From NCBI RefSeq assembly GCF_027158205.1, contig NZ_JAPVLU010000011.1, forward strand, positions 62,001 through 126,000: DNA of 64,000 bases, read 5' to 3'. This document shows, in pieces, positions 1-64,000 of this stretch; within the stretch, counting starts at the first letter, position 1, and each line of letters opens with the position of its first letter. The translations under genes were made by a program, and so were the position numbers. Source of the DNA: Streptomyces sp. H39-S7. Its GTDB lineage: Bacteria; Actinomycetota; Actinomycetes; Streptomycetales; Streptomycetaceae. A model generated the notes under the pieces. The model ran no database searches. It was given only the letters and a program-made list of their open reading frames with translations, and had not been told where the DNA came from.

Positions 1-1327
1 GCTGGCCCTGTTCAGGTCGGCGCGGCCAAGGGTGGGTGGGGTAGTCGCAGGCGAGAAATCGGGCGAGTGTCTGCCAGGGGTCCGGGTCGTCGGCCGCAAG
101 GAGGAGTTGTCGTTGGGGTCGTTGTTGGTCCCATGCTTCCTGGAACGGCGGCGGCTGCGTCGTGGTCGTGCTCGTCATGATCAGGCGCGCCCGGGTCGAG
201 GAGACGATGCGTGCGACCTCGCGCGGGGTGAGGGAGCCGATGTTGACGTACGCGTCGAATATGCGGTGCCTGCTGCCTCGCACGAGCGCTTGGTGTTCGG
301 GGGCGGGCAGCGTGCTCAGGTCGCTGACGCAGCGCAATCCCAGGACGGACAGGGCCGTGGCGAGGGTGGACAGCCCGGTGCCGGGCTCGCCGATGACCAG
401 GATCGGGTCTCGTGTCGGGCGGTGCTTAAGGGTCTGGGGGGCTTCACGCCGCAGGGCGCCCATTTTCGCCAGGATCGGCATGACCGAGTAGGAGTTGCTG
501 GAGGCGATGCCTGGTCGCTGTTCGATGACGGGGCGGTGGGTCATGCGGACGTGGAGGTGGCAAAACTGCTGGTTGATCCACAGGTCGATGGGGCCGTGGG
601 CTGGCAGTTGGTCGAGGAGCTTGCGGGCGCCGGCTTGGGAGAGCACGTAGCCGGATAGTTGCCACACTCCCCCGGTGGGGCGCCGCAGGGGCGCCTCTTT
701 GCGGCGTCGCGGTGGTGCTTGCTCACCGGTCTCCTGGTAGGAGAGGTAGAGAAGGTCGACGGGGCGGCCGGCATCGGAGCTTGCCTGGATGTCGCTCCAG
801 GCGTGCTCGAGCACGGACAGGCAGGTCCGTGTGACGTACGCGTCGTCTTCGAGTACTAGGGTGTAGGGCGCGTCGCCGGCGGCGATGAGCTGCCAGACGT
901 GAATGTGGGAGAGGGCTACCGCGATCTCTTGCGGTGTCATGTCGATGCGGATGGCGTGTGCGGCGTCGTCGATGGCCAGGTGAGGGTGCGGGTCGACCTG
1001 GAGTTGCTCGGCGAGTGTGTAGGTGGGCTCGAGGAGTTCTGGCGGGGGCGGGCCTTGGAGGTAGCGGGCGTCGACCGCCGGGAAGCGTCTGGCGAGGGTG
1101 TGCAGCCGGTTGCCTGCCGCTTCCCGCAGCCGTTTGAGTTCACGGTTGACCGCGCTCCACCGCTCCTTGGCGCGGTCGAGGTTGATCACGTAGATGCGCT
1201 CGATCGCCGTGGTCGCGGGGTAGGACGAGAACGCGGTACTGCGTCGTCGGAGGGCCAGGCGCCTGGTGCGGTAGCGGGCGTAATACCGCAGGGGGGCGGA
1301 CAGTCCGTGCAGGGAATGGATGTTCAT
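1..1327 (-). CDS. Family 25 glycosyltransferase fused to a P-loop (sulfotransferase-like) domain, 3' end outside window
   Basis: The reverse strand is open from an ATG at 1327 to the window edge, at least 442 codons with no stop. The first half has the pattern of GT25 (LPS-type) glycosyltransferases: IYVINLDR at residues 45-52, the ALSHIHVW stretch near 138-145, and an acidic LVLEDDAYV at 157-165 expected to bind metal and nucleotide sugar. After about residue 300 a second domain begins with a P-loop-like GEPGTGLST at 313-321, followed by a hydrophobic helix. This resembles the start of sulfotransferase-type P-loop proteins, but the family is an inference because the end is missing. No clear ribosome site precedes the ATG. 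It lies 58 bp downstream of another glycosyltransferase on the same strand, so the two probably modify the same surface glycan or small molecule. Confidence 0.8.
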   Translation of the reverse strand, partial: MNIHSLHGLSAPLRYYARYRTRRLALRRRSTAFSSYPATTAIERIYVINLDRAKERWSAVNRELKRLREAAGNRLHTLARRFPAVDARYLQGPPPPELLEPTYTLAEQLQVDPHPHLAIDDAAHAIRIDMTPQEIAVALSHIHVWQLIAAGDAPYTLVLEDDAYVTRTCLSVLEHAWSDIQASSDAGRPVDLLYLSYQETGEQAPPRRRKEAPLRRPTGGVWQLSGYVLSQAGARKLLDQLPAHGPIDLWINQQFCHLHVRMTHRPVIEQRPGIASSNSYSVMPILAKMGALRREAPQTLKHRPTRDPILVIGEPGTGLSTLATALSVLGLRCVSDLSTLPAPEHQALVRGSRHRIFDAYVNIGSLTPREVARIVSSTRARLIMTSTTTTQPPPFQEAWDQQRPQRQLLLAADDPDPWQTLARFLACDYPTHPWPRRPEQGQ

Positions 1328-1385
1328 GTGCGGAAGGACACTGCCTTTGCTGTTCGAAAGGTCTTCGACTGGGCCAGGTCCGTGG

Positions 1386-2261
1386 TCACTGCTGCTGGCG
1401 CCATAGGCGCCAATTACGCTCGTCAGCGCGGTAGCTGAGCGGCCACCGACTCACCGCTACGGTGTCCCAGTCCAGGAGGATCTCGACGTCGACCGGTTGG
1501 TTGGACCGCTGCTGGTCCAGGGCGTGTCGGGCGAGCGCGACGGTAAGGTTGCCCGGCCCAGTCACGGACTGGACGTCCAGGCAACCGCCGGTGTGCGCGA
1601 GGAGCGCGGCGGTGGATGCCTCAAGTGCCGCAACGACGACGGGATGCCCGGCAGGCGCGATGAGCGGGTTGTTGTTGACGTAGTGGATGAACGTACCGCC
1701 CTGAGCGTCGGACGCGAGGGCCTGCCGCGGGTTGACCATGGTGTCGGTGACGGTGTCGTAGCACAGCGCCTGCACGCGCAGCCGCGCGTCGCAGAACAGG
1801 TGGGTCACGTCGGTGCCCTGATAGACGTCGTCCGCATCGACGTAGAAGCCGCCGTTTCGGGCGAGGTAGCACAGCCGGAAATAGTCGCTGCGCATCGCGG
1901 GGTGGGAACAGGAGTCGAAGGCTGCCGTATGCGCGTCATCGAACAGGCAGGCGATGAGCGAGCGCGCTGAGCCGTCGTCGTAGACCTCCCGCCGGAAACC
2001 CTGGTCTTCCAGCGTCGCCCAGCTCGTCATGCACTCCTGAACATCATCGGGCAGGTGCGCGCCGTCGTCCCAGAACTGGACGATCACGCGGGGAACGGGA
2101 GCGACCGGCGCCGCGGTGGTGGGCTTGGACAGCACGCCGGTCAAGTGCCGAAGGTAGCGGGACCTGCGCGCGTGGTCATCCTCGATGTCCCGCGCGGTGA
2201 GTGGGCACTCCCCGAACGCCTCCGGATGGCCGGACAGCCCCGGCGGCATGGGTGTGGTCAT
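1386..2261 (-). CDS. Glycosyltransferase with DXD sugar-binding motif (OCH1/TcdA-like)
   Basis: This 291-residue protein has IVQFWDD near residue 60, the usual opening of the glycosyltransferase DXD sugar-binding family, and RSDYFRLCYLARNGGFY at 124-140 followed by VDADD at 141-145, the nucleotide-sugar and metal-binding core. The ATG at 2261 is preceded by GGGGAAG at good spacing. The frame stays open further upstream, but that extension has no recognisable content. The gene ends 58 bp before the GT25 gene and probably forms an operon with it. The sugar donor and acceptor cannot be read from the sequence. Confidence 0.85.
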   Translation of the reverse strand: MTTPMPPGLSGHPEAFGECPLTARDIEDDHARRSRYLRHLTGVLSKPTTAAPVAPVPRVIVQFWDDGAHLPDDVQECMTSWATLEDQGFRREVYDDGSARSLIACLFDDAHTAAFDSCSHPAMRSDYFRLCYLARNGGFYVDADDVYQGTDVTHLFCDARLRVQALCYDTVTDTMVNPRQALASDAQGGTFIHYVNNNPLIAPAGHPVVVAALEASTAALLAHTGGCLDVQSVTGPGNLTVALARHALDQQRSNQPVDVEILLDWDTVAVSRWPLSYRADERNWRLWRQQQ

Positions 2262-3028
2262 CGTCTTCCCCGCTGGAAGCTCTGCCGGTGGGACTTGAAT
2301 CTGCCGCTCCGGACCACGGAACCTCTCCTTGCCTTCGTGCGCTGCGCCCAGTGTTCCAGGGGGCGCTGACAGTGGTTCGCCTACAGCCGCCATCAGGCAT
2401 GGCGGCACGGCCGCTTCTTCACTCGTCCGAGCGCAAGAGCGTGCGTGCGCTTGACTCGGATGGGTGATCAGGCGCCGTCCTGAGTGTGTCGGGCACAGCT
2501 GCAGGGGCCGACCGCATGAGCTGAGTTGAGCGGGGTGCTGCGCCACCTGGACGGTGCACCGTCACCGTCCGCTCGAGCGCCGGGCCGGGCAGAGCGGTGA
2601 CGCGGAGGCAGAGCGGGCGCCCCCACCAGGGGGTCATGAGCCCAAAGGGGCCGAGTGCCGACAACGAGGGCCGACAGCCTTCGCACGCCCTGGTGATCAT
2701 CACATTAAGAATGACGAATGCAGTCGCACCTAACGCTAGAGCACTGTGCCGCTCGGGAAGCTCTTGACATGCACTGGATTGCTTGCTCACTTGGGTTGCG
2801 CCAAGCCTGGATAGCGATGCGGGCGCCCCAAGACGGCATGGCAACCAGGGGGCGCGAGCATCCCACCAAGTGTGCACCATGCTTCCGCGCGCCCCCCCAG
2901 TCGCTGAACAGGATGAACCTTCTGGCCGTAGGGAACCAGTGGTTCCTCTAGCGTGTCTCCACCTGCGCATGTCCCTTCTGGGTTTCCCGCAGAGCCATGC
3001 GCAGAATTAGCACACCGAGAGGGGGGAA
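2262..3028. other. Intergenic stretch, no supported gene
   Basis: Several frames are open here, but none has family resemblance, a convincing ribosome site or fitting codon use. It holds a short palindrome, GGAACC-AGT-GGTTCC, at 2932-2946, about 80 bp before the next gene, which could be an operator. The stretch around 2690-2770 is less GC-rich than its surroundings. Confidence 0.5.
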
Positions 3029-3835
3029 ATGCATAATCCACGGAAAGACAAGGGGTGGCGCGTATTTATTATCGCGGCCGCAACCGTTGTATTCCCTGGT
3101 GCCACCTTCGGCATCGGCGCCCTGGCGAGTCAGATGCACGGATTATCAAGGGCCTTGACCATCACCGCCGGAGTACTGCTGTCCAGCACCTTGGCGTACT
3201 TCGCACTACGCGGCAAGAAGAGGTCCATGAATACCCAAGTCATCGAGTTCAAAGAGGCATTGTCCGCCATCATGGAACACCTCGCCCGGCTTGCAGGGGG
3301 GCCTGATGACCACGGCGACCTGAAGGCTCAAATCCGCGATAGGGCAACGTCATTGCTGGCTACGCATGTCCGCCCGGACGCGAGGTGCGCCTTCTACGCT
3401 CTGGAGAACGACGGCCGCCGGCTTCAACGGCGGGGCAAGCACGGTGACATCAGCCAGTCTCCTGAATTCTTCACCGACGGAGACCGCGATGGTCGAGACT
3501 TGCTGCACGCCGTCAGACGCAGAACGATCATCAGCATTCCTGATACGCAAAATACCAATGGCAATCTGGGGATTAATCTCGGAGATGATTACCGTTCGGC
3601 CATCATTGCACCCGTGTATGCAGGAGACAGTGCGCAGGGCGTCCTGATCATCGATGCTCCGAATGTCGACGCATTCGCAGAGGTGCATGAAAGCTTTGTC
3701 CGTCTCATCGCATGTGTGCTAGGCGCGACCCAGGCGACAGTCGTCGAAGCGAACAAACCCTCGATGGTGGGCGAGCAACGAGGACCGGTTCCCGATTCGT
3801 TGCAAACAGGTGAGAGTAGCGCTGCGAACGGGTAG
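3029..3835 (+). CDS. Membrane-anchored GAF-domain protein
   Basis: The 268-residue protein starts with two hydrophobic segments (about residues 11-31 and 40-58) ending in a basic stop (RGKKRS). A cytosolic part of roughly 170 residues follows with the spacing of a GAF sensor domain (about 100-235: RCAFYALE, ISIPDT, YRSAIIAPVY, GVLIIDAPN). The tail after 240 is low complexity. A strong GAGAGGGGGG lies just before the ATG. The domain call is from overall pattern and not from invariant residues. GC content is visibly lower than in neighbouring genes, suggesting separate acquisition. The ligand and the output are unknown. A hairpin terminator follows. Confidence 0.7.
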   Translation: MHNPRKDKGWRVFIIAAATVVFPGATFGIGALASQMHGLSRALTITAGVLLSSTLAYFALRGKKRSMNTQVIEFKEALSAIMEHLARLAGGPDDHGDLKAQIRDRATSLLATHVRPDARCAFYALENDGRRLQRRGKHGDISQSPEFFTDGDRDGRDLLHAVRRRTIISIPDTQNTNGNLGINLGDDYRSAIIAPVYAGDSAQGVLIIDAPNVDAFAEVHESFVRLIACVLGATQATVVEANKPSMVGEQRGPVPDSLQTGESSAANG

Positions 3836-3862
3836 AAATGGGGAAGGCTCAGGATCCAAGGA

Positions 3863-3892
3863 GACTGCGGCCCGGCAGGCCGGGCCGCAGTC
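3863..3892 (+). terminator. Hairpin terminator after the GAF gene
   Basis: A perfect 13-bp stem (GACTGCGGCCCGG / CCGGGCCGCAGTC) surrounds a 4-nt loop, 27 bp past the stop codon. There is no T-run, as is common for Streptomyces hairpins. Confidence 0.75.
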
Positions 3893-3916
3893 GCCGCCAC
3901 GCCACTGGGGGCTGAA

Positions 3917-4087
3917 ATGATCAAAAGCGAAGAGACAGTCGTCGAATCGGGACGACGTTGGATGGCCGGTCAGCTCAGCGACGATGAGTACTTCAAGAAG
4001 GTCAACCGCTCCGTGGAGGGGGAAACCTTAGCCTCGCGGACGCATCATGTCATCGCCTCCCTCATCAGGTTCCTGAGCCGATCTTGA
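3917..4087 (+). CDS. Small 56-residue hypothetical protein
   Basis: A short ORF starts at ATG (MIKSEETVVE...) and contains WMAGQLSDDEYFKKVN, an amphipathic stretch of mixed charge, ending with RFLSRS. Residue composition looks like a genuine protein rather than a GC-driven artefact, and it follows directly after the hairpin terminator. No family is recognised. The ribosome site (GGGGCTGAA) is weak. Confidence 0.5.
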   Translation: MIKSEETVVESGRRWMAGQLSDDEYFKKVNRSVEGETLASRTHHVIASLIRFLSRS

Positions 4088-4517
4088 GCCACCGCGCGAG
4101 AGCGATGTAGGCAACGACGCCGTGGTGCTTATGGGTCCCCGGAACTGCGCGGCTGTGACTGCGCAGCCGAACCGGGAACATCGCCTTGCCTGTCGCTCTT
4201 CGCCAGCGATTTCGGCTGCCGCGTCAACCGGGCAGCCACCTCGCCGCAAACGCACTGCGTGGACTCCCCTGGAGTTCCTCCGGTGGCATCGTCCTGCAGC
4301 GAGCAAAGAGCCCGCCACGGCGCTCCCGTTGGTGTGCTCGAAACCCAGTGTCCGCCCCCCGGTCGCAAAATCCCTCGACGGACGGGGCGGCCATCCGCCC
4401 ACGGGCCGTGCGGGCGAAGGCACCTCAGCGGCGAGGGCCCCAAGGGCGGCGTGCCGGACTCCTCCGCCCGCCCGCCCGCCTGCGGCGGTCAACGTCGGAT
4501 CGTCGCGTGCGTTTCCC
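4088..4517. other. Gene-free stretch before the IS5-type element
   Basis: No ORF with recognisable content is present on either strand. It ends at the left inverted repeat of the IS5-type element. Confidence 0.5.
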
Positions 4518-4574
4518 TGAGACCGCGTTTGAGATCTGCCGTGACCCGTTGCTGGACCGGTCGTTGAGCCCTCC

Positions 4575-5429
4575 GTGAGTGGTTCTCGGGGTGGGTATCC
4601 GTCCGACCTGACGGATGACCAGTGGGCGCTGGTGGAGCCGTTGCTCCCGCCGGCACGGGTGGGGCCGAAAGGCGGACGACGGGAAAAACACCCGCGGCGG
4701 CGGATCGTGGACGCGATCTTCTACGTGGTGCGGACCGGCTGTGCCTGGCGGCAACTGCCGAAGGACTTCGCGCCTTGGCCCACTGTGTACTGGTACTTCA
4801 CCTGGTGGCACGACGACGGCACCGTCGAGCGGATCCACGATGCGCTTCGAGGCCGGGTCCGCGAGGCCGACGGGCGAAGTGCCGAGCCGAGCGCGGGGCT
4901 GATCGACTCTCAATCCGTCCGCACGGCCGACACCGTCCCGGCCGCGACCAGGGGATTCGACGCGGGCAAGAGGGTCAAGGGCCGCAAAAGGTTCATCGTC
5001 ACCGACACCCTCGGCCTGCTGCTCGCCGTCCATGTCGTCGCTGCGAACGTCCAGGACCGCGACGGTGCGAAACGCTCACTGCTGTGGCCCCGCCTCGACC
5101 ACCCGAGCGTCCAGAAGATCTGGGCCGACCAGGGCTTCGCCGGCCGCCTGGTCGACTGGGCCGCCACGATCCTTGGCCGCGAACTGGAGATCGTCCGCAA
5201 GGCGCCCGACCAGCGGGGATTCCAAGTCCAGCCCAAGCGGTGGGCGGTAGAGCGCACGTTCTCGTGGATCAACGCCCACCGGCGCCTCGCCCGGGACTAC
5301 GAAGCCAGTCCGGCCCGCTCGGAGACCATGATTCGCTGGGCAATGATCGGCATCATGGTCCGCCGGCTCACTCGCGGTGGCCCGGCATCACGGCCAGGTC
5401 CGTATCCGCTGACACGAATCTCGGTGTAG
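4575..5429 (+). CDS. IS5-family DDE transposase
   Basis: A single intact ORF of 284 residues begins with LTDDQWALVEPLLPP, the conserved opening of this IS5 subgroup with its N-terminal DUF4096-like domain. The three DDE motifs are visible: LIDSQSVRTAD near residue 114, IWADQGFAG near 197, and WAVERTFSWINAHRRLARDY near 228-247. The length is normal for a one-frame IS5 transposase. Start is GTG. It lies just inside the left inverted repeat, so the element may still be active. Confidence 0.92.
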   Translation: MSGSRGGYPSDLTDDQWALVEPLLPPARVGPKGGRREKHPRRRIVDAIFYVVRTGCAWRQLPKDFAPWPTVYWYFTWWHDDGTVERIHDALRGRVREADGRSAEPSAGLIDSQSVRTADTVPAATRGFDAGKRVKGRKRFIVTDTLGLLLAVHVVAANVQDRDGAKRSLLWPRLDHPSVQKIWADQGFAGRLVDWAATILGRELEIVRKAPDQRGFQVQPKRWAVERTFSWINAHRRLARDYEASPARSETMIRWAMIGIMVRRLTRGGPASRPGPYPLTRISV

Positions 5430-5462
5430 CGAGACCGCGTAGTCAGAGACCAACCGAGCACG

Positions 5463-5861
5463 TCAGTCCTCGGCCACGTCAAGAAGTACGCCCTCCAGCG
5501 CGAGCAAGTCCGCGCGGCTGAGCTGCGGGGCAACCCAGTCGTTGCCTTGCGCGTGCACGACGAACCGCGGGTCAAGTGCAACGCGATGGTTCTCGACGTA
5601 GTAAGCGAGGTCGGAGTACCAGAGCCAACGGCCGTCCGTCAGCAGGTGCAACCCACCGATGACGTCATTGCCTGGGCTGAGAACGTCGAAAACGGTGCTG
5701 GCTGTGGCAGCCACTACCGCGCCACCGCGCAGGTACTGGACCAGCTCAAGCGCGTGCGGTGGCTCCTGGGCGCAGACGGCGGACCGAAGCGACGGGCCGT
5801 CCGGCCTGCCGTGCTGCAATTCTCTGAAGTCGCCGACGAAGGGGAACCTCTCATCGTTCAC
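5463..5861 (-). CDS. Hypothetical protein, passenger of the IS5-type element
   Basis: A 132-residue protein of the Streptomyces accessory type, with motifs such as GGLHLLTDGRWLWYSDLAYY and a C-terminal LLALEGVLLD. No family is assigned. The GTG start at 5861 is preceded seven bases upstream by TAGGCT, a plausible -10 box, suggesting a leaderless transcript. The promoter lies between the start and the right inverted repeat of the IS, so the gene would travel with the element. It converges on the transposase with a 33-bp gap. Confidence 0.6.
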   Translation of the reverse strand: MNDERFPFVGDFRELQHGRPDGPSLRSAVCAQEPPHALELVQYLRGGAVVAATASTVFDVLSPGNDVIGGLHLLTDGRWLWYSDLAYYVENHRVALDPRFVVHAQGNDWVAPQLSRADLLALEGVLLDVAED

Positions 5862-6024
5862 CCCGCCGAGCCTAGAGCACCCACCGCGAGCGTGATCGAC
5901 AGAGATCTCAAACGCGGTCTGAGGCACCGCGCTCAGTGATCCGCGGGCCGACAAGGCCCTGCGCGGTGTGGCGGACAGCGGTCAACCAACCGAGACTGGT
6001 CCATGGCGTGTCCGTCCCTCCTGC

Positions 6025-6030
6025 GATAAT
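6025..6030 (+). promoter_or_regulatory. -10 box of a leaderless promoter
   Basis: GATAAT ends six bases before the GTG at 6037, the spacing expected when transcription begins at the start codon. It supports GTG 6037 as the start of the downstream two-gene unit. Confidence 0.6.
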
Positions 6031-6036
6031 GCGCGT

Positions 6037-6450
6037 GTGACAGGACCGGCGCGGGTTGCAATGTGGATATTGGTGGTGCTGCTGGGCCTGGCGGCATTGG
6101 GGTTGGGCATCGCGGCGGCGATAGTCGACCTCGATACGTCTGCCCAACTTACGACCGTGGCAGGGTCGATCGGCGCTCTGGCGGTTAGCGCCATGAGCGG
6201 ATACGTCCTGCTGCGTCCGCCTGCCTCTCCCGCGGGCGCGCCCGCGGCAACAGCGACCGGAACACGGTCGGTCGCGGCCGGCGGCAGTGTCGGACGGGCC
6301 GTTACCGGTGACCGTTCCCGCCTCACGACAGGCCCTGTAATGCCACAGGCAGCAGGGGCTCCCGGATCGGCGCAGGCCAGCGGTGAGCGCGGCATCGCGG
6401 CTGCCGGTGGAGTCGGCGAGGCGATCACAGGGGACGACGTGCACGGATGA
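6037..6450 (+). CDS. Small two-helix membrane protein with two C-terminal amyloid-like motifs (predicted executor)
   Basis: The 137-residue protein has two hydrophobic helices (about residues 7-30 and 38-58). A flexible Pro/Ala/Gly-rich tail follows with two copies of a motif: RSVAAGGSVGRAVTGDRS at 77-94 and RGIAAAGGVGEAITGD at 118-133. The same motif occurs once near the N-terminus of the STAND protein encoded next (RSVAASGDIGAVTTGD). The two genes overlap by four bases and are surely co-expressed. In known bacterial NLR/effector pairs, short amyloid signalling sequences are shared in just this way, C-terminal in the effector and N-terminal in the sensor. By that analogy this protein would be the membrane-acting executor, which is inference. 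It could instead simply anchor the partner at the membrane. Confidence 0.65.
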   Translation: MTGPARVAMWILVVLLGLAALGLGIAAAIVDLDTSAQLTTVAGSIGALAVSAMSGYVLLRPPASPAGAPAATATGTRSVAAGGSVGRAVTGDRSRLTTGPVMPQAAGAPGSAQASGERGIAAAGGVGEAITGDDVHG

Positions 6451-8858
6451 ACCGATGGAGAAAGGAACCTGAGGCAGCACCAGTTGCGCACAGCTCGCGC
6501 TCTGAGCGCGCTCCCCAGCCATCGGGCGGTGCCGCGATGGCCTCGGGGATACGGTCCGTTGCGGCCTCCGGGGATATCGGCGCCGTCACCACAGGCGACC
6601 ACAGCCCCATAACGGTCACGATGCACAAACCGGCACCGCTGCCTACCGCGCTTGCTTCCCTCCCTCCTGCGCCCGCGGTGCTGAGCGGCCGACATGCGGA
6701 AGTTACCCAGGTCCTGTCGGCCTTGCGGCCCATCGCATCGCGCAGGCCGGGTGCGGATCCCTCGGGAGGTGTCCCGGCAACCGCCACTTCTGGCCAGGAT
6801 GCCTCTCCCCCCGTGTTGGTGGCGTCGATCGGGGGTCTCGCCGGCGTGGGCAAGACGGCACTCGCCGTCACGGCCGGGCATGCCGCCATCAAAGCCGGCT
6901 ACTTCGACGGCAGTCTCTTCATCGACCTGCACGGGTACGACGAGAGGCCCGTCCAGGCCGGTCAGGCCTTGGAGGCGTTTCTCCGGGCTCTCGGTGTCGC
7001 CCACGACGTCATCCCCGCAGCAGTGGAGGAGCGTGCGGCGCTGTACCGTTCCGAGCTGGCTACTTTGGCCGGGCAAGGACGAGGCCTGCTGATTGTGGCC
7101 GACAACGCCTCGAGCGCTGACCAGGTTCGTCTCCTGCTCCCAGGTGACGGCGCACACCGGCTCCTCATCACGTCCCGGCACACCTTGGCGACGCTGAACG
7201 CGCGCCTCCTGGATCTTGGTGTACTCGACCCTCAAGCGGCGGTGGAACTTCTTCGTCACGCGCTGCTGATGGCCGACCCCACCGACCGCCGCGCCACCCA
7301 AGCGGGCGCTGGCCACGAAGAACTGGCGAGCCTGTGCGGATACTTGCCGCTGGCGCTGCACATCAGCGCCGCCCTGTTGATCCTGGAGGCTTGCCAAACA
7401 GTCACGGAACTCGCCCAGGAGCTCGTGACGGCCCAGTCAAGGCTCAGCTTCCTGGACGATGGCGATCGCGCTGTATGCGCCTCCTTCGACCTTTCCTACC
7501 GGCGGCTGCCCCCAGATCATGCCGAGCTCTTGCGTCTCCTGGCGCTCAATCCCGGCCCGGACATCGGGCTCGGCGCGGCGGCTGTCCTCGCCGACCGCCC
7601 CTTGCCGGCGGTACGCGTCGTACTGCGAAGCCTCGTCCAGGCACACCTGCTCGACTGCGTGAACCAGCGCTGGTCGATGCACGACCTCGTGCGGGACTAC
7701 GCCACCGAACTCGCCCACGGTGTCTCGAACCCGCTGCAGCACCCCGTCACCGAAGGAGCTTGCCAGGAGGTTGCAACGGAACAGGGCCGCTCACACCGCC
7801 GGCTACTGGAGCACTACGCGACAACCGCCGCCTCGGCGTGTGCGCGGCTCGGTGTGCAGGCCGCAGCGCCCACGCCAGGCGATTTCGCCGGCCAAGAGGA
7901 GGCACTGGCCTGGCTTGACGACGAGCGGCCCAACCTGACGGGGTCCGTGACCGCCGCGGCGGACGCCGGACACCACGGCATCGCTGTCCATCTTTCGGTG
8001 ATCCTCTACGACTACCTCACCTGGCGCGGGTACTACGACGACCTGATCTCCGTCACGACGACCGCGTGCCGCAGCGCCCATCAGTCGGGAGCACTCGCCG
8101 CCGAAGCCGGGGCGTGGAACAACCTCGGCATCGCGCTGAGCGAGGTCTCACGGTACGAGGAAGCTTTTCGCGCCTACGATCGGGCGCTCGACCTGTTCAC
8201 GTCACTGGGCAATGACAACGAACGGGGCAAAGTATTCAACGGGATCGGCCTGGCCCTGCGGAACTCCGGGAAGCCTGCCGAAGCGCTGAAGGCCCACCGG
8301 GAAGCCGTCTCGATTCAGCGTGCCGCGGATGACCTCCGCGAACAAGCCGCTGCCTTGACCAATCTTTCCCTGGCCTATCAAGATCTTGAGGATCACGCAG
8401 AGGCATGCGCGGCGGCGGAAGAGGCCGCTTCCATCTTCCAGCAACTCGGCGACAGCGCCAACGAAGCAACCGCTTTGTGCACAGCGGCGTTCGCCCTGCA
8501 GGCATGGGGCAAGCCCGAGGAGGCGCGTGCCGCCTGCCGACGCGCCCTCACATCCGCTCGCCTTGGGGGGAATCCCCTCGTCGAGGCGTTAACCCTGATG
8601 ACCTGTTCCCAACTGGATGACCTCACCGCGCAACAGCAGATCGAATACCTGATGCAAGCAGAGGCGGCAAGCGAACAGGCCAATGCCACCGAACTCCGAG
8701 CCGAGGCACTGTCTGGCATCGGCAAGGCGCACACCGCGGAAGGCGCAACAGACCAGGCGGTCACCCACTTCCTGCGCGCGCAGAGGATCTTCGAAGAGCT
8801 CGGTCTAACCGAGCAAGCAGCAGAAGTTAGCGAAATGATCGCGGCGCTCCAGTCCTAG
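6447..8858 (+). CDS. STAND ATPase: N-terminal amyloid-like motif, NB-ARC, TPR repeats
   Basis: The 803-residue protein starts in an ATGA overlap with the preceding gene. Residues 35-50 carry RSVAASGDIGAVTTGD, matching the tail of that gene's product. The NB-ARC ATPase follows: Walker A GGLAGVGKTALAV near 128-140, Walker B LLIVADNAS near 214, sensor LLITSRH near 242, and a winged-helix part with MHDLVRDYA near 411. The C-terminal half consists of TPR repeats (for example AGAWNNLGIALSEVSRYEEA, AALTNLSLAYQDLEDHAEA). There is no N-terminal DNA-binding domain of the SARP/AfsR type, so it is not a classic regulator. The architecture fits an NLR-like sensor that oligomerises on ligand binding and passes the signal through the short motif. 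Confidence 0.85.
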   Translation: MNRWRKEPEAAPVAHSSRSERAPQPSGGAAMASGIRSVAASGDIGAVTTGDHSPITVTMHKPAPLPTALASLPPAPAVLSGRHAEVTQVLSALRPIASRRPGADPSGGVPATATSGQDASPPVLVASIGGLAGVGKTALAVTAGHAAIKAGYFDGSLFIDLHGYDERPVQAGQALEAFLRALGVAHDVIPAAVEERAALYRSELATLAGQGRGLLIVADNASSADQVRLLLPGDGAHRLLITSRHTLATLNARLLDLGVLDPQAAVELLRHALLMADPTDRRATQAGAGHEELASLCGYLPLALHISAALLILEACQTVTELAQELVTAQSRLSFLDDGDRAVCASFDLSYRRLPPDHAELLRLLALNPGPDIGLGAAAVLADRPLPAVRVVLRSLVQAHLLDCVNQRWSMHDLVRDYATELAHGVSNPLQHPVTEGACQEVATEQGRSHRRLLEHYATTAASACARLGVQAAAPTPGDFAGQEEALAWLDDERPNLTGSVTAAADAGHHGIAVHLSVILYDYLTWRGYYDDLISVTTTACRSAHQSGALAAEAGAWNNLGIALSEVSRYEEAFRAYDRALDLFTSLGNDNERGKVFNGIGLALRNSGKPAEALKAHREAVSIQRAADDLREQAAALTNLSLAYQDLEDHAEACAAAEEAASIFQQLGDSANEATALCTAAFALQAWGKPEEARAACRRALTSARLGGNPLVEALTLMTCSQLDDLTAQQQIEYLMQAEAASEQANATELRAEALSGIGKAHTAEGATDQAVTHFLRAQRIFEELGLTEQAAEVSEMIAALQS

Positions 8859-9433
8859 CCGTACTCCACACCAACCGAGAACGCCGGAGCCGGAGGGGCA
8901 GCAACCGCCCTGAATCGTCAGCCATGCTGAACGCTCCAGCAACGGCTCGACACACTCGGTGTACGGCTGGTCCTAGGATTGTTCGTCGAGCGCCAGCCCC
9001 GTACCAGCGACCGCCTCAGGGTATGGCGCGAGTTCAGCCAGACCGCCGGACATGAACCCGGTCAGACCCTCACCCCGTCCCCCGCATCACTCGAGTCCAC
9101 CGCAGCACCGAGGATGAGTGACCTCCCTCGCGCGGAAGCCTCCAGGAGGAGACTGACTCCCGTCCTGCATGCAGGCCACAAGAATACAATCGACAGGCTC
9201 AGCACACGACAGGTCGACCGCGCCCGAACGTCCCCGCAACAGCAAACATCCCGTGGATGCAGGTGCCCGCCGTAGGGCCTGATCAATTCCCCGACAAGCG
9301 AGGCGCCTACCGGCGCGCTTTCGGCGATGCCCTCACTCGACCCCGAGGGCATCAAGCTGTCTGACTTTAGGCGTCTTCAGCGCGATGATCCGGGGAGTTG
9401 CACCGCTGTCCGGGCTTTGTGCCGCGCACCGGT
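8859..9433. other. Gene-free stretch
   Basis: 575 bp between convergent transcription units. Short open frames exist but none has a ribosome site, family likeness or sensible composition. Confidence 0.5.
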
Positions 9434-11311
9434 TCACAGACCGCGACGCTGTAACTGATCACTACCGATTCTGGTGGCGGATACTGCTGCAGGGAAGAAT
9501 CCTGACCTTGCGGACCCGGCCCCGTCGAAGCAGTAGATGCGGGCTTGGTCGATCACGTCGGCGGGCGGGTCGTCATTTTCGAGGATGATGGCCTGGCCCG
9601 GGAAGTTGAGCATCTCTCGGTAGAACTGGTCCACTACGGTCGATGTGAGGTCGACGTCCACGCCGACGGGATCGCTGATCGGATCGCGATAGGTGACGAC
9701 CGGAGAGTCCAGGACGACGAATCCAGGGTGCGGTCGGGAGTAGTCCCGGCAGTAGCGGGCCAGTGCGGTAGTGAACGCCGAGTGCAGCACGGAGCGGACT
9801 CCCTTGCCACGGTTCGCGCGATGCCGGCCACCTGCATGGACGTCCATGGCGTACTGGTCGTATTCCGGGAAATCCACGGACGGGACCTTCCACGATTCCA
9901 AGGTGTGACGGAGCGTGTCGTCAAAGTTCGACAGGATGCGGGTGGGGATGTATCCGGCCGGTCGAGCCGCAGGCCCTGCTTCTTGTCCGTCCAGCCGGGA
10001 GCGTCGCTCCTCGAGTTCGTCGATCCGTGTGTGGAGTTCCAGATTCCGCTCGATGACCGAGCGGGCCTGGAGGCTTTCCTCCATACGCTCGCGCAAGGGG
10101 GCTAGTGACTGTTCGGTCGCCTCGATCTCCCGGTCCATCCGGGCGCTCTCGTCGAGCAGGGAGTTGCGGCGGGCGCTGAGGTGATCGAACTGCTCGCGCA
10201 GGTCCTGGATCGTGGGCAGGAGATCGGCGAGCAGGGCGTGGGTCTTGGTTGCCTCGCTTTGCACTGCGAGGTGCAGTTGTGTGGTCTCCAGCTCACCATG
10301 GTGCGGGTTCTGGTGCTGTGGCTCGGCGCCGCAAAATACGCAGGTGCCTACCTGGAAGAAGCCCAGGAGACTGCCGGCCTCGGTGACCATGTCCAGCCGG
10401 TCAAGGTCCGATCGGTACTGTTCCTCCAGGAGGAGGAACCTGGATACCAGGTCGCCGACTTCGTTGAGGCGTGATTCCAGGGTCGCCAGTTCCTCGGCGG
10501 TCCGCATGCGCGCTGTGACGGCCCGCAGGTGGCGGTCGGTGATGGCGCGCAGGGTGCTGGTGTGTTCGTCGATGGAGGCTTGCAGGAGTGCTTGCCGGGC
10601 GCGCAGTTGGGTGATGTTTTCCTGCGTGGTCAGCTTGATCTGCAGGTCGACGATGATTTGGTCCAGGAGGGTGATTTTGCCCTTGTTGACGCGGCGCTGT
10701 CCGGGGTTCAGTCCGGTCTCGACGTCAGGGTCGCCGTCTCCGGTCAGCAGCAGCCGCATGATCGAGGCTGCCGCGGTCTTGCCGCTGGCGGCCGCCGAGT
10801 GGAGCACCGGGGACAGGGAGTCGACCATCCGTGTCTCTGGGATGACCGACAGGTGGATCAAGTCGGCCAGGGCCAGGCTGCGGGTGGCGCCGGCGTCGTT
10901 CTTGCGGAATTTGTGGTCGGTCAGGTCTAACTGGCCGAGCAGGAACTGCGAGAGGCTGTTCTTGCTGCGTGCGGTGTGTAGGGCCGTCACGGTGGCATCG
11001 GCGGGCCGGGTCACCAGTTCTCTGAGGTCCTCGTGGTGCAGGTAGATGGTGTTGGTGTCCGGGACGCGCAGCAGCGTCAGCGGGCTGCCGTCGGGAAGCA
11101 GCAGCCCTAGAAGGATCTGGCTGTAGCCGTCCGCCTCGGCGACCAGGTCGAGGCGGGCGCCGCCGAGCATGTAGCCGATGGAGTCCGCGATGAACGACTT
11201 TCCTGTGTCCGACGCTCCGTAGATGATCGTCAGTGCCGCGTCGAACTGCACGCTCGCTACCGGCTTACCGGATCCGGCGTAGGTCAGGTGGGTCAGGCGG
11301 AGTTCACGCAC
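9434..11311 (-). CDS. ABC-3C system ATPase (SMC/RecN-like, DUF3732 type)
   Basis: A 625-residue SMC-like ATPase. Walker A GASDTGKS is at 32-39, directly after the short N-terminal strand typical of RecN/SMC heads. A long charged coiled coil runs from about 220 to 470 and includes CVFCGAE with Cys 324 and 327, which could form half of a zinc hook. Walker B (GFVVLDSPVV) is near 530, with a final AIILENDDPP segment. The GTG start at 11311 overlaps the stop of the preceding gene (GTGCGTGA), giving translational coupling. Together with the next two genes this is the full triad of ABC-three-component conflict systems, in which the ATPase senses or loads on DNA and licenses the nuclease-type effector. 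Confidence 0.85.
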   Translation of the reverse strand: MRELRLTHLTYAGSGKPVASVQFDAALTIIYGASDTGKSFIADSIGYMLGGARLDLVAEADGYSQILLGLLLPDGSPLTLLRVPDTNTIYLHHEDLRELVTRPADATVTALHTARSKNSLSQFLLGQLDLTDHKFRKNDAGATRSLALADLIHLSVIPETRMVDSLSPVLHSAAASGKTAAASIMRLLLTGDGDPDVETGLNPGQRRVNKGKITLLDQIIVDLQIKLTTQENITQLRARQALLQASIDEHTSTLRAITDRHLRAVTARMRTAEELATLESRLNEVGDLVSRFLLLEEQYRSDLDRLDMVTEAGSLLGFFQVGTCVFCGAEPQHQNPHHGELETTQLHLAVQSEATKTHALLADLLPTIQDLREQFDHLSARRNSLLDESARMDREIEATEQSLAPLRERMEESLQARSVIERNLELHTRIDELEERRSRLDGQEAGPAARPAGYIPTRILSNFDDTLRHTLESWKVPSVDFPEYDQYAMDVHAGGRHRANRGKGVRSVLHSAFTTALARYCRDYSRPHPGFVVLDSPVVTYRDPISDPVGVDVDLTSTVVDQFYREMLNFPGQAIILENDDPPADVIDQARIYCFDGAGSARSGFFPAAVSATRIGSDQLQRRGL

Positions 11312-11765
11312 GGCTGTTCTCCGTCCACGCGCCGTCGGCGGACGCGCGGTTAAGGATCTCCCGGGTGGCGACCCGGGCGTCCGCAGTGGGGAGGTAGTGC
11401 TGCACCGCCCATTCGGCCCGTTCTCGCAGCGACTCGACATAGGGTGCTTCAAGGACGTCGACGAACACCGGACCCCGGTCGGTAGCCGTGTACATCAAGC
11501 CGTCACTCCGGTCCTCGACACCCGCTAACCCGGCCCTGATCAGGACCAGCAAGGCCTGTTCCAAAACGCTCCGCTTCACCCCGAGTTCTCCTGCCCGCGC
11601 GGGAAGGTCGGGATGCAGGCTGGGCGGCCCGTCGAACTCAGCGCTGTGCAACACGACATGATCCAGCAGCACCAGTTGGGAGAGGTCCAACGGCTCGGGA
11701 TGGGTCTCGGCCAGGAGGACCAGAGCACGCACGCCGATCTCCAACGGGCTGTTGAGTGGGTTCAC
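11304..11765 (-). CDS. ABC-3C system middle component 2 (MC2)
   Basis: A 153-residue protein with the highly recognisable MC2 signature: NPLNSPLEIGVRALVLLAE at the N-terminus, LDLSQLVLLDHVVLHSAEF, SLHPDLPARAGELGVKRSV near 60, and a C-terminal PYVESLRERAEWAV. The GTG start at 11765 overlaps the effector stop (GTGA) and is preceded by AAGGAGGAG. The middle component is thought to adapt the ATPase to the effector. It has winged-helix-like character but no enzymatic residues. It is overlapped on both sides, so the three genes form one tightly coupled operon. Confidence 0.88.
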   Translation of the reverse strand: MNPLNSPLEIGVRALVLLAETHPEPLDLSQLVLLDHVVLHSAEFDGPPSLHPDLPARAGELGVKRSVLEQALLVLIRAGLAGVEDRSDGLMYTATDRGPVFVDVLEAPYVESLRERAEWAVQHYLPTADARVATREILNRASADGAWTENSRA

Positions 11766-12859
11766 TGCTCCTCCTTCTGGCACCAGGTCAGACGGTTGTC
11801 GTTCGCTAAGTGATGGCATACCCCTTTGCGGGCCTTCGGCTGCACGTACGGCGTGAGAACCGTGGGGGTCAGGTGAACGGCGCTGGCAGCGGTGGTCACC
11901 GCTCCGTGGCGCTCCCATCCATTGGGGTAGGCGCAGACCGCCACTTCGACGACGATGTCGTAGACGTCCTGTTTGACCTGCTCGAAGTAGGCGGGGGTGG
12001 TGGCGTCGCGGGCGAACAGGCGCAGGGCCTCAGCGGTGTAGAACGCCTCGCGCTGCCGTTTCAGATGCTCGTCAGCATCCGCGACGTCTGGTACCTGCTG
12101 CAGGGTGCTGATCTGGTCGGGAAACTTCTCGCGGTAGACGTCGAGCAGGCACTGGACGTAGCGGTGTTCGTTCTCGCCGTGCTCGTCGGGCGGGAGGATG
12201 ACCTGCGGCCCGTGGGCGAGCTGGGCGTGCGGGAAGCGTTCGGCCCAGTGCGCGGTGGTGCTGTGGAGCTCGAGCATCTCATCGAGGTCGACGCATTCGA
12301 ACATGGAGAAGTCTGCGGCTGCGGCGAGGGTTTTGACCGCTGCCAATTCATGGGGCAGGAGGTCAGACATCACCTTCTCCTTGGCCGTGGCCAGGTCCTG
12401 CAGGAACCTCTCCTTGCTGTCGGTGGGCTTGGCCAGCAGACGTGGCAGGCTGCGCGCGATTTTCGGGGCTACGAAGACGTAGCGCGTGGGGACGGTGAAG
12501 TGCCCGGCCGCGGCGGCCACGAACATCTTGCGCATCTCCTGGGCAGCGGTTGACCAGGTGAGGGCTGCGCTGTAGCGCTTGCACTGGTAGTTGTGCCACT
12601 GCCCCTCCAATCGGTGCGCTGACAGGTAGCCGGCCACGTCGATGCCATGATCCCCTGAGCCGCCGTGCCGTTCGACCAGGGTGTATCTCGTGTCGAGGGC
12701 CGGCACCCACTCCTTGACGAACACCTCGAACTCGTCGGGGTCGTAGAACGGGACCAGTTGCTTGGGCGAGGGCACCGGTGCCATGCGCAGCGTATGGGGT
12801 AGCACTGTCAGCGGCGGCGGATCTCCCTCCGCCGGTGCTGTCTCCTGCGGGTCCTGCAC
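11762..12859 (-). CDS. ABC-3C system effector with restriction-endonuclease-like N-terminal domain
   Basis: From the GTG at 12859 the protein is 365 residues; an ATG at 12784 is the alternative start. The N-terminal part has FYDPDEFEVFVKEWV followed by HGGSGDHGIDVAGYL and QWHNYQCKRYS, the D...QxK layout of the restriction-endonuclease fold acting on DNA. The C-terminal half (FYTAEALRLFARDATTPAYF onward, to the GWERHGAV region) resembles the ABC-3C C-terminal domain that docks on the other components. It is the first gene of the operon and its stop overlaps MC2. It is inferred to be the toxic nuclease of an anti-invader system. Confidence 0.8.
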   Translation of the reverse strand: MQDPQETAPAEGDPPPLTVLPHTLRMAPVPSPKQLVPFYDPDEFEVFVKEWVPALDTRYTLVERHGGSGDHGIDVAGYLSAHRLEGQWHNYQCKRYSAALTWSTAAQEMRKMFVAAAAGHFTVPTRYVFVAPKIARSLPRLLAKPTDSKERFLQDLATAKEKVMSDLLPHELAAVKTLAAAADFSMFECVDLDEMLELHSTTAHWAERFPHAQLAHGPQVILPPDEHGENEHRYVQCLLDVYREKFPDQISTLQQVPDVADADEHLKRQREAFYTAEALRLFARDATTPAYFEQVKQDVYDIVVEVAVCAYPNGWERHGAVTTAASAVHLTPTVLTPYVQPKARKGVCHHLANDNRLTWCQKEEQ

Positions 12860-13194
12860 CCCGCGCCCCCTTCGTCTGCTGAACACTCGGCAGGCGCCGA
12901 AGACTCTGGCCAAGTGATACCACCCTGCGGGTGTACACGAATAGAGAACAGAGACAGTCAAGGGCTCGTGAGAGCGCAGGCGGGCGATCGGAGGGCGGGC
13001 TCCGATGGGGCGTCCACGGGGCCAGCATCAGAGATCGTGTACCGGTCGCACCGGGTCCGTCGGCTGCCTGCCGGTACCCCGAATCCGGCAGGAGCAGAGA
13101 CGGCTGCAGGCGGCAGCCGCCCGCAGCCTTCCCCACCAGAAGAGGCCGCCCTCACTTTTCCTCACATTCTCTCGATACGAGGTATGCTGCCTGC
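12860..13194. other. Divergent intergenic region between ABC-3C operon and RAMA regulator
   Basis: No gene is supported here. It should hold the promoter of the ABC-3C operon (a TTGACT hexamer lies near 12957-12962 on the minus strand) and the plus-strand promoter described separately. A regulatory link between the regulator gene and the operon is possible but not shown. Confidence 0.4.
13151..13188 (+). promoter_or_regulatory. Leaderless promoter with CTCACTTTTCCTCAC operator-like motif
   Basis: TATGCT at 13183-13188 ends six bases before the ATG at 13195, indicating a leaderless transcript. The -35 region overlaps CTCACTTTTCCTCACATT, which contains two CTCAC units. A near copy occurs before the gene at 13724. 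Confidence 0.55.
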
Positions 13195-13590
13195 ATGACC
13201 AAGAGCATCACGCTAGACGACGTCACCAATACTCAGATCGCCCTGCTCGCCCGTGCCTGGGACGTCTCACCCGGCGAGGCGGTGCGCCGACTGGTTGAAC
13301 ATTTCCAGCACGCCTCCCCCACCGCCACCACCCGCCCGGCCCCCGCAGGTAGTTGGGTGGCTGTGCATGCCATTTACGACGGAGTGCGCGTTCCCGGCCT
13401 GTATGATCCCGCGTCCCGGGCCCTCACCGTCACCGATAGTCCGGCGGCCGGCGCGTACCGCACGCCCAGCGGGGCCGCCAGCGCAGTCTTGCAGGCGCTC
13501 AAGCCGCAGGTGAAGCCCAACCGCAATGGCTGGGAGTTCTGGACGGTCGACGACAGCGGCGAACTCCTCCAAACGCTCCGCCACCAATGA
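13195..13590 (+). CDS. Small DNA-binding protein: RHH-like N-terminus plus RAMA domain
   Basis: The 131-residue protein begins MTKSITLDDVTNTQIALLAR, followed by WDVSPGEAVRRLVEHF, which looks like a ribbon-helix-helix fold (about 1-38). After a short linker, residues 65-128 match the RAMA domain (restriction enzyme and adenine methylase associated): GAYRTPSGAASAV and NGWEFWTVDDSGELLQTLR. RAMA domains are predicted to read modified DNA in restriction and conflict systems. The ATG is set by the leaderless -10 box. It sits divergently from the ABC-3C operon, so it could regulate it or act as a modification-sensing partner; both ideas are inference. Confidence 0.75.
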   Translation: MTKSITLDDVTNTQIALLARAWDVSPGEAVRRLVEHFQHASPTATTRPAPAGSWVAVHAIYDGVRVPGLYDPASRALTVTDSPAAGAYRTPSGAASAVLQALKPQVKPNRNGWEFWTVDDSGELLQTLRHQ

Positions 13591-13631
13591 GCGATCGGCG
13601 CCTCCTGCCCATCGCCAGAATTTCATCCTTT

Positions 13632-13659
13632 CTCACTTTCCTCACTTTTGCTACCCTGG
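13632..13659 (+). promoter_or_regulatory. Second CTCACTTTCCTCAC motif with -10-like TACCCT
   Basis: CTCACTTTCCTCACTTTT is followed by TACCCT, a plausible -10 box, about 70 bp before the TTG start at 13724. The motif matches the one at the preceding promoter with one base deleted. Confidence 0.45.
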
Positions 13660-13723
13660 GCAGCTCATCTCATCTGAGTGACGGCCGCGCCCGTCACTGC
13701 GCGTACGGACCAAGGAGCTGTCG

Positions 13724-13909
13724 TTGCACGACGACCACGACCCGCTGCTGAGCCAACGCTCAGCCCTCATCATGCTGCTGGGCGTGCTGGTGGGTATCGG
13801 GGCCGGGATCTTGGCCGTACTCGGAGATGCCGACCCGGCCAGCGCCGTGCTGACCGGCGCAGGCGCCTGCGGTGCGGGCATCCTGTTCTTCCACGCCACC
13901 ATCGCCTAG
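13724..13909 (+). CDS. Small two-helix membrane protein
   Basis: A 61-residue protein starts at TTG with an excellent AAGGAG six bases upstream. Two hydrophobic segments (about 14-34 and 42-60, ending GILFFHATIA) are joined by a short acidic turn (GDADPAS). It is a typical small Streptomyces membrane protein of unknown role. Sharing an upstream motif with the RAMA gene suggests common regulation. Confidence 0.6.
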   Translation: MHDDHDPLLSQRSALIMLLGVLVGIGAGILAVLGDADPASAVLTGAGACGAGILFFHATIA

Positions 13910-14067
13910 AGCCTGCCCAGCCCTGCGGCCGGGGACGTCCGGAGCCAGCATCTGCAAGCTGAGCCAGCGGCCTGGACCGTGATCTTGGTGAGAACAAGCC
14001 TGCCTTGATGACACCTATCGCGCTCGGCTCGCATCCGCAGGTGCCCACAGCTCTGCAGGCGGGGGGT

Positions 14068-14643
14068 TCAGTAGTAGAACTCGAGATAGTCAATCTGCTG
14101 CAGTGTGACCTCTTCAAGGGCAGCGGGCCGTCCCGAGCGGTGGAAGTAGCAGCTGGCCAGGGCTTCGCCCAGGGTTTTGTTGAGTTCCGATTCCGGCGCT
14201 GCCCGGTGGCGGGCAGCGAAGAGGTGTTCGGGATGGGGTTCGCGCAGGCTGAGGGTGAGAAAGCGTAGGCGGGGGTCGTCGGTGGAGCCGGCTGCGGAGG
14301 TGAATCCGAACCAGGCGCGGAAGGAGACGGTCATCAATCCGCCCTGGTCCAGGATGGTGCGATGAGCGCTGTGGCGGACGCGGGGTTGCCAACAGCGGAT
14401 AGTCTCCCGCTCCAGTGCCCGATGCAGGGGGTCATCCGTCTGTGGGCGGTGGCTGGCCAGGACCTCCTGCAGAACAGTGGCGCTCACGCTGAGCCGGGCG
14501 GCGAGGGCCTCGGCGGTGGCGTGGTGTTTCAGGAGAAAGCGGAGCTGGGATCGGGCGGATCGGGGCGCTGGGCGTGTCCAGTGGCGGGAGTCCGCGCGAT
14601 CGAGGGCTTCTTCGACGGTATCGGCGTAGAGGGTGATGGGCAT
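14068..14643 (-). CDS. tpg: Telomere terminal protein Tpg homologue
   Basis: The 191-residue protein has the Tpg layout. TRPAPRSARSQLRFLLK at about 23-39 is followed by an HTH-like region (AEALAARLSVSATVLQEVLA). Then come REIRCWQPRVR-type basic residues (ETIRCWQPRVRHSAHRTI), FRAWFGFTSAAGSTDDPRLR near 130-149, and a C-terminal IDYLEFYY. Tpg is covalently attached to the 5' ends of linear Streptomyces replicons and primes end patching at telomeres. The length is close to the usual 184-190 residues. The helix-turn-helix is somewhat divergent. The partner tap lies upstream on the same strand, separated by an oppositely oriented tniQ gene. Confidence 0.9.
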   Translation of the reverse strand: MPITLYADTVEEALDRADSRHWTRPAPRSARSQLRFLLKHHATAEALAARLSVSATVLQEVLASHRPQTDDPLHRALERETIRCWQPRVRHSAHRTILDQGGLMTVSFRAWFGFTSAAGSTDDPRLRFLTLSLREPHPEHLFAARHRAAPESELNKTLGEALASCYFHRSGRPAALEEVTLQQIDYLEFYY

Positions 14644-14712
14644 GGGGCTGCTTTCGGTGGACGAGGTGGGGGTTGCTGAAGCCCCGGTGAAGCGGCGTGG
14701 AGGGGTCGGGGC

Positions 14713-15774
14713 GTGGTGACGGATGATGCTGGTGTGCCGTTGCCTCGCCGGCCCGCCCTGGTGGCCCGGGAGACGACTGCTTCGTTTCTTGGCCGGTTGG
14801 CGGAGATGAATGATCTGGCGTTCGGGGAGTTGACTCGCCGGGTGGGTGGCCCGCGAGGACTCAATGACGCTGATCCTCGGCTGCAGGAGGTGTGGCTGGG
14901 GCCGGTGGCACGCGCCCGGCTGGCCCGAGTCTGCCGCAGGCCGCAGGCCCAACTGGAAGCGGTGCTACCGACGTTGGGCCAGGCCCCGATCACGGCGAGG
15001 GCACGGTGCCAAGTGCGGGTGGAAGCATGGCCTGAGCCCGGACGGCCTGTGCAGGCGTGTGCGCTGTGTATCGCGGGCAAGTCGGAGTGCCCGGTGTGGC
15101 AGGTGTGTGCCGACACGTGGACGGTGTGTACCCGGCACGGTCAGTGGACGGGTGAGGCCGACGGGCGGTTTCAGTGGGGGGTGGCGCGGGCGCCTGAGGT
15201 GGTGGAGGCGCAGGTGCGCAGACAACGCTATGAGCGCAGGACGGGGTTGTACGGGCGCGCCCTGATGGCGGACGCCCTGCAGATAGCCGTCTACTGGTGG
15301 CAGTGTCGGCAGATGGGGTCGCGGGGAGTGTGGGCTGCGCGGCAGGACACCTTGGGGGTGAGCCGCAGCGCGCTGTGGGCGGTGCCGCTGGTGGTGTACC
15401 CGGAGGCGGTGGTGGTTGCGGAGGCGATGGCGGTGCGGGAGCGGCAGCGGGCCTTGGGCCGAAGCTTCGCTGGTGGTCCGGCAGGCTGGACGACGGGCCG
15501 GTGGGTGGAGTGGGTCGGCGCGCGGCTCGAGATGCGCGAGGAGATGGCGCAGGGCGGGCACCGGGCGCTGGAAGCGTGGTTGATGCTGCACCGCAATACG
15601 GTGCCGGTAGTGGAGAGGCAGGCGGCCCCGGCTCCGCCGGCCGGGTACCGCAGTGTGCCGCTGCGGATGCTGGAGCCTCATCGGTCGGTGGCTGCCTTCG
15701 GAGCATTGGAGCAGGTGTCGTGTCTGCCGTGGCGGTTGGGGTCGCCAATGACGAGTGTGGGGCTGCGGGGGTGA
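14713..15774 (+). CDS. tniQ: TniQ-like target-selection protein (first copy)
   Basis: A protein of about 353 residues, with GTG starts at 14713 or 14716. It has the TniQ outline: an N-terminal RETTASFLGRLAEMNDLAFG segment, a zinc-binding pair CALC and VCTRHGQW (about 116-146), and the C-terminal LEQVSCLPWRLGSP. The same landmarks occur in the second tniQ at 24891 (ESTGSFVSRLAAAHG, CELC, VCARHGRW, LEELTCMPWRFG), so the two are paralogues. TniQ proteins choose the target in Tn7-like transposition. The gene is wedged between tap and tpg in the opposite orientation with only about 70 bp and 37 bp to its neighbours. Confidence 0.75.
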   Translation: MVTDDAGVPLPRRPALVARETTASFLGRLAEMNDLAFGELTRRVGGPRGLNDADPRLQEVWLGPVARARLARVCRRPQAQLEAVLPTLGQAPITARARCQVRVEAWPEPGRPVQACALCIAGKSECPVWQVCADTWTVCTRHGQWTGEADGRFQWGVARAPEVVEAQVRRQRYERRTGLYGRALMADALQIAVYWWQCRQMGSRGVWAARQDTLGVSRSALWAVPLVVYPEAVVVAEAMAVRERQRALGRSFAGGPAGWTTGRWVEWVGARLEMREEMAQGGHRALEAWLMLHRNTVPVVERQAAPAPPAGYRSVPLRMLEPHRSVAAFGALEQVSCLPWRLGSPMTSVGLRG

Positions 15775-15810
15775 GGGCGGTGGCGCTTGGCCCGTTTGCT
15801 GATCTGCGGG

Positions 15811-17829
15811 TCAGGGGGAGCGGTCCTTGATGTAGCGGGCGGGGTTGGCTCCTTCGTCGAATATCTGCTGGTACCAGTCGAAGATCCGGGTGCCCTCTTC
15901 TTTGACCCAGCCGGGGTTGACGCCCAGGCGGAACGCTCCTGCGACGGGTGTGCCGTCCTTGGCATGGGGGACCACGTCCAGCGCGGTGGGTTCGTGTGCG
16001 GGGTACAGGGCGCAGTCGGTGAGGACGGCCAGGGGGTAGCGGCCGATCAGTTGGGCGGTCTTGGTCATTTTGCGGTGCATGTTGACGCGGGAGCGGGAGA
16101 TGATCGCGGCGCGCAGGTCGGGTCGCCAAGTCGGGGTGTTCAGGGCGGGCCACGGTTCGTACGGGGCGCGGCGTGGGTCGCGGGGTCCTTCGCGGAGTTT
16201 GCCGATACCGCCCTTGCCGGTGGCTTTGATCGCGGTCAGCAGCGAGCGCAGCGCGGGGTCAGCGGTGGGGAGGGCGTGCATCGCGTCGAGGAAGGCGGCA
16301 GAGGGCATGCCGACAGTGATGCCGAGGTCTTTCATGGTGGCGAGGTAGGCGTCGCGGAGCCGCTCGTACCAAGGGTCGAAGTAGCGAGTGGCGTCGGGTC
16401 GCAGGTACGCCTCCGAGGGCTGCACGGTCATACCGAGTTCGGCGGCGTACGCGAGGGTCGGAGTGGCGTACCAGGCTGGCCCGGTGGGCGGTTGGCCGCT
16501 GGAGGTGAAGGGCGAGGGCAGTGCGGGGTTTGTCTCGCAGCCGCTGAGGTCGCAGTACCAGGAGCCGGGGATTTTCGGGCTGAAGGCGGGCCGGACGACG
16601 TGCTCGGGCGGGGTGTTGGCTCCGACGAGGAGGCCGGAGGAGGAGGACGCAAAAGCCAGGTTGATGTCGATGCCCACGATGTAGGAGTAGATGCGCTCTT
16701 CGTCCGGGGTCGACGGGCGCTTCCAGTCCCAGGCCTCTTCGTCCAGGGCGTCACGCGGGTCGCGGCCTTGCGCGAGGGGGTGCGCGTCGTGGGCTTCGGG
16801 CGGGGCCGGGTCCAGGGGCTGCCACAGGCCGGCGGGATTGGTGTCGGAGTGCCAGGTGCCGTCCTGACTGCGGACGGGGCGGGTGGGCGGCCGCAGGGCG
16901 GTCATGAGGTGCTGACCGCAGACGGCGGTGGATCCGCGGGGGGTCAGGACCCGGTCGGCGTAGGTGCCCAGCAGGCGGGCCAGGACGCTGGGGGTGAGAT
17001 CGGCGGGAGGGTTCCAGCCTCCTTCGGACAACGCGCCCCAGGGGATGACAGCTACCTGGACGCAGCGGCGGCGCCCGGGCTGGGGTGGTTGGTAGATCCG
17101 AGCCCAGGAACCGAAGCCGCTGCGAGGCACATTCCAACGGTCGCTGGTGAGGGCGGCAAGGACGGGGTGGTCGTCGGGCAGGCACAGGCGGGCACGGTCC
17201 TCCAGGGCCGGAGGCAGGCCGAGGTAGTCAGCAGCGGAGGAGACCAGGACCAGCAGAGGGTCCGCAGCACGGTCAAAGGGACTGAGACGCGCCTGACCGA
17301 GACCCGCCTCAAGGGCCCAGTGCAGCACGTCGGGGAAGGTGCGGGCCGGGCAGCGGCGGACGGAGCCGTCGGCGAGATGAGCGGTCAGGCAATCGGTGTA
17401 GGCCAGTACGGCCAGCGGGCCGGCGGGAAACCTGTCGTCGGGTGCCGGCGCGCCGGCACCCGGCCCGTGCGATGGGGTGCGGGAGGCGACCCGGGCCGGC
17501 ACAGAGCTGAGTGGGGTGGGCAGGGGCGAGGACTCGGAGGGCAGCAGCGTGGGCGGGACGGGGGCCGGCTGCGCGCTCTCCCAGGTGAGCAGGCCGTTCA
17601 TAAGGCGGGCGTACGCAGCGCGGTCGATGCCCGCCGACTCGACGAGTCCGCTCTCCCAAGCTTCAGCGAGTTCCGGGGCAGTGCCCAGGGCGTTTGCCAG
17701 GGTGGTCAGGGAGAATCCGGCCGCCAGGCGTAATCGTCGGCGTTCGTCGGGATGCGGTAGCGGGGCGGCCAATTGGGCCAGGAGCGCGTCGACTCCGGCG
17801 AAGACATGGTCACTGGGATCATCAGGCAC
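15811..17829 (-). CDS. tap: Telomere-associated protein Tap
   Basis: The 672-residue protein matches Tap of linear Streptomyces replicons. It has an N-terminal HTH (ERRRLRLAAGFSLTTLANAL), a long central region, IYSYIVGIDINLAFA, PEHVVRPAFSPKIPGSWYCD, GPAWYATPTLAYAAELG, AIKATGKGGIGKLR, and RAAIISRSRVNMHRKMTKTA followed by LIGRYPLAVLTDC near the C-terminus. Tap binds the 3' telomere overhang and recruits Tpg. The length is in the normal range and no frame break is seen. GTG start. In the usual arrangement tap is directly followed by tpg; here a tniQ gene interrupts. Confidence 0.92.
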   Translation of the reverse strand: MPDDPSDHVFAGVDALLAQLAAPLPHPDERRRLRLAAGFSLTTLANALGTAPELAEAWESGLVESAGIDRAAYARLMNGLLTWESAQPAPVPPTLLPSESSPLPTPLSSVPARVASRTPSHGPGAGAPAPDDRFPAGPLAVLAYTDCLTAHLADGSVRRCPARTFPDVLHWALEAGLGQARLSPFDRAADPLLVLVSSAADYLGLPPALEDRARLCLPDDHPVLAALTSDRWNVPRSGFGSWARIYQPPQPGRRRCVQVAVIPWGALSEGGWNPPADLTPSVLARLLGTYADRVLTPRGSTAVCGQHLMTALRPPTRPVRSQDGTWHSDTNPAGLWQPLDPAPPEAHDAHPLAQGRDPRDALDEEAWDWKRPSTPDEERIYSYIVGIDINLAFASSSSGLLVGANTPPEHVVRPAFSPKIPGSWYCDLSGCETNPALPSPFTSSGQPPTGPAWYATPTLAYAAELGMTVQPSEAYLRPDATRYFDPWYERLRDAYLATMKDLGITVGMPSAAFLDAMHALPTADPALRSLLTAIKATGKGGIGKLREGPRDPRRAPYEPWPALNTPTWRPDLRAAIISRSRVNMHRKMTKTAQLIGRYPLAVLTDCALYPAHEPTALDVVPHAKDGTPVAGAFRLGVNPGWVKEEGTRIFDWYQQIFDEGANPARYIKDRSP

Positions 17830-18013
17830 GGACCTAAGTTTTCATGGACCGCAGGCACGAATCCTACCGGGGTGGGGCGGAGGTGCCGGTCTGTTGTGAG
17901 TGGTGCGATTCGCGACCGCGGGTCACGTGCAACGGGTACGGTGGTGCACATTTACCGATGCACCCGTCCCGGCGGCGAGCGCCAACGTCCGGCGGGCTAC
18001 GAAAAGGTGATGG

Positions 18014-18775
18014 GTGGTCAGGGACCTGCAGGTGGTGCATCTGGACGCGTCCGGCAGGACTCGGAAGATACCGGCAGCTCACGCGGGACAGACCCCGCTG
18101 ACGCAACGCCAGCCGGTATGGACGCCAGGGCGGCACCCTTCCGAACGCAGCATCGCGACGTTGTGGTGGTCGGCTACCACTCATGAGCTGGTGGGCTGCC
18201 GGTCGTTGGATCGGCTGTCGGTGGCCATGCTGTTGGATTTCAACCCCGCAGTCGTGGACTTCACCGCGTGGGCAGCGCAGTTGGAGTGGCGGGAACGAGG
18301 CCGGGTACGCACGTTGGTTCCGGACTTCTTCGTCCGCACGGCCACAGGTGCCACCGTTGTGGTGCACTGCCCTCCAGCCGCCGGCCCCAGCAAGCGCTGG
18401 CACGACCAGCGCGAGGTACTGCAGCAGGCCTGTCAGGAAGCGGGCTGGCAGTTGGGGGAACCGCGGGTCCCCGGCCCGATGGCGCAGAGCAATTTGCGGT
18501 GGGTCTCGCGATATCGGCAGCCCCGCAACAGCGATCGTGCCGTGGAACGGGCCTTGTGGCAGGCCGTCACCGCACCGAGGCCGCTCGGCGACATCGTCCG
18601 GGCCTGCGGGGTGCCGCGGCTGCTCGCCCTGCCGCGCCTGTTTCACATGCTGTGGCGGGGCGATCTGTCGATGGACTGGAGCCTGCCGTTGGGGCCTGGC
18701 GCACTGTTGCAGCGCTCGGACCGTACCGCGCCGGCTGCGACCTTCCAGCCCTATTCTCTTATGAGCGCTCAGTGA
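18014..18775 (+). CDS. tnsA: TnsA-like transposase endonuclease subunit
   Basis: The 253-residue protein has the TnsA N-terminal fold outline: HPSERSIATLWW with a candidate catalytic Glu, LLDFNPAVVDFTAWAAQLEW, then LVPDFFVRTATGATVVVH. The Asp of PDFF is present, but where canonical TnsA has QxK after the next strand this protein reads VVVHCPP, so the catalytic Lys is not obvious. The C-terminal part has SNLRWVSRYRQPRN and a winged-helix-like end. GTG start with AAAGG upstream. Its stop overlaps the tnsB start (GTGA). In Tn7, TnsA cuts the 5' ends and works together with TnsB. Confidence 0.8.
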   Translation: MVRDLQVVHLDASGRTRKIPAAHAGQTPLTQRQPVWTPGRHPSERSIATLWWSATTHELVGCRSLDRLSVAMLLDFNPAVVDFTAWAAQLEWRERGRVRTLVPDFFVRTATGATVVVHCPPAAGPSKRWHDQREVLQQACQEAGWQLGEPRVPGPMAQSNLRWVSRYRQPRNSDRAVERALWQAVTAPRPLGDIVRACGVPRLLALPRLFHMLWRGDLSMDWSLPLGPGALLQRSDRTAPAATFQPYSLMSAQ

Positions 18776-21231
18776 ATCGGACCCCCACAGAGCAGCCCTC
18801 GGCACTACCTGCGGCCACCCGTGCGCATCATGGCGTGCTCGCCTCGGGCGACATGATCCGCTGGCGAGGCGAGCTCTACACGGTCGCGAGCCTGGACGGG
18901 GTCACGGTGCAACTGCAGCCGCGGCCGGGCAGCGGCCTGCTTCCGGTGGCGGCGCCGCTGGCTGCGCTGGCCGCCGCTGACGACTTCGCCGTCCTGGACC
19001 CGGACGGCCAGCCCCTGACCCACCTGGTCCTGCCCGACTGGTCCCTGCTGCAGGGCGTCAGTCCCGACGCCGCTGTCGAAGCACGGTTGTGGGAACGGCA
19101 CATCGTCGAGATCGACACCGGGGTCCTGCCCGGGCGGCCGCAGGGCAGTGTGCCGCGGCCGGGCTATGCACCCGAGCAGTTCACGCTGATCGAGCGGTAC
19201 AAGGCCAAGGCCGAGGAGCTCAATGCGGTCCTGGACCTCGCAGTGTCGTGGCACACCGTGCAACGCAAAAGGTTGCTGTACCGGCAGCAGGGGATCTGGG
19301 GTTTGGTCGACAAGCGGCGTGTGCCGGCGCCATCGCCGCACGGGCGCACCGATCCGCGGGTGGTGGACACCTTGCTGGCGCTGGTCGAGCACCGGGCCCG
19401 CCAGTCCACGATCACCGCTCGGGGGCTGTTTCGTCTGCTGCGGCGGGCGGTGCGTTCCACGTGCGGGGAGCAGGTGAAGGTACCGGCCGACTCCACGCTG
19501 TACACGCTGCTGGAGCGGCTGGACATCAAGGTCAAGGATCTGCGCTCCCCCGTCCGCCGCCGGTTGGACCGCACGAACCGGCCGGATCCGCCGTTCGGCG
19601 TGAGCACCGCGCTGGCCCCCGGTGAACTGGTGCAAATCGACTCCACCGACCTGGACGTGAAGGTGCTGGGCGATGACGGCCAGCCCACCTCGGCGGAACT
19701 GACCGCAATGGTCGACGTGTGCACCCGCACGCTGATCGCGGCGGTCGTGCGGGCCAAGACCGCCCGGGGTCGCAAGATCCGCCAGCACAGCAACGCGCTG
19801 ATCGCCGCCCGCCGCAGCACCGGACGGGCCACCAAGGCCGTCGACGCGTGCTTACTGCTCGCCCAGGGGCTCGTGCCGGCCCCGATGCGGCCGGGCTTCA
19901 GCCCGCTGGCGCATGCCAGCGTCTCCGATCTGCCCTATGAGGATCTACTGGAAGCCGACCCGCGGATGGCGCAGGCCGCGGCCCGTCCCATCATCATCCC
20001 GGACATCATCGTCATCGACCACGGGTCGGTGTTCGCCGGGAAGGCCTTCGCAGACGCCTGTCAGTACATGGGGATCTCGGTGCGTTCGGCCCGTCGGCGC
20101 ACCCCCACCGACAAGGCGATCGTCGAGCGGACCTTCGGCGCGGTGAAATCGATGTTCAGCCAGTTCGTGAACACCTACACCGGCAGCGACATCAGTCACC
20201 GCGGCCGCACCCTCGACGGCGAAAGGCTGTGGAACCTCACCAAACTCGACGACATGGTCCAGGAATGGATCGCTCTGGAGTGGCAGAACCATCCACACGA
20301 CGAGCTCCGCAACCCCTACGACCCGAATCTGCCGCCGCTGAGCCCGAACCAGATGTACAGCGCCTGTGTACAGGCGGCCGGGTACCTGCCGGTGCCGCTG
20401 GGACGGGAGGACTATCTGCGGCTGCTGCCCACCGCGTGGGTGGGGGTGCGCGATGAGGGCATCACGTTCAGGAACCGGGTGTACGAGAACCCGCGCGGTG
20501 AACTCAACAACTACCGACACCAACGGTCGGGGCTGGGCGGAAAACGGCGGGGCGGCTGGGAGCTACGCTACAACCCCTACACACCGGAACAGGTATGGCT
20601 CTACGACCACCACAAGAACCGGTGGGTGGACGCGATGTTCCGCCACCAGCACCTCATTGGTGCGCCGTGGACGCAGTACCTATGGGATATCGCCACCGCT
20701 GAGCATGTCGATCGTGGGGGTCGCAAGGACGACGACGGGGCCATCGCGCAGGCGTTGACGGAGCTGTTGGAGCGGGCCGGGCGAGGGCCGGACGAGACCG
20801 CGACGGCGCCCGTGCCGGACGGCTGGGGCCCGGTCCTGCCCGCTGCCGCACCCGGCACGCCCTTCGATCCATACGCCAGCCTGCCGGGCGGCACGGACCT
20901 GCCGCTGAGCGAACTGGATGTGGCCGCCACCGGCATGTACACGCTGCCTGGGCCCGCCGACCTGGCCCGGCGCGGCGGCCACGGACACGATCCGCTGCTG
21001 TTCTCCCCGGCGGCCCAGCATGGTGAGCAGGTCTGGACGCAGGAGGCCATGGACACGTTCAAGGCCGACTACTTCGCCGGGCTGCCTCCCCTGGAAGAGG
21101 ACGGGGTGACGCTGACGGACGATCTGCTGCTGCCCGGCGTCGCTGGTAGCGGGGCAGGGTCAGCTGCCGAACGGTTCGACCTACCCGACGATGACCTGAA
21201 GGATGGACATGAGCCGCCGCAAAATCGATGA
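18772..21231 (+). CDS. tnsB: TnsB-like DDE transposase (Mu/TniA type)
   Basis: The 819-residue integrase-fold transposase has an intact DD35E triad: Asp290 in VQIDSTDLDV, Asp416 in IVIDHGSVFAG and Glu452 in KAIVERTFGAVKS. The N-terminal region holds HTH-like DNA-binding segments (EELNAVLDLAVSWHTVQRKR), and after the catalytic core comes a Mu-type beta barrel (ELRYNPYTPEQVWLYD near 600). The C-terminal tail is acidic and rich in Pro/Leu, as expected for the part that touches TnsC. GTG start in a four-base overlap with tnsA. It cuts and joins transposon 3' ends. Confidence 0.92.
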   Translation: MNRTPTEQPSALPAATRAHHGVLASGDMIRWRGELYTVASLDGVTVQLQPRPGSGLLPVAAPLAALAAADDFAVLDPDGQPLTHLVLPDWSLLQGVSPDAAVEARLWERHIVEIDTGVLPGRPQGSVPRPGYAPEQFTLIERYKAKAEELNAVLDLAVSWHTVQRKRLLYRQQGIWGLVDKRRVPAPSPHGRTDPRVVDTLLALVEHRARQSTITARGLFRLLRRAVRSTCGEQVKVPADSTLYTLLERLDIKVKDLRSPVRRRLDRTNRPDPPFGVSTALAPGELVQIDSTDLDVKVLGDDGQPTSAELTAMVDVCTRTLIAAVVRAKTARGRKIRQHSNALIAARRSTGRATKAVDACLLLAQGLVPAPMRPGFSPLAHASVSDLPYEDLLEADPRMAQAAARPIIIPDIIVIDHGSVFAGKAFADACQYMGISVRSARRRTPTDKAIVERTFGAVKSMFSQFVNTYTGSDISHRGRTLDGERLWNLTKLDDMVQEWIALEWQNHPHDELRNPYDPNLPPLSPNQMYSACVQAAGYLPVPLGREDYLRLLPTAWVGVRDEGITFRNRVYENPRGELNNYRHQRSGLGGKRRGGWELRYNPYTPEQVWLYDHHKNRWVDAMFRHQHLIGAPWTQYLWDIATAEHVDRGGRKDDDGAIAQALTELLERAGRGPDETATAPVPDGWGPVLPAAAPGTPFDPYASLPGGTDLPLSELDVAATGMYTLPGPADLARRGGHGHDPLLFSPAAQHGEQVWTQEAMDTFKADYFAGLPPLEEDGVTLTDDLLLPGVAGSGAGSAAERFDLPDDDLKDGHEPPQNR

Positions 21232-22252
21232 CGAGGTAGTCCGTGACCTCGTCGAGGGCCCGGCCCGGCGCCGCCCGCCGGAACCGGAGTGGCGTGACAC
21301 GCTGCCCAACTGGCGGGCCTCCTGCGACCGGGTCCTGGACCCACCCGACCTGGCGGACTGCGCACCGCTTGGCCTGCCGGTCACCGATGACGATCCGCGG
21401 CTGCTGTTCCACGGCAGCATGCGCCCGGTGGCCACCCCGGCCATCAACCAGGCCCTGCTCGTGGTGCGGACCCAGCTGCAGGCTAACGCCCGGCGGGAAA
21501 CGGGCCGCATCGGCGTCATCATCGACGGGCCCAAGAACACCGGCAAGACCATGTTGATGCAGTACATCGGCCGGCACTACGAGATGCGACTGAACGAGCT
21601 CTACGAGCGGGACGAGGACCGCATCCCGGTCATCGCGCTCAGCGTGCCGGCCCAGGGCCGGGGCGGAGCGCGCAACTGGGCTGCGGCGTTCGCCTACTTC
21701 CTGGGTCTGGAGCGGGACGGGGGCAGCGACCCGACCAAGTCGATCTGCCACGTGATGAAGCACTGCCGGACCCAACTGGTCCTCATTGATGGCATGGAGC
21801 GGCTGCAGCCCGGCGCTGATGTCCAGCAGACCTTCGCATTCCTCGAACACATCAGCGACGAGACCGGTGCCACGTTCGTGTACTGCGGGCGCAACAGCCG
21901 TTCCATCGTGGACCCGATGACCCGCGACCGGGCCACGAAACTGGAGGACAACGAGGACCCGTGGGGCGATCATCCGGTGCTGTGCACCAGCCGGCTGGGC
22001 TACGACGATACCGGCCGCGACAAGTTCCGCCGCATCGTCAACAAGTTCGACAAGGACCTTCGGCTGCACCACCACGAGCCCGGTGACCTCACCCGGCTGG
22101 CCCCGGTCTTGCACCTGCGCAGCAAGGGGTATCTGCGGGCGCTGTCACAACTGATCTGTCAGGCCGCGCAGCGGGCCATCTTGACGCAGGAGGAACGCAT
22201 CACCGAACAGCTGCTGGACACCCTCGCCGTGGGTCGCACCATCGCCATCTGA
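21203..22252 (+). CDS. tnsC: TnsC/TniB-like AAA+ regulator
   Basis: The 349-residue ATPase has Walker A GPKNTGKT at 109-116 and a Walker B-like TQLVLIDGME. Further motifs such as FVYCGRNSRSI and a lid rich in Arg/Leu follow. Its start overlaps the end of tnsB by 29 bp, so tnsA, tnsB and tnsC are one coupled operon. In Tn7-like systems this protein links TniQ/target to the transposase and gives target immunity. It ends convergently with a helicase gene 41 bp away. Confidence 0.88.
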   Translation: MDMSRRKIDDEVVRDLVEGPARRRPPEPEWRDTLPNWRASCDRVLDPPDLADCAPLGLPVTDDDPRLLFHGSMRPVATPAINQALLVVRTQLQANARRETGRIGVIIDGPKNTGKTMLMQYIGRHYEMRLNELYERDEDRIPVIALSVPAQGRGGARNWAAAFAYFLGLERDGGSDPTKSICHVMKHCRTQLVLIDGMERLQPGADVQQTFAFLEHISDETGATFVYCGRNSRSIVDPMTRDRATKLEDNEDPWGDHPVLCTSRLGYDDTGRDKFRRIVNKFDKDLRLHHHEPGDLTRLAPVLHLRSKGYLRALSQLICQAAQRAILTQEERITEQLLDTLAVGRTIAI

Positions 22253-22293
22253 TCCGCGCCTACCGCTAGGAGCTATCCGCAAGGGCACGGGCG

Positions 22294-24669
22294 TTATCGG
22301 CGGGGGCTGTCTTGCCCGGGCTCGGGGTGCGCGGGTGGGCGGCCGCTGGACGAGCCGGTGCGGCTGAGTTTCGGGTCCCACACCATGTACAGGCCCTCCA
22401 GGGCCCGCCGCTCCTCATCGGTGAGCTTTTCAGGAGCCTTGCGGACTTTGTGAATCCAGGCTCCAAGGTTGATCAGCTGCTCGCCCCAACTGGGCTCGTG
22501 GTGCCGGCGGGGAACGTTGAGGTTGCCCTCCCGCGCGAGGTAGTTGGCCGCGGCGCAGAAGTATGTACGGAATTCGTCGCGCCGGTCCGTGCCGACTTCG
22601 CCGCGGTAGAGACTTTCCGCGTTAGGTCCGATGTGGATGCTCAGGAGCAGTTGGGCCTGCGCGGGGTGCAGGGTGTGGAAGTGGTTGCGCTGGCGGTTGA
22701 GCCACTGTCCCAGCGGGGTGCCGTCGCTGGTTTTGTACGCGTTGGGGACGTGGCCGGTGCCGTGGACGGCCACGTACGCGGTGGCGGTGGCGTAGGTGCG
22801 GCGCCAGGTGACCGGGAAGGGCGGGTCCCACCACGGGTCGATACTGCGCAGGATCTCGTCGTGGGCCGCGTCCAGTTGTCCGGCGCGGGCCTTTCGCCGG
22901 CACTCCCCCAGCCAGATGCCGATGCGGTGTCCCCCGATCTCTTCGTGCTGTGCGGCGCCGAGGTGGCCGTGCCGGGCGGCATAGGCCCGAGCGTGGACCA
23001 GCATGCGGGCGAAGTCGCCCTGCGGGGTGGTCCAGAGCATGCCGAGCGCGTCGAGCGCCGTGCGGTGGGAATCTTCGAGGCGGCCTGCGATGTGGCGCAG
23101 CCGCTGATTGCTGACCCACTCCCCCAGGGCGAAGCCTTCGGTGTCGCGGTAGTCGGCGGGCACGTCGAGGTGCCCCAGGGTGTGGTGGTAGGCGGTGGCG
23201 GCGGGCAGGGCCTCGTCCCAGGCGCCGGTGGGGGGCAGCGTGACTTCCAGGCCGAGGGCCAGGGCGATCTCCAGGGCGCGCTCGGGAGCGTTGTAGTAGG
23301 TGCTGCGGGCCGGGCGCCCGGAGGGTCCGCTGCTGTGGGGCATGGCGACACGGTCGAGGTAGGTGTCGTCGTGGGCGCGCAGGGCCTGCAGGATCGACCA
23401 CAGGCCGGAGAATTGCGACTGCTGCAGCGCCTGGTGGGCGGTTGCCCCGTCGGGCAGGAACACCGGCACCACCAAGGTCGCCTTCTTGCCGGCGCCCGGG
23501 GCTTGGCGCAGGGCCCGGCCGATGGCCTGGATGGCGTCGATGACGCTCTTGCGGGCGGCCGCGAAGACCACAGCATCGATCGTGGGGATATCGACGCCTT
23601 CGTTGAGGACGCGGACGTTACTGAGCACCGCCTGCGGGCCGGCCCCACCGAACGCTGCCATTAGCCGGCGGCGCTGGGTGGCCGGCTGCGCGCCGTAGAC
23701 GCAGTTCGACCACAGGTCGGGGATGTGCAGGTCGCCGACGGCCTGGGCGGCGGTGGCGGGCAGCGAGGCGGCAAACGCGTTTGCGGCGGCGACGCGGTTG
23801 TGGAAGACCAGGACGCGCCGCAGGTCGTGCTCGCTGATCGCGCGCAGGACGGCGACCTGCAGGGCAGCGGCGCGCAGCCCGTTGTGGTGGGCGCTGTCGG
23901 CTGGTTTCGCGGTCAGGATGGAGCGCAGGTCGTGGTCGCGGACGATGGGCATCACCACCCGGTAGTCAGCGAGGATGCCGCGTTCGATGGCGTCGGCCAG
24001 CCCCAGGCGGTAGACGGTGGGACCGTAGATGTCGAGGCGGTCCATGGTGGCGGTGGGTGCGGCCTCCGCCAGGTCGGCGAAGGTGCTCAAGGCTGCGGGG
24101 GTGTTCCAGATGCGGGGGGTGGCGGTGAGGTAGAGGCGCAGTTTGGCGGGCAGGGCGGTGTCGTCGTGGATGGTGCCCCAGCCCTGCCCCAGCTTCATGC
24201 AGGTGCGGTGCGCTTCGTCGATCACGATCAGGTCCCAGGCCGGCAGGTCGTGCTGGTGGTGGGCCTGGCGGATGACGCGCAGGGAGGCATAGGTCACGAA
24301 GACGGTGAACGGTCCGGCACTGCTGCGGCTGATCTCGGCCACGTGGGCGGGTTCGTTGCTCATCACGGCCTCGTCCCGGGTCAGGCCGCTGCGGTGCTGC
24401 TGCAGTGAGGAGATGCCCAGGGCCGGCCCGCGGCGGCCTGCTTGGCGCCAGCGCTGGATCGTCTGGGTCAGCAGGTCCAAGGTGGGCACGGCTACCAGAA
24501 CCGCCCCGTTCGCAGCCAGCCGCTGCGCGGTCTCCGCAGCGGTGCGGGTCTTGCCCGTTCCGCACGCTGACACCACGGTGGCGCGGCGCTCTCCGGCTTC
24601 GAACGCGGCCACGGCAGCATGGACCGCTGCGATCTGATGCGGCCGTAGAGCGGGAGGAGTAGCAGCCAC
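22294..24669 (-). CDS. DEAH helicase with helicase-associated (HA) repeats, first copy
   Basis: From the GTG at 24669 (AAGGAA at correct spacing) the protein is 791 residues. It has a superfamily 2 core: Walker A SACGTGKT at 34-41, DEAH at 151-154, LYLTATPR, and the motif VI region DAIQAIGRALRQ. The C-terminal third contains at least four HA repeats of about 65-70 residues, each with a W...GEW/GxWLxxQR core (for example GFALGEWVSNQRLRHIAGRL, PLGQWLNRQRNHF). Such helicases are frequent on actinomycete plasmids and chromosome ends. It lies between tnsC and the second tniQ. A second, diverged relative occurs at 57.1-59.5 kb. Confidence 0.88.
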   Translation of the reverse strand: MAATPPALRPHQIAAVHAAVAAFEAGERRATVVSACGTGKTRTAAETAQRLAANGAVLVAVPTLDLLTQTIQRWRQAGRRGPALGISSLQQHRSGLTRDEAVMSNEPAHVAEISRSSAGPFTVFVTYASLRVIRQAHHQHDLPAWDLIVIDEAHRTCMKLGQGWGTIHDDTALPAKLRLYLTATPRIWNTPAALSTFADLAEAAPTATMDRLDIYGPTVYRLGLADAIERGILADYRVVMPIVRDHDLRSILTAKPADSAHHNGLRAAALQVAVLRAISEHDLRRVLVFHNRVAAANAFAASLPATAAQAVGDLHIPDLWSNCVYGAQPATQRRRLMAAFGGAGPQAVLSNVRVLNEGVDIPTIDAVVFAAARKSVIDAIQAIGRALRQAPGAGKKATLVVPVFLPDGATAHQALQQSQFSGLWSILQALRAHDDTYLDRVAMPHSSGPSGRPARSTYYNAPERALEIALALGLEVTLPPTGAWDEALPAATAYHHTLGHLDVPADYRDTEGFALGEWVSNQRLRHIAGRLEDSHRTALDALGMLWTTPQGDFARMLVHARAYAARHGHLGAAQHEEIGGHRIGIWLGECRRKARAGQLDAAHDEILRSIDPWWDPPFPVTWRRTYATATAYVAVHGTGHVPNAYKTSDGTPLGQWLNRQRNHFHTLHPAQAQLLLSIHIGPNAESLYRGEVGTDRRDEFRTYFCAAANYLAREGNLNVPRRHHEPSWGEQLINLGAWIHKVRKAPEKLTDEERRALEGLYMVWDPKLSRTGSSSGRPPAHPEPGQDSPRR

Positions 24670-24890
24670 ACGATTCCTTAGGATCTGCCTCGCGGCGCCC
24701 AGCACGCAGCGCGTTATGATCCTGGACCCTATGCAGGAACCGCCTCCTTGGCGGTCAGAACCAGATATGCCGGACGGATCGCCGCCTGAGCGCAGGGCAG
24801 TTGAGCCCGGACCCGGCATGATCTTCGTTCTACGGCGGCTCTTGCGCATGGCACGTAGTGCGCAGACGGGTTGACGAAGGAGCGGGCACC

Positions 24891-26015
24891 ATGGTGAAGG
24901 TCGCGAAGAAGGCCGGTACCCGCGGCAGGGTCTGGAAGCCGGTGGCGGCGCATCCCCGCAGGGTTCGTCTGATCGCGCAGGAGTCGACCGGCTCGTTTGT
25001 GTCCCGGCTGGCCGCCGCGCACGGCATGTCCTGCGGCGAGTTGCTGGACGTGGTCGGAGCCGGCACCGTAGCGATGGAGCCGCAGTTCACCGAGCTCTAC
25101 CTCAACGCAGCCGCACTGGAACGGTTGGCGGACGTGTCGGGCCACAGTCGGGACGTCCTGCAGCACACGCTGCCGAGTCTGGGCGCGCACCGCCTGCTGC
25201 CCGATGATGGCGGCCCGCGGTGGACGTGGCCGCAGTGGCAGGCCCGCGGGGTGTTCCTGGTGCGGGCCTGCGAGTTGTGCACCGCATCCCTGCGCATGCC
25301 GCACGAGGTGTATCTGGTCTCGACGACCCGGTGGCGGGTCTGCGCCCGCCACGGCCGCTGGCTCGACAACCTGCGCGAAGGAGGCAAGACCTGGCTGTGC
25401 CTGCGGGCGGTGCCCGAGGTGATGGAGGCCCACCGGGGTCGGATGCTGCTTGAGCGGCGTCTGGGCGGCGGGGGCCGTGTGCTGTTCGCGGACGCCCTGC
25501 ACATCGCCGCGCTGTGGTGGAACCTGCCCCATCTGTCCCCGCCGGTATGGGGGCAGCGACAGGCGCGCCTGCAGGCAGGCGGGGGTGGTGACCTGCGGGC
25601 AGCGGCACTGGTCGCCTACCCCGAAGTGGCGGACCTCGCCAGGGCTTTGGCGGCCCGCGAACGGCGCCGGATGCGCGGCTCGTGGACCGATGCCGACGAT
25701 GATGGCTGGCTGAACAGCCTGCGGGGCCGGCTGGAGGACTGGCAGATGCCGTCGTCGCACGCTGTTCTGCCCCTGTCCCAGTGGGCAGCACAGCACAGCG
25801 CGCCGACCGGAGGGCGAGCGCCGGGCAGTGACCTGGAGCAGGCGAACCGGCGCCCCTCCCGAGGGCGGTACCGGCGCCTGCCCGCTACGTATCCGCACGG
25901 GGCACCGGTGACAGACGCCCATCTGGAAGAGCTGACCTGTATGCCCTGGCGCTTCGGCGAGGATCCACCCGAGCTGGATCCGGCGTTTCTGTGGTCGATG
26001 GTCGGCCAAGCCTGA
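24891..26015 (+). CDS. tniQ: TniQ-like target-selection protein (second copy)
   Basis: The 374-residue protein starts at ATG with GAAGGAG eight bases upstream. It has RLIAQESTGSFVSRLAAAHG near the N-terminus, the zinc pair CELC (about 127) and VCARHGRW, and the C-terminal LEELTCMPWRFGEDP. It is paralogous to the gene at 14713 and divergent from the helicase. Two TniQ proteins with one TnsABC set suggests two target routes, as in some Tn7-like elements with more than one TniQ; which one serves this transposon is not known. Confidence 0.78.
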   Translation: MVKVAKKAGTRGRVWKPVAAHPRRVRLIAQESTGSFVSRLAAAHGMSCGELLDVVGAGTVAMEPQFTELYLNAAALERLADVSGHSRDVLQHTLPSLGAHRLLPDDGGPRWTWPQWQARGVFLVRACELCTASLRMPHEVYLVSTTRWRVCARHGRWLDNLREGGKTWLCLRAVPEVMEAHRGRMLLERRLGGGGRVLFADALHIAALWWNLPHLSPPVWGQRQARLQAGGGGDLRAAALVAYPEVADLARALAARERRRMRGSWTDADDDGWLNSLRGRLEDWQMPSSHAVLPLSQWAAQHSAPTGGRAPGSDLEQANRRPSRGRYRRLPATYPHGAPVTDAHLEELTCMPWRFGEDPPELDPAFLWSMVGQA

Positions 26016-26094
26016 TCGGTGTCGCTGGCGGAGCCGGGTCACCTCGCACCCGGCGGTGACCGGGCTCCGGCACGGCTGTCCTCAGCCGCCTCGC

Positions 26095-26282
26095 TGGCCC
26101 TCCTCGAAGAAGTCTCCCCTGCCCTGGCTGAGGTCCGGAGAGGGGGGATCGAAGCCCTGAACGAACGGCACGTTGAGGCAATTCGGACGTCGAACCGGCG
26201 CGCGGACGAATATTTGAGGCGTGCCGAGGCCATTAGCCGCCAGCCCGCAGAACGGGCGTAGAAGGGCTTCACCGGCAAGCCC
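26095..26282 (+). pseudogene. Degenerate fragment of the gene at 36175
   Basis: The translated segment (LLEEVSPALAEVRRG..., VEAIRTSNRRADEYLRRAEA, ISRQPAERA) closely matches residues about 265-325 of the intact protein at 36.2-37.3 kb (LFVEASPALIVARNE, IEAIRSSNRRTNDYLERAEA, ISRQPAERAW). The Trp codon that follows in the intact gene is a TAG here, and homology ends shortly after. DNA similarity is high across about 185 bp. Together the two copies form direct repeats around the 26-37 kb segment. Confidence 0.75.
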
Positions 26283-26547
26283 GCGATTTTGGATGTCATG
26301 GCCGAACTGTTGACCATATCTGCCCCCGGCACGCATGGCCTGGTACTTCCGCCGGGAAGTGCCCAAAGGACCGCTGGCGAGGCCGCCCAGTTCGTGCGGG
26401 ATGCAGAAGCATGTCGCCGCCAGGGAGCGGTGGTGGCACGTGCGGCTCTTTCCTGACGGTCTCTGATTTTTCGCTTGCGTAAACCCCCAGGGGCCCGGCT
26501 CGCCATGCAGGCAGCACCACCCGCGGGCCGTAGCTCGTTGCCGGGCA
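26283..26547. other. Gene-free stretch before the nuclease-like gene
   Basis: No supported ORF. It should contain the promoter of the downstream 750-residue gene, though no clear -10/-35 pair is seen. Confidence 0.4.
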
Positions 26548-28800
26548 GTGTCAGTACCCACCGATAGCGTTGATGCTGTGATCAAGGAGTACTACCCACA
26601 GGCATGGCAGCACCTGCGCAACGCACGTCAGGCGGAGACGATGATGGCGTCGTCGTGGAGCACGCTTCTTGAGGGTGGCCTTGTCGAGGAGAGCGTGGTC
26701 ACGCATGCGGATGGGTCTGGAGTCATCGGTGCCTGGCTGGCGTGGCCGCCCGGCGGGCAGGCGGAACTGACCGGGCTCTTCCATGAGTGTGTAGAGGAGC
26801 TGTGGGCGTGTCTGGACTCGCTGGTGACGGAGTCGGTTGAATCGTTCAGCGTGCTGCACCGTCCGCGCAGGACGGAGTATCCCCGATTCTTTCCGGTCGC
26901 CGATTCCCTAGACGGTTTCCGGGCATTGCTGGCCGAATCCTGCATGGACGGCACCCTGCGCTCTCACGTGGCGATGGTGGAGGATTGCCAGCCGTTCCAG
27001 AACACCGACGACGACGAGGTCATCGACCGGATACGCCGAGGGCTGTCCCATCTGACGCAGTGGAACCTCGCCCTGGATTCAGGAGCGGCGATGGGTGCCT
27101 GGGCGACCCCAGGCGACCCACAGATTAATGCCGCGGAGCCTGCCGTGCTCGAGAGCCTGCACGCGGCAGCACCCTGTGCACTCGGCAAGGACGAGCGTGC
27201 CCTGGCCCACTACCAGCTGAGCTCTTACCACAAGGGATGCGCCGTGCACGCGCTGGCAGACACCTACATCGACTTGTGCTTCACCGAAGGATTCAACCCG
27301 GCAGGCAATGAGGACACCTTCGAGCAGCGACTGGAACTGGTGATCGAGGCGGTCACCCGGTTCGCCGTCTCGTTCGCCTGGCTCTCCCGCCAAGTGCCGG
27401 GTAGCAGGCAGGTGCTATCTGCCGATCGAGCCGACGCTAACAGCACGTGGGTCGAGGCAGCACGCTCGTCCCGAAACTGGTCTGCCGAGCAACTGGCGGC
27501 GCTGGCCTCATCGGAAATCGGCCTGGGACGGGTCTTGGATTCCGACGCTCTCACGCTGATGGTCAGCACGCCAAGCGGGGTGTACGAGCGGGTCGTTCCG
27601 CACGCGACGCCCTTGCGCGCTCATGACCGGCGGGGCACAGCTGCGGAGATAGCCGTTCAGGACGCTGCCGCGACCTGGGGCCTGCCCGACTTTGTGATGG
27701 CCCCGAGCGTGGAACGCAAAGGACGCGGCGTGAGGGAGATCAGCGACGGACTGTTGGTGGTCGGTGACTGCGGTGTCGTCGTACAGATCAAGGCCCGTGA
27801 AGGCGAACCCGGCACGGCAGAGCGAGAGACGTCCTGGGTCTCCAAACAGCTGACGGCAGCGGGCAGGCAGATCCATGGCACTGTGCGCCGGCTGAAAGCC
27901 GGGGACGTGCAAATGGTCAATGGACGGGGACGCAGCGTCCACATCAACAGCCCCACCATCGACTGGGTCGGTGTCATTATTATCGAGCATCCCGATCCCC
28001 CGCAGGGCCTGGCTGTTGCCGCGCACCACGGCAGTATTCCGGTGATCGCCCTGCTGCGGCGGGACTGGGAGTTCTTGTTCAACCAGCTGCGTTCCACCTA
28101 CGCCGTCGTCGCCTATCTGCACCGTGTCGGAGTATCGGCGCCCAAGCTGGGCGGCGAGCCGGAGCGCTACTACGAGCTCGCGGCCGCGGATGCCGAGGCG
28201 GTGCCAGGAGAGGTCGACCCGTCCTGGACACGGCGCGGCGGACAGCCGCACAGCGTGCCCCTCCTGCCCGCAGCCCCAGCTGGCAGCGACGATGACGAAG
28301 CCCACACCATGGTCCGTATCCTGCTCGAGGACGTGGCCACCAGCCCGATGAATCCCGGCGAGTGGCAGACCTGGCAGCGGACGCTGGCTTCTTTGGACAG
28401 TCTGCCTGTCGGGTACCGCTCCGATCTGGGCCGGTTGCTGCTCGACGCCTTGGCGACAGTCGCCGAGACCGAAGCAGGCAACACAGCGTGGCGGATGCGT
28501 ACCTTTGGCGCTGGCCCCAATCAAGACCAGCTCGGCTTCGCCGTCTGCTCTGCCTTGAACGACCGCACCCGCACCGCGTTCTCCGCCTGGCTCCAGCTAC
28601 GCCATCACGAACGCGGTGAGAGTACGGATCTCGCACATCTCACGTCGGTGGGTGTGCTGCTCACGCCTCGTACCGACGGGTACCGGGATTGGGACACCAC
28701 CGTGCACGCCATCAGCGGCGACCCGGAACTGACGGATGATGAACTCCGCAGATACCAGGCCCTATTCAACGCTCCCCCAGCTCGTCAGGAGCAAACGTGA
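26548..28800 (+). CDS. Unrecognised 750-residue protein with nuclease-like core
   Basis: I do not recognise the family over its length. Near residues 394-415 the sequence EISDGLLVVGDCGVVVQIKA has the acidic residue...D...QxK arrangement of the PD-(D/E)XK nuclease fold, followed by WVSKQLTAAGRQIHGTVRR. The N-terminal 370 residues are helical with Cys/His scattered and no clear motif (ELTGLFHECVEELWACLD). The C-terminal 200 residues are also helical. GTG start; a second GTG eleven codons on is possible. It stands alone and converges on a second endonuclease-type gene. A role as a restriction or abortive nuclease is inference from the motif and the neighbourhood. Confidence 0.7.
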   Translation: MSVPTDSVDAVIKEYYPQAWQHLRNARQAETMMASSWSTLLEGGLVEESVVTHADGSGVIGAWLAWPPGGQAELTGLFHECVEELWACLDSLVTESVESFSVLHRPRRTEYPRFFPVADSLDGFRALLAESCMDGTLRSHVAMVEDCQPFQNTDDDEVIDRIRRGLSHLTQWNLALDSGAAMGAWATPGDPQINAAEPAVLESLHAAAPCALGKDERALAHYQLSSYHKGCAVHALADTYIDLCFTEGFNPAGNEDTFEQRLELVIEAVTRFAVSFAWLSRQVPGSRQVLSADRADANSTWVEAARSSRNWSAEQLAALASSEIGLGRVLDSDALTLMVSTPSGVYERVVPHATPLRAHDRRGTAAEIAVQDAAATWGLPDFVMAPSVERKGRGVREISDGLLVVGDCGVVVQIKAREGEPGTAERETSWVSKQLTAAGRQIHGTVRRLKAGDVQMVNGRGRSVHINSPTIDWVGVIIIEHPDPPQGLAVAAHHGSIPVIALLRRDWEFLFNQLRSTYAVVAYLHRVGVSAPKLGGEPERYYELAAADAEAVPGEVDPSWTRRGGQPHSVPLLPAAPAGSDDDEAHTMVRILLEDVATSPMNPGEWQTWQRTLASLDSLPVGYRSDLGRLLLDALATVAETEAGNTAWRMRTFGAGPNQDQLGFAVCSALNDRTRTAFSAWLQLRHHERGESTDLAHLTSVGVLLTPRTDGYRDWDTTVHAISGDPELTDDELRRYQALFNAPPARQEQT

Positions 28801-28979
28801 GGCCGGCGCCCTTGAGCCCGTAGTACAGCAACCAGCTGCCACTCATGCATCGGTCAGCGCAGTCCGCCCAGAGCACCAGCCCGCTGCCCCACGTGGGGCC
28901 GCCACCTCGAACGCATCGTGGACCCCGCCATTTGGGCGGTTGTCCACACATGGCGGAGCCGGCGTCTGCCCAATAGTTG

Positions 28980-30044
28980 TCATCCGAGTCCTTCCAGGAA
29001 TTGGGATGCCTCGTACCGGAGCTGGAAGGTATGGGCGTGGTCGCCGTTCATCCAGTACAGGGTCATGGCGGAAAGAATGCTTTCTTTCACCCAGCGGGTG
29101 CGAGAGGGCGCACCAGCATTCTGGTCGAGGATCCATGCCTCCACCTGTTGTGGCAGGCCGAAGGTCAGCCTGTAAGCGTCCGGGGCGTCCAGGGCGCGGA
29201 TTTCCCACACATGGTGGGGTGCCGACTGCCTGAGTCGGCGCAGGCGGACCAGGTGTGTCGGGTGCTCGAGCGCGTAGTTGACGAAGGCGTACAGGTCGTC
29301 GGAGGCTAGGCCGAGGACGAACGGTGCGGCGGGAAAAGCCAGGATCAGTCCCAGGGTGGAGCGGCTTTGCAGGCTTTCTGCCAGGACGTCGAGAGGAATG
29401 GTGAGCGAGGGGTGGGAGACGACCGGTTCCTCCCACAAGTCGAGAAGTGGCCGCCGCAGATAGTTCCGAATCTCGTTGGTGGCAGGGATGTCGGCCGCCG
29501 GCAACGCCTTCATCGCGGCGTGGACATCCTTTGCTGCCGTCCTCACCAAATTCCGTAGCTTCTTGAAGTCCGGGACCGACAGGTCCACCAGGGACAGCTG
29601 GTGGGCGAGCGCGAACTCTTGGGCATCCTGGGTGAATCCGGAGGTCGAGAAGATCGCGTAGCTGTAGCGGTAGCGGGTCCTTGGCCGACGCGGGCCTGAG
29701 CTCGTCGCCACGGTGGTAATGACATTTTCGTTCACGTCGTGCACGACTCCGTGGCCGTTGCGGACGGTGGAGAGTCCGACCTTGGGGTGCGTGAACTTCC
29801 CCTCGACGAACAGGCGTACCGGCAGCGAGAAGGGCGGGACATACCGGAACTGCCCCAGCGTGTCTGCCTGATGCCACGCTCCACGGCCGCGCACTACCAG
29901 GCCGTGGTTGCGTTCCTCCAGCACTTTCCACGGCACCTTCTCCTGATCGTCCCGTGCGGTGAGGACTTCGTACCCACTGGACCGCAGCAGCCATGCCAGG
30001 ACTTCTTCCAGGATGTATCCGCGCAGCACAGCCTCAGCGATCAT
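28980..30044 (-). CDS. PD-(D/E)XK restriction-endonuclease-like protein
   Basis: The 354-residue protein has an N-terminal ILEEVLAWLLRSSGYEVL typical of Mrr-type nuclease folds. Candidate catalytic residues follow: Asp61 (HQADTLG) and Glu81/Lys83 (RLFVEGKF). A second half (about 200-354) of unknown function ends with AHTFQLRYEASQFLEGLG. The pattern D...ExK supports a metal-dependent DNA nuclease. It is on the same strand as, and downstream of, the SIR2-STAND gene with a 245-bp gap, so it may be independently transcribed. Confidence 0.75.
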   Translation of the reverse strand: MIAEAVLRGYILEEVLAWLLRSSGYEVLTARDDQEKVPWKVLEERNHGLVVRGRGAWHQADTLGQFRYVPPFSLPVRLFVEGKFTHPKVGLSTVRNGHGVVHDVNENVITTVATSSGPRRPRTRYRYSYAIFSTSGFTQDAQEFALAHQLSLVDLSVPDFKKLRNLVRTAAKDVHAAMKALPAADIPATNEIRNYLRRPLLDLWEEPVVSHPSLTIPLDVLAESLQSRSTLGLILAFPAAPFVLGLASDDLYAFVNYALEHPTHLVRLRRLRQSAPHHVWEIRALDAPDAYRLTFGLPQQVEAWILDQNAGAPSRTRWVKESILSAMTLYWMNGDHAHTFQLRYEASQFLEGLG

Positions 30045-30289
30045 GGCGAAACCCTAACCGTGTCGCGGTAGGGCCCGCCAAGCGGTGCCGGGCGGTGGGA
30101 TGTCATCGCGCGCACCTCCTCACGCTGGTGCCACGGAGCGGGGCCCGAAGGCACCAGCAGGGTCGGGTGACGCGGTACGGGGCCCATCGTGCTCGCGGGC
30201 TATGCCGTCTGCCGTTGAGGAATCCAGCACTGCGCAGCGGCGCAGCGGAACCAGTCATGCGTCGGCTTCGCCGGGCGAAGGCGACCGCC

Positions 30290-33200
30290 TTACGGGAGGT
30301 GCGATTGCAGTTGTCGAGCTTGCTCTCCCATGGGGCCGGTAACGCGTGCGGTTCGGCTGATCAGTGTCGCTGCAGCGATGCGCTGCTCATCTGTGCCGTC
30401 CAGCATTGCCGACCAAGAGTCGCTGGCCTGGGTCGGGTCGAGGGCCTCGAGGGCGGCGTCGAGGGTCTCGGGGGCGCAAGCGTCCGCCACGTTGAGGAAC
30501 TCCGTCAAGCCGATGGCAGCGTGGAAGCTGTCCTTCGCCAGTGCGCTGGTGAGGTCTGGACGGCTGCGGCGCAGCAGTTCCACAGCTACAGGCCTGTTCG
30601 TTGCGGCAAGGGATTGGATGGCGTCGGCCGCCCAGTCCCAGTGCGCCCCGCCGGACAGGTCCAAGGAGAGCGTTCCACCGCGCTGACCGACGGTCACTGC
30701 AGCTTCCGGGGCGATCGCGATGGCCCAACTCGGCATGGTGGTGATGTCGTCTGCGTGGGCGGTGATCCAGCTGCGGCCCGGTTCTCGGGTGGTGCCGCAG
30801 CTGAGGGCCTGCGTGATGGATCGAAGTTCCGCCATGTTATGCCAGAGCCCTTTGGTGCGGGTATCCAGGGCGGTGAGAGCGATGTGGTCGGTGAACGTGG
30901 CGTACGCGGCGGGGTCGTGACTGTGGAGCCAGTGGGCTAGTAGATCGAGGCTCTCCCATGAGCGCAGGTCGCCGTTGCTCACCGCATCAGCTGCGGTTTC
31001 CCACGAGGTCGCGGCAATGATGCGCTGCACAAGGATCGTGGCCTCTTCGACGAACCCACGCCGGGCCCCCTCCAAGGGCTGGGGCTCCTCGCCCCAGAAG
31101 GTCGCCAAGAAGAACTCGAACAGGTCATTGACGGCCGGCCCCGGTGCCGCGGTCAGCGCGCGGCTGATGGCTGGAACGGCCTCGCCCATCATCTCGAAGT
31201 ACAGCTTGGTGTCCGCTGCGGCGCACCACATCGCGAATTCGGTGTAGCCGTGGAGGGAGTATTCGTCGAGGTCGTGGGCCGCGGCCAGCAAGGGTGCGCG
31301 GTCCAGCGCCTGCACGCATTGCTCCTTCCACACCTGGGGCACTACCTGCCACAGCTCGCCCACCAGCTCGGCCCAGGAGAAGGCGGATCCGGCCGTGAAG
31401 TCGGCGCTCAGGCGGTGGGCGAACTCACGAGGCGTGATCTGTCCTGCGGTGCTGGCCCAGCTGCCGCTGTCGCCGGTGTGGGAGCGCAGTGCGCTGGCGG
31501 CCCAGCGCAGCGCATAGGCCTCAGCTGAGGTGGCCTCGTTGATCCAACGAGCGATGGTGCTGTCGTAGGCCAGCACCTGGGTGCAGGCTTGTTCTCCCCA
31601 CCAGGTGATGTTCCACAGGACCATCGCTGCTGTCGCTCGTTCCTCGCGGGGTGCGTGGATGCAGCGTTCCACCAAGGTTCGAGTCGTTGTCTCGTTCATG
31701 AGCGCTTGGGGTCGTCTGTGCCGGAGCTGGTCGACTTGACGAAGGTCATCCAGCAGCCAGTGGATGCCTTGGAGGGCTGTGGTCGGATCGGTCAGCTGCT
31801 TGCGGAGGTGTTGCAGGAGCTGTTCGTCGGGCTGGGGGTCCGCGGTGAGGACGGCACGCAGTGCGTATGCGGCGAAACGTTGGTGGGTGGTGCGAATGCG
31901 TTCACCGGGCAGTGTAAGGCGGCGTCCGGTGACGGCGGTCAGCGCGTCGTGGGCCCATCGTGGGGAACGGTCGAGATTCTCGGCGGCCAGGGCGAGCAGT
32001 GTCGCCTCGTCGATGCCGGCGTCGAGGGAAAGGAGTTGCTGCGCGCTGAGGACCGCGAGCAGGAGGTCTGCTCGCTGGTGTTCGCGCAGGAAAGCGACTT
32101 CCTCTGCGGCGCGGCGTTCCCCTCCGGTCAGGACGAACATGAACTGCCATGGGCGGGTGGCGTGGCGTGCTTGGGTGAGCCGTTCGTCGATGGGGGTGGT
32201 GAAGGGCTTGTGGCCTAGGCGGTCGTCCAGCTGGGAGAGAACGGGTAGGAGGTCGTTTTGGTGGGCGCTGACGTGGTCCGCCAGGAGCCGAACAGCCCGG
32301 GCGGGCAGCAGGTGCACGGTGGCCGGGTCCGTCGAGGGGGTGTTCTCGTCGTCGGTGTGGACGAGCAGGATCTTCAGTCGGCTGGAGGCAAGGCGTTCCA
32401 GATCGGTGTGGACCTCGGGACGCAGGGCTTGTGCGTCGTCGATGACAGCCACGGTGGGATAGCGCGAGTGGGCGAGGGCTTGAACGGTCGCGCGGGTGGC
32501 GACTGCGGCCTCGGCGAGTTCGACGACTTCCCAGCCGTCGTGGTTGAGCTGGCGTGCGGCCTGGAAGGCGGTGAGGGACTTGCCGCATCCGCTGGGGGCT
32601 TGGAGGCGGGCCAGGTTGGCGACGGTCAGCCGCTGGGCCACATCGTCGGCTTCGGGGGTTTGCGGGCAGGCTTCGGTGTCCTGGGAGGTGAGCCGGTAGC
32701 CGCGCAGGGCGGCCCCCAGGTCTCGCTGGATGGTGTAGTCGACCCAGCGCCAGCCGGGCAATTCGGGCTCGGGGACCAGTTGGGATGCGAGGTCGGGCAG
32801 GGCGTCGTCGGCCGTGGCGGTGACGGCGAGTGGTCCGGTGGCGAAGGGGCCGATGCGCACGACGGGCCAGTGCTGCCCCATGGGGCCGGTCAATTGGGTG
32901 ACGACGTCCTCATCGCTTTCGGAGTAGCCGACGATGAGCAGGACGCGGGGGCGTTCGGTGAGCATGGCGCGTACCCGCTCGGCAAGGTCGGATGGGACGA
33001 AGCCTGGCTCGTCGGGCAGGATCCATGGGGCCCCGGGATGGGCGGCGTCCCCGTGGGGTTTGACGAACTGGGCTGCGGCAGCCGGCAGTGGGGTGCCGTA
33101 CTGGGAACCCCATGCGCGTTCAATGGCGGTGTCCCAGTTGAAGGAGACGGTGAGCTCGATCAGGCCCTGGTGCATCAGGCGTGCCATGGCCTGGTGTGCG

Positions 33201-33547
33201 GGTGAGGGCCGGCGCTGTCGGTCGAGTGCCTGGAATCCGTACTGGAAGGAAGTGCGGGCATCGGGGTGCAGGCGCAGTTGCTGGTAGCCGTGGCTCAGTC
33301 TGTCCCGGTCGTTACCGATCAGGTCTTTGGCCGGTGCGGGTGGCTGACCGGTGGCGTGGGCTGTCGCGTTCAGTGCGGGCGGGCACGCATCCAGGGCCTG
33401 CCAGAGCAAGGGGTTGAGTCCGGCGGTCATGGGATATCCGGCGAAGGACATGCCTGCCCCGACGATGGCTACGGCTCCCCAGGGCCTGATCTGCGCCATG
33501 GCCGCTTGCAGCTGATGTTCGTAGGGCTGAGCGTGTGAGTGGTTCAC
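30290..33547 (-). CDS. SIR2-STAND NTPase (Avs5-like defence protein)
   Basis: The protein is about 1085 residues from the GTG at 33547. The N-terminal SIR2 domain shows VAIVGAGMSFAGYP (26-39), SFNWDTAIERAWG (135-147), a KPHGD His (163-167) and LLIVGYSESDEDV (203-215), all expected for NAD hydrolysis. A STAND ATPase follows with Walker A APSGCGKS (317-324) and Walker B VAVIDDAQA (366-374). The remaining 600 residues are helical repeats likely to sense a ligand. The SIR2-STAND layout is that of Avs5-type antiviral proteins, in which sensing of a phage product triggers NAD depletion. No second gene is needed. The start is chosen because upstream sequence is unrelated; no strong ribosome site is seen. 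Confidence 0.85.
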   Translation of the reverse strand: MNHSHAQPYEHQLQAAMAQIRPWGAVAIVGAGMSFAGYPMTAGLNPLLWQALDACPPALNATAHATGQPPAPAKDLIGNDRDRLSHGYQQLRLHPDARTSFQYGFQALDRQRRPSPAHQAMARLMHQGLIELTVSFNWDTAIERAWGSQYGTPLPAAAAQFVKPHGDAAHPGAPWILPDEPGFVPSDLAERVRAMLTERPRVLLIVGYSESDEDVVTQLTGPMGQHWPVVRIGPFATGPLAVTATADDALPDLASQLVPEPELPGWRWVDYTIQRDLGAALRGYRLTSQDTEACPQTPEADDVAQRLTVANLARLQAPSGCGKSLTAFQAARQLNHDGWEVVELAEAAVATRATVQALAHSRYPTVAVIDDAQALRPEVHTDLERLASSRLKILLVHTDDENTPSTDPATVHLLPARAVRLLADHVSAHQNDLLPVLSQLDDRLGHKPFTTPIDERLTQARHATRPWQFMFVLTGGERRAAEEVAFLREHQRADLLLAVLSAQQLLSLDAGIDEATLLALAAENLDRSPRWAHDALTAVTGRRLTLPGERIRTTHQRFAAYALRAVLTADPQPDEQLLQHLRKQLTDPTTALQGIHWLLDDLRQVDQLRHRRPQALMNETTTRTLVERCIHAPREERATAAMVLWNITWWGEQACTQVLAYDSTIARWINEATSAEAYALRWAASALRSHTGDSGSWASTAGQITPREFAHRLSADFTAGSAFSWAELVGELWQVVPQVWKEQCVQALDRAPLLAAAHDLDEYSLHGYTEFAMWCAAADTKLYFEMMGEAVPAISRALTAAPGPAVNDLFEFFLATFWGEEPQPLEGARRGFVEEATILVQRIIAATSWETAADAVSNGDLRSWESLDLLAHWLHSHDPAAYATFTDHIALTALDTRTKGLWHNMAELRSITQALSCGTTREPGRSWITAHADDITTMPSWAIAIAPEAAVTVGQRGGTLSLDLSGGAHWDWAADAIQSLAATNRPVAVELLRRSRPDLTSALAKDSFHAAIGLTEFLNVADACAPETLDAALEALDPTQASDSWSAMLDGTDEQRIAAATLISRTARVTGPMGEQARQLQSHLP

Positions 33548-33790
33548 GGTTGCCGCCAGAAGAGGTGACTCGCACGGGGCGCGGCGCCGACACGCCGCGG
33601 GTTCAGAGTGCCACCCCACCCCTATTCTCGTCAATATGACGACAATGGGGGGTCGACCTGCTCCTCGAGTCCAGCCTTTCCCCTTCATCTGCAGGACGCC
33701 AGGCCTCCCGTTTCGCATCCGGCAATGCCGTTGCGTTCCCGGCGCTGCTTCCCCGCTGGAACAGCGGGCTGAAGTTCACAGCGCACCGTC

Positions 33791-34789
33791 ATGGGGTGGG
33801 AGGCTGGTGCCATGCCCCCTATGCAGCCCTTCGCTCCCGACTGGGACCGCGTCGCAATACAGCAATCCGAGCAGTGGAACTGGCTCGCGGTCGAGATAGC
33901 CGAGATCCGGCGCTGCGCCGACGTGGGCGATCAGGCACACGACCGGCTTGCACTCATCCTCCTCGACCACCTGGTGGAGGTCGTCGTAGGTCGTGAGGTC
34001 AACGCTCAGCTGGCTTTCCAGATCGCCGACAGCCGCATCGAAGAGATGCGCGCGTTCCGGGACGGCGGCGGGGAACTTAGCCAGGAACTGAACCGGCTGG
34101 TCGATGAGCACGTGGGACCGGATCGCCGCCAGGCCATGGACGCTCACCTGCACGAGAAGACCCGGTTCCTGATGCGCAGGGGCGTGCTGGCCACCCCGGA
34201 ACGCGACGTTCTCGACCGTCTGCACCAGTACCGCAACGCCGCCTACCATCGGGACACACTGGAGCCGGACCTGATCTCCGATCTCGTCCTGGCCTACCGG
34301 GTGCTGGCCGACGAACTCATCGGCCGGCACCAACCCATCGCGTGGACGATGGCGTCTTCCGACCCGGCCCCCATCGTGACGCCCCAGCAACTTCGGGGCC
34401 GGCTCACCGAAGGTGTGGACGTCGACCGCAAAGCGATGGCGCGCCGGTTCCGCGCCCACGCGGTGCAGCGCGTGCAGGCCATTGCCGAAGCAGTCGCCAC
34501 CGCGCAGCAGTTGCTGGGTGTCAACAGCTCCGGGGAGGCGGACGCCTCCCTTCCCGAGGATGATATGGCCCGCATGCTGAAGGATCTCTGCGAGGTGTCT
34601 AGGCACCTGCCGTCCTGGGCGAGGCAGGCGGAGGGGTTGAAGTCCAAGACCTCGTCGCTCACGGGGCTGATGCTGCCGTTCATCAACCTGGATCGGGCGT
34701 TGAGCTGCGTCGAGCCGTCCGTGCGGCGCCTCGACATGATCTTCGACTGGTGGGAGCAGCGTCGGATCGACGAGCTTCGCGGCAGGTAG
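33791..34789 (+). CDS. HEPN-like protein
   Basis: The 332-residue, mostly helical protein contains LDRLHQYRNAAYHRDTLEPD at 141-160. Its RNxxxH (Arg148...His153) fits the catalytic motif of HEPN ribonucleases, placed after a helix as expected. The C-terminal half (RVQAIAEAVATAQQLL onward) is helical and unassigned. An alternative ATG lies seven codons in (MPPMQ). It is divergent from the SIR2-STAND gene. A toxin or sensor RNase role is possible; some HEPN proteins are non-catalytic. Confidence 0.55.
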   Translation: MGWEAGAMPPMQPFAPDWDRVAIQQSEQWNWLAVEIAEIRRCADVGDQAHDRLALILLDHLVEVVVGREVNAQLAFQIADSRIEEMRAFRDGGGELSQELNRLVDEHVGPDRRQAMDAHLHEKTRFLMRRGVLATPERDVLDRLHQYRNAAYHRDTLEPDLISDLVLAYRVLADELIGRHQPIAWTMASSDPAPIVTPQQLRGRLTEGVDVDRKAMARRFRAHAVQRVQAIAEAVATAQQLLGVNSSGEADASLPEDDMARMLKDLCEVSRHLPSWARQAEGLKSKTSSLTGLMLPFINLDRALSCVEPSVRRLDMIFDWWEQRRIDELRGR

Positions 34790-35048
34790 TAAGGGCCCGC
34801 GGCAGGTGTGCGGCGGCCCGTCGCGTCTGCGCGAACGATCCGGCTGGCCCCCTTGCTGTTGCAGCTTTGCATGCCGGTTTCCAACCGTTGCACGGGCGCC
34901 GGCAGCGGTACGGGTATTGCTCGCCCGATGAGCTGCGGCGGGCGTGATAGAACGTGAACGGCCGGCGTACCCGCAAGCGCACGGCCATCTCGGGCGCCGC
35001 CTCGTGCTGCCCCGTTGATCTACCTCGAGAAGCAGGCGGTGGAGGCAC

Positions 35049-35657
35049 GTGCAGCCAAGAAATGAGGACAGCGTCGCCCGGTTCACGGCCCGCTATCCCC
35101 AGCCCGACATGACGCCTGCGGAGTTCGAAGAGTTCGTGGTGGAGCTGCTGCGTTCGGGAGAACCTGCAAGTCTGGACTTCACGGTGACGTTGCACGAAAC
35201 GGTCCAGGGCTTCGATGGCGGCTACGACATCGATGCGACCGTGCGCTATGCGTTCCTCGGCATGGACTTCCTCGTCCTGGTCGAGGCCAAACACCATCAA
35301 CATCCCATCAAGCGGGAACTCGTGCAGGTCCTGCACCAAAAGTGCACGAGCGTCGGCGCGCAGAAAGCTCTGATGGTGTCCACCGCGCCGTATCAAAGTG
35401 GGGCGGTGGCATTCGCCCGGGCGCACGGAATCGCGCTGCTGACCGTCACCGAGGGCCGCTACACCTTCGAGACCAAGTCCGCCGATGGCCGGCCGGCCCT
35501 CACCCGCGAGCAGGCCCTCGATCACTTCGGCCTGCCCGCCTTCGCCGCCCATCTGTACACGGCGGGAGAAACGCCGACTACCACCTTGGTTCAGCTGGTC
35601 ACCCCCGCCGAACCAGCCGCCCTGCAGGAATGGCTGCGCAAGGATCCATCGCGGTGA
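35049..35657 (+). CDS. Mrr-type restriction endonuclease
   Basis: The 202-residue protein has a typical Mrr nuclease domain: FEEFVVELLR (26-35), GGYDIDATVRYAFLG with Asp62, LVLVEAKHHQHPIKRELV with Glu79 and Lys81, then a GAQKALMVSTAPYQSGAVAF stretch and HGIALLTV. This is the D...ExK core plus the helix that often follows in modification-dependent endonucleases. GTG start with GGAGG upstream. No specificity domain is fused. It stands alone, downstream of the HEPN-like gene with a 260-bp gap. Confidence 0.85.
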   Translation: MQPRNEDSVARFTARYPQPDMTPAEFEEFVVELLRSGEPASLDFTVTLHETVQGFDGGYDIDATVRYAFLGMDFLVLVEAKHHQHPIKRELVQVLHQKCTSVGAQKALMVSTAPYQSGAVAFARAHGIALLTVTEGRYTFETKSADGRPALTREQALDHFGLPAFAAHLYTAGETPTTTLVQLVTPAEPAALQEWLRKDPSR

Positions 35658-36174
35658 AGCGGTAGACCCTGCGGTCAGCACACAATCCCGGCATGCGGTC
35701 CCGCAGAGGCTGGTGGTGGCGGGCCGGGTCACGCCGCCAGAGGGCGGCAGCCGCGGCCCCGGGACGCACCGGGCATCAGCAACGGCCCCCCGGGCGCGCA
35801 AAGCCCCAGCTACTCGCAAGTGCAGGCTCTTTCTCTTCGGTGGTGCCGTGAAGCAGGAGACAGGCGGCCGCACCTCACGATGCGCTGCGAATGCGCACGC
35901 GTTGGCACGGACTACCGGGAGTGGAACCACCAGATCCCGCTGGTCACGGCGGCACTGCCGACGGCGTACGCGGCGCCTCGAATCATGGCGAACCCAGCAG
36001 CCCGCAGCATGTGTCGAGGCCCCTTGCGGAAACGGCTTGTCATGTGATCTTTCCCCTCTGAGCTGGTTGCCGTGCGCCCAGCGCACGGCCGGCGGATGCC
36101 GTAGGACTCAGTAGGCCAACCCGCCCCCTGGTGAGGGTGCCAGTCAATCGCGGGGTTCTAACTACACTGGCCGG
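35658..36174. other. Gene-free stretch
   Basis: 517 bp with no convincing ORF. Its right end carries TACACT at 36163-36168, a -10 box six bases before the GTG at 36175. Confidence 0.5.
36163..36168 (+). promoter_or_regulatory. -10 box of a leaderless promoter
   Basis: TACACT is spaced so that transcription would begin at the GTG start codon of the following gene. Confidence 0.5.
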
Positions 36175-37299
36175 GTGGTGTGGAAAGAGCCCAGCGACGC
36201 CGAACGGCGACTGCATGAACAGCTCGCGGCACAGGGACTATCCGTGAGCTGGGCAAAGATCCGCCGATGGCGGGAGTTCGGCGCGCTCCCCTGGAAGAAA
36301 CAGCAGGGCCTGGGGCGTGGCTCGGGGTCCACCTCGCAGCTCCTGCCGGAGACCTTCCCGGTGGCTCAGGCCCTGGCTTTGGCCACCGTCAAGAAAAGGC
36401 CCCTGGAGCAGGCGGTACTCCACGTGTTCAGCACGCGCCCCCAGACCTGCGCGGCCGCGCCGGCACTGCTACCCGAACGTGCGGTTCGACGCGCTCTGGC
36501 TTGGTATATGACCCGGCATGACTCCCATCCGCTGGCTGTCATCGAGAGGGCCGTACGGTCCGCGGGCAGCCCCGACCAGGCCATGAACGCCGCTTTGGAG
36601 GCGGCGCACCGCTACTTCCGCAAGCTGTACCGCCAGGCGAAACAAAAAGGCCACCCTGCGGGCACAGCGGTGCCCGATAGCCTCGCCGACGCCCAGGCTC
36701 TCGCCACCTTCGCCGTGGCCACAGTGCATGGCTTCGAGAACTTCGGCGCTGACGCCATCGTGGAGGCAGTCAGCATGTCGCTGCCGGAACTCGCCGACGA
36801 GTACGGTGCACAAATCTTCGAGCAGATGAGTCAGACATCCCGAGAGGTAGAAAGCGAAGGCGAGAATCCATTTTCCCGCCGCACCCGCTGGCCCTCACTC
36901 CCAGTCCGGATCCAGAGTATGGAACGGATCGAGTACCCGTTGATCTGCGCGGTCCGCGACGTGCTGGCTCTCTTCGTAGAAGCCTCCCCTGCCCTGATCG
37001 TGGCCCGGAACGAGGGGATCCAGGACCCCGACGTACGACACATTGAAGCAATTCGGTCGTCGAACCGGCGCACGAACGACTACCTGGAGCGGGCCGAGGC
37101 CATCAGTCGCCAGCCAGCAGAACGGGCCTGGAAAGACTTCACCGGTCTTCTTCTCAACGCGTGCACTCCCCCGCGGCTGCTGACGTTCCAGGAAGACGTC
37201 ACAGCCCTCGATCCCGCTCTGGACGACGTGCCCGGCCTTTACTACCGCCTACTCGCCAGCTATGCACGCACGGCAGCGACCAGCCCGAACAAAGTCTGA
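36175..37299 (+). CDS. Hypothetical protein with MerR-like helix-turn-helix
   Basis: A 374-residue protein. Residues about 20-40 (GLSVSWAKIRRWREFGALPW) look like a MerR-type HTH in which the first helix and RWREFGALP turn are typical. The rest is helical without a known domain. The C-terminal part (IEAIRSSNRRTNDYLERAEA, ISRQPAERAW) is duplicated as a broken fragment at 26.1 kb. It is probably a regulator or DNA-binding accessory protein; its target is unknown. Confidence 0.65.
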   Translation: MVWKEPSDAERRLHEQLAAQGLSVSWAKIRRWREFGALPWKKQQGLGRGSGSTSQLLPETFPVAQALALATVKKRPLEQAVLHVFSTRPQTCAAAPALLPERAVRRALAWYMTRHDSHPLAVIERAVRSAGSPDQAMNAALEAAHRYFRKLYRQAKQKGHPAGTAVPDSLADAQALATFAVATVHGFENFGADAIVEAVSMSLPELADEYGAQIFEQMSQTSREVESEGENPFSRRTRWPSLPVRIQSMERIEYPLICAVRDVLALFVEASPALIVARNEGIQDPDVRHIEAIRSSNRRTNDYLERAEAISRQPAERAWKDFTGLLLNACTPPRLLTFQEDVTALDPALDDVPGLYYRLLASYARTAATSPNKV

Positions 37300-37807
37300 G
37301 GCCCAAGCCCAACGACACCGTTCCGGACCCGACGGACGACAAGTTCTCCGGTGCTCGTCCCACCTTGCGCCCGGGGCACCCCCCGGCCTGGTTCATGCAC
37401 AGGACCGCCATCACGTTGTCGGCGAGAACGCCACGTCCCCGCGCGCCCCAGCGAACCACCGTGGCGCGGGTCATACAGCGCGCGGCCGCCGGCCCACTGC
37501 GACAGCTCGGTGATCAGGGCGACCCCGTCGTCGATTTCCCCCGGCCGCGGCCTGCAGACAAGCACCGGCCCTTCGACTGCACCGTACGTCTGGTGCAGGG
37601 TCTCAGTGTCTACAGCACCGATGCGGGGGCGGTCGCACTCCATCCTCAGTGCGCACCCCAGTACGCAGATGAACCGCGCCTCCGGCATCGGGTGTGCACG
37701 CTCTCACTCGTCTCCAATTCAAGCTAAGTACCTATGTAGTTGCAACACTGTCCAATTGAACTGCCGCACCACAGGTCAGTGATGTAGTCCCACTGCGCGC
37801 GGCTACA
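37300..37807. other. Gene-poor stretch with hairpin
   Basis: Open frames on both strands lack family resemblance. Around 37720-37790 the sequence is AT-richer than average. A 9-bp inverted repeat (GTGATGTAG / CTACATCAC) with a 15-nt loop lies at 37779-37787 and 37803-37811, possibly a terminator or an old recombination site. Confidence 0.4.
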
Positions 37808-38065
37808 TCACCCCAGTTCACAGGCCCTCTGAGCTCTACCGAAAGATTTACCGCACCCCAGGTCAACAATGTACTGATGCGGCAACTGTGCCGGTAAACG
37901 ACAGCCGAGAATCACAGGGCCGTACTGGCCGATGTCCGCGACCGTCGATGCGGGCAGCACGTCCGCACGCAGACCCTCGCCGCGCAACGCCTCGCCGATC
38001 ATCTCAGCGATCCCGGCGGTCGAGTTGTTCTTCGTTCCGTACGCGACGAGTACACGCTCACTCAT
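37808..38065 (-). pseudogene. Truncated flavodoxin-like gene
   Basis: The first ~54 residues match the start of flavodoxin-type FMN proteins (RVLVAYGTKNNSTAGIAEMI with the phosphate-binding TKNNST loop, then DIGQYGPVILG). The frame then turns to unrelated sequence and stops at 85 residues, whereas family members need about 150 or more. It is the remnant of a once complete gene, adjacent to IS debris. Confidence 0.65.
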
Positions 38066-38241
38066 GGCGGGCCTCTCACAGCTCTCGCATCTGGTCGTCG
38101 GCCACGCCGTGCATGACCCATGTCCATCGTCTGCCTATTCGAACGCCCAGGGCAGAGGCCGAACGGCCCCAGCGTCCAGCGTCCACCGGGGTGCGGAGTG
38201 CTATGACCCTGGTATCCCCCTCGGGACCCGTAGCCGAGTAA

Positions 38242-38569
38242 GGTGACCCCCGGATTGTGGACAGAGGGTTCATGCTGCGAGTGAGAGTTTAGCTGTCTTG
38301 TGGTGCTGCTGTTCGAACTCCATCGGGGAGAGGTAGTTCAGCGCGCTGTGGCGTCGGCGGGCGTTGTAGTAGGTGAGCCACTGGAAGATCTCCAGCCTCG
38401 CCTGACGGAATGTCGAGAACAGCTTCCGGTGCATCGTTTCTCGTTTCAGGCTCTGCCAGAAGCTCTCGGCGAGGGCGTTGTCATTGCTCGAGCCGACCCA
38501 GCCTATGCTCCTGCGGATGCCGTACCGGTCGCAGACCTGGGCGAACGCGGCCGAGGTGTATTGGGCGAG
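38242..38569 (-). pseudogene. IS3-family transposase, C-terminal fragment
   Basis: The reading frame ending at 38270 encodes YTSAAFAQVCDRYGIRRSIG, ...SNDNALAESFWQSLKRE and YYNARRRHSALNYLSPMEFE, the last two catalytic regions of an IS3 OrfB transposase, including the Glu of NALAESF. The N-terminal part is missing: the sequence is cut exactly where the IS30 left repeat begins. The short stretch 38242-38269 probably includes the IS3 terminal repeat. Confidence 0.85.
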
Positions 38570-40053
38570 TTCAACCGGTCGTTGCAACACCGGGCTGTTG
38601 TAGTGAGCGTAGCTGCTCTTCGAAGACCTCGGCCGGGGTCTTCCAGCCGAGGATCTTGCGGGGTCGGTTATTGATCGCCAGGGCGACGGCTTCGAGGTCC
38701 TCGGCCGACCATCGGGACAGGTCGGTGCCCTTCGGGAAGTACTGACGCAGCAGCCCGTTCGTGTTCTCGTTTGTGGGTCGCTGCCAGGGCGAGTGCGGAT
38801 CGGCGAAGAACACCTTCGTCCCGGTCTCGAGCGCGAACTGGGCATGCCCGGAAAGTTCCTTCCCGCGGTCCCAGGTGAGGGTCTTGCGGAGCTGTTCGGG
38901 TAGCTTCGTCATCGACTCAGTCAGTGCAGTGTTCATCGCGACGGCGCCGTAACCACCCAATGGCGGGCCGTTCTTGACAGGCGGCACCTCGCCCCAGCCC
39001 TCCATCCTCGGCAGATGCACCAGGAGTGCAGATCGGCTGCTGCGCTCGACGAGCGTGCCGATCGCGGACCGGCCCGTCCCAATGATCAGATCGCCTTCCC
39101 AATGCCCCGGGACCGCGCGGTCCGCGGCCTCTGCAGGACGTTCGCTGAGGAGGACATCCGCGGTGACATGCCCTTGCGGCTTGTTCCGTGACCTCGACCG
39201 AGGCTCTCGAAGTGCCCGCCCGGTGCGCAGGCAGGCGACCAGCTCCCGCTTGAGCGCACCACGGCCCTCGATGAACAGCGACTGGTAGATCGCCTCGTGG
39301 CTGATGCGCATGGATTCATCCTCGGGGAAGTCGGCCTTCAACCGGTGCGAGATCTGTTCCGGGCTCCATGCTGTCGCCCACCGCCTGTCTTGCCGGTGCG
39401 GCTTGTTCAGCCCTTTCCACGGAGGCGTGGGCGGTCCCGCGACGACCGTCCCGTCAGGCCGGTGAACGTTCCCCGAAAGCCGCTCCTGCACGTACTCACG
39501 CAACCGGTCGTTGCCCAGGAGCTTCGCGCTCTTCGGGCGCTTGGCCGCCTGCTGAGCCTTCCACTGGGCGACCGTCGCGCGGTACTCCTGCTTGCCGCCG
39601 CGCGTGGCGGCGTTGCGGCGCAGTTCGCGAGAGATTGTCCCGGGGTCACGCCCCAGGGCGCGGGCGATCTCGCGCACGCCCTTGCTCATCGCACTGAGGA
39701 TCGCGATCTCCTCGCGCTCCTCGAACGTGAGGTACCGGCCCGCGGGCTCGGCCAACGAGATCGGAGGCATGCCGCCAGCGTGACGAAACCACCTCGCACC
39801 CACCGGCCACGACACGCCGACCGCCAGCGACGCCTCCACTGTCGTGACCCCCGTGGCGATCAGTCACCAGAACTGGCGCTGCACTACCCGAGACGGATCA
39901 GGCCGTCCCGGCGAACGCATCGCCGGCCGCAACGCACGGTCAGCGCGCCACTGCCGACGCTGGCCTTCCGGAACATCGCTGGTCTTCAAACTCCAGTCCG
40001 CCGTGGCCACGTCGCACCCCTCCGAGATCAGGGTGTTGCGACGACCAGTTGAA
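38570..40053 (-). mobile_element. IS30-family element
   Basis: Imperfect 22-bp terminal inverted repeats lie at 38570-38591 (TTCAACCGGTCGTTGCAACA plus CC) and 40032-40053 (GGTGTTGCGACGACCAGTTG plus AA), with two mismatches. The transposase lies between them. The flanking bases do not match, and the left flank is an IS3 fragment while the right flank is a truncated ATPase gene. The element therefore now sits at a junction made by deletion or recombination. Confidence 0.85.
38571..39989 (-). pseudogene. IS30-family transposase interrupted by an in-frame stop
   Basis: The C-terminal 400 residues are intact: the HTH region ISLAEPAGRYLTFEEREEIA, ARALGRDPGTISRELRRNAA, VPGHWEGDLIIG with the first Asp, LTWDRGKELSGH, and FADPHSPWQRPTNENTNGLL. 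Upstream in the same frame, the stretch ending DPSRVVQRQFW also belongs to this IS30 subgroup's N-terminus, but it is cut off by a TGA at 39864-39866. The frame resumes immediately after (LIATGVTTVEASLAV). A GTG at 39839 might rescue a shortened protein of 422 residues. Activity is doubtful. Confidence 0.75.
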
Positions 40054-40629
40054 TCCGCCGTCCATGCCTTCGCCCGGTCCATGCAACAGCGCACACACTT
40101 CGGCACGACGGATGACGCAAGGGCACAGGAGATTTTCTCCAGCCTCAGCTCGGGGCACGCCATCGTGCTGCTGACGATCACGCGGCTGGTGGAGACCGTC
40201 GCCGAGCAGTCCCTCGTGCTGTTGGACGAGCCCGAGGCCCACCTGCATCCTCCGCTGCTCGCGTCCTTTGTGAGGGCCTTGTCTGACTTGCTGACCGACC
40301 GCAACGGCGTCGCGTTGATCGGCACTCACTCGCCGGTGGTCCTGCAAGAGGTTCCTCGCTTGTGCGTGTGGAAGGTTCATCGTTGGAACCGTCGTCCGCC
40401 GCGACGGCCGGATCTGGAAACGTACGGGGAGAACGTTGGGGTCCTCACCCATGAGATCTTCGGTTTGGAGGCCCGGCGGGCCGGCTTCCACGCCGAGATC
40501 GCCAGGGCCGTCGACGAGCTGGGAACCTACGACCAGGTGCTGGAACGCTTCCAGGGGCAGCTCGGCGGGGAGGCGAAAGGACTGGTCCGGATCCTCCTGG
40601 CGTACCGAAACACGGACGGACACCGCTGA
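40054..40629 (+). pseudogene. AAA/ABC-type ATPase missing its N-terminus (PtuA-like)
   Basis: The surviving frame has an ABC-type signature (FSSLSSGHAIVLL), Walker B with LVLLDEPEAHLH and the switch GTHSPVVLQE, the C-terminal half of an OLD/PtuA-like ATPase. The Walker A half is absent; the frame enters directly from the IS30 right repeat. It overlaps the next gene (ATGA), which encodes an HNH nuclease. ATPase plus HNH is the Septu (PtuA-PtuB) arrangement, so this is probably a Septu system inactivated by the IS30 rearrangement. Confidence 0.75.
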
Positions 40630-41471
40630 TGTGGCCCTTGGACCCACCGAAGTTTTCAGCCCGAGACAGCTATGACGCGTGCGTCCGCGGCACGCGGGAT
40701 CCGCACCGGCGAAGTCTGCTGCTGGCCGCCGGTGACAGCATCGAGGCCGCAGGCGGGCGGTTCCGGCAGGCGGCACAGCGCGGCGCCCTGCACGAGTTGA
40801 AGACCACAGAATTCGTCGTGCCGGGCATCGCAGCGAACGACGCCACTCGATGGGTCTACGAGAACGGCATGGTCAACACGGTGGAGGGTCGTGCCGTCTA
40901 CGACCGGATTATGGCCGCTCCCACGGACGAACGGTGCCCACTGTGCGGGCACGGTGTGGTCCGTACGCTGGACCACTTCCTGCCCAAGAAGATGTTCCCT
41001 GCACTGTGCGTGGACCCCCTGAACCTCGTCCCAGCCTGTGCCGACTGCAACCACGCCAAGGGCGAACGGCTGCCATCATGCGCCGAAACCACGCCGCTGC
41101 ACCCCTACCTGGACCGTATCGAACACGACCCATGGCTGGCGGCCCGGATCGTGGATTGCAGCCCGCTCTACCTGGACTTCTTCGTCAACCCCCCATGCGA
41201 ATGGGAACAGGTCCTCGTCGACCGAACAGCACACCACTTCAACATGTTCAAGCTGGCCGAACTCTTCGCCACGCAGGCCAACCGCACCATCAACAACATC
41301 CGCCAACAGCTCACCACCATGCTGGCCACCGGCGGTCCGGCCGTGGTCAGCGCCTACCTGTCCGCTGAAGCAGCAACGCGCCGCGCCCACCGACTCAACA
41401 GCTGGGAAGGCGTCACTTACCAAACTCTCGCGTGCGATGAAACCTTCTGCACCGGCGCATTCATCCCATGA
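40629..41471 (+). CDS. HNH endonuclease (PtuB-like)
   Basis: The 280-residue protein has an HNH core at about 100-145: CPLCGHGV, RTLDHFLPK with the catalytic His, NLVPACADCNHAKGERLP. The two CxxC pairs are expected to bind structural zinc. The start overlaps the stop of the truncated ATPase gene. In Septu the two products act together against phage. With its partner broken, this nuclease is probably inactive in defence or orphaned. The remainder is helical and unassigned. Confidence 0.82.
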   Translation: MWPLDPPKFSARDSYDACVRGTRDPHRRSLLLAAGDSIEAAGGRFRQAAQRGALHELKTTEFVVPGIAANDATRWVYENGMVNTVEGRAVYDRIMAAPTDERCPLCGHGVVRTLDHFLPKKMFPALCVDPLNLVPACADCNHAKGERLPSCAETTPLHPYLDRIEHDPWLAARIVDCSPLYLDFFVNPPCEWEQVLVDRTAHHFNMFKLAELFATQANRTINNIRQQLTTMLATGGPAVVSAYLSAEAATRRAHRLNSWEGVTYQTLACDETFCTGAFIP

Positions 41472-42009
41472 GCCAGGGCTGGCCCCCTGCCCATGGATCA
41501 AGCTCCTCCCGAAGGGGGCGGTGCCGGCCGAAGCACTCGACGGTGGCTCGCGCGGACCGGCCTCCGCGGAGGGGATGTCGGCGGAGAGCCCTCGGCAAGG
41601 TCAGTCTGCCCAGGGAAACCCGGGAGTCCCGTCGACAGCTTCGCCCTCAGGGCCACCTCGGGGCCGTTGGCGCTGCCGAGCGTCGCTTGTCCGGACTGGC
41701 TTGAGTCTGTCGGCGGTGCCACAGCGTCCTGGAGACCCCTGGAAGCTGCCGGATGGGCTGGACGAGTGATTCCATACCCGCCACCGGAGAGGATTCGCCG
41801 AAAGTACGCTCCGACTTACGGCGAGGTGTCGCAAAAAACCGCCTCCGTCGGGGAGTTGCACTCGTCAGACGGCCGCCCACAGCCTCCGAGCGGCCGTTGA
41901 GGAACGACGTCCTGTACCAGCATGGGTAGTTGCTCCGAACAGAGCGCCCAGAACATCCCTGGAGGCCCCTGTGAGCCCCTGAAGCTCCTGCGAATGTGAT
42001 GTCCTTCGC
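41472..42009. other. Gene-free stretch before the IS630 element
   Basis: No supported ORF. It ends at the TA dinucleotide next to the left terminal repeat of the IS630 element. Confidence 0.45.
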
Positions 42010-42058
42010 TAGTGCTGTGACCGCATAGGTTCGCCGGGTTGGTCGTCGTGGCGGTTGG

Positions 42059-43216
42059 ATGTGGGATGACGTCCGATCCGACCTTGGAGGAGCGGTGGCC
42101 GAGCCTGTCCGTGTGCGCAGACTTGCGGACCAAGAGGGGCAGCGGCTACAGCAGATCGTGCGCCGGGGCAGTACACGTTCGGTGCGATATCGGCGCGCGA
42201 TGATGCTGCTGGCCTCGGCCGGCGGGAACCGGGTACCGGTGATCGCCCAGTTGGTGCAGGCCGACGAGGACACCGTGCGCGATGTGATCCACCGGTTCAA
42301 CGAGATCGGCCTGGACTGCCTGGACCCTCGGTGGGCGGGAGGCCGTCCTCGCCTGCTCAGTCGTGACGACGAGGACTTCGTGGTCCTGGCGGCCACCACC
42401 CGCCCCACCAAGCTCGGCCAGCCTTTCACCCGCTGGTCGCTGCGCAAACTCGTCGCCTACCTGCGGAAAGTCGACAGCCGGGTGATCCGGATCGGCCGGG
42501 AGACGTTACGCGGCCTGCTCGCCCGCCGCGGTGTCACCTTCCAGCGCACCAAGACATGGAAGGAATCCCCCGCCCCGGACCGCGAGGTGAAGCTGGACCG
42601 GATTGAGGAGGTCCTGGACCGCTTTCCGGACCGAGTGTTCGCCTTCGACGAGTTCGGGCCGTTCGGAATCCGGCCCACCGCAGGCTTGTGCTGGGCCGAA
42701 CGGAAACATCCCGACCGGGTGCCGGCTACCTACCGCCGCACCCACGGCGTGCGCTACTTCCACGGCTGTTACTCGGTTGGCGACGACACCCTGTGGGGCG
42801 TCAACCGCCTCAGGAAAAGCGCCGCGAACACGCTGGCCGCGCTGAAGTCGATCCGCGCCGCCCGGCCCGACGGCGCACCGATCTACGTGATCATGGACAA
42901 CCTGTCCGCTCACAAGGGCGCCGCCCTCCGCCGCTGGGCGAAGAAGAACAAGATCGAGTTGTGCTTCACCCCGACCTACGCCTCGTGGGCGGACCCGATC
43001 GAGGCGCACTTCGGACCCTTGAGGCAGTTCACCATCGCCAACTCCAGCCACCCCAACCACACTGTGCAGACCCGGGCGCTGCACGCCTACCTGCGCTGGC
43101 GCAATGCCAACGCCCGCCATCACGACGTCCTGGCCGCCGAACGCAGGGAGCGGGCCCGCATACGAAGCGAGAAAGGCATCCGCTGGGGTGGACGTCCCCT
43201 CAAAGCCGTAGCCTGA
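42059..43216 (+). CDS. IS630-family transposase
   Basis: The protein is up to 385 residues; a GTG at 42095, preceded by GGAGGAG, is the more likely start. It has an N-terminal HTH (PVIAQLVQADEDTVRDVIHR, YLRKVDSRVIRIGRETLRGL) and the DDE_3 core: VFAFDEFGPFGIRP, PIYVIMDNLSAHKG and FTPTYASWADPIEAHFG. The single ORF is intact and of normal length, so the element could be active. Confidence 0.9.
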   Translation: MWDDVRSDLGGAVAEPVRVRRLADQEGQRLQQIVRRGSTRSVRYRRAMMLLASAGGNRVPVIAQLVQADEDTVRDVIHRFNEIGLDCLDPRWAGGRPRLLSRDDEDFVVLAATTRPTKLGQPFTRWSLRKLVAYLRKVDSRVIRIGRETLRGLLARRGVTFQRTKTWKESPAPDREVKLDRIEEVLDRFPDRVFAFDEFGPFGIRPTAGLCWAERKHPDRVPATYRRTHGVRYFHGCYSVGDDTLWGVNRLRKSAANTLAALKSIRAARPDGAPIYVIMDNLSAHKGAALRRWAKKNKIELCFTPTYASWADPIEAHFGPLRQFTIANSSHPNHTVQTRALHAYLRWRNANARHHDVLAAERRERARIRSEKGIRWGGRPLKAVA

Positions 43217-43225
43217 CCCAACTCC

Positions 43226-43256
43226 CTGAACCTACGAGGGCACAGCATCGGCTCTA
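43226..43256 (-). repeat. Internal, degenerate right end of the IS630 element
   Basis: Read on the minus strand, TGCTGTGCCCTCGTAGGTTC matches the left repeat TGCTGTGACCGCATAGGTTC at 16 of 20 bases. Its terminal TA-G supplies the stop codon of the NACHT gene. Confidence 0.6.
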
Positions 43257-45506
43257 CTGACGGTCGGCTAGGTGACGTTGAAGGTCGAGGTGCCGGAACT
43301 GGTACACGGCTCCGACGCGGCGAAGCACTGCGTGTTGCTGGTGGGCATCGACGAGGAAGCTCATGAGGTTGCGGGGTGCCTTGCGGCGGAGGGCCAGGTA
43401 CCAGCACGTGATCGTCAGCGCCGGCGAAGCCGTATGCCGGAAGGCCACCGCAAGGCCCCCGTAGAGGCTGAGGCCAATCAGGCCCAACGTCGTCAGGGCC
43501 ACCTCCGTCAAAGGGAGCTCGGCAGAAGCACCAGCGAAGGCAGCTGGCCCCTGCGTCACGAGCCCGAAGATGAGCAGCCCAGCGATGCCGATCAGGCCCA
43601 GGGCCGGAGGGCCAAGGATGATGGTGCGTGCGGTCTTGCGGTCGCGCTCCAGGAGGGAGAGAGGGTCCATAGCAACGACTGTGTCGGCTTCCTGGGTGGC
43701 CTTCCGGCCGAACCCCAAGAAGACGATCACTACGGCTACAGGAAGTACCAGGACCCCGGTGCCCACATCTTCCCGGTAAGCCGCGAAGCAGCTGATCGCG
43801 AGCACCATCGCGACGCTCAGCCAAGAAACACGGATCCGCGCGGCGGGCTCCGGCTTAGGCTCCAAGAAAGCGTAAAGGGCGCCAAGGACCCAACCAGCGG
43901 CCACGACGCCAGCCGTGGCGACCAGCCAGGCAGGCGCGGAAGAAACGATGGCCAGCGGGGTGGCTACTGCGATCGCCACCCAGAACGGCATCCCGATTAC
44001 CGCGGCATGGATAACACGTGGAACGGCCCGACGCAGATTCCACCATTCGATGTCGGTCGTGCCGCTCACGTTGTCCTTCAGATGACCAGCCAGGAATCGT
44101 AGGCTTTTCTCGGCCTCCTCAGCCGTCCACCGGGTCGCACCCGGGCGACCCGGGTCGTATGCGGATGGCACAAAGCCAGCGAGAAGTTGGTCCTCGACTT
44201 CGGCGCGGGTGCGGGATGTGCCGGTGGCCGGGTCGATGATGAGATCAACGGGGGACGGGCGCCCTGCAATGGCCTCACCAGGACGGATGCTGTAGATGTC
44301 GGCGGCCAGTGAGGCCATGAGGGGGGTGCGGAGTGCGAGAGTGACGGGCCGGGTTGCGTCGGATAGCTCTTCCATGACCGGCCGCCAAAGCTGTGACAGG
44401 AAGTCGTCACTGGCACCAGCGCACAGGTGGGCCCGCACTGTCTCTACGTCAAGGTCCTGGAGTTCGATGCCAGCAGCCTGCACGAGTGGTAACGGCCGGG
44501 TCCCCGAGTCAGCCGGCTCGTACGACAGGGCGTTCTGGTAGTCCTCGGTGCGGCAAGCGAGAACGATTCCTTGGCCAGCCAGCAGCGCCGCGTTGATTCT
44601 CCGCAGCGCCTCCATCCGAAAGCCTTGTTTGATCTCATCGAAGCCGTCCAGCAGAGGAAGTATCCGCCTGTCGTCGAGCAGGGCTCTGGCACGGCTGATC
44701 GAGCCGTCCGGTGCCGGGGCGGCCAGGCCCAGGAATTCATAGTCGATCGACAGCCTGCGGTCCATCCAGGCGAACAGATCACCCTCCTCCACTGGATTCC
44801 AGGACGCCAGGGAGAGGAGAACCGGGACAGGCTGCTCGCTGTTCTGACCGCGCAGTGCAAGGAGTTTCCGTAACAGCTGGACAAGCAGCACCGACTTCCC
44901 CGCTCCCTCTCGCCCCAAGACAACCAGGCGGTGTGTGGGGACCTGTTTGGAGAACACCTCCGTGATCCGCTCGGCACCGGCTCCCCCCAGACCGGCGGAG
45001 TCAGCAGCCCACTCATCCCGATTCGGCGCGCCGCCCGTAGGCCAATGCTCGGCCGCCGCACAGATGCTCGCCCAAGGCTCGGTCAAACCCGCAGGGGCCT
45101 GCTGCCACGAGACGGTCAAAGATCCATCGTCGTCCAACCCTCGCACTTTCGCCTCGGCCTCCCAGACCTGGCTGACCTTGCGCGCCAGGTCATTGGCGAT
45201 GCCGGCCAACTGGACGCTGTCCGCCGCATCCCGGCGGTCTGCCTTGTATGCCTCCCATGCCACGGCCAATGAGGCGATCCCGGCCACCAGGCCAAGCACG
45301 CTTACACCGAAGCTCAAAACCCCAGCGATTCCAGAGGTGTCGAGTTCGGGTCTCCGCGCCGCCCGTACCGTCCACACCACCCCGGCAACTCCAGCCAGGA
45401 CAAGCAGAATGCCCACCCAAAGCCAGAGACCCCTCCGGCGCCTGCGTTGTGGCTGCACTCCGAAGCCCCCCATGGAAGAGTGATGCCCATCTCTTTGTCT
45501 GCCCAT
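43254..45506 (-). CDS. Membrane-bound NACHT-type STAND ATPase
   Basis: The 750-residue protein begins with two transmembrane helices (about 27-47 and 60-85). The NACHT ATPase has Walker A GREGAGKS at 198-205 and Walker B ILPLLDGFDEI near 282-292, followed by LACRTEDY. After a helical region a block of about six hydrophobic segments (roughly 500-690) follows, and the tail YQFRHLDLQRHLADR is usual for this group. Membrane NACHT proteins of this sort are common in Streptomyces and are presumed sensors or defence effectors. It lies between the IS630 transposase and the distal terminal repeat, so it may have moved with the IS. Confidence 0.82.
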   Translation of the reverse strand: MGRQRDGHHSSMGGFGVQPQRRRRRGLWLWVGILLVLAGVAGVVWTVRAARRPELDTSGIAGVLSFGVSVLGLVAGIASLAVAWEAYKADRRDAADSVQLAGIANDLARKVSQVWEAEAKVRGLDDDGSLTVSWQQAPAGLTEPWASICAAAEHWPTGGAPNRDEWAADSAGLGGAGAERITEVFSKQVPTHRLVVLGREGAGKSVLLVQLLRKLLALRGQNSEQPVPVLLSLASWNPVEEGDLFAWMDRRLSIDYEFLGLAAPAPDGSISRARALLDDRRILPLLDGFDEIKQGFRMEALRRINAALLAGQGIVLACRTEDYQNALSYEPADSGTRPLPLVQAAGIELQDLDVETVRAHLCAGASDDFLSQLWRPVMEELSDATRPVTLALRTPLMASLAADIYSIRPGEAIAGRPSPVDLIIDPATGTSRTRAEVEDQLLAGFVPSAYDPGRPGATRWTAEEAEKSLRFLAGHLKDNVSGTTDIEWWNLRRAVPRVIHAAVIGMPFWVAIAVATPLAIVSSAPAWLVATAGVVAAGWVLGALYAFLEPKPEPAARIRVSWLSVAMVLAISCFAAYREDVGTGVLVLPVAVVIVFLGFGRKATQEADTVVAMDPLSLLERDRKTARTIILGPPALGLIGIAGLLIFGLVTQGPAAFAGASAELPLTEVALTTLGLIGLSLYGGLAVAFRHTASPALTITCWYLALRRKAPRNLMSFLVDAHQQHAVLRRVGAVYQFRHLDLQRHLADRQ

Positions 45507-45661
45507 TCCCTGCCGGTAGACGGGGCGCAGCGGGCCCCTGCACTCTCGCTTCGCCCTGACGGTGGACGGTGACGTCGGGGCGGCCGAGCAGGCTGCGCAA
45601 CGCCTCCCGGCCGCACACGGAGAAGCTTGGCCACACCCGGCGAACCTATGCAGTCACAGCA

Positions 45662-45889
45662 CTAGCTGCGCCATTCGGGCACGACGCGCTGCTGCGCTTG
45701 GTCGCCGACGGCGAAGGCGGCGGTCAAGGGACCCTGATCACCGGACTCGCGTTCATGCCCACCCGCGCGCAACGCCAAGCGCGGCCCTTCGACACACTCG
45801 GCTGGCCCGCCAATCCCGGCCCGTGGCCAGGCTGGGACCACTACCATGTCAGCGTCCACAACGGACTGCAGAAGATCCAGCTTGTGTGA
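45662..45889 (+). pseudogene. C-terminal fragment of an unidentified protein
   Basis: Right of the distal IS630 repeat the frame encodes HDALLRLVADGEGGGQGTLI, ITGLAFMPTRAQRQARPF and WPGWDHYHVSVHNGLQKIQL, then stops. The sequence is protein-like, but no start or N-terminal part exists beyond the repeat. It was probably truncated by the insertion. The family is not recognised. Confidence 0.4.
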
Positions 45890-45950
45890 GGGCAATGCCT
45901 ACGCTCCGCGCGCTCTACCGGTTCGGCGGGATGCCTTTTAGGCTCGGTGG

Positions 45951-46889
45951 ATGTCCAAGGAGCAGCGGGGTCGTCGTCATCGTCAGCCTCAGCAGCGGCC
46001 CGCGCGCCCGGCAAGTCGGGTGCCGGCGCCCGTGGCTCGCCGGGATTGGCAGAGCGATCCGCGGTACGCGGGGTCTTCGCCGCTGCGGGGGCGGCCGGGT
46101 GCGGTGGCCACCTTGTTGGAGCGGTTATCCGGCGATCAGCTTGTGGAGTTGTTGATGCCGCATCTGTGGGCGTCGATCGTCGAGGGCATCCCGTCGAACA
46201 CCTGCGTTGATGCGTGCCACACCCTGCGCTACGCGTACGGGCAGTTCGGGCTGCGCAGCGAGCTGCAGCCCGTGAGCCTCATGGTCCGCAACGGGCAGGG
46301 CGAGACCGTGGTGGATACGGCCGAGGAGCCGTGGTGGAGCGCCGACGGCAGCATCTTTCACGGGCACTGTGTGCTGGGCCTGCCGGACTGCCTGCGCGTG
46401 GTCGACCCCACCGTTGAGCAGTTCGCCCCCGTGCGGGAGCTGGGACAGGGCCCGCTGGTGGGCCGGACGATTGCCGCCGAGCCCCCGGCACAGGCCGGGC
46501 GCCTGATGGCGCCGGGCACGCTGTTCGCGGTGCAGCGCGGCGACTGCAGGCTCCTCTACACCGTCGCTGCCGACCGGTATACCGACGTCGTGCGCGACCA
46601 GGAATGGATCACCGCGCACGCGCCCGCTTACTACCGCACCGGTGTCAACCTCGCCTCCATGATGATCCTGGCCCTGCGTATACCGGACGTCATCGGCCGC
46701 GCCCGCCAAACCCCTTACCCGCGGCTGCATGCCCTCCTGCGGGTGATCGGCGACGCGCAAGAGGAGATCGACGACGCCCGGGACCTGCGCTTTCGGATCA
46801 TGGTGGACGGAGTCATCCAAGCGCTGCGCCTGGACGAGATACCCCTGCCCGCAACTACACCGGCTCCCGGTGTCCCGAACCCCGCGTGA
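45951..46889 (+). CDS. Papain-fold-like hypothetical protein
   Basis: In this 312-residue protein the middle region has the order expected of a Cys-His-Asp catalytic set: SNTCVDACHTLRYAYGQFG with Cys85, FHGHCVLGLP with His139, LRVVDPTVEQF with Asp152. The residues before and after are basic or Pro-rich and helical. It could be a peptidase or transglutaminase-like enzyme of unknown substrate. No partner gene is evident. Assignment to a named family was not possible. Confidence 0.55.
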   Translation: MSKEQRGRRHRQPQQRPARPASRVPAPVARRDWQSDPRYAGSSPLRGRPGAVATLLERLSGDQLVELLMPHLWASIVEGIPSNTCVDACHTLRYAYGQFGLRSELQPVSLMVRNGQGETVVDTAEEPWWSADGSIFHGHCVLGLPDCLRVVDPTVEQFAPVRELGQGPLVGRTIAAEPPAQAGRLMAPGTLFAVQRGDCRLLYTVAADRYTDVVRDQEWITAHAPAYYRTGVNLASMMILALRIPDVIGRARQTPYPRLHALLRVIGDAQEEIDDARDLRFRIMVDGVIQALRLDEIPLPATTPAPGVPNPA

Positions 46890-47692
46890 TCCGTCAGTCC
46901 ACCCCTCGTGCCGTCACCTCGCAGACGTCGCACCCAAGGTGAGGTCAGCTGAGCCGGTGTGAGGAACGCGGCGAGGTCGACGGCGGCATTGGTGTCGGCG
47001 GCGGCCAGCCGAGCCGCGAACGCGACCTGGTCGGCGCTGACACCCGGTGCCAGGCGTGCGAGTTCGGCGAGCAACGCGGCGTGCGCAAGCACCGGCGCAG
47101 GCAGAAGGCCCGCGGCGGCCTCGCGGGCGGCCGAGTCCTGGTAGTGCCCCAGGCGCGCAGCCAGCGCGCTTGCGAGCCAGGCATCGAGGTCAGCCTGAAC
47201 GTAGGACCCGGCCCGGCGGGTCAGCTCATCACGAGCGGCTTCATCGCCCACACGGGTCTCCGCCTGCTCCAAGGTGCCCTGCTCGCGCAGCGTCTGCAGT
47301 TCGTCAGCACGAGCCGCGGTGCGGGCGGCTTCGCGCAGTTCGGCGTCCCGAGCTGCGATGGCTGCGGCGTCTGCCGCGAGCTCGTCCTGGACGACGATGT
47401 CGTCGTCCGGGTCGTCCACGCCGCCGACGGTGGCGAGCAGCTGGGTGATCCGCTGCCACTCAGCGAGTTCGGCCGGCCCCCGCTCATCGAAGGCCAGATC
47501 CTCATCCCGTGCATCCTGCCGATCCTGCCAACGGGCGTTCTCGAGCGCGGCCACAGCCTCGCTGTGCGTCATGCCACGGGCGCGACGGCGGACCGAGCTG
47601 CGCCCCACCTTCGCCCCGTCGATCACCGTGCGGGTCACGGACGGTGCAGTACGGGTCTCTGGAACGTGGCGGTGGGAGGCGGCCATGCTCAT
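46715..47692 (-). CDS. Hypothetical Ala/Glu-rich helical protein
   Basis: From ATG 47692 (or 47686) the protein is rich in Ala, Glu, Asp and Arg, with a coiled-coil-like centre (DELAADAAAIAARDAELREA). No domain is recognised. The first 260 residues look coding, but the last ~60 overlap the end of the convergent 45951 gene and read as low-complexity. The true stop may have been lost by a frameshift near 46890-46950, and the C-terminus should be treated with caution. Confidence 0.5.
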   Translation of the reverse strand: MSMAASHRHVPETRTAPSVTRTVIDGAKVGRSSVRRRARGMTHSEAVAALENARWQDRQDARDEDLAFDERGPAELAEWQRITQLLATVGGVDDPDDDIVVQDELAADAAAIAARDAELREAARTAARADELQTLREQGTLEQAETRVGDEAARDELTRRAGSYVQADLDAWLASALAARLGHYQDSAAREAAAGLLPAPVLAHAALLAELARLAPGVSADQVAFAARLAAADTNAAVDLAAFLTPAQLTSPWVRRLRGDGTRGGLTDHAGFGTPGAGVVAGRGISSRRSAWMTPSTMIRKRRSRASSISSCASPITRRRACSRG

Positions 47693-48475
47693 CAGGTCTC
47701 GCCTATCTGTCAGAGGGAGTGACGGCCCGCCCCCAGAGCGCTTTGACGGGCCGTCACTCGATGTATAGCAGGTTCTGAATTCGCTGTGTTCGGAATCCAT
47801 AGAGACGGGAAATCTGGCAAATTTGCAATTCAGCCCACTAGATGGGCGCCACATTCCGAAATGGGCATTGTGCAAGAAACAGAAGAAGGCGGACTCGCAT
47901 GCATCATAACCACCGGGAAGCCCCACATTATGTCAGCGACCACGTCCGCGCGGCTGCAGAGGCGCGCGGCCCCCTACGATGCGACGCGCTCCAGGAGCTC
48001 ACGCACTGCGGGAGGGTTGCCGAACGGTGCGAGGGCGGTCAGGACGGTGTCCAGGCGTCGTGCTGCCCGTGGTGAGTCTCGGTGCCGTCGATCCGCCGGC
48101 TGACCCCTTCGGCCTCGGCATAGGCGAACACGTCCTCCAGTGTCCGCAGCCGGACACCGGACCGGTCGGGAACGGCGAATTGCGCGACGGCCGGCCCCGG
48201 CAGCGCGCCGCCGGTCCCCGTCGCGTCGCTCGCGCAGCGCCGACTCCCGTGGGGCCCCTCGTGCACACTCCGGCGAGTTGCTCGAAGAACTGGCACCGAA
48301 GTGGAAGAGCCCAGGCAAGCGTCACAACTTGTCCAACCCGTGCAGCCCTCTCACGTCACGGGCCGACCGCTACCGCTCTCGTTACCGCCTGCAACCCGTG
48401 GACATCGAGGACCCGGCAGAGAGGCGCCGAGGAAACCCCGAGCACGACCGTCGCCTGCCCGTTAGCCTCACCTGC
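47693..48475. other. Mostly non-coding stretch with AT-rich segment and transposase debris
   Basis: The segment 47765-47930 has markedly lower GC than the window and contains the palindrome GCAAATTTGC at 47817-47826. It probably holds the promoter of the minus-strand gene. The minus strand at 47980-48300 carries transposase remnants described separately. Confidence 0.5.
47980..48300 (-). pseudogene. Transposase remnant
   Basis: Fragments in different frames (AVAQFAVPDRSGVRLRTLED, FAYAEAEGVSRRIDGTE) look like the N-terminal part of a DDE_4-type 'transposase family' protein in which a segment about RTL.D.FAYA and RIDGTE is conserved. No intact frame remains, and catalytic motifs are missing. 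Confidence 0.4.
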
Positions 48476-48997
48476 ATGGAAGAAGTGGATCTTCTGCCGC
48501 ATCTGGACGGGACGGAGCGCGGCCTCGTCGTGATGATGTGCGGATTGCCCGGCTCGGGCAAGAGCACCTACGCGCAAGCACTCGAACGCCGCGGCTACAC
48601 CCGACTTTCGATCGACGAGGTGGTGTGGGCGCGCATCGGCCACGACGCGGCCGACCTCGACCCGGCGGAGTACGAGCAGCTCAAGTCCGCCGTCGAGCAG
48701 GAACAGTGGGAATATCTGATCCGCTTGATGGGGGCGAAGGTGCCCGTCGTCATCGACTACAGCTTCTGGAGCCGGGCCGTCCGGGACCGATACAAGGCCG
48801 CGATCGAGAGCCACGGATGCCGCTGGGAACTGATCCGCCTCAAAGCCGATCTTGAAACCCTGCGACGCCGACTGGCCGCCCGCAACGAGCGAACCGGCGC
48901 TAACAGCGTCACCGTCTCCGATGAACTCCTGGAACGCTACTTCGCAAACTTCGAGGAGCCCATCGGCGAGGGCGAGCGCGTCATCATGCAGCAATGA
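48476..48997 (+). CDS. P-loop kinase (AAA_33 / polynucleotide-kinase-like)
   Basis: The 173-residue protein has Walker A GLPGSGKS at 23-30 within LVVMMCGLPGSGKSTYAQ, a following RLSIDEVVWAR, VVIDYSFWSRAVRDRYK as the Walker B/lid region and LRRRLAARNE as the LID arginine stretch. This is the pattern of small ATP-dependent kinases of the zeta/PNKP/chloramphenicol phosphotransferase group. No antitoxin is next to it. The substrate is unknown. Confidence 0.75.
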   Translation: MEEVDLLPHLDGTERGLVVMMCGLPGSGKSTYAQALERRGYTRLSIDEVVWARIGHDAADLDPAEYEQLKSAVEQEQWEYLIRLMGAKVPVVIDYSFWSRAVRDRYKAAIESHGCRWELIRLKADLETLRRRLAARNERTGANSVTVSDELLERYFANFEEPIGEGERVIMQQ

Positions 48998-49009
48998 TTC
49001 CCCAGCTCG

Positions 49010-49531
49010 TTAGCCGATGCCGGTGACCTGCAGGGCGGTGGTCCAGTTGGTGGCGATGGCGGTGCGGGCGGAGGACAGGGTGATGGTGCCCTTGCAGACG
49101 GCGTTCTTCAGTTTCGTCTCCACGCCGTCCTTGGTGGTGGCGGTCTTCGTACCATAGCGGGGCTCGGGCCACAGGTTCTTCGGATCCCGCGGGGCGCCGC
49201 CCAGCTCGAGGGGGACCTGGTGGTCTTCCTCGTAGTCCGCGGTGCTGATGTCGGTGTAGCCGTACTCGGCGATCTGCTGGACCTTCAGCGCGTTGGTGTA
49301 CGACGTGGGCGGCCGCACGGTCGCGGTCCAGCCCGAGACACAGATCGTGGAGCCGATGCTCGCCTGCGTGACATCGGGGTTGTAGGTGCCCGGGGTACAG
49401 GTGCGGTCCGGCAGCGGCAGATACGACTGCGAGCACGTCGCGGCGTGGGCGGTGCCGGTAGCGGCGATGAGACCGGCCGCAGCCAGAGCGACGGCAGATC
49501 CGCCAGCGATGACACGGGACAGAGAACGCAT
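49010..49531 (-). CDS. Secreted protein with DHxxPLELGG (HNH/EndoI-like) motif
   Basis: The 173-residue protein has a clear signal peptide (MRSLSRVIAGGSAVALAAAG..., cleavage after TAHA near residue 31). The mature part has several Cys and the segment YEEDHQVPLELGGAPRDPKN followed by LWPEPR, a motif of secreted HNH-like nuclease folds in actinomycetes. Whether it still cuts DNA is not clear, since no full HNH triad is visible. GGGAGT precedes the ATG. It converges with the kinase gene 12 bp away. Confidence 0.7.
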   Translation of the reverse strand: MRSLSRVIAGGSAVALAAAGLIAATGTAHAATCSQSYLPLPDRTCTPGTYNPDVTQASIGSTICVSGWTATVRPPTSYTNALKVQQIAEYGYTDISTADYEEDHQVPLELGGAPRDPKNLWPEPRYGTKTATTKDGVETKLKNAVCKGTITLSSARTAIATNWTTALQVTGIG

Positions 49532-49900
49532 GTGAGGGGACTCCCAAGTTCGGCCCGACGGTGGGGGTTTCGGGCGGCTGAGGGCATGACACCACCCGGA
49601 AGGTCTATGCGAGTAGACCCCGACGGTGAACATCACGTGACGTGCGCAAACCCCTCACCACCACATGACCAAGACTTTCCGGAACGAAGGGTTTCCGCCG
49701 GCAGTCGGGGCACCTTCGGCCTCCTCTTGCTGTGGGTCCTTACCTGTGGTGCGGGTTGCCCGCCGCTTCGGGGTTCATGTGGCGCGCCGCTCTCGCGGAA
49801 CACGGGGCGATGCCGCCCGGCCAAGGGGGACCGACCCGCTGGGGCCCGACGCCCTGGGAGGGTTGCTCACCTCATTGACGCGCGTCAAAGCCGAAAGTTC
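49532..49900. other. Gene-free stretch
   Basis: No supported ORF on either strand. Upstream region of the secreted protein gene. Confidence 0.45.
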
Positions 49901-50914
49901 TCACGACCGCGCTGCCGCTTCTGCCCTGTCGGTGCGGGGGTTGGCGAGTGCCGCCAGCAGTGGCTCGAACCCGTCGCGCTCCGGTGCGATACGCCGCCAG
50001 GTGGGTCCGTTCGGACCGTGCTGCTGCAGACGTGCCAGGGAGGTGAGGACCAGCGGGACCTTGCCGGCGACGTCGAGGTAGCCGTCGCTGTCCTGCTGGG
50101 AGGAGCGGGTATGCGCTGTCATGTGCGTCTGCGTGAGGTCGGTGAGGTCCTGGATCCGGTGAGCCAACGCGCGGGGGCCGGCGTCGGTGAATACGAACGC
50201 CAGCGGCGGCCAATTGGTCAGTCCGGTGTCGGGGTACAGCGTTTGCCAGTACGGCACGGTCCCTTCCTCGGCCCCGCACCCCTCGCAGGTGCGTGGCGTG
50301 GCTGGGTCGTGGACGCGGCGGCGGTAGCACGCGGCGTAGGCGGCGACCTTGTCCGCGACGCGCTGCACCGGTGTGGTGCTGCTGTCGATCTCGACCATCA
50401 GCAGCGGCAGGCCGGCCTCCTTCGCCCGCAGCACCGCGTCCGCACGCACATGGTTCTCACCCGAGGGGGTCAGGGCGTGGGGGACCTCGGTCCGCCAGGA
50501 GGTGATGTTCCCGATGCCGCCCTGGGTGAACGCGACGATGGTAGGGTTGACGCCCATCGCATGCGGAGCTCCGCCGCGTCCAACCCCCCGGGACCTACGG
50601 CCCATCTCCTGCGGGTCACGTTCCAGCAGTCGCCCCGCGGCTTCCAGGCCGGCCGGAGTCAGGCTCCACAGTTTCTGCGACGGCTCCCCCGTCCGGTCCG
50701 GTGCCCCGAATCTGCCGGACGGCCCCGCTGTGTTGCCCTCCGAGACCACCTCGCCCCGCGCCGTCAAGGACAGCAGGGCGTTGCGCATCACCTTGTTGTC
50801 CGTCAGGTGCGGGCGCACCAAATGCAGGATCTGCGTGGCGGTGGCCACCTTCAGCACGCCCAGCACCTTCAGCGTGTCCTGTTGATCCCTGACCGTCGAT
50901 CTCGGCTTAGCCAT
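49901..50914 (-). CDS. Replication-relaxation family protein
   Basis: A 337-residue protein starting at ATG 50914 (MAKPRSTVRDQQDTLKVLGV). The winged-helix N-terminus LKVLGVLKVATATQILHLVR, QKLWSLTPAGLEAAGRLLER, and the later AMGVNPTIVAF and LPLLMVEIDSSTTPV (nuclease-like strand) match the plasmid replication-relaxation family found on Streptomyces plasmids and ICEs. Its presence fits a plasmid-like origin. The original role is in relaxing copy control, known mainly from homologues. Confidence 0.75.
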   Translation of the reverse strand: MAKPRSTVRDQQDTLKVLGVLKVATATQILHLVRPHLTDNKVMRNALLSLTARGEVVSEGNTAGPSGRFGAPDRTGEPSQKLWSLTPAGLEAAGRLLERDPQEMGRRSRGVGRGGAPHAMGVNPTIVAFTQGGIGNITSWRTEVPHALTPSGENHVRADAVLRAKEAGLPLLMVEIDSSTTPVQRVADKVAAYAACYRRRVHDPATPRTCEGCGAEEGTVPYWQTLYPDTGLTNWPPLAFVFTDAGPRALAHRIQDLTDLTQTHMTAHTRSSQQDSDGYLDVAGKVPLVLTSLARLQQHGPNGPTWRRIAPERDGFEPLLAALANPRTDRAEAAARS

Positions 50915-51292
50915 GGAATGCCTCCGTGCGGCTCTGCGGAGACTCCATGCTGGCCTTCCGGTCTGACAATCGGGTTTGACCTGCCCTTCTGGGACGCCCG
51001 TGGCCGGCTGGGAGTCGATGATGAGCGTTACCGGGTGGGGGCATCGGCCCTTGCCGGTGCGGATCTGCCGCCGTAGCTGGTCACAGATGAAGGTCAACCA
51101 CCCGGCCCGGTTTCGCCTTCGGTGGCGAGCAGACGGGACGTGATGGTGAACGAACACCGCTCCTTGCCGCGCCCCTGCTCGGCCTGCGCCGCGCCAGTGC
51201 CGCGACCTGCCCGCGTTGACGCCGGAAGCGGCGCGGAAGCCATATGGGCCAATCCGTCGGCAGCCGCCTCAGGCCGGTGGTAGGCATCGATC
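50915..51292. other. Intergenic stretch with IS5 transposase remnant
   Basis: On the minus strand about 51002-51100 the translated LRRQIRTGKGRCPHPVTLI followed by IDSQ resembles the IS5 segment ALRxRVRxxxGRxxxPxxxxIDSQ seen intact at 4.8 kb. Nothing else of that gene remains. No other gene is supported here. Confidence 0.4.
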
Positions 51293-52284
51293 ATGGATTG
51301 GATCCTGCCGGAGCCCATGCTCGCCGCCGCCGTCGAAAGCGCCGTGCTGCCTGCGAAGACCGCGGCGGAACCGAAATGGGACGGCTACCGGGCGCTCCTG
51401 GCCCGCTACGGGGACGGGCGCGTGGTGATCCGCTCCCGGCGCGGCACGGACATGACTGCGGCTTTTCCGGAGATCGCCGCGTCCGCAGCCGCGCTGCCGG
51501 TCGATGTCGGGCTCGACGGTGAGCTGATCGTCTGGGAGAACGGCCGGCTGGCGTTCGAACGGCTGCAAGGCCGGCTGAACCGCACGGCGGCTGCCACTGC
51601 CGACCTCGTCGCGAAGTGGCCGGCCCACTTCGTGGCCTTCGACCTTCTCCACCAGGGCAGCACCGATCTCCGAGCCGGTCCTACACCGATCGCCGCACCG
51701 CGTTGGCGCGCCTGTTCGCGGACCACGACCTGGGGCCGTCGGTGGTGCTGAGCCCCTCGACCACCGATCCGCACACCGCGGCCCAGTGGCTGTCCTGGTC
51801 AGCGGTGGGTATGGAGGGCTTGGTCTTCAAGCGCCTGACGCAGCCCTATCTGCCGGCTGCACGGGGATGGCGCAAATATCGGTCCCGAGCCACCACAGAG
51901 GCCCTGGTTGGTGGGGTCAGCGGCTCGCTGTCTGCGCCCACGACCGTGCTGTTGGGACGGCTCGACGTTCACGGGCGACTGCGCTTCGTCGGCCGCAGCA
52001 CTGTCCTGTCACGGCAGGCCAGCCAGGCTCTGGCCAAGGAACTCACCCCCGCGGCCGGAGGACACCCCTGGACAGGCTGGTCATTCTCCGCCGGCTGGGG
52101 AACCAAGGAGAAACTGCGCGTGGCATTGGTCGAACCCCAACTCGTGGCCGAGCTTGCTGCAGACGTGTCCCTTGACCCTTCCGGGAAGTGGAGACATCCC
52201 GTGCGCTGGCTTCGGGTCAGGAGCGACGTCTCACCCGCCGACGCACCACTGTTCGGATCAGGCAACCAACCCGCGGCCGGCTGA
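51293..52284 (+). pseudogene. ATP-dependent DNA ligase, frameshifted
   Basis: The first part has the LigC/LigD-type ligase start: MDWILPEPMLA, the catalytic EPKWDGYRALL with Lys28, LDGELIVWENGRLAFERLQG, and HFVAFDLLHQGSTDLR. The frame then runs out. From about 51675 the +1 frame continues exactly where expected (RSYTDRRTALARLFADHDLG, then GMEGLVFKRL with motif V-like Lys, and the C-terminal OB domain ending in WLRVRSD). One base has been lost near 51672-51682. Unless frameshifting or a sequencing error explains it, the gene is inactive. The ligase would be about 330 residues. Confidence 0.8.
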
Positions 52285-52342
52285 GACCAACCCGAACGTC
52301 AGGACACCGCTCCGGATCGCTCGCGCCTGCCGCCGCCTGCTC

Positions 52343-53236
52343 TCACATTGATCCCTGGCCGTCAGCGTCGGACAACCGCTCCACGCGCGCATCCGCACGC
52401 TGGGCGCGGCGTCGGGCCTCGCGCAGCTCCCGGTCCGCCTCCCGGGCCCTGTCCTTGGCCCGCCGCGCACGGTCGGCCGCCTTGCCCTGCTCCTGCTGCG
52501 TCTGCTTCAGCTGCTCGGCGAGGTCGGCCGCCCGCTCCTTGAGCTCCACGGCTTCCTTTGCCGCTGCCTCGACGTCGCGCGCGGCGTCGTCGGCCGCTTC
52601 TTGTCGACCACGCAGTACCTCGGCAGCCTGCCGCGCGTCCTGGCGGGCCTGGTCCAGCTCTTGGCGGCGGCGGTCATGTGCGGCGTCGGCCTTGGGCCGG
52701 GAGGCGGCCGGTTTGCCGGCAGCGGCTGGCTTGGGCGGTGTGGGCGTGGCGCCGGGTGCTACCCCGGGAAATCCGGCAGGTCTAGTCAGCGCTTTGACCA
52801 GGCGGCCGCCAGCCCACGCCTGGGCGGCCTCGGGACTGGCCAGGACCGCCTGCAGCGTTTCCTCGATCTCCCGCTGGACGTCGTCACCCAACTGGTGCCC
52901 GGCCTGGGAAGCTAGCTGCCGGGCCTGGCGCGCCAGGGCTGCCACCAGCTGGCGCTGCTGACGGCCCAGCTCACGCAGCTGCTCACCGTCCAGGTCTTGG
53001 TGAGCCTGGCGCAGCTGCTCTCCGAGCGCGACCAGCGGATCCGCCACGTCAGGCTGCTCACGCACGAGCACGTTGCTGGCCCAAGCCGACAGGGAGGGGC
53101 GGCGCAGCGCCGTGATCTGCCCGGCCAGTTCTCGGTCGCCGGCCTTCTTCGCAGCGGCGGCGTGTTCGCTGCGCGCGGCAATGAACTCTTCCGGCCGCAG
53201 CCCGTACAGCTGATCGGCGACATCGTCCAGATCCAC
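52343..53236 (-). CDS. Coiled-coil hypothetical protein
   Basis: The 297-residue actinobacterial protein opens with LYGLRPEEFIAARSEHAAAA and SLSAWASNVLVRE. A linker rich in Pro/Ala follows, and then a strongly charged C-terminal coiled coil (about 190-297). Homologues are common in Streptomyces but without known function. It lies convergent to the ligase, 58 bp away. Confidence 0.7.
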   Translation of the reverse strand: MDLDDVADQLYGLRPEEFIAARSEHAAAAKKAGDRELAGQITALRRPSLSAWASNVLVREQPDVADPLVALGEQLRQAHQDLDGEQLRELGRQQRQLVAALARQARQLASQAGHQLGDDVQREIEETLQAVLASPEAAQAWAGGRLVKALTRPAGFPGVAPGATPTPPKPAAAGKPAASRPKADAAHDRRRQELDQARQDARQAAEVLRGRQEAADDAARDVEAAAKEAVELKERAADLAEQLKQTQQEQGKAADRARRAKDRAREADRELREARRRAQRADARVERLSDADGQGSM

Positions 53237-53479
53237 CGATCACACCTCGATTCATGCCCCGGGAATGCGCCGAGGGTCGTGCCGCCTGGCCGATACGTGT
53301 GATCCCATGCTGACCCAGCCCGTGCCAGCCTGCCGCTTTTGGTGCTCCGCAGCCGATCAATCGCCGGGAGTTGCCGGCCGCCATGCTCAGGCACCGGTAC
53401 GCCTCCGCGGCTCCCCGCTGCCTGTTCGCCCGTAGTCTGCGCCGCGATCGAACCACACACGTTGGCTGGCAGCCGACGG

Positions 53480-53806
53480 TCAACCTGTTGCCCGCTGTCG
53501 CTGTCCGTCTCCAGCAGTTACTTGCTGGCGGTGGTCCGTGCGTGCGGCCTCCAACAAGCTCCTCCAGGACGTCACGGTGGGGCGCCTGCGCAGCAGGGCG
53601 CGTCGTTCCCGGTCTGTCATGCCGCCCCAGACGCCGTGCTCGATGCGGTGGTCCAGCGCATGGGCGAGGCATTCGGTGCGCACGGGGCAGCCCTCGCATA
53701 TGGCTGTGGCTCGGTGTTGGGCGGCGCCATCGACGAACAGCTCTTCCGGGTCAGCGGTGCGGCAGGAAGCTCGTGTGTTCCAGGTTGCCTGATCATCCAC
53801 GATCAC
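53480..53806 (-). CDS. WhiB-family Fe-S regulator
   Basis: The 108-residue protein has the four conserved cysteines (C15, C37, C40, C46; spacing C-x21-C-x2-C-x5-C) that bind a [4Fe-4S] cluster. These are followed by the GVWGGMTDRERR turn that contacts the sigma factor and a basic C-terminal RALLRRRP for DNA. GTG start; a second GTG two codons on is possible. WhiB-like proteins on mobile Streptomyces DNA often modulate host development genes. The target is unknown. Confidence 0.92.
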   Translation of the reverse strand: MIVDDQATWNTRASCRTADPEELFVDGAAQHRATAICEGCPVRTECLAHALDHRIEHGVWGGMTDRERRALLRRRPTVTSWRSLLEAARTDHRQQVTAGDGQRQRATG

Positions 53807-54050
53807 CTCGTGCCGTCCTCTCCTCGATCTGCCCGCCTCACGTCCACCCTAGGGGGCGGTGCTGCGGCCCTAGACGGTACGGCAGTTGGACTCGCAGGGG
53901 GAACAGGTCGGGACGAAGGGTGACCCCTTCGAGTGACGACTTCAGGCGTGGGCACATCGAGTACGCACGCGGCTGATCGGGTTCAGCCGTACGGCTCCCC
54001 TCACGTCGTGTCCGGTGAACCGATAGATCCTCCGCCCCTACCGTCCACAC
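53807..54050. other. Divergent promoter region of the WhiB-like and membrane-protein genes
   Basis: No ORF supported. It should hold promoters for the genes on both sides. Confidence 0.4.
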
Positions 54051-54593
54051 ATGACTGCTGGCACTGTCCTCACCATCATCGGCGGAGCACTCCAGCTCTT
54101 GGGCCTGTGCGCCGCAGGGTTCGGTGTCCGCAGAGTCAGGCGCGAGCATGCGCAGGGTCGGCTCGGGACACGGGGCCACGTCAAAGAGTGGTGGTGTGCA
54201 GCGCTTCGATTCTTCAAGATGCGACCACCAGTTGCAGCGACGGCCACAATGGCCGCCACAGCCCCTGCAGCCGCCGCGGCCTTCAGCGCGGCCATGGTGG
54301 CCGCACCTCCAGTCGACGCCACCGCCGAGCAGCGCGAGCGATTCCTTATGGACCGCGTGATACAGCTCCAACGCGAGATGGACGGCATCCGGAACACGGT
54401 GGCGAGAGCGAGTAGCGAGCAACACGTCGCCATTACCGACGTCGGCAGTGCCATCCAGGGGCAGGCGGAGCAGTTCCGTCTATCCATCGACTGGGCCATG
54501 GCGGATGGGCTGGTCCTGGAAGCGCTGGGACTTTGGCTCGCCGCAGTCGGAGCCGTACTTACGATCATCGGAGCTGCTGTCCAAGGCCCGTAA
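54051..54593 (+). CDS. Membrane protein with coiled-coil middle
   Basis: A 180-residue protein with hydrophobic helices at about 4-24, 60-85 and at the C-terminus (LEALGLWLAAVGAVLTIIGA). Between them is a charged coiled-coil-like segment (EQRERFLMDRVIQLQREMD). No family is recognised. Confidence 0.6.
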   Translation: MTAGTVLTIIGGALQLLGLCAAGFGVRRVRREHAQGRLGTRGHVKEWWCAALRFFKMRPPVAATATMAATAPAAAAAFSAAMVAAPPVDATAEQRERFLMDRVIQLQREMDGIRNTVARASSEQHVAITDVGSAIQGQAEQFRLSIDWAMADGLVLEALGLWLAAVGAVLTIIGAAVQGP

Positions 54594-54705
54594 GCCAGGC
54601 AGCGGGGCACAGTGGCATCACACCGCCGCGCCGGCCATGGTGCCACTCGCACCAGCCTGGGGCGTCAAGCCGTAACGGCTGAACGCCGGTTGTGGTTGCG
54701 CTGCT

Positions 54706-55023
54706 GTGATGAACGAACCCCAGGAACACCGCGCGGCAGTCGCAGATCTCCGCGCGTCCTCTCAAACGCTTGTCAGCATGATGGCCGCGATCACTAGCGC
54801 AGATCTGGGCTATCTCAACCCGCAGGAGCAGGCGGAGCTGGACGTGCTGGCCGACCAGGCGATGCGCCTATTGGACGACGTGGAGCAGATTCTCCAAGGA
54901 GACGTGTCTTCGTCTGCCAACCTCATCCACGCGGTGAGTGCGTCCGCCCGACTCGCACATCAACTACGCGCACGGCTGATCGATAGCGCCGTTGCAGCTA
55001 CCCATGTACCTGATCACCCCTGA
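54706..55023 (+). CDS. Small helical hypothetical protein
   Basis: 105 residues, GTG or ATG start (54706/54709). The sequence (SMMAAITSADLGYLNPQEQA, RLLDDVEQILQGD) is helical and of balanced composition. No known family. Confidence 0.5.
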   Translation: MMNEPQEHRAAVADLRASSQTLVSMMAAITSADLGYLNPQEQAELDVLADQAMRLLDDVEQILQGDVSSSANLIHAVSASARLAHQLRARLIDSAVAATHVPDHP

Positions 55024-55235
55024 TCCGCAAACGGTCAGCTCCCAGAACGGGTCGGCGGCCCCGGAGAGCAAAAGGCTCATCGCAGCTTGTGCAGGCCCGC
55101 CTCCCGCCAAGGTCTAGCGCAGGAACTGTGCGATCTCACGACTCTCAAATCCCACCCCCACCGCTTCTTGCATGCAAGGGTGGAAATCAGACGCTCGTTC
55201 GGGCGACCCGGTTGCGTTGTCGATGGAGGACCGAT

Positions 55236-55682
55236 ATGCCGCTCTCTGCCCTATCCATCGCACCGGACGCCACGCTCACCGACATTGCCCTGCCCCAGGA
55301 CTACAGAGCGCAGCTCCTGCTCCTGCGGAATCTGGTGGGTGGCACCGTGGATGCCGCGGTGTTTCACCGCCGGGCGTACCTCCATGTTCATGGTGAGGGC
55401 GCGATACTGCGGGCACCAATGAACGTGGCGGCCTGGGCCCTCGCCAGCCAGTGGCGCGGGGCCGAGATCCCCTACGGCCTGTACGGCACCGCGGTGGTCA
55501 CCGGGCCCGGTGATGCCGGATTTCAGGGACTGGATGCCGCGATGGCAGCGCAGGTCAAGGCTGTTTGCACCGGCATCCACGATCTCCTTGTCCAATGGCA
55601 GACACAGCCGCCGGCCGACGAGCAGGCAGCCCGAGCGCACGTGCTGGCGACAGCGCACTATCAGCTCGCCGCAGCACACTAG
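55236..55682 (+). CDS. Hypothetical protein
   Basis: A 148-residue protein starts at ATG with GGAGG seven bases upstream. The sequence has Gly/Ala-rich strands and helices (LLLLRNLVGGTVDAAVFHRR, VNGxxxx-type segments absent) and resembles plasmid-borne Streptomyces hypotheticals of the DUF3846-like sort, but this is not certain. Confidence 0.55.
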   Translation: MPLSALSIAPDATLTDIALPQDYRAQLLLLRNLVGGTVDAAVFHRRAYLHVHGEGAILRAPMNVAAWALASQWRGAEIPYGLYGTAVVTGPGDAGFQGLDAAMAAQVKAVCTGIHDLLVQWQTQPPADEQAARAHVLATAHYQLAAAH

Positions 55683-55683
55683 G

Positions 55684-55917
55684 TCACCCTTTCTGCGCCG
55701 GCAGCCGCCGCAGCGCCCGTTCGACCGTCTCAGGGTCTGGGTCCTCCACCGGCGGACCCACATACGACTGCAGCCGCAACGCCTCCGGGCCCGACAAGTC
55801 CGGCGGGACCACCTCGAGCACCCCGCACGCCAGCGTCGGCGCGATGAGCGCGCGCACCTACAGCCGTGCGCGTCTGTCGGCGCGGTACTCGCGCAAGATC
55901 ACGCCCGTCACATCCAT
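55684..55917 (-). pseudogene. Small gene with an in-frame TAG
   Basis: Reading from ATG 55917 the frame encodes MDVTGVILREYRADRRARL, then TAG at 55858-55860, then continues with VRALIAPTLACGVLEVVPPD and ending ETVERALRRLPAQKG. Both sides look like one small protein of about 75 residues. A GTG directly after the TAG at 55857 could restart a 57-residue product. It lies just downstream of the Imm49 gene on the same strand. Confidence 0.45.
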
Positions 55918-55936
55918 GCCCCACCCCGCGGGTGGC

Positions 55937-56929
55937 CTACTTGGCGGCCCAGTAGCCCAAGTTGTTTCGGTTCTCCTCCGCCGCCCGGCGCGGCGCGTCC
56001 GGCGATCCCAGCAGACCGTGCGGCAGATACCCGGACCGGACACCGAGTTCCCACCCATGGACCTGGACGGCGAGGCAGGTCAGGGAGAGGGTGCCGAGGG
56101 GAAGGAGGGACCGGGGCGCGGGATCACCGGCATCGGCCTCGATGCTCTCCCGGTACGCGACCAGCCGGGCGGCGAGGGCGTCCTCGAAGGTCTGCTGGTC
56201 GTCATCGAGGAGTACGCGGAGCAGCCGCTGGTCCGCGCTCAGCGCGTCGGTGACCTCGTCGAGCCGCCGGGCGGCCTCCGCGCGCTCCGCGGCGTCCGGC
56301 TTGCGCAGTGGAACGGTCGGCCAGTCGCGGGGCAGGTGCCCGGCCGCCTCGGTGAGGTAGGGGCACAGGGCGTCCATGGCGGCGAGGTCGGCGGGGTCGG
56401 AGGTGGAGGTGTACCGGTTGTAGGGCACGCCGTTACGGATGGCGGGCGCGTAGTCGGCGCGCAGCAGCAGTCCGGTGACCCGCTCCCAGTCCCACACATG
56501 CCCGCTGACGACACACGTCTCGAACATGTCGAGCCAGGTCCGCGCGGTGGGCGCCTCATCGACGACGTCCCGAAAGGTGATGGGCCCGTCTCCGAACTTG
56601 TCGTCGTCCGGGTCCGTGCTGATCCGCTCTCCGATGAGGGGGAATCGGAGTTCCTGGTCCCCGTCCGGGAAGCACATGATGCTCAGCACTCCGTGCACAC
56701 ACTCCGTGGCGGTGACGGCGACCGTGCCGGCCGCGGCGTCGAGCCCCGGCTCCGTCACCGCTCGCGCGGCGACATGGTCGAGCAGTTCGTCCGCCAGGGC
56801 CCGGATCAGCGTCGGCGAGATGCTGTCGTACCGCAGCGAGTGCCACCGCGCGTAGGTCCGCCCGTCGATGTCGTCGAGCGCCTCGGCCAACCGCTGGTCG
56901 CTGACCTGATGGCGTGTCACATCCCGCAT
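55937..56929 (-). CDS. Immunity 49 (Imm49) family protein
   Basis: A 330-residue helical protein with features of the Imm49 family found in Streptomyces polymorphic toxin loci: VHGVLSIMCFPDGDQELRF near 80-98, FETCVVSGHVWDWERVTGLL near 136-155, and a C-terminal ELGVRSGYLPHGLLG. Such proteins neutralise a nearby toxin. No toxin gene is seen within the window, so it may be an orphan. Confidence 0.7.
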   Translation of the reverse strand: MRDVTRHQVSDQRLAEALDDIDGRTYARWHSLRYDSISPTLIRALADELLDHVAARAVTEPGLDAAAGTVAVTATECVHGVLSIMCFPDGDQELRFPLIGERISTDPDDDKFGDGPITFRDVVDEAPTARTWLDMFETCVVSGHVWDWERVTGLLLRADYAPAIRNGVPYNRYTSTSDPADLAAMDALCPYLTEAAGHLPRDWPTVPLRKPDAAERAEAARRLDEVTDALSADQRLLRVLLDDDQQTFEDALAARLVAYRESIEADAGDPAPRSLLPLGTLSLTCLAVQVHGWELGVRSGYLPHGLLGSPDAPRRAAEENRNNLGYWAAK

Positions 56930-57057
56930 GCGTCCCGTCCCTTCATGAACTCCACGACTGGATGAAGCACGTTATCAACGGGCACTGACAGCTCTAGATC
57001 TACTGACCTGCGAGGTTGGGGAAGCGGCTGGCGGGACAGGGTGCGTTCCGCAGTTCG

Positions 57058-59541
57058 TCATGACCACCGCATGCCGAGCGCGGTGAGTTCCGCGGCCAGT
57101 TCGGGGGCGAGGGTCGCCTGGCGGGTGCGTGCGTTGTTGACGAAGACGCCTAGCTTGATGGACTCGCCATCCACGATCTCGGTATGGGTGCGAGGGACGG
57201 CCAGGTGGCCTTCTCGCAGGTGGTAGGCCCGGGCGGCGGCAAGGTTGCGGGCCCGCTTGTCCGCCTGGCTGACCCGGGCGGTCTTCACCCGGCGGCCGGT
57301 TGCTGGTGGGGACAGACGCAAGACATGTTCGAGCATCCAACGCTGCGTGGTCTGCAGCGTGTGCCACTGCTGGACTTGGGCCTCGATCCACCGTCCGATG
57401 TCGTCGTCCCCGATGACGAGCCGGCCCGGGGCGTGGCCGGTGAGGGTGCCGCCGGCGTCGAGGTGGGTGCGGGCCTGGTGGAAGGCGCGCTGCCAGTCGA
57501 CCGGCCACAGGGGGCGCCAGGAAGGGTCGATCTCGTCGAGGGCTTCGCAGCGGTCGGCGGCGAGGGTTCCGGCGCGGGCGGCGCGGCGCTGGTCGCGCAG
57601 CCACCGGCCGACGGGGTAGGTGGTGGTGGGCTCGATGGTGTCGACGGGTGGCAGGAGGTGGTCGTGGGCGGTGCGGTAGGCGCGGCAGGCGGTCAGGGCG
57701 TCCTCGAAGGCGGCGTCGTATTGGGACCACAGCATGCCTAGTGCGTCCAGGGCGTCCGTACGGTCTGGGGCGAGTCTGCCGGTCTTGCGGGCCCGGCGCT
57801 GATCGGCAATCCACACCCCTAGCGGAAGGTTGTCGGCGTCGCGGTAGTCGTAGGGGACGCGAAGGTCACGGTGCGCTTCGCGGTAGGTGCGGCTGGCTTC
57901 CAGGCCGCGGAGCCAGGCGTAGCGTTCGGGCTGCAGGACGCGCAGGTTGATGAACCGGGCGATCTGGCTACGGGTGTGGGCGCTGGTGAAGTTCAACAGC
58001 CCCGGCACCGGGTCGCCCTCGGCGCCGTCGCTGTCCCCTTCGATGGCGTCCTGGCTGTCCTGCGTGCCTTCCTCATCTGCCGATTCGACGGAGGCGGGTG
58101 TGGGTTTGGCGGGTGCCGGTTCGAGGGCGGACGCTGCGAGGATCTCGACTGCTTTGGCGTCGTGGGCACGCAGGGCTTCCATGAAGCGGGCCAAATCGTC
58201 GTAGGCCGGAGAGGTGATCATCTGGTCGGTGCTCTCGCCGGGGCCCAGAAAGATCGGAACGACGATCGTGGCGACCTTCCCGTCCCCGGGCCGCATCCGG
58301 AGGGCTCGGCCCAGGGTTTGGATGATGTCTGGCATGGAGCCGTAGACGTCACACATGATGACGGCATCGGCCCAGGTGTCGACACCGACTCCGAGGACTT
58401 TCACGGAGGACAAGAACGACCGTTCCACGGGTTTGCCGGCGTCGGTGATCCCGGCATGGAAATCACGCAGCACCTGGGCGCGGTACTGGGGGTCGTGTTC
58501 TCCGTGTAGCCAGCGTGCAGCGAGTCCCTGGGGCAGCCGGTCGAGGTTGTTGCCTCCGGCTGCGGCCTTGCGGGCCGCGTCGGGTAGGCCCTCGGCGAAG
58601 GCCCTGGCTTCCGCGACACGGGCGTGGAAGGTGAGGACTCGGCTGAGCTCGTACTGGTTGGCGATGCGGAGGGTGGCGGCCTGCACAGCGGCCAGTCGCA
58701 GGGCCCGGACGTGGTCGGACCGTGGGCCTTCGCCGCGGGCGATGGCTTCTTGGTAGGCGGGGTCGGAGATCTCCTGGCACACGATGCGGAACGGCGCGAT
58801 GTGGCCCTCATCGACTGCTTCTCCGAGTCCCATGTCGAACACGCGCTTACCGAATTGGGTGACATCATCCATGCTCGCGATCAGGCGCACCCCGGACCGC
58901 CCGGAGCCGGACCCCCGTCCCGGTGCGGTGTCCTCATCGCCGGTCTCTTTGTCCGCTGAGCCCAGTTCCCACACGCGCGGGGTCGCTGTCAGGAACAGCC
59001 GCCGGTCCGAGGGAATGCGCACGTTGTCCAGTACCGCGGCCCAGGGCTTGCCCGCCGCACCGGAAACACGGTGGGCTTCGTCAACCACCATGAGGGAGAA
59101 CGTCGGAAGTCCAGCTTCATGCGCGCGCTGCAGCGTCCCCATGCCGACCGACTGATAGGTGGCGAATAGCGTGTACTCATCCAGTGCGTGGGTGCGATCC
59201 GCCAGTTCGTCTGGGTCGGTGGTGCACGCGGACAGCAGAGCAGGGTCGTAGGTGCGCAGCGAGCACAGGCCCAGCATCCGTTGGATGAAGCCGGCCGCCC
59301 GCCACTCGGTGGCGGTCTGGAGCAGCAGGTCCAGGTTCGGCACCAGGACGAGATTGCGGGCGGTGGCCAGCTCGTCGGCGACGCCGACGGCCATGAGCGT
59401 CTTGCCCGAGCCGGTCGGGGAGACGATCTGCGCACGCAGCCCTTGTGGCGGTACCTTCTGGCCCGGCCCGAGGGTCAGCTCACGGCTGGCGCGATCGACG
59501 GCGATTTGTTGATGGCGGCGGAAGGGCAGCGAGAGGGACAC
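57058..59541 (-). CDS. DEAH helicase with HA repeats, second copy
   Basis: The 827-residue protein starts at GTG with AGGAG at good spacing. Superfamily 2 core: SPTGSGKT at 41-48, DEAH at 154-157, LFLTATPRVWELG, DIIQTLGRALRMRPG. The C-terminal part has several HA repeats (for example YRDADNLPLGVWIADQRRAR, VGRWLRDQRRAA). It is a diverged relative of the helicase at 22.3 kb, sharing order but little exact sequence. An insertion with GDEDTAPGRGSGSG separates the motor halves. The function is unknown; relatives are typical of plasmid and telomere-proximal regions. Confidence 0.85.
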   Translation of the reverse strand: MSLSLPFRRHQQIAVDRASRELTLGPGQKVPPQGLRAQIVSPTGSGKTLMAVGVADELATARNLVLVPNLDLLLQTATEWRAAGFIQRMLGLCSLRTYDPALLSACTTDPDELADRTHALDEYTLFATYQSVGMGTLQRAHEAGLPTFSLMVVDEAHRVSGAAGKPWAAVLDNVRIPSDRRLFLTATPRVWELGSADKETGDEDTAPGRGSGSGRSGVRLIASMDDVTQFGKRVFDMGLGEAVDEGHIAPFRIVCQEISDPAYQEAIARGEGPRSDHVRALRLAAVQAATLRIANQYELSRVLTFHARVAEARAFAEGLPDAARKAAAGGNNLDRLPQGLAARWLHGEHDPQYRAQVLRDFHAGITDAGKPVERSFLSSVKVLGVGVDTWADAVIMCDVYGSMPDIIQTLGRALRMRPGDGKVATIVVPIFLGPGESTDQMITSPAYDDLARFMEALRAHDAKAVEILAASALEPAPAKPTPASVESADEEGTQDSQDAIEGDSDGAEGDPVPGLLNFTSAHTRSQIARFINLRVLQPERYAWLRGLEASRTYREAHRDLRVPYDYRDADNLPLGVWIADQRRARKTGRLAPDRTDALDALGMLWSQYDAAFEDALTACRAYRTAHDHLLPPVDTIEPTTTYPVGRWLRDQRRAARAGTLAADRCEALDEIDPSWRPLWPVDWQRAFHQARTHLDAGGTLTGHAPGRLVIGDDDIGRWIEAQVQQWHTLQTTQRWMLEHVLRLSPPATGRRVKTARVSQADKRARNLAAARAYHLREGHLAVPRTHTEIVDGESIKLGVFVNNARTRQATLAPELAAELTALGMRWS

Positions 59542-59876
59542 GGGTCACTCCTGAGTCAGCGCGTCATGGGCGACGGTAGTGCCGGTGCTGCAGGGGCCGC
59601 AGGTGGAGTCACGAACGGGGTCGCTGCGGTGCCCGGTTCGACCGTGCTATTGCTCACGCGGACGTCGGTCGGGCGGAACGTCACTTCGCCGTCCTAAGGC
59701 TTGGGGCGGCGAAGCGGGGGGTGGGTTCGGCGTCATCAGCGTGTCTCCTGGACGTGTCCCGGCGGGTTGGATGCCGTGGGACCGCAGCTCCAGGTCGTGA
59801 CAGTCGCCCGGCACAAGGAAGTGAGGCGATGGGCGCGGTCGGCGCCTCACAGACACCTGGAGCGGCAGCGACAGCT
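59542..59876. other. Gene-free stretch
   Basis: No supported ORF. Lies between the helicase start and the end of the zinc-finger-like gene. Confidence 0.4.
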
Positions 59877-60206
59877 CTACTCCGTGGTGTTGGGCCCGTG
59901 GTACTTGCGTGCGTGACTGCGGACGCTGGCCGGCGCTCCGACGTAGGGGCACCCGCGGTGGTCGCAGCGGATCCATGCACCGTTCTCCACCGCGTCGTGG
60001 GTAACCGAGCGCCCCGGGCCATAGCCGTGCTTGTGGAGCATTTGCGGGACGGATGAGCCGTACTCCGCGGCAAGCAGGGCGGCTTCGGCGACCTTGTCGT
60101 GGCCGCGGGCGAAGAACGCACCCACGCCTGTCTCGGCACCGCATCCGCACCAGCACGTGCCGGTCGGGATCAGTCGGGGAAGCTTCGGTGTGGTCATACC
60201 CATCAT
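59877..60206 (-). CDS. Small zinc-finger-like protein
   Basis: The 106-109 residue protein (starts at 60206 or 60197) has CWCGCG near the N-terminus and CDHRGCPYVGAP, SVRSHARKYH near the C-terminus, consistent with two zinc sites. Between them GHDKVAEAALLAAEYGS is a helix found in a common Streptomyces plasmid-borne small protein. It is expected to bind nucleic acid or a protein partner. Its promoter lies in a tandem-repeat region. Confidence 0.65.
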   Translation of the reverse strand: MMGMTTPKLPRLIPTGTCWCGCGAETGVGAFFARGHDKVAEAALLAAEYGSSVPQMLHKHGYGPGRSVTHDAVENGAWIRCDHRGCPYVGAPASVRSHARKYHGPNTTE

Positions 60207-60258
60207 GATGCCCCTTCTAGAAGGGCTGTCAAGACGCCCGTTCTAGATTGGCAATCAA
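60207..60258 (-). promoter_or_regulatory. Tandem 26-bp direct repeats (operator-like) at the zinc-finger gene promoter
   Basis: Two adjacent 26-bp units (60207-60232 and 60233-60258) match at 20 of 26 positions. The first contains a perfect 14-bp palindrome CCCTTCTAGAAGGG at 60212-60225. On the minus strand each unit starts with TTGA and the first contains a TTGACA hexamer at 60227-60232. A third partial copy (AGAAGGGCTGTC) follows at 60260-60271. This is typical of a repressor binding to its own promoter. Confidence 0.6.
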
Positions 60259-60397
60259 GAAGGGCTGTCCAGCTCGACACGCCGAGCAGGCCCTCCCGAA
60301 GATCAACGAAGACTTCTGGGCCCTCTCCGACCATCAGGAGGTCGGAGGCCACTGAAGCAGTTTTGCCTTTCAGCTACTTTGATCATGTTTTAGATCG

Positions 60398-60772
60398 ATG
60401 ATGCAATACATGAGATGGCGTTTGCTGATTTGGGTTGCAGTGGGGATTGGCGCAGCGGCCGCAGCCGGCCTGGGCGTGGATGTCGCCGTGGCCGGGCTAG
60501 ACAGAGCATCGGGGCTAGCGGGGGTAATGGTCGGGTTCTGCGAACTCGGCGCGCTGGCACTGGGCGTGGCCGCATGGGCAGCCGAACGACGGGCTGCAGC
60601 TGGGCAGGCGGATCTCGGGGCTATTACGGAAGGAACGGACAGCGCTGGCGGCGGCGAGCACCTCGGGGGAAGGCGTGAGGTCCCGGAAGCTGGCGAGGGC
60701 AGTTACGTCATCAACGCAGACAAGATCGACAGGTCGCAGTTCGGCCACGGCAACACCCAGCGCAACGCTTGA
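60398..60772 (+). CDS. Small two-helix membrane protein with C-terminal amyloid-like motif (predicted executor)
   Basis: The 124-residue protein has two hydrophobic helices (about 8-31 and 40-61), a charged flexible linker and the tail SYVINADKIDRSQFGHGNTQ at 102-121. The next gene encodes a protein beginning with STYVVGGSIDRSQFGNNNTL. The shared IDRSQFG(H/N)xNT core is the kind of short Gln/Asn/Gly motif found in amyloid signalling. The layout equals the module at 6.0-8.9 kb with a different motif. By analogy it would be the membrane executor for the STAND protein. Only 33 bp separate the two genes. Confidence 0.65.
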   Translation: MMQYMRWRLLIWVAVGIGAAAAAGLGVDVAVAGLDRASGLAGVMVGFCELGALALGVAAWAAERRAAAGQADLGAITEGTDSAGGGEHLGGRREVPEAGEGSYVINADKIDRSQFGHGNTQRNA

Positions 60773-60805
60773 CGTTCGGAACGCCCACGGCGTCGGGGGT
60801 ACGGG

Positions 60806-63800
60806 ATGGTTGTAGAACCAGAGCCGGATGTACCACGGGACCAGGCACAGGCCCAGAAGGATGGGGCCAGCACGTATGTCGTCGGCGGCAGCATCGACCG
60901 ATCCCAGTTCGGCAACAACAACACGCTGATCACCTACTCCCTCATCGACCGCACGTGGACGGATCGCTCTGGAGCCCCGCCGCTGATCAACGTCTCAGGA
61001 GATATCGAATCCCCGTATCGAGGGCTGGGCGCGTTTGAGGAGCGGGACGCACCGTTCTTCTTCGGCCGCGACAACGCGGCCATGGATGTACTGGAGCGGA
61101 TGTCCCGATGCCTAGGCGGGACAGGCCTACTGATGGTGTCCGGGGTGTCGGGAGCCGGCAAGTCGTCACTGCTTCGGGCCGGGGTCCTGCCTAGGTTGCG
61201 CGGGGAGGGGCTGGCCACTGCACCCGAGGCGATGCTGTGGCCCTGTCAGCTGTTCACCCCGTCCCACGCACCACTGGACGAGCTGGCGACCCAGGTTGCG
61301 TCGCTGGCCGGCGTGGACGCCGCCGCGGTGCGGCGCCACCTGATCGAGGACCCGACGTCGTTCGCGCTGACTGCCCGCCAGGCCGCCATAGCCCAGGCCG
61401 GAACCCCAGCACAGCAGAGCGGGCCGCGGCAGGCACGTCTGCTACTGGTGATCGACCAATTCGAGCAACTGTTCACCCGCTGCCCAGACGAGGGGCAGCG
61501 GAGAGCGTTCATCAGCGCCCTGCACGCCGCAGCCACCGTGCCGCACGGAGAAGAACAGGCTCCCGCCGCGCTGGTGGTGATCGGGGTCCGCGCGGACTTC
61601 GAGGCCCGCTGCACCAGCTACCCGCAGTTGCTCGATGCCGTCCAGGACCGGTATCTGGTGACGCCGATGACCGAGCCGCAGTTGCGGGCGGCGGTGACCG
61701 AACCGGCCCGCGTCGCTTGTGCCACGGTCACTCCCGCCTTGGTCGAGGCACTGCTGGAGGAGATCCGCACGCACGCCCCCCCGCCCTTCGACGACCCCCG
61801 CCTCCCGGCCGCATCCGGGGCAGGGTTGTTGCCGCACATGTCGCACGCCCTGGACAACGCCTGGCGCCAACGAGCCGACCCGACACTCCTCACCCTCGCC
61901 GACTACGTACGCACCGGTCAGATCGAAGGCGCCATTGCAAAAAGTGCCCAGCATGCCTACGCCACCCTCACGCCTGCACAGACAATCGTGGCCCGCCAGG
62001 TCTTCGTCCGTCTGACCGCAGCAGCAGAAGACGGGATCAACCTCGCCGACCGCGTCACCCGCACTGAACTCTTCGAGGGCAGGACGCCAGCACAAGTGCG
62101 CGATGTAGAGACCGTACTTGAGGCCTTCGCAACACACCGGCTCCTCATCCTCGCTGTTGACACCGTGGAGATCAGCCATGAAGTACTGCTGACCGCCTGG
62201 CCACGGCTACGCGACACGTGGCTAACCGAAACCCACACCGACCGCATCATCCGCACCCGACTGCGCACCACAGCAGCCGAATGGAAACGCGATGGCCAAG
62301 ACTCCTCCTACCTCTACAAGGGCAGCCTCCTAGAGACCGCTAAAGCCACCGCCACGCGGATCGACAGCGCCCCGGTCCGCCACCTGCCTTTCAACCCCGC
62401 CGAACAAGACTTCCTCCACGCCAGCGACCGCGCACATCGCCGCAGCGTGCGCCGACGGCAGAGTTTCACCGGATTCCTCGTGGCCTTGGTCATCGGCTTG
62501 ACAGCGGTCGCAATCACGGCCTATCGCGCCAGGCAGGACGCGGTCCACCAGCGGGACATCGCGGTCTCCGGCCAACTGATCAGTCAAAGCGAGGCCCTCA
62601 GCAACACCGACCCCACCATCTCGAAGCTTGAGAGCCTCGCAGCATGGCGAATCAACCCCTCAGCCCAAGCCCGCTATGCCATGCTCGCCGCCGTAACACG
62701 CCCAGAGATCTCCACGCTCACCGGCCACACCGGCGGGGTCACTTCGGTGGTGTTCAGTCCGGACGCCAAGACCCTGGCCACCGCCAGCACCGACCAGACA
62801 GTACGGCTGTGGGGAGCGGCCACCCACCAACAGATCGGCCAACCCCTCACCGGCCACACCGGCGGCATCGCTTCGGTGGTGTTCAGTCCGGACGGCAGGA
62901 CCCTGGCCACCGCCAGCACCGACCAGACAGTACGGCTGTGGGATGTCACCACCCACCAACAGATCGGCCAACCCCTCACCGGCCACACCGGCGCGGTCAC
63001 CTCGGTGGCGTTCAGTCCGGACGCCAAGACCCTGGCCACCGCCAGCACCGACCAGACAGTACGGCTGTGGGATGTCACCACCCACCAACAGATCGGCCAA
63101 CCCTTCACCGGCCACACCGGCGCGGTCGCTTCGGTGGTGTTCAGTCCGGACGGCAGGACCCTGGCCACCGCCAGCGCCGACCGGACAGTACGGCTGTGGG
63201 GAGCGGCCACCCACCAACAGATCGGCCAACTCCTCACCGGCCACACCGGCGGCATCGCTTCGGTGGTGTTCAGTCCGGACGCCAAGACCCTGGCCACCGC
63301 CAGCACCGACCAGACAGTACGGCTGTGGGATGTCACCATCCACCAGCAGATCGGCCAACCCTTCACCGGCCACACCGGCGCGGTCGCTTCGGTGGTGTTC
63401 AGTCCGGACGGCAGGACCCTGGCCACCGCCAGCTACGACCAGACGGTGCGGCTGTGGGGAGTGGCATCCCGCCAGCAGATCGGCCAACTCCTCACCGGCC
63501 ACACCGGCGGCATCGATTCGGTGGTGTTCAGTCCGGACGGCAGGACCCTGGCCACCGCCAGCACCGACCAGACGGTACGGCTGTGGGGAGCGGCATCCCG
63601 CCAGCAGATCGGCCAACCCCTCACCGGCCACACCGGCGGCATCGATTCGGTGGTGTTCAGTCCGGACGGCAGGACCCTGGCCACCGCCAGCACCGACCAG
63701 ACAGTACGGCTGTGGGATGTCACCACCCACCAACAGATCGGCCAACCCCTCACCGGCCACAACGACTCGGTCTATTCGGTGGCGTTCAGTCCGGACGCCA

Positions 63801-64000
63801 AGACCCTGGCCACCGCCAGCGCCGACCAGACAGTACGGCTGTGGGATGTCACCACCCACCAGCAGATCGGCCAACCCTTCACCGGCCACGCCGGCGCGGT
63901 CTATTCGGTGGCGTTCAGTCCGGACGCCAAGACCCTGGCCACCGCCGGCGCCGACCAGACAGTACGGCTGTGGGATGTCACCACCCACCAACAGATCGGT
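60806..64000 (+). CDS. STAND ATPase with N-terminal amyloid-like motif and WD40 repeats, 3' end outside window
   Basis: The frame is open from ATG 60806 to the window edge (at least 1065 residues). Residues 22-40 carry STYVVGGSIDRSQFGNNNT. An nSTAND-type ATPase follows: Walker A GVSGAGKSS at 113-121 and Walker B LLLVIDQFEQLF near 212. A transmembrane helix (about 554-573, FTGFLVALVIGLTAVAITAY) precedes WD40 repeats from residue 638. Ten 43-residue units are seen, each starting with (L/F)TGHTG and containing SPD, TLATAS and DQTVRLW, and the last is cut by the window. The protein would sit at the membrane with the ligand-sensing propeller next to it. The preceding gene supplies the matching motif. 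Confidence 0.88.
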   Translation, partial: MVVEPEPDVPRDQAQAQKDGASTYVVGGSIDRSQFGNNNTLITYSLIDRTWTDRSGAPPLINVSGDIESPYRGLGAFEERDAPFFFGRDNAAMDVLERMSRCLGGTGLLMVSGVSGAGKSSLLRAGVLPRLRGEGLATAPEAMLWPCQLFTPSHAPLDELATQVASLAGVDAAAVRRHLIEDPTSFALTARQAAIAQAGTPAQQSGPRQARLLLVIDQFEQLFTRCPDEGQRRAFISALHAAATVPHGEEQAPAALVVIGVRADFEARCTSYPQLLDAVQDRYLVTPMTEPQLRAAVTEPARVACATVTPALVEALLEEIRTHAPPPFDDPRLPAASGAGLLPHMSHALDNAWRQRADPTLLTLADYVRTGQIEGAIAKSAQHAYATLTPAQTIVARQVFVRLTAAAEDGINLADRVTRTELFEGRTPAQVRDVETVLEAFATHRLLILAVDTVEISHEVLLTAWPRLRDTWLTETHTDRIIRTRLRTTAAEWKRDGQDSSYLYKGSLLETAKATATRIDSAPVRHLPFNPAEQDFLHASDRAHRRSVRRRQSFTGFLVALVIGLTAVAITAYRARQDAVHQRDIAVSGQLISQSEALSNTDPTISKLESLAAWRINPSAQARYAMLAAVTRPEISTLTGHTGGVTSVVFSPDAKTLATASTDQTVRLWGAATHQQIGQPLTGHTGGIASVVFSPDGRTLATASTDQTVRLWDVTTHQQIGQPLTGHTGAVTSVAFSPDAKTLATASTDQTVRLWDVTTHQQIGQPFTGHTGAVASVVFSPDGRTLATASADRTVRLWGAATHQQIGQLLTGHTGGIASVVFSPDAKTLATASTDQTVRLWDVTIHQQIGQPFTGHTGAVASVVFSPDGRTLATASYDQTVRLWGVASRQQIGQLLTGHTGGIDSVVFSPDGRTLATASTDQTVRLWGAASRQQIGQPLTGHTGGIDSVVFSPDGRTLATASTDQTVRLWDVTTHQQIGQPLTGHNDSVYSVAFSPDAKTLATASADQTVRLWDVTTHQQIGQPFTGHAGAVYSVAFSPDAKTLATAGADQTVRLWDVTTHQQIG
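62717..64000 (+). repeat. Ten near-identical 129-bp tandem repeats encoding WD40 units
   Basis: Units start at 62717, 62846, 62975, 63104, 63233, 63362, 63491, 63620, 63749 and 63878 (last one incomplete). Most of each unit is identical at the DNA level. Variation is concentrated in a few codons: the three after TGH(T), D(AK/GR) after SP, S(T/A/Y)D, W(D/G)(V/A)(T/A) and the closing Q(P/L). Confidence 0.9.

Follow-up and report, generated by a model that had tools for sequence, protein, structure and literature searches.

A tniQ gene between tap and tpg in a probable Tn7-like telomeric transposon of Streptomyces sp. H39-S7

The tpg-tniQ1-tap locus and its transposase core

The window analyzed here, a 64,000-nucleotide stretch of the Streptomyces sp. 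H39-S7 genome, carries the telomere genes tap and tpg on one strand, with a TniQ-family gene (tniQ1) on the opposite strand between them and tnsA, tnsB, and tnsC beyond tap (Table 1). Profile matches bear out the original prediction on each of these points, namely the retained order and strand of tap and tpg, the reversed tniQ between them, and the tnsABC set just past tap (18014-22252). The predicted short spacers measure 69 bp between the divergent starts of tpg and tniQ1 and 36 bp between the convergent ends of tniQ1 and tap, using start codons from our own reading of the open reading frames.

Table 1. Features of the locus and of the surrounding element, in window coordinates.
Feature	Position	Strand	Evidence
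Lamassu-like pair (cargo): LmuB 9434-11452, LmuA 11762-12961	9434-12961	-	PADLOC 484 and 310 bits
tpg, terminal protein of telomere module	14068-14643	-	NCBIfam NF047541 147 bits (cut-off 90)
tniQ1, TniQ-family, 353 aa, between tap and tpg	14713-15774	+	Pfam TniQ PF06527 38.4 bits (cut-off 27)
tap, telomere-associated protein	15811-17829	-	NF047542 860 bits (cut-off 600)
tnsA-like endonuclease subunit	18014-18775	+	NF033179 158 bits (cut-off 110)
tnsB transposase	18772-21231	+	rve and Mu-transpos_C, both below cut-off
tnsC ATPase	21203-22252	+	PF05621 TniB, over cut-off
Helicase with helicase-associated repeats	22294-24849	-	PF03457, PF04851, PF00271
tniQ2, second TniQ gene	24858-26015	+	PF06527 43.4 bits
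Internal transposon end	37691-37903	+	Three TnsB-type repeats (37766, 37808, 37853)

The tap and tpg genes belong to the same NCBIfam families as standard Streptomyces tap-tpg pairs and share their order and strand, but the spacing differs. Among the matches listed, 29 of 30 ordinary pairs, paired by hand, showed a profile-match distance of 42-158 bp and the remaining one 548 bp, whereas the five embedded pairs, with tniQ1 inside, lie about 1.2 kb apart (1167-1232 bp). These counts cover intact, well-matched pairs and leave aside weaker or broken ones, such as those at G393:C134, G160:C1 near 17 kb, and G201:C29, and further copies in G090.

The same order and orientation of tpg, tniQ1, and tap is common to all 12 loci where a close relative of TniQ1 is encoded, the window included; TniQ1 in the other 11 is 49-79% identical. 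The tnsA-tnsB-tnsC genes lie beyond tap in 11/11 loci whose sequence reaches that far; the twelfth (L103) stops inside tap and is outside this count, the module trees, and the distances. A survey of 394 family genomes gave 45 TniQ places in 38 genomes, of which the five with an identity of at least 64%, the window among them, are all embedded between tap and tpg; by coordinates, and among the matches listed, none of the other 40 is. The recurrence raised by the original prediction, with tniQ tied to tnsABC, was therefore found, and the arrangement is neither unique to this strain nor without a link between tniQ and tnsABC. The position of tniQ1 between tap and tpg is thus genuine and kept throughout its clade, not a chance event.

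The co-occurrence of TnsA, TnsB, TnsC, and TniQ in the element is a Tn7-like feature. In TnsB, annotated in the plasmid relative as a Mu transposase C-terminal protein, residues D290, D416, and E452 (the DDE triad by our own reading) are present in 11/11 loci. The Walker A lysine of TnsC is kept in nine of the 11, with methionine instead in L108 and L043, and the tnsB gene of genome G217 is split across two frames, so some copies may be inactive. The helicase belongs to the transposase core in some relatives, and the tnsABC-helicase-tniQ2 core also occurs elsewhere without tap and tniQ1. As to TniQ1 itself, residues C116, C119, C139, and H142 (CxxC and CxxH, zinc ligands) are invariant in 12 sequences, the structure model, at a mean pLDDT of 49, is too poor for its fold to be used, and a sequence profile gave no matches against solved structures.

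Inheritance of the two TniQ genes

The modules of the element have discordant histories. The TniQ1 alignment is compatible with the Tap+Tpg tree (AU 0.267) but not with the TnsABC tree, which it rejects (AU 9.5e-10); the Tap+Tpg data in turn reject the exact TniQ1 topology by the AU test (2.3e-4), with an SH value of 0.055. L105 contributed just residues 1-619 of TnsB to the trees. In two of the pairs compared, identity changes abruptly at the tnsA 5′ end. Although physically linked to tnsABC, tniQ1 by these trees goes with tap and tpg, and its best placement is in the telomere module; tniQ2, unlike tniQ1, is inherited with tnsABC. This split, with TniQ1 tracking tap and tpg while the second TniQ of the element tracks tnsABC, seems to be new. 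Given the place of tniQ1 between tap and tpg, its co-inheritance could be purely positional.

The strongest alternative starts from that position. TniQ1 may be an ordinary TnsC adaptor trapped between tap and tpg and co-inherited by position alone, making no contact with the telomere, and we give this reading a little less than an even chance. Any exchange of both flanking genes must carry tniQ1, the zinc ligands are retained, and no other TniQ was detected in the elements of G139, G286, and G217, so TniQ1 should serve TnsC there. Against it, the gene order has held in all 12 loci, even where TniQ1 identity falls to 49%, and trapping is inapplicable to six genes of the nearest other TniQ group, which lie beside a tpg-tap pair rather than within it, on contigs where no TnsA, TnsB, TnsC, or rve domain was detected. 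The TnsABC searches on those contigs used profiles built from the 11 loci; family searches with TniB and Mu C-terminal did not pick up the known TnsC/TnsB of G139 and G286, and their silence was given no weight. One contig among those bearing a tpg-tap-adjacent TniQ has telomere-like ends at both sides. Tree support was 0.995 for the TniQ1 clade and 0.986 for TniQ1 plus this nearest group versus the rest, with their placement as sisters resting on midpoint rooting. Of two loci, one gave a ParB match.

Element boundaries and insertion sites

The element spans ~99.9 kb, from a telomere-like contig start (C22:1, outside the window) to an internal transposon end at C22:99903 (window 37903), whose last bases read ...AAACGACA, with host flank from 37904. 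This end was seen in H39-S7 (G000), G294, and G286, its repeats spaced at 87-88 bp, and a profile of the three detects the end in G139 (E 1.2e-5) and on contig C23 of the same genome as C22; that of G217 was first located by eye. Contigs C22 and C23 have exactly 127 bases in common and diverge from the second base beyond the border onward, placing identical terminal 126 bases on two different flanks within one genome. An uninterrupted version of the C22 flank is carried by G021, and G217 carries one of the G286 flank (92.5%). The idea that C23 carries the remainder of the split C22 site was rejected, as by eye its flank does not match the opposite side of the intact site in G021. A search of the same genome for the sequence past the insertion point gave 11 matches on other contigs, at 66-76% identity. 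One candidate for a nested end, at about C22:117.5 kb, was dropped because its terminal features are missing.

Each of the elements in G000 (C22), G294, G139, G286, and G217 shows one end cluster, and in none of them did a search at E≤5 reveal a second end. A weak additional end-like match in G294 at 77170-77202 (E 0.32) was absent from the follow-up end search. The proposed mapping of ends by TnsB-type repeats thus yielded the internal end and no second one. On the other side, the first 260 bp hold five palindromes in G000, seven in G294, and four in G286, compared with at most two in the other intervals compared (836, 383, and 361, respectively), and the terminal palindromes have CCTGACGG-type centres. 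Such a telomere-like cluster lies at a contig end, on the same side, in three of the five elements; at the contig ends of G139 and G217 palindromes do not cluster, and the two ends of the G217 contig are exact direct repeats of 588 bp, as expected of a circular molecule. The whole telomere sequence is present only once in the H39-S7 assembly, so the body of the second copy is unseen.

The original prediction also offered that a TniQ protein steers insertion towards telomere-related DNA; for TniQ1, with resident tap genes as one such target, we regard this as improbable. One of six mapped insertion flanks does lie within a tap gene (in G294, where the element end interrupts a standard tap), and another tap-tpg pair lies ~65 kb (G139) and ~14 kb (G217) from the insertion. 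However, no shared motif was found by eye over 25 bases in the six flanks, which lends no support to a fixed target of any kind, telomeric or not, or to insertion at a single telomere-specific site. The uninterrupted relatives of the C22 and G286 flanks were not recognised as tap or tpg (no family search), and loss of essential genes alone would restrict surviving insertions to the chromosome arms.

Less credible still is an ordinary two-ended Tn7-like element carrying tap-tniQ1-tpg as cargo near a coincidental telomere: tnsABC and TniQ are of Tn7-like type and cargo such as Lamassu is present, but the single end clusters and the telomere-like contig ends speak against it. Passive capture of tap and tpg by such an element was rejected, given that no second end was found in the five elements at E≤5. 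The prediction that a Tn7-like element took up these genes as cargo stands insofar as the mapped boundaries enclose both, though the two are better termed a telomere module than passive cargo.

A probable telomeric transposon with tniQ1 in its telomere module

A 2025 report by Hsieh et al. (Science 387, eadp1973) is said to describe telomeric transposons of linear bacterial genomes, which reportedly combine transposase and telomere-maintenance genes with one specific transposon end, the telomere serving as the other boundary. Set against these features, the window element matches in its one specific end (as in all five elements), in its telomere boundary (palindrome clusters in three of five, G000 included), and in the presence of telomere-maintenance genes, with tap and tpg over curated cut-offs. 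The element class is already published; no description of tniQ between tap and tpg was found in the literature searched, and Hsieh et al. 2025 may describe it.

The element also has TnsA, TnsB, TnsC, and TniQ in common with Tn7-like transposons, but it shows the internal TnsB-repeat end only, in place of two, no flank on its telomere side that could carry a 5-bp target duplication, and no fixed attachment site (by eye, in 25 bases of six flanks). Faure et al. 2023 (PMC10293859) describe Tn7-like transposons with two TniQ/TnsD genes, with the tniQ genes in tandem. The present element resembles those in its TnsA, TnsB, and TnsC with two TniQ and in an end reading TGTC... inward; it differs from them in that tniQ1 and tniQ2 lie 10 kb apart in different modules and that neither a second end nor a common attachment site was found.

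We therefore favor, with a probability of roughly 0.8, the reading that the locus forms the control centre of a telomeric transposon of Tn7-like type, extending from a telomere to one internal end, with tniQ1 in its telomere module. TnsA and TnsB would cut and join at the internal transposon end, the other boundary would be the replicon end itself, maintained by the element's own Tap and Tpg, and insertion into a linear replicon would leave it capped with a new telomere. Under this telomeric-transposon reading, tniQ1 has been passed on together with tap and tpg as one unit, through exchanges of tnsABC, and TniQ1 probably ties the telomere complex to TnsC. The activity of the element, the way in which its telomere side joins in transposition, the exact role of TniQ1, and its contact with telomere proteins or DNA are inferred.

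A broader and rather doubtful proposal is that TniQ1 comes from a lineage of telomere-associated TniQs working with Tap and Tpg on linear replicons and that, in telomeric transposons, it forms the hinge between an exchangeable telomere module and an equally exchangeable TnsABC core. If this were true, TniQ1 might, for instance, let TnsC recognise DNA bound by Tap and Tpg, and such TniQs would occur on some linear plasmids without any detected Tn7 transposase. The inheritance of one target-selection gene with the telomere genes, and of a second TniQ with the transposase, offers a direct handle on the connection between telomere and transposition machinery. TniQ proteins may also act on linear replicons in some capacity other than transposition, an idea made testable by the contigs that carry tap-tpg and tniQ with no detected TnsABC.

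Gene arrangement and its recurrence

Matches to NCBIfam and TniQ families bore out the predicted arrangement, in which tap and tpg share a strand and an oppositely directed TniQ gene (here tniQ1) lies between them with short spacers, and also the predicted position of tnsABC just past tap. The gene order past tap is tnsA, tnsB and tnsC, followed by a helicase gene and a second TniQ gene (tniQ2). As tniQ1 converges on tap (36 bp spacer) and diverges from tpg (69 bp spacer), tpg would be expressed either from its own promoter inside the 69 bp or by read-through antisense to tniQ1.

Positions of the telomere and TniQ genes in the window
Gene	Positions	Strand	Description
tpg	14068-14643	minus	NCBIfam family match above curated cut-off
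tniQ1	14713-15774	plus	TniQ gene occupying the tap/tpg gap
tap	15811-17829	minus	NCBIfam family match above curated cut-off
tniQ2	24858-26015		second TniQ gene, past the helicase

Within the genus, TniQ1 matches (E ≤ 1e-10) were seen in 3 of 35 genomes, the only close match being the window's own gene. A Streptomycetaceae sample gave matches at 45 places in 38 of 394 genomes; the five with at least 64% identity (the window among them) all sit in the tap/tpg gap, a position that none of the remaining 40 shares among the matches listed. A genome-collection scan found nine loci with a close TniQ1, including those of genomes G286, G217 and G294, which with the window, genome G139 and a Streptomyces laculatispora linear plasmid make 12. 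The order tpg-tniQ1-tap, with orientations alike, recurs in 12/12 loci, and tnsA-tnsB-tnsC follows tap in all 11 whose sequence extends further (tnsB being split across two frames in G217), so both the recurrence and the constant linkage to tnsABC that had been put forward for comparison hold. Three acidic residues of TnsB, which we read as a probable DDE triad, are invariant in these 11 loci. TnsC keeps its Walker A lysine in nine of them and has methionine there in loci L108 and L043.

Elsewhere in the window's own genome (G000) are a standard tap-tpg pair (G000:C106:12891-15685; tap 1098 bits), a divergent tap-like gene below cut-off (G000:C101:5261-7567; 351 bits) and two further TniQ-domain matches, each with a TniB match nearby (G000:C85:34231-34635 and, below cut-off, G000:C59:57981-58298). 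TniQ genes also lie 15-23 kb from contig starts in G168, G178, G182 and G154, as mirrored pairs on one contig in the first three; no full tap-tpg pair is nearby among the matches listed, and G182 has a partial tap-like match 9 kb from its TniQ gene.

Boundaries and insertion sites of the element

The internal transposon end was located in G294, where the element joins a standard tap gene whose profile match breaks off at position 383. This end matches C22:99714-99905, on the contig of which the window is positions 62001-126000 (59% over 195 bp, E 1e-5), and GCACCCCAGGTCA-type repeats spaced 87-88 bp apart occur in the ends of G000, G294 and G286. A profile of these three ends matched G139 (E 1.2e-5), the beginning of the C23 contig in G000 and, weakly, an extra place in G294 (E 0.32); the G217 end was placed by eye. 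GACA stands at the border in 6/6 ends. C22 and C23 have exactly 127 bases in common, to one base beyond the border, and then diverge; this single end sequence with two different flanks looks like a branch point of the short-read assembly graph. Uninterrupted relatives were found of the C22 flank in G021 and of the G286 flank in G217 (92.5%). The proposed mapping of TnsB-type ends thus yielded one internal end with repeats and no second end, as a five-sequence end profile gave no further place at E ≤ 5 except the reverse strand of the known G139 and G217 places.

On the opposite side, five palindromes are packed into the first 260 bp of C22, against a maximum of two in 836 other windows. The ends of G294:C21 and G286:C37 carry seven and four (maximum two in 383 and 361 other windows), on the matching side of the element; no cluster was seen at the G139 and G217 contig ends. 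Contig G217:C158 (loci L058-L060, L093 and L094) has 588-bp exact direct repeats at both ends, as if the replicon were circular, or mis-assembled. Given the C22 start, the internal end and the uninterrupted flanks, the element is therefore C22:1-99903, of which the window contains the last 37.9 kb. The idea of a Tn7-like element with the telomere genes inside stands in that tap and tpg fall within these limits; it has to be amended in that the telomere itself is probably the other boundary. The whole C22 telomere sequence occurs once in the own assembly, with two further matches of ~40 bases, so the body of a second copy is either collapsed or absent there.

Between the telomere and tpg lies a Lamassu-like cargo pair, LmuB and LmuA (window 9434-12961), and nearer the telomere a relative of the core helicase (G000:C22:5624-7885, L007; 42-43% identity), with similar genes in G294 and G139. 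Tandem repeats of ~129 bp, 85-92% alike, run from window 62697-64000 onward (C22:124697-126366).

The suggestion that TniQ directs insertion to telomere-related DNA was not upheld, as the six flanks (C22, C23, G294, G286, G139 and G217) have no common motif by eye over 25 bases; one of them, in G294, is a tap gene. Another tap-tpg pair lies ~65 kb from the insertion in G139 and ~14 kb in G217; such proximity does not show telomere targeting, because survival alone would leave insertions in chromosome arms.

Histories of the telomere module and the transposase core

Between G139 (L051) and G217 (L105), dS by mixed methods is 0.15, 0.13 and 0.04 for tnsA, tnsB and tnsC, and 2.2, 0.65 and 0.65 for tpg, tniQ1 and tap; the tnsABC genes are close and the divergence of tpg-tniQ1-tap is old. 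Similarly, loci L102 and L109 are mostly 88-99% identical (150-bp windows) from tnsA through the helicase and tniQ2, against 53-87% in tpg, tniQ1 and tap, and in both pairs identity breaks at the 5' end of tnsA. Across 11 loci, TniQ1 distances correlate with those of Tpg (0.976), Tap (0.967), TnsA (0.908), TnsB (0.825) and TnsC (0.801). In topology tests, the TniQ1 alignment is compatible with the tree of Tap+Tpg (AU 0.267) but rejects that of TnsABC (AU 9.5e-10). The TnsABC data reject both the Tap+Tpg and TniQ1 trees. The TnsABC tree is also rejected by the Tap+Tpg data, and these in addition reject the exact TniQ1 topology, one with weak nodes, under AU (2.3e-4) but not under SH (0.055). 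From the dS values, identity windows, distances and tree tests, we infer two lines of joint inheritance, one of tniQ1 with the telomere genes and the other of tniQ2 with the transposase core.

The tnsABC-helicase-tniQ2 core also occurs without tap, tniQ1 and tpg beside tnsA (G008:C53, G161:C30, G302:C1 and G104:C84); in three of these loci the sequence inspected past tnsA was limited to 0.6-3.7 kb. Among the whole-genome matches listed, no tap lies on C53, C30 or C84 or near the G302 core, and G161 has only a partial tpg ~15 kb from the core.

TniQ relatives were likewise found beside tpg-tap. When 42 TniQ sequences are placed in an unrooted tree, the 12 TniQ1 group as one clade (support 0.995), and a split (0.986) separates them and a group of eight, their sister under midpoint rooting, from the remainder. 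In six of the eight, tniQ shares a contig with a tpg-tap pair (G209:C3, with loci L136, L137 and L122; G345:C34; G348:C41; G257:C32; G201:C54; G021:C194), tpg coming first and overlapping or abutting tap, with tniQ outside the pair; the short contigs of the other two (G046 and G180) have no tap or tpg among the matches listed. A ParA-like gene lies between tap and tniQ in both loci examined (below cut-off in G348; Pfam CbiA, above it, in G201), and G201 has a ParB-like gene there too, whose G348 counterpart gave no family match. TnsA, TnsB and TnsC profiles, run over the full length of the six contigs (21-56 kb), found nothing at E ≤ 0.01, while four tniQ2-type control loci excluded from profile building scored 1e-98 or better; no rve domain was matched on any of the six. 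Palindromes cluster at one or both ends of four of them; G209:C3 (55,672 bp) is probably a whole linear plasmid, since it has five palindromes clustered at each end, against 2 in its interior.

A probable telomeric transposon and the possible role of TniQ1

A telomeric transposon is the best-supported account of the locus. TnsA and TnsB would act on the internal end of the element, and the telomere, maintained by its own Tap and Tpg, would form the other boundary. In a 2025 abstract on telomeric transposons, the elements reportedly use two ends, the telomeres probably being bridged.

Telomeric transposons are already a published class, as citations in PMC13228271 and PMC12669027 confirm; the latter mentions one class of them that lacks TniQ-TnsD. 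PMC7205883 and PMC8743542 describe turnover of Streptomyces telomeres and tap-tpg, and PMC10293859 describes tandem tniQ genes. No description of tniQ between tap and tpg was found in the literature searched (Hsieh et al. 2025 without its full text); the element class is known, and this arrangement is apparently new.

A strong rival explanation holds that TniQ1 is an adaptor trapped between tap and tpg, where position by itself would enforce joint inheritance with them. In the elements of G139, G286 and G217, where no other TniQ was detected, TniQ1 should serve TnsC, and its inheritance with the telomere genes suggests that it may additionally be tied to the telomere complex.
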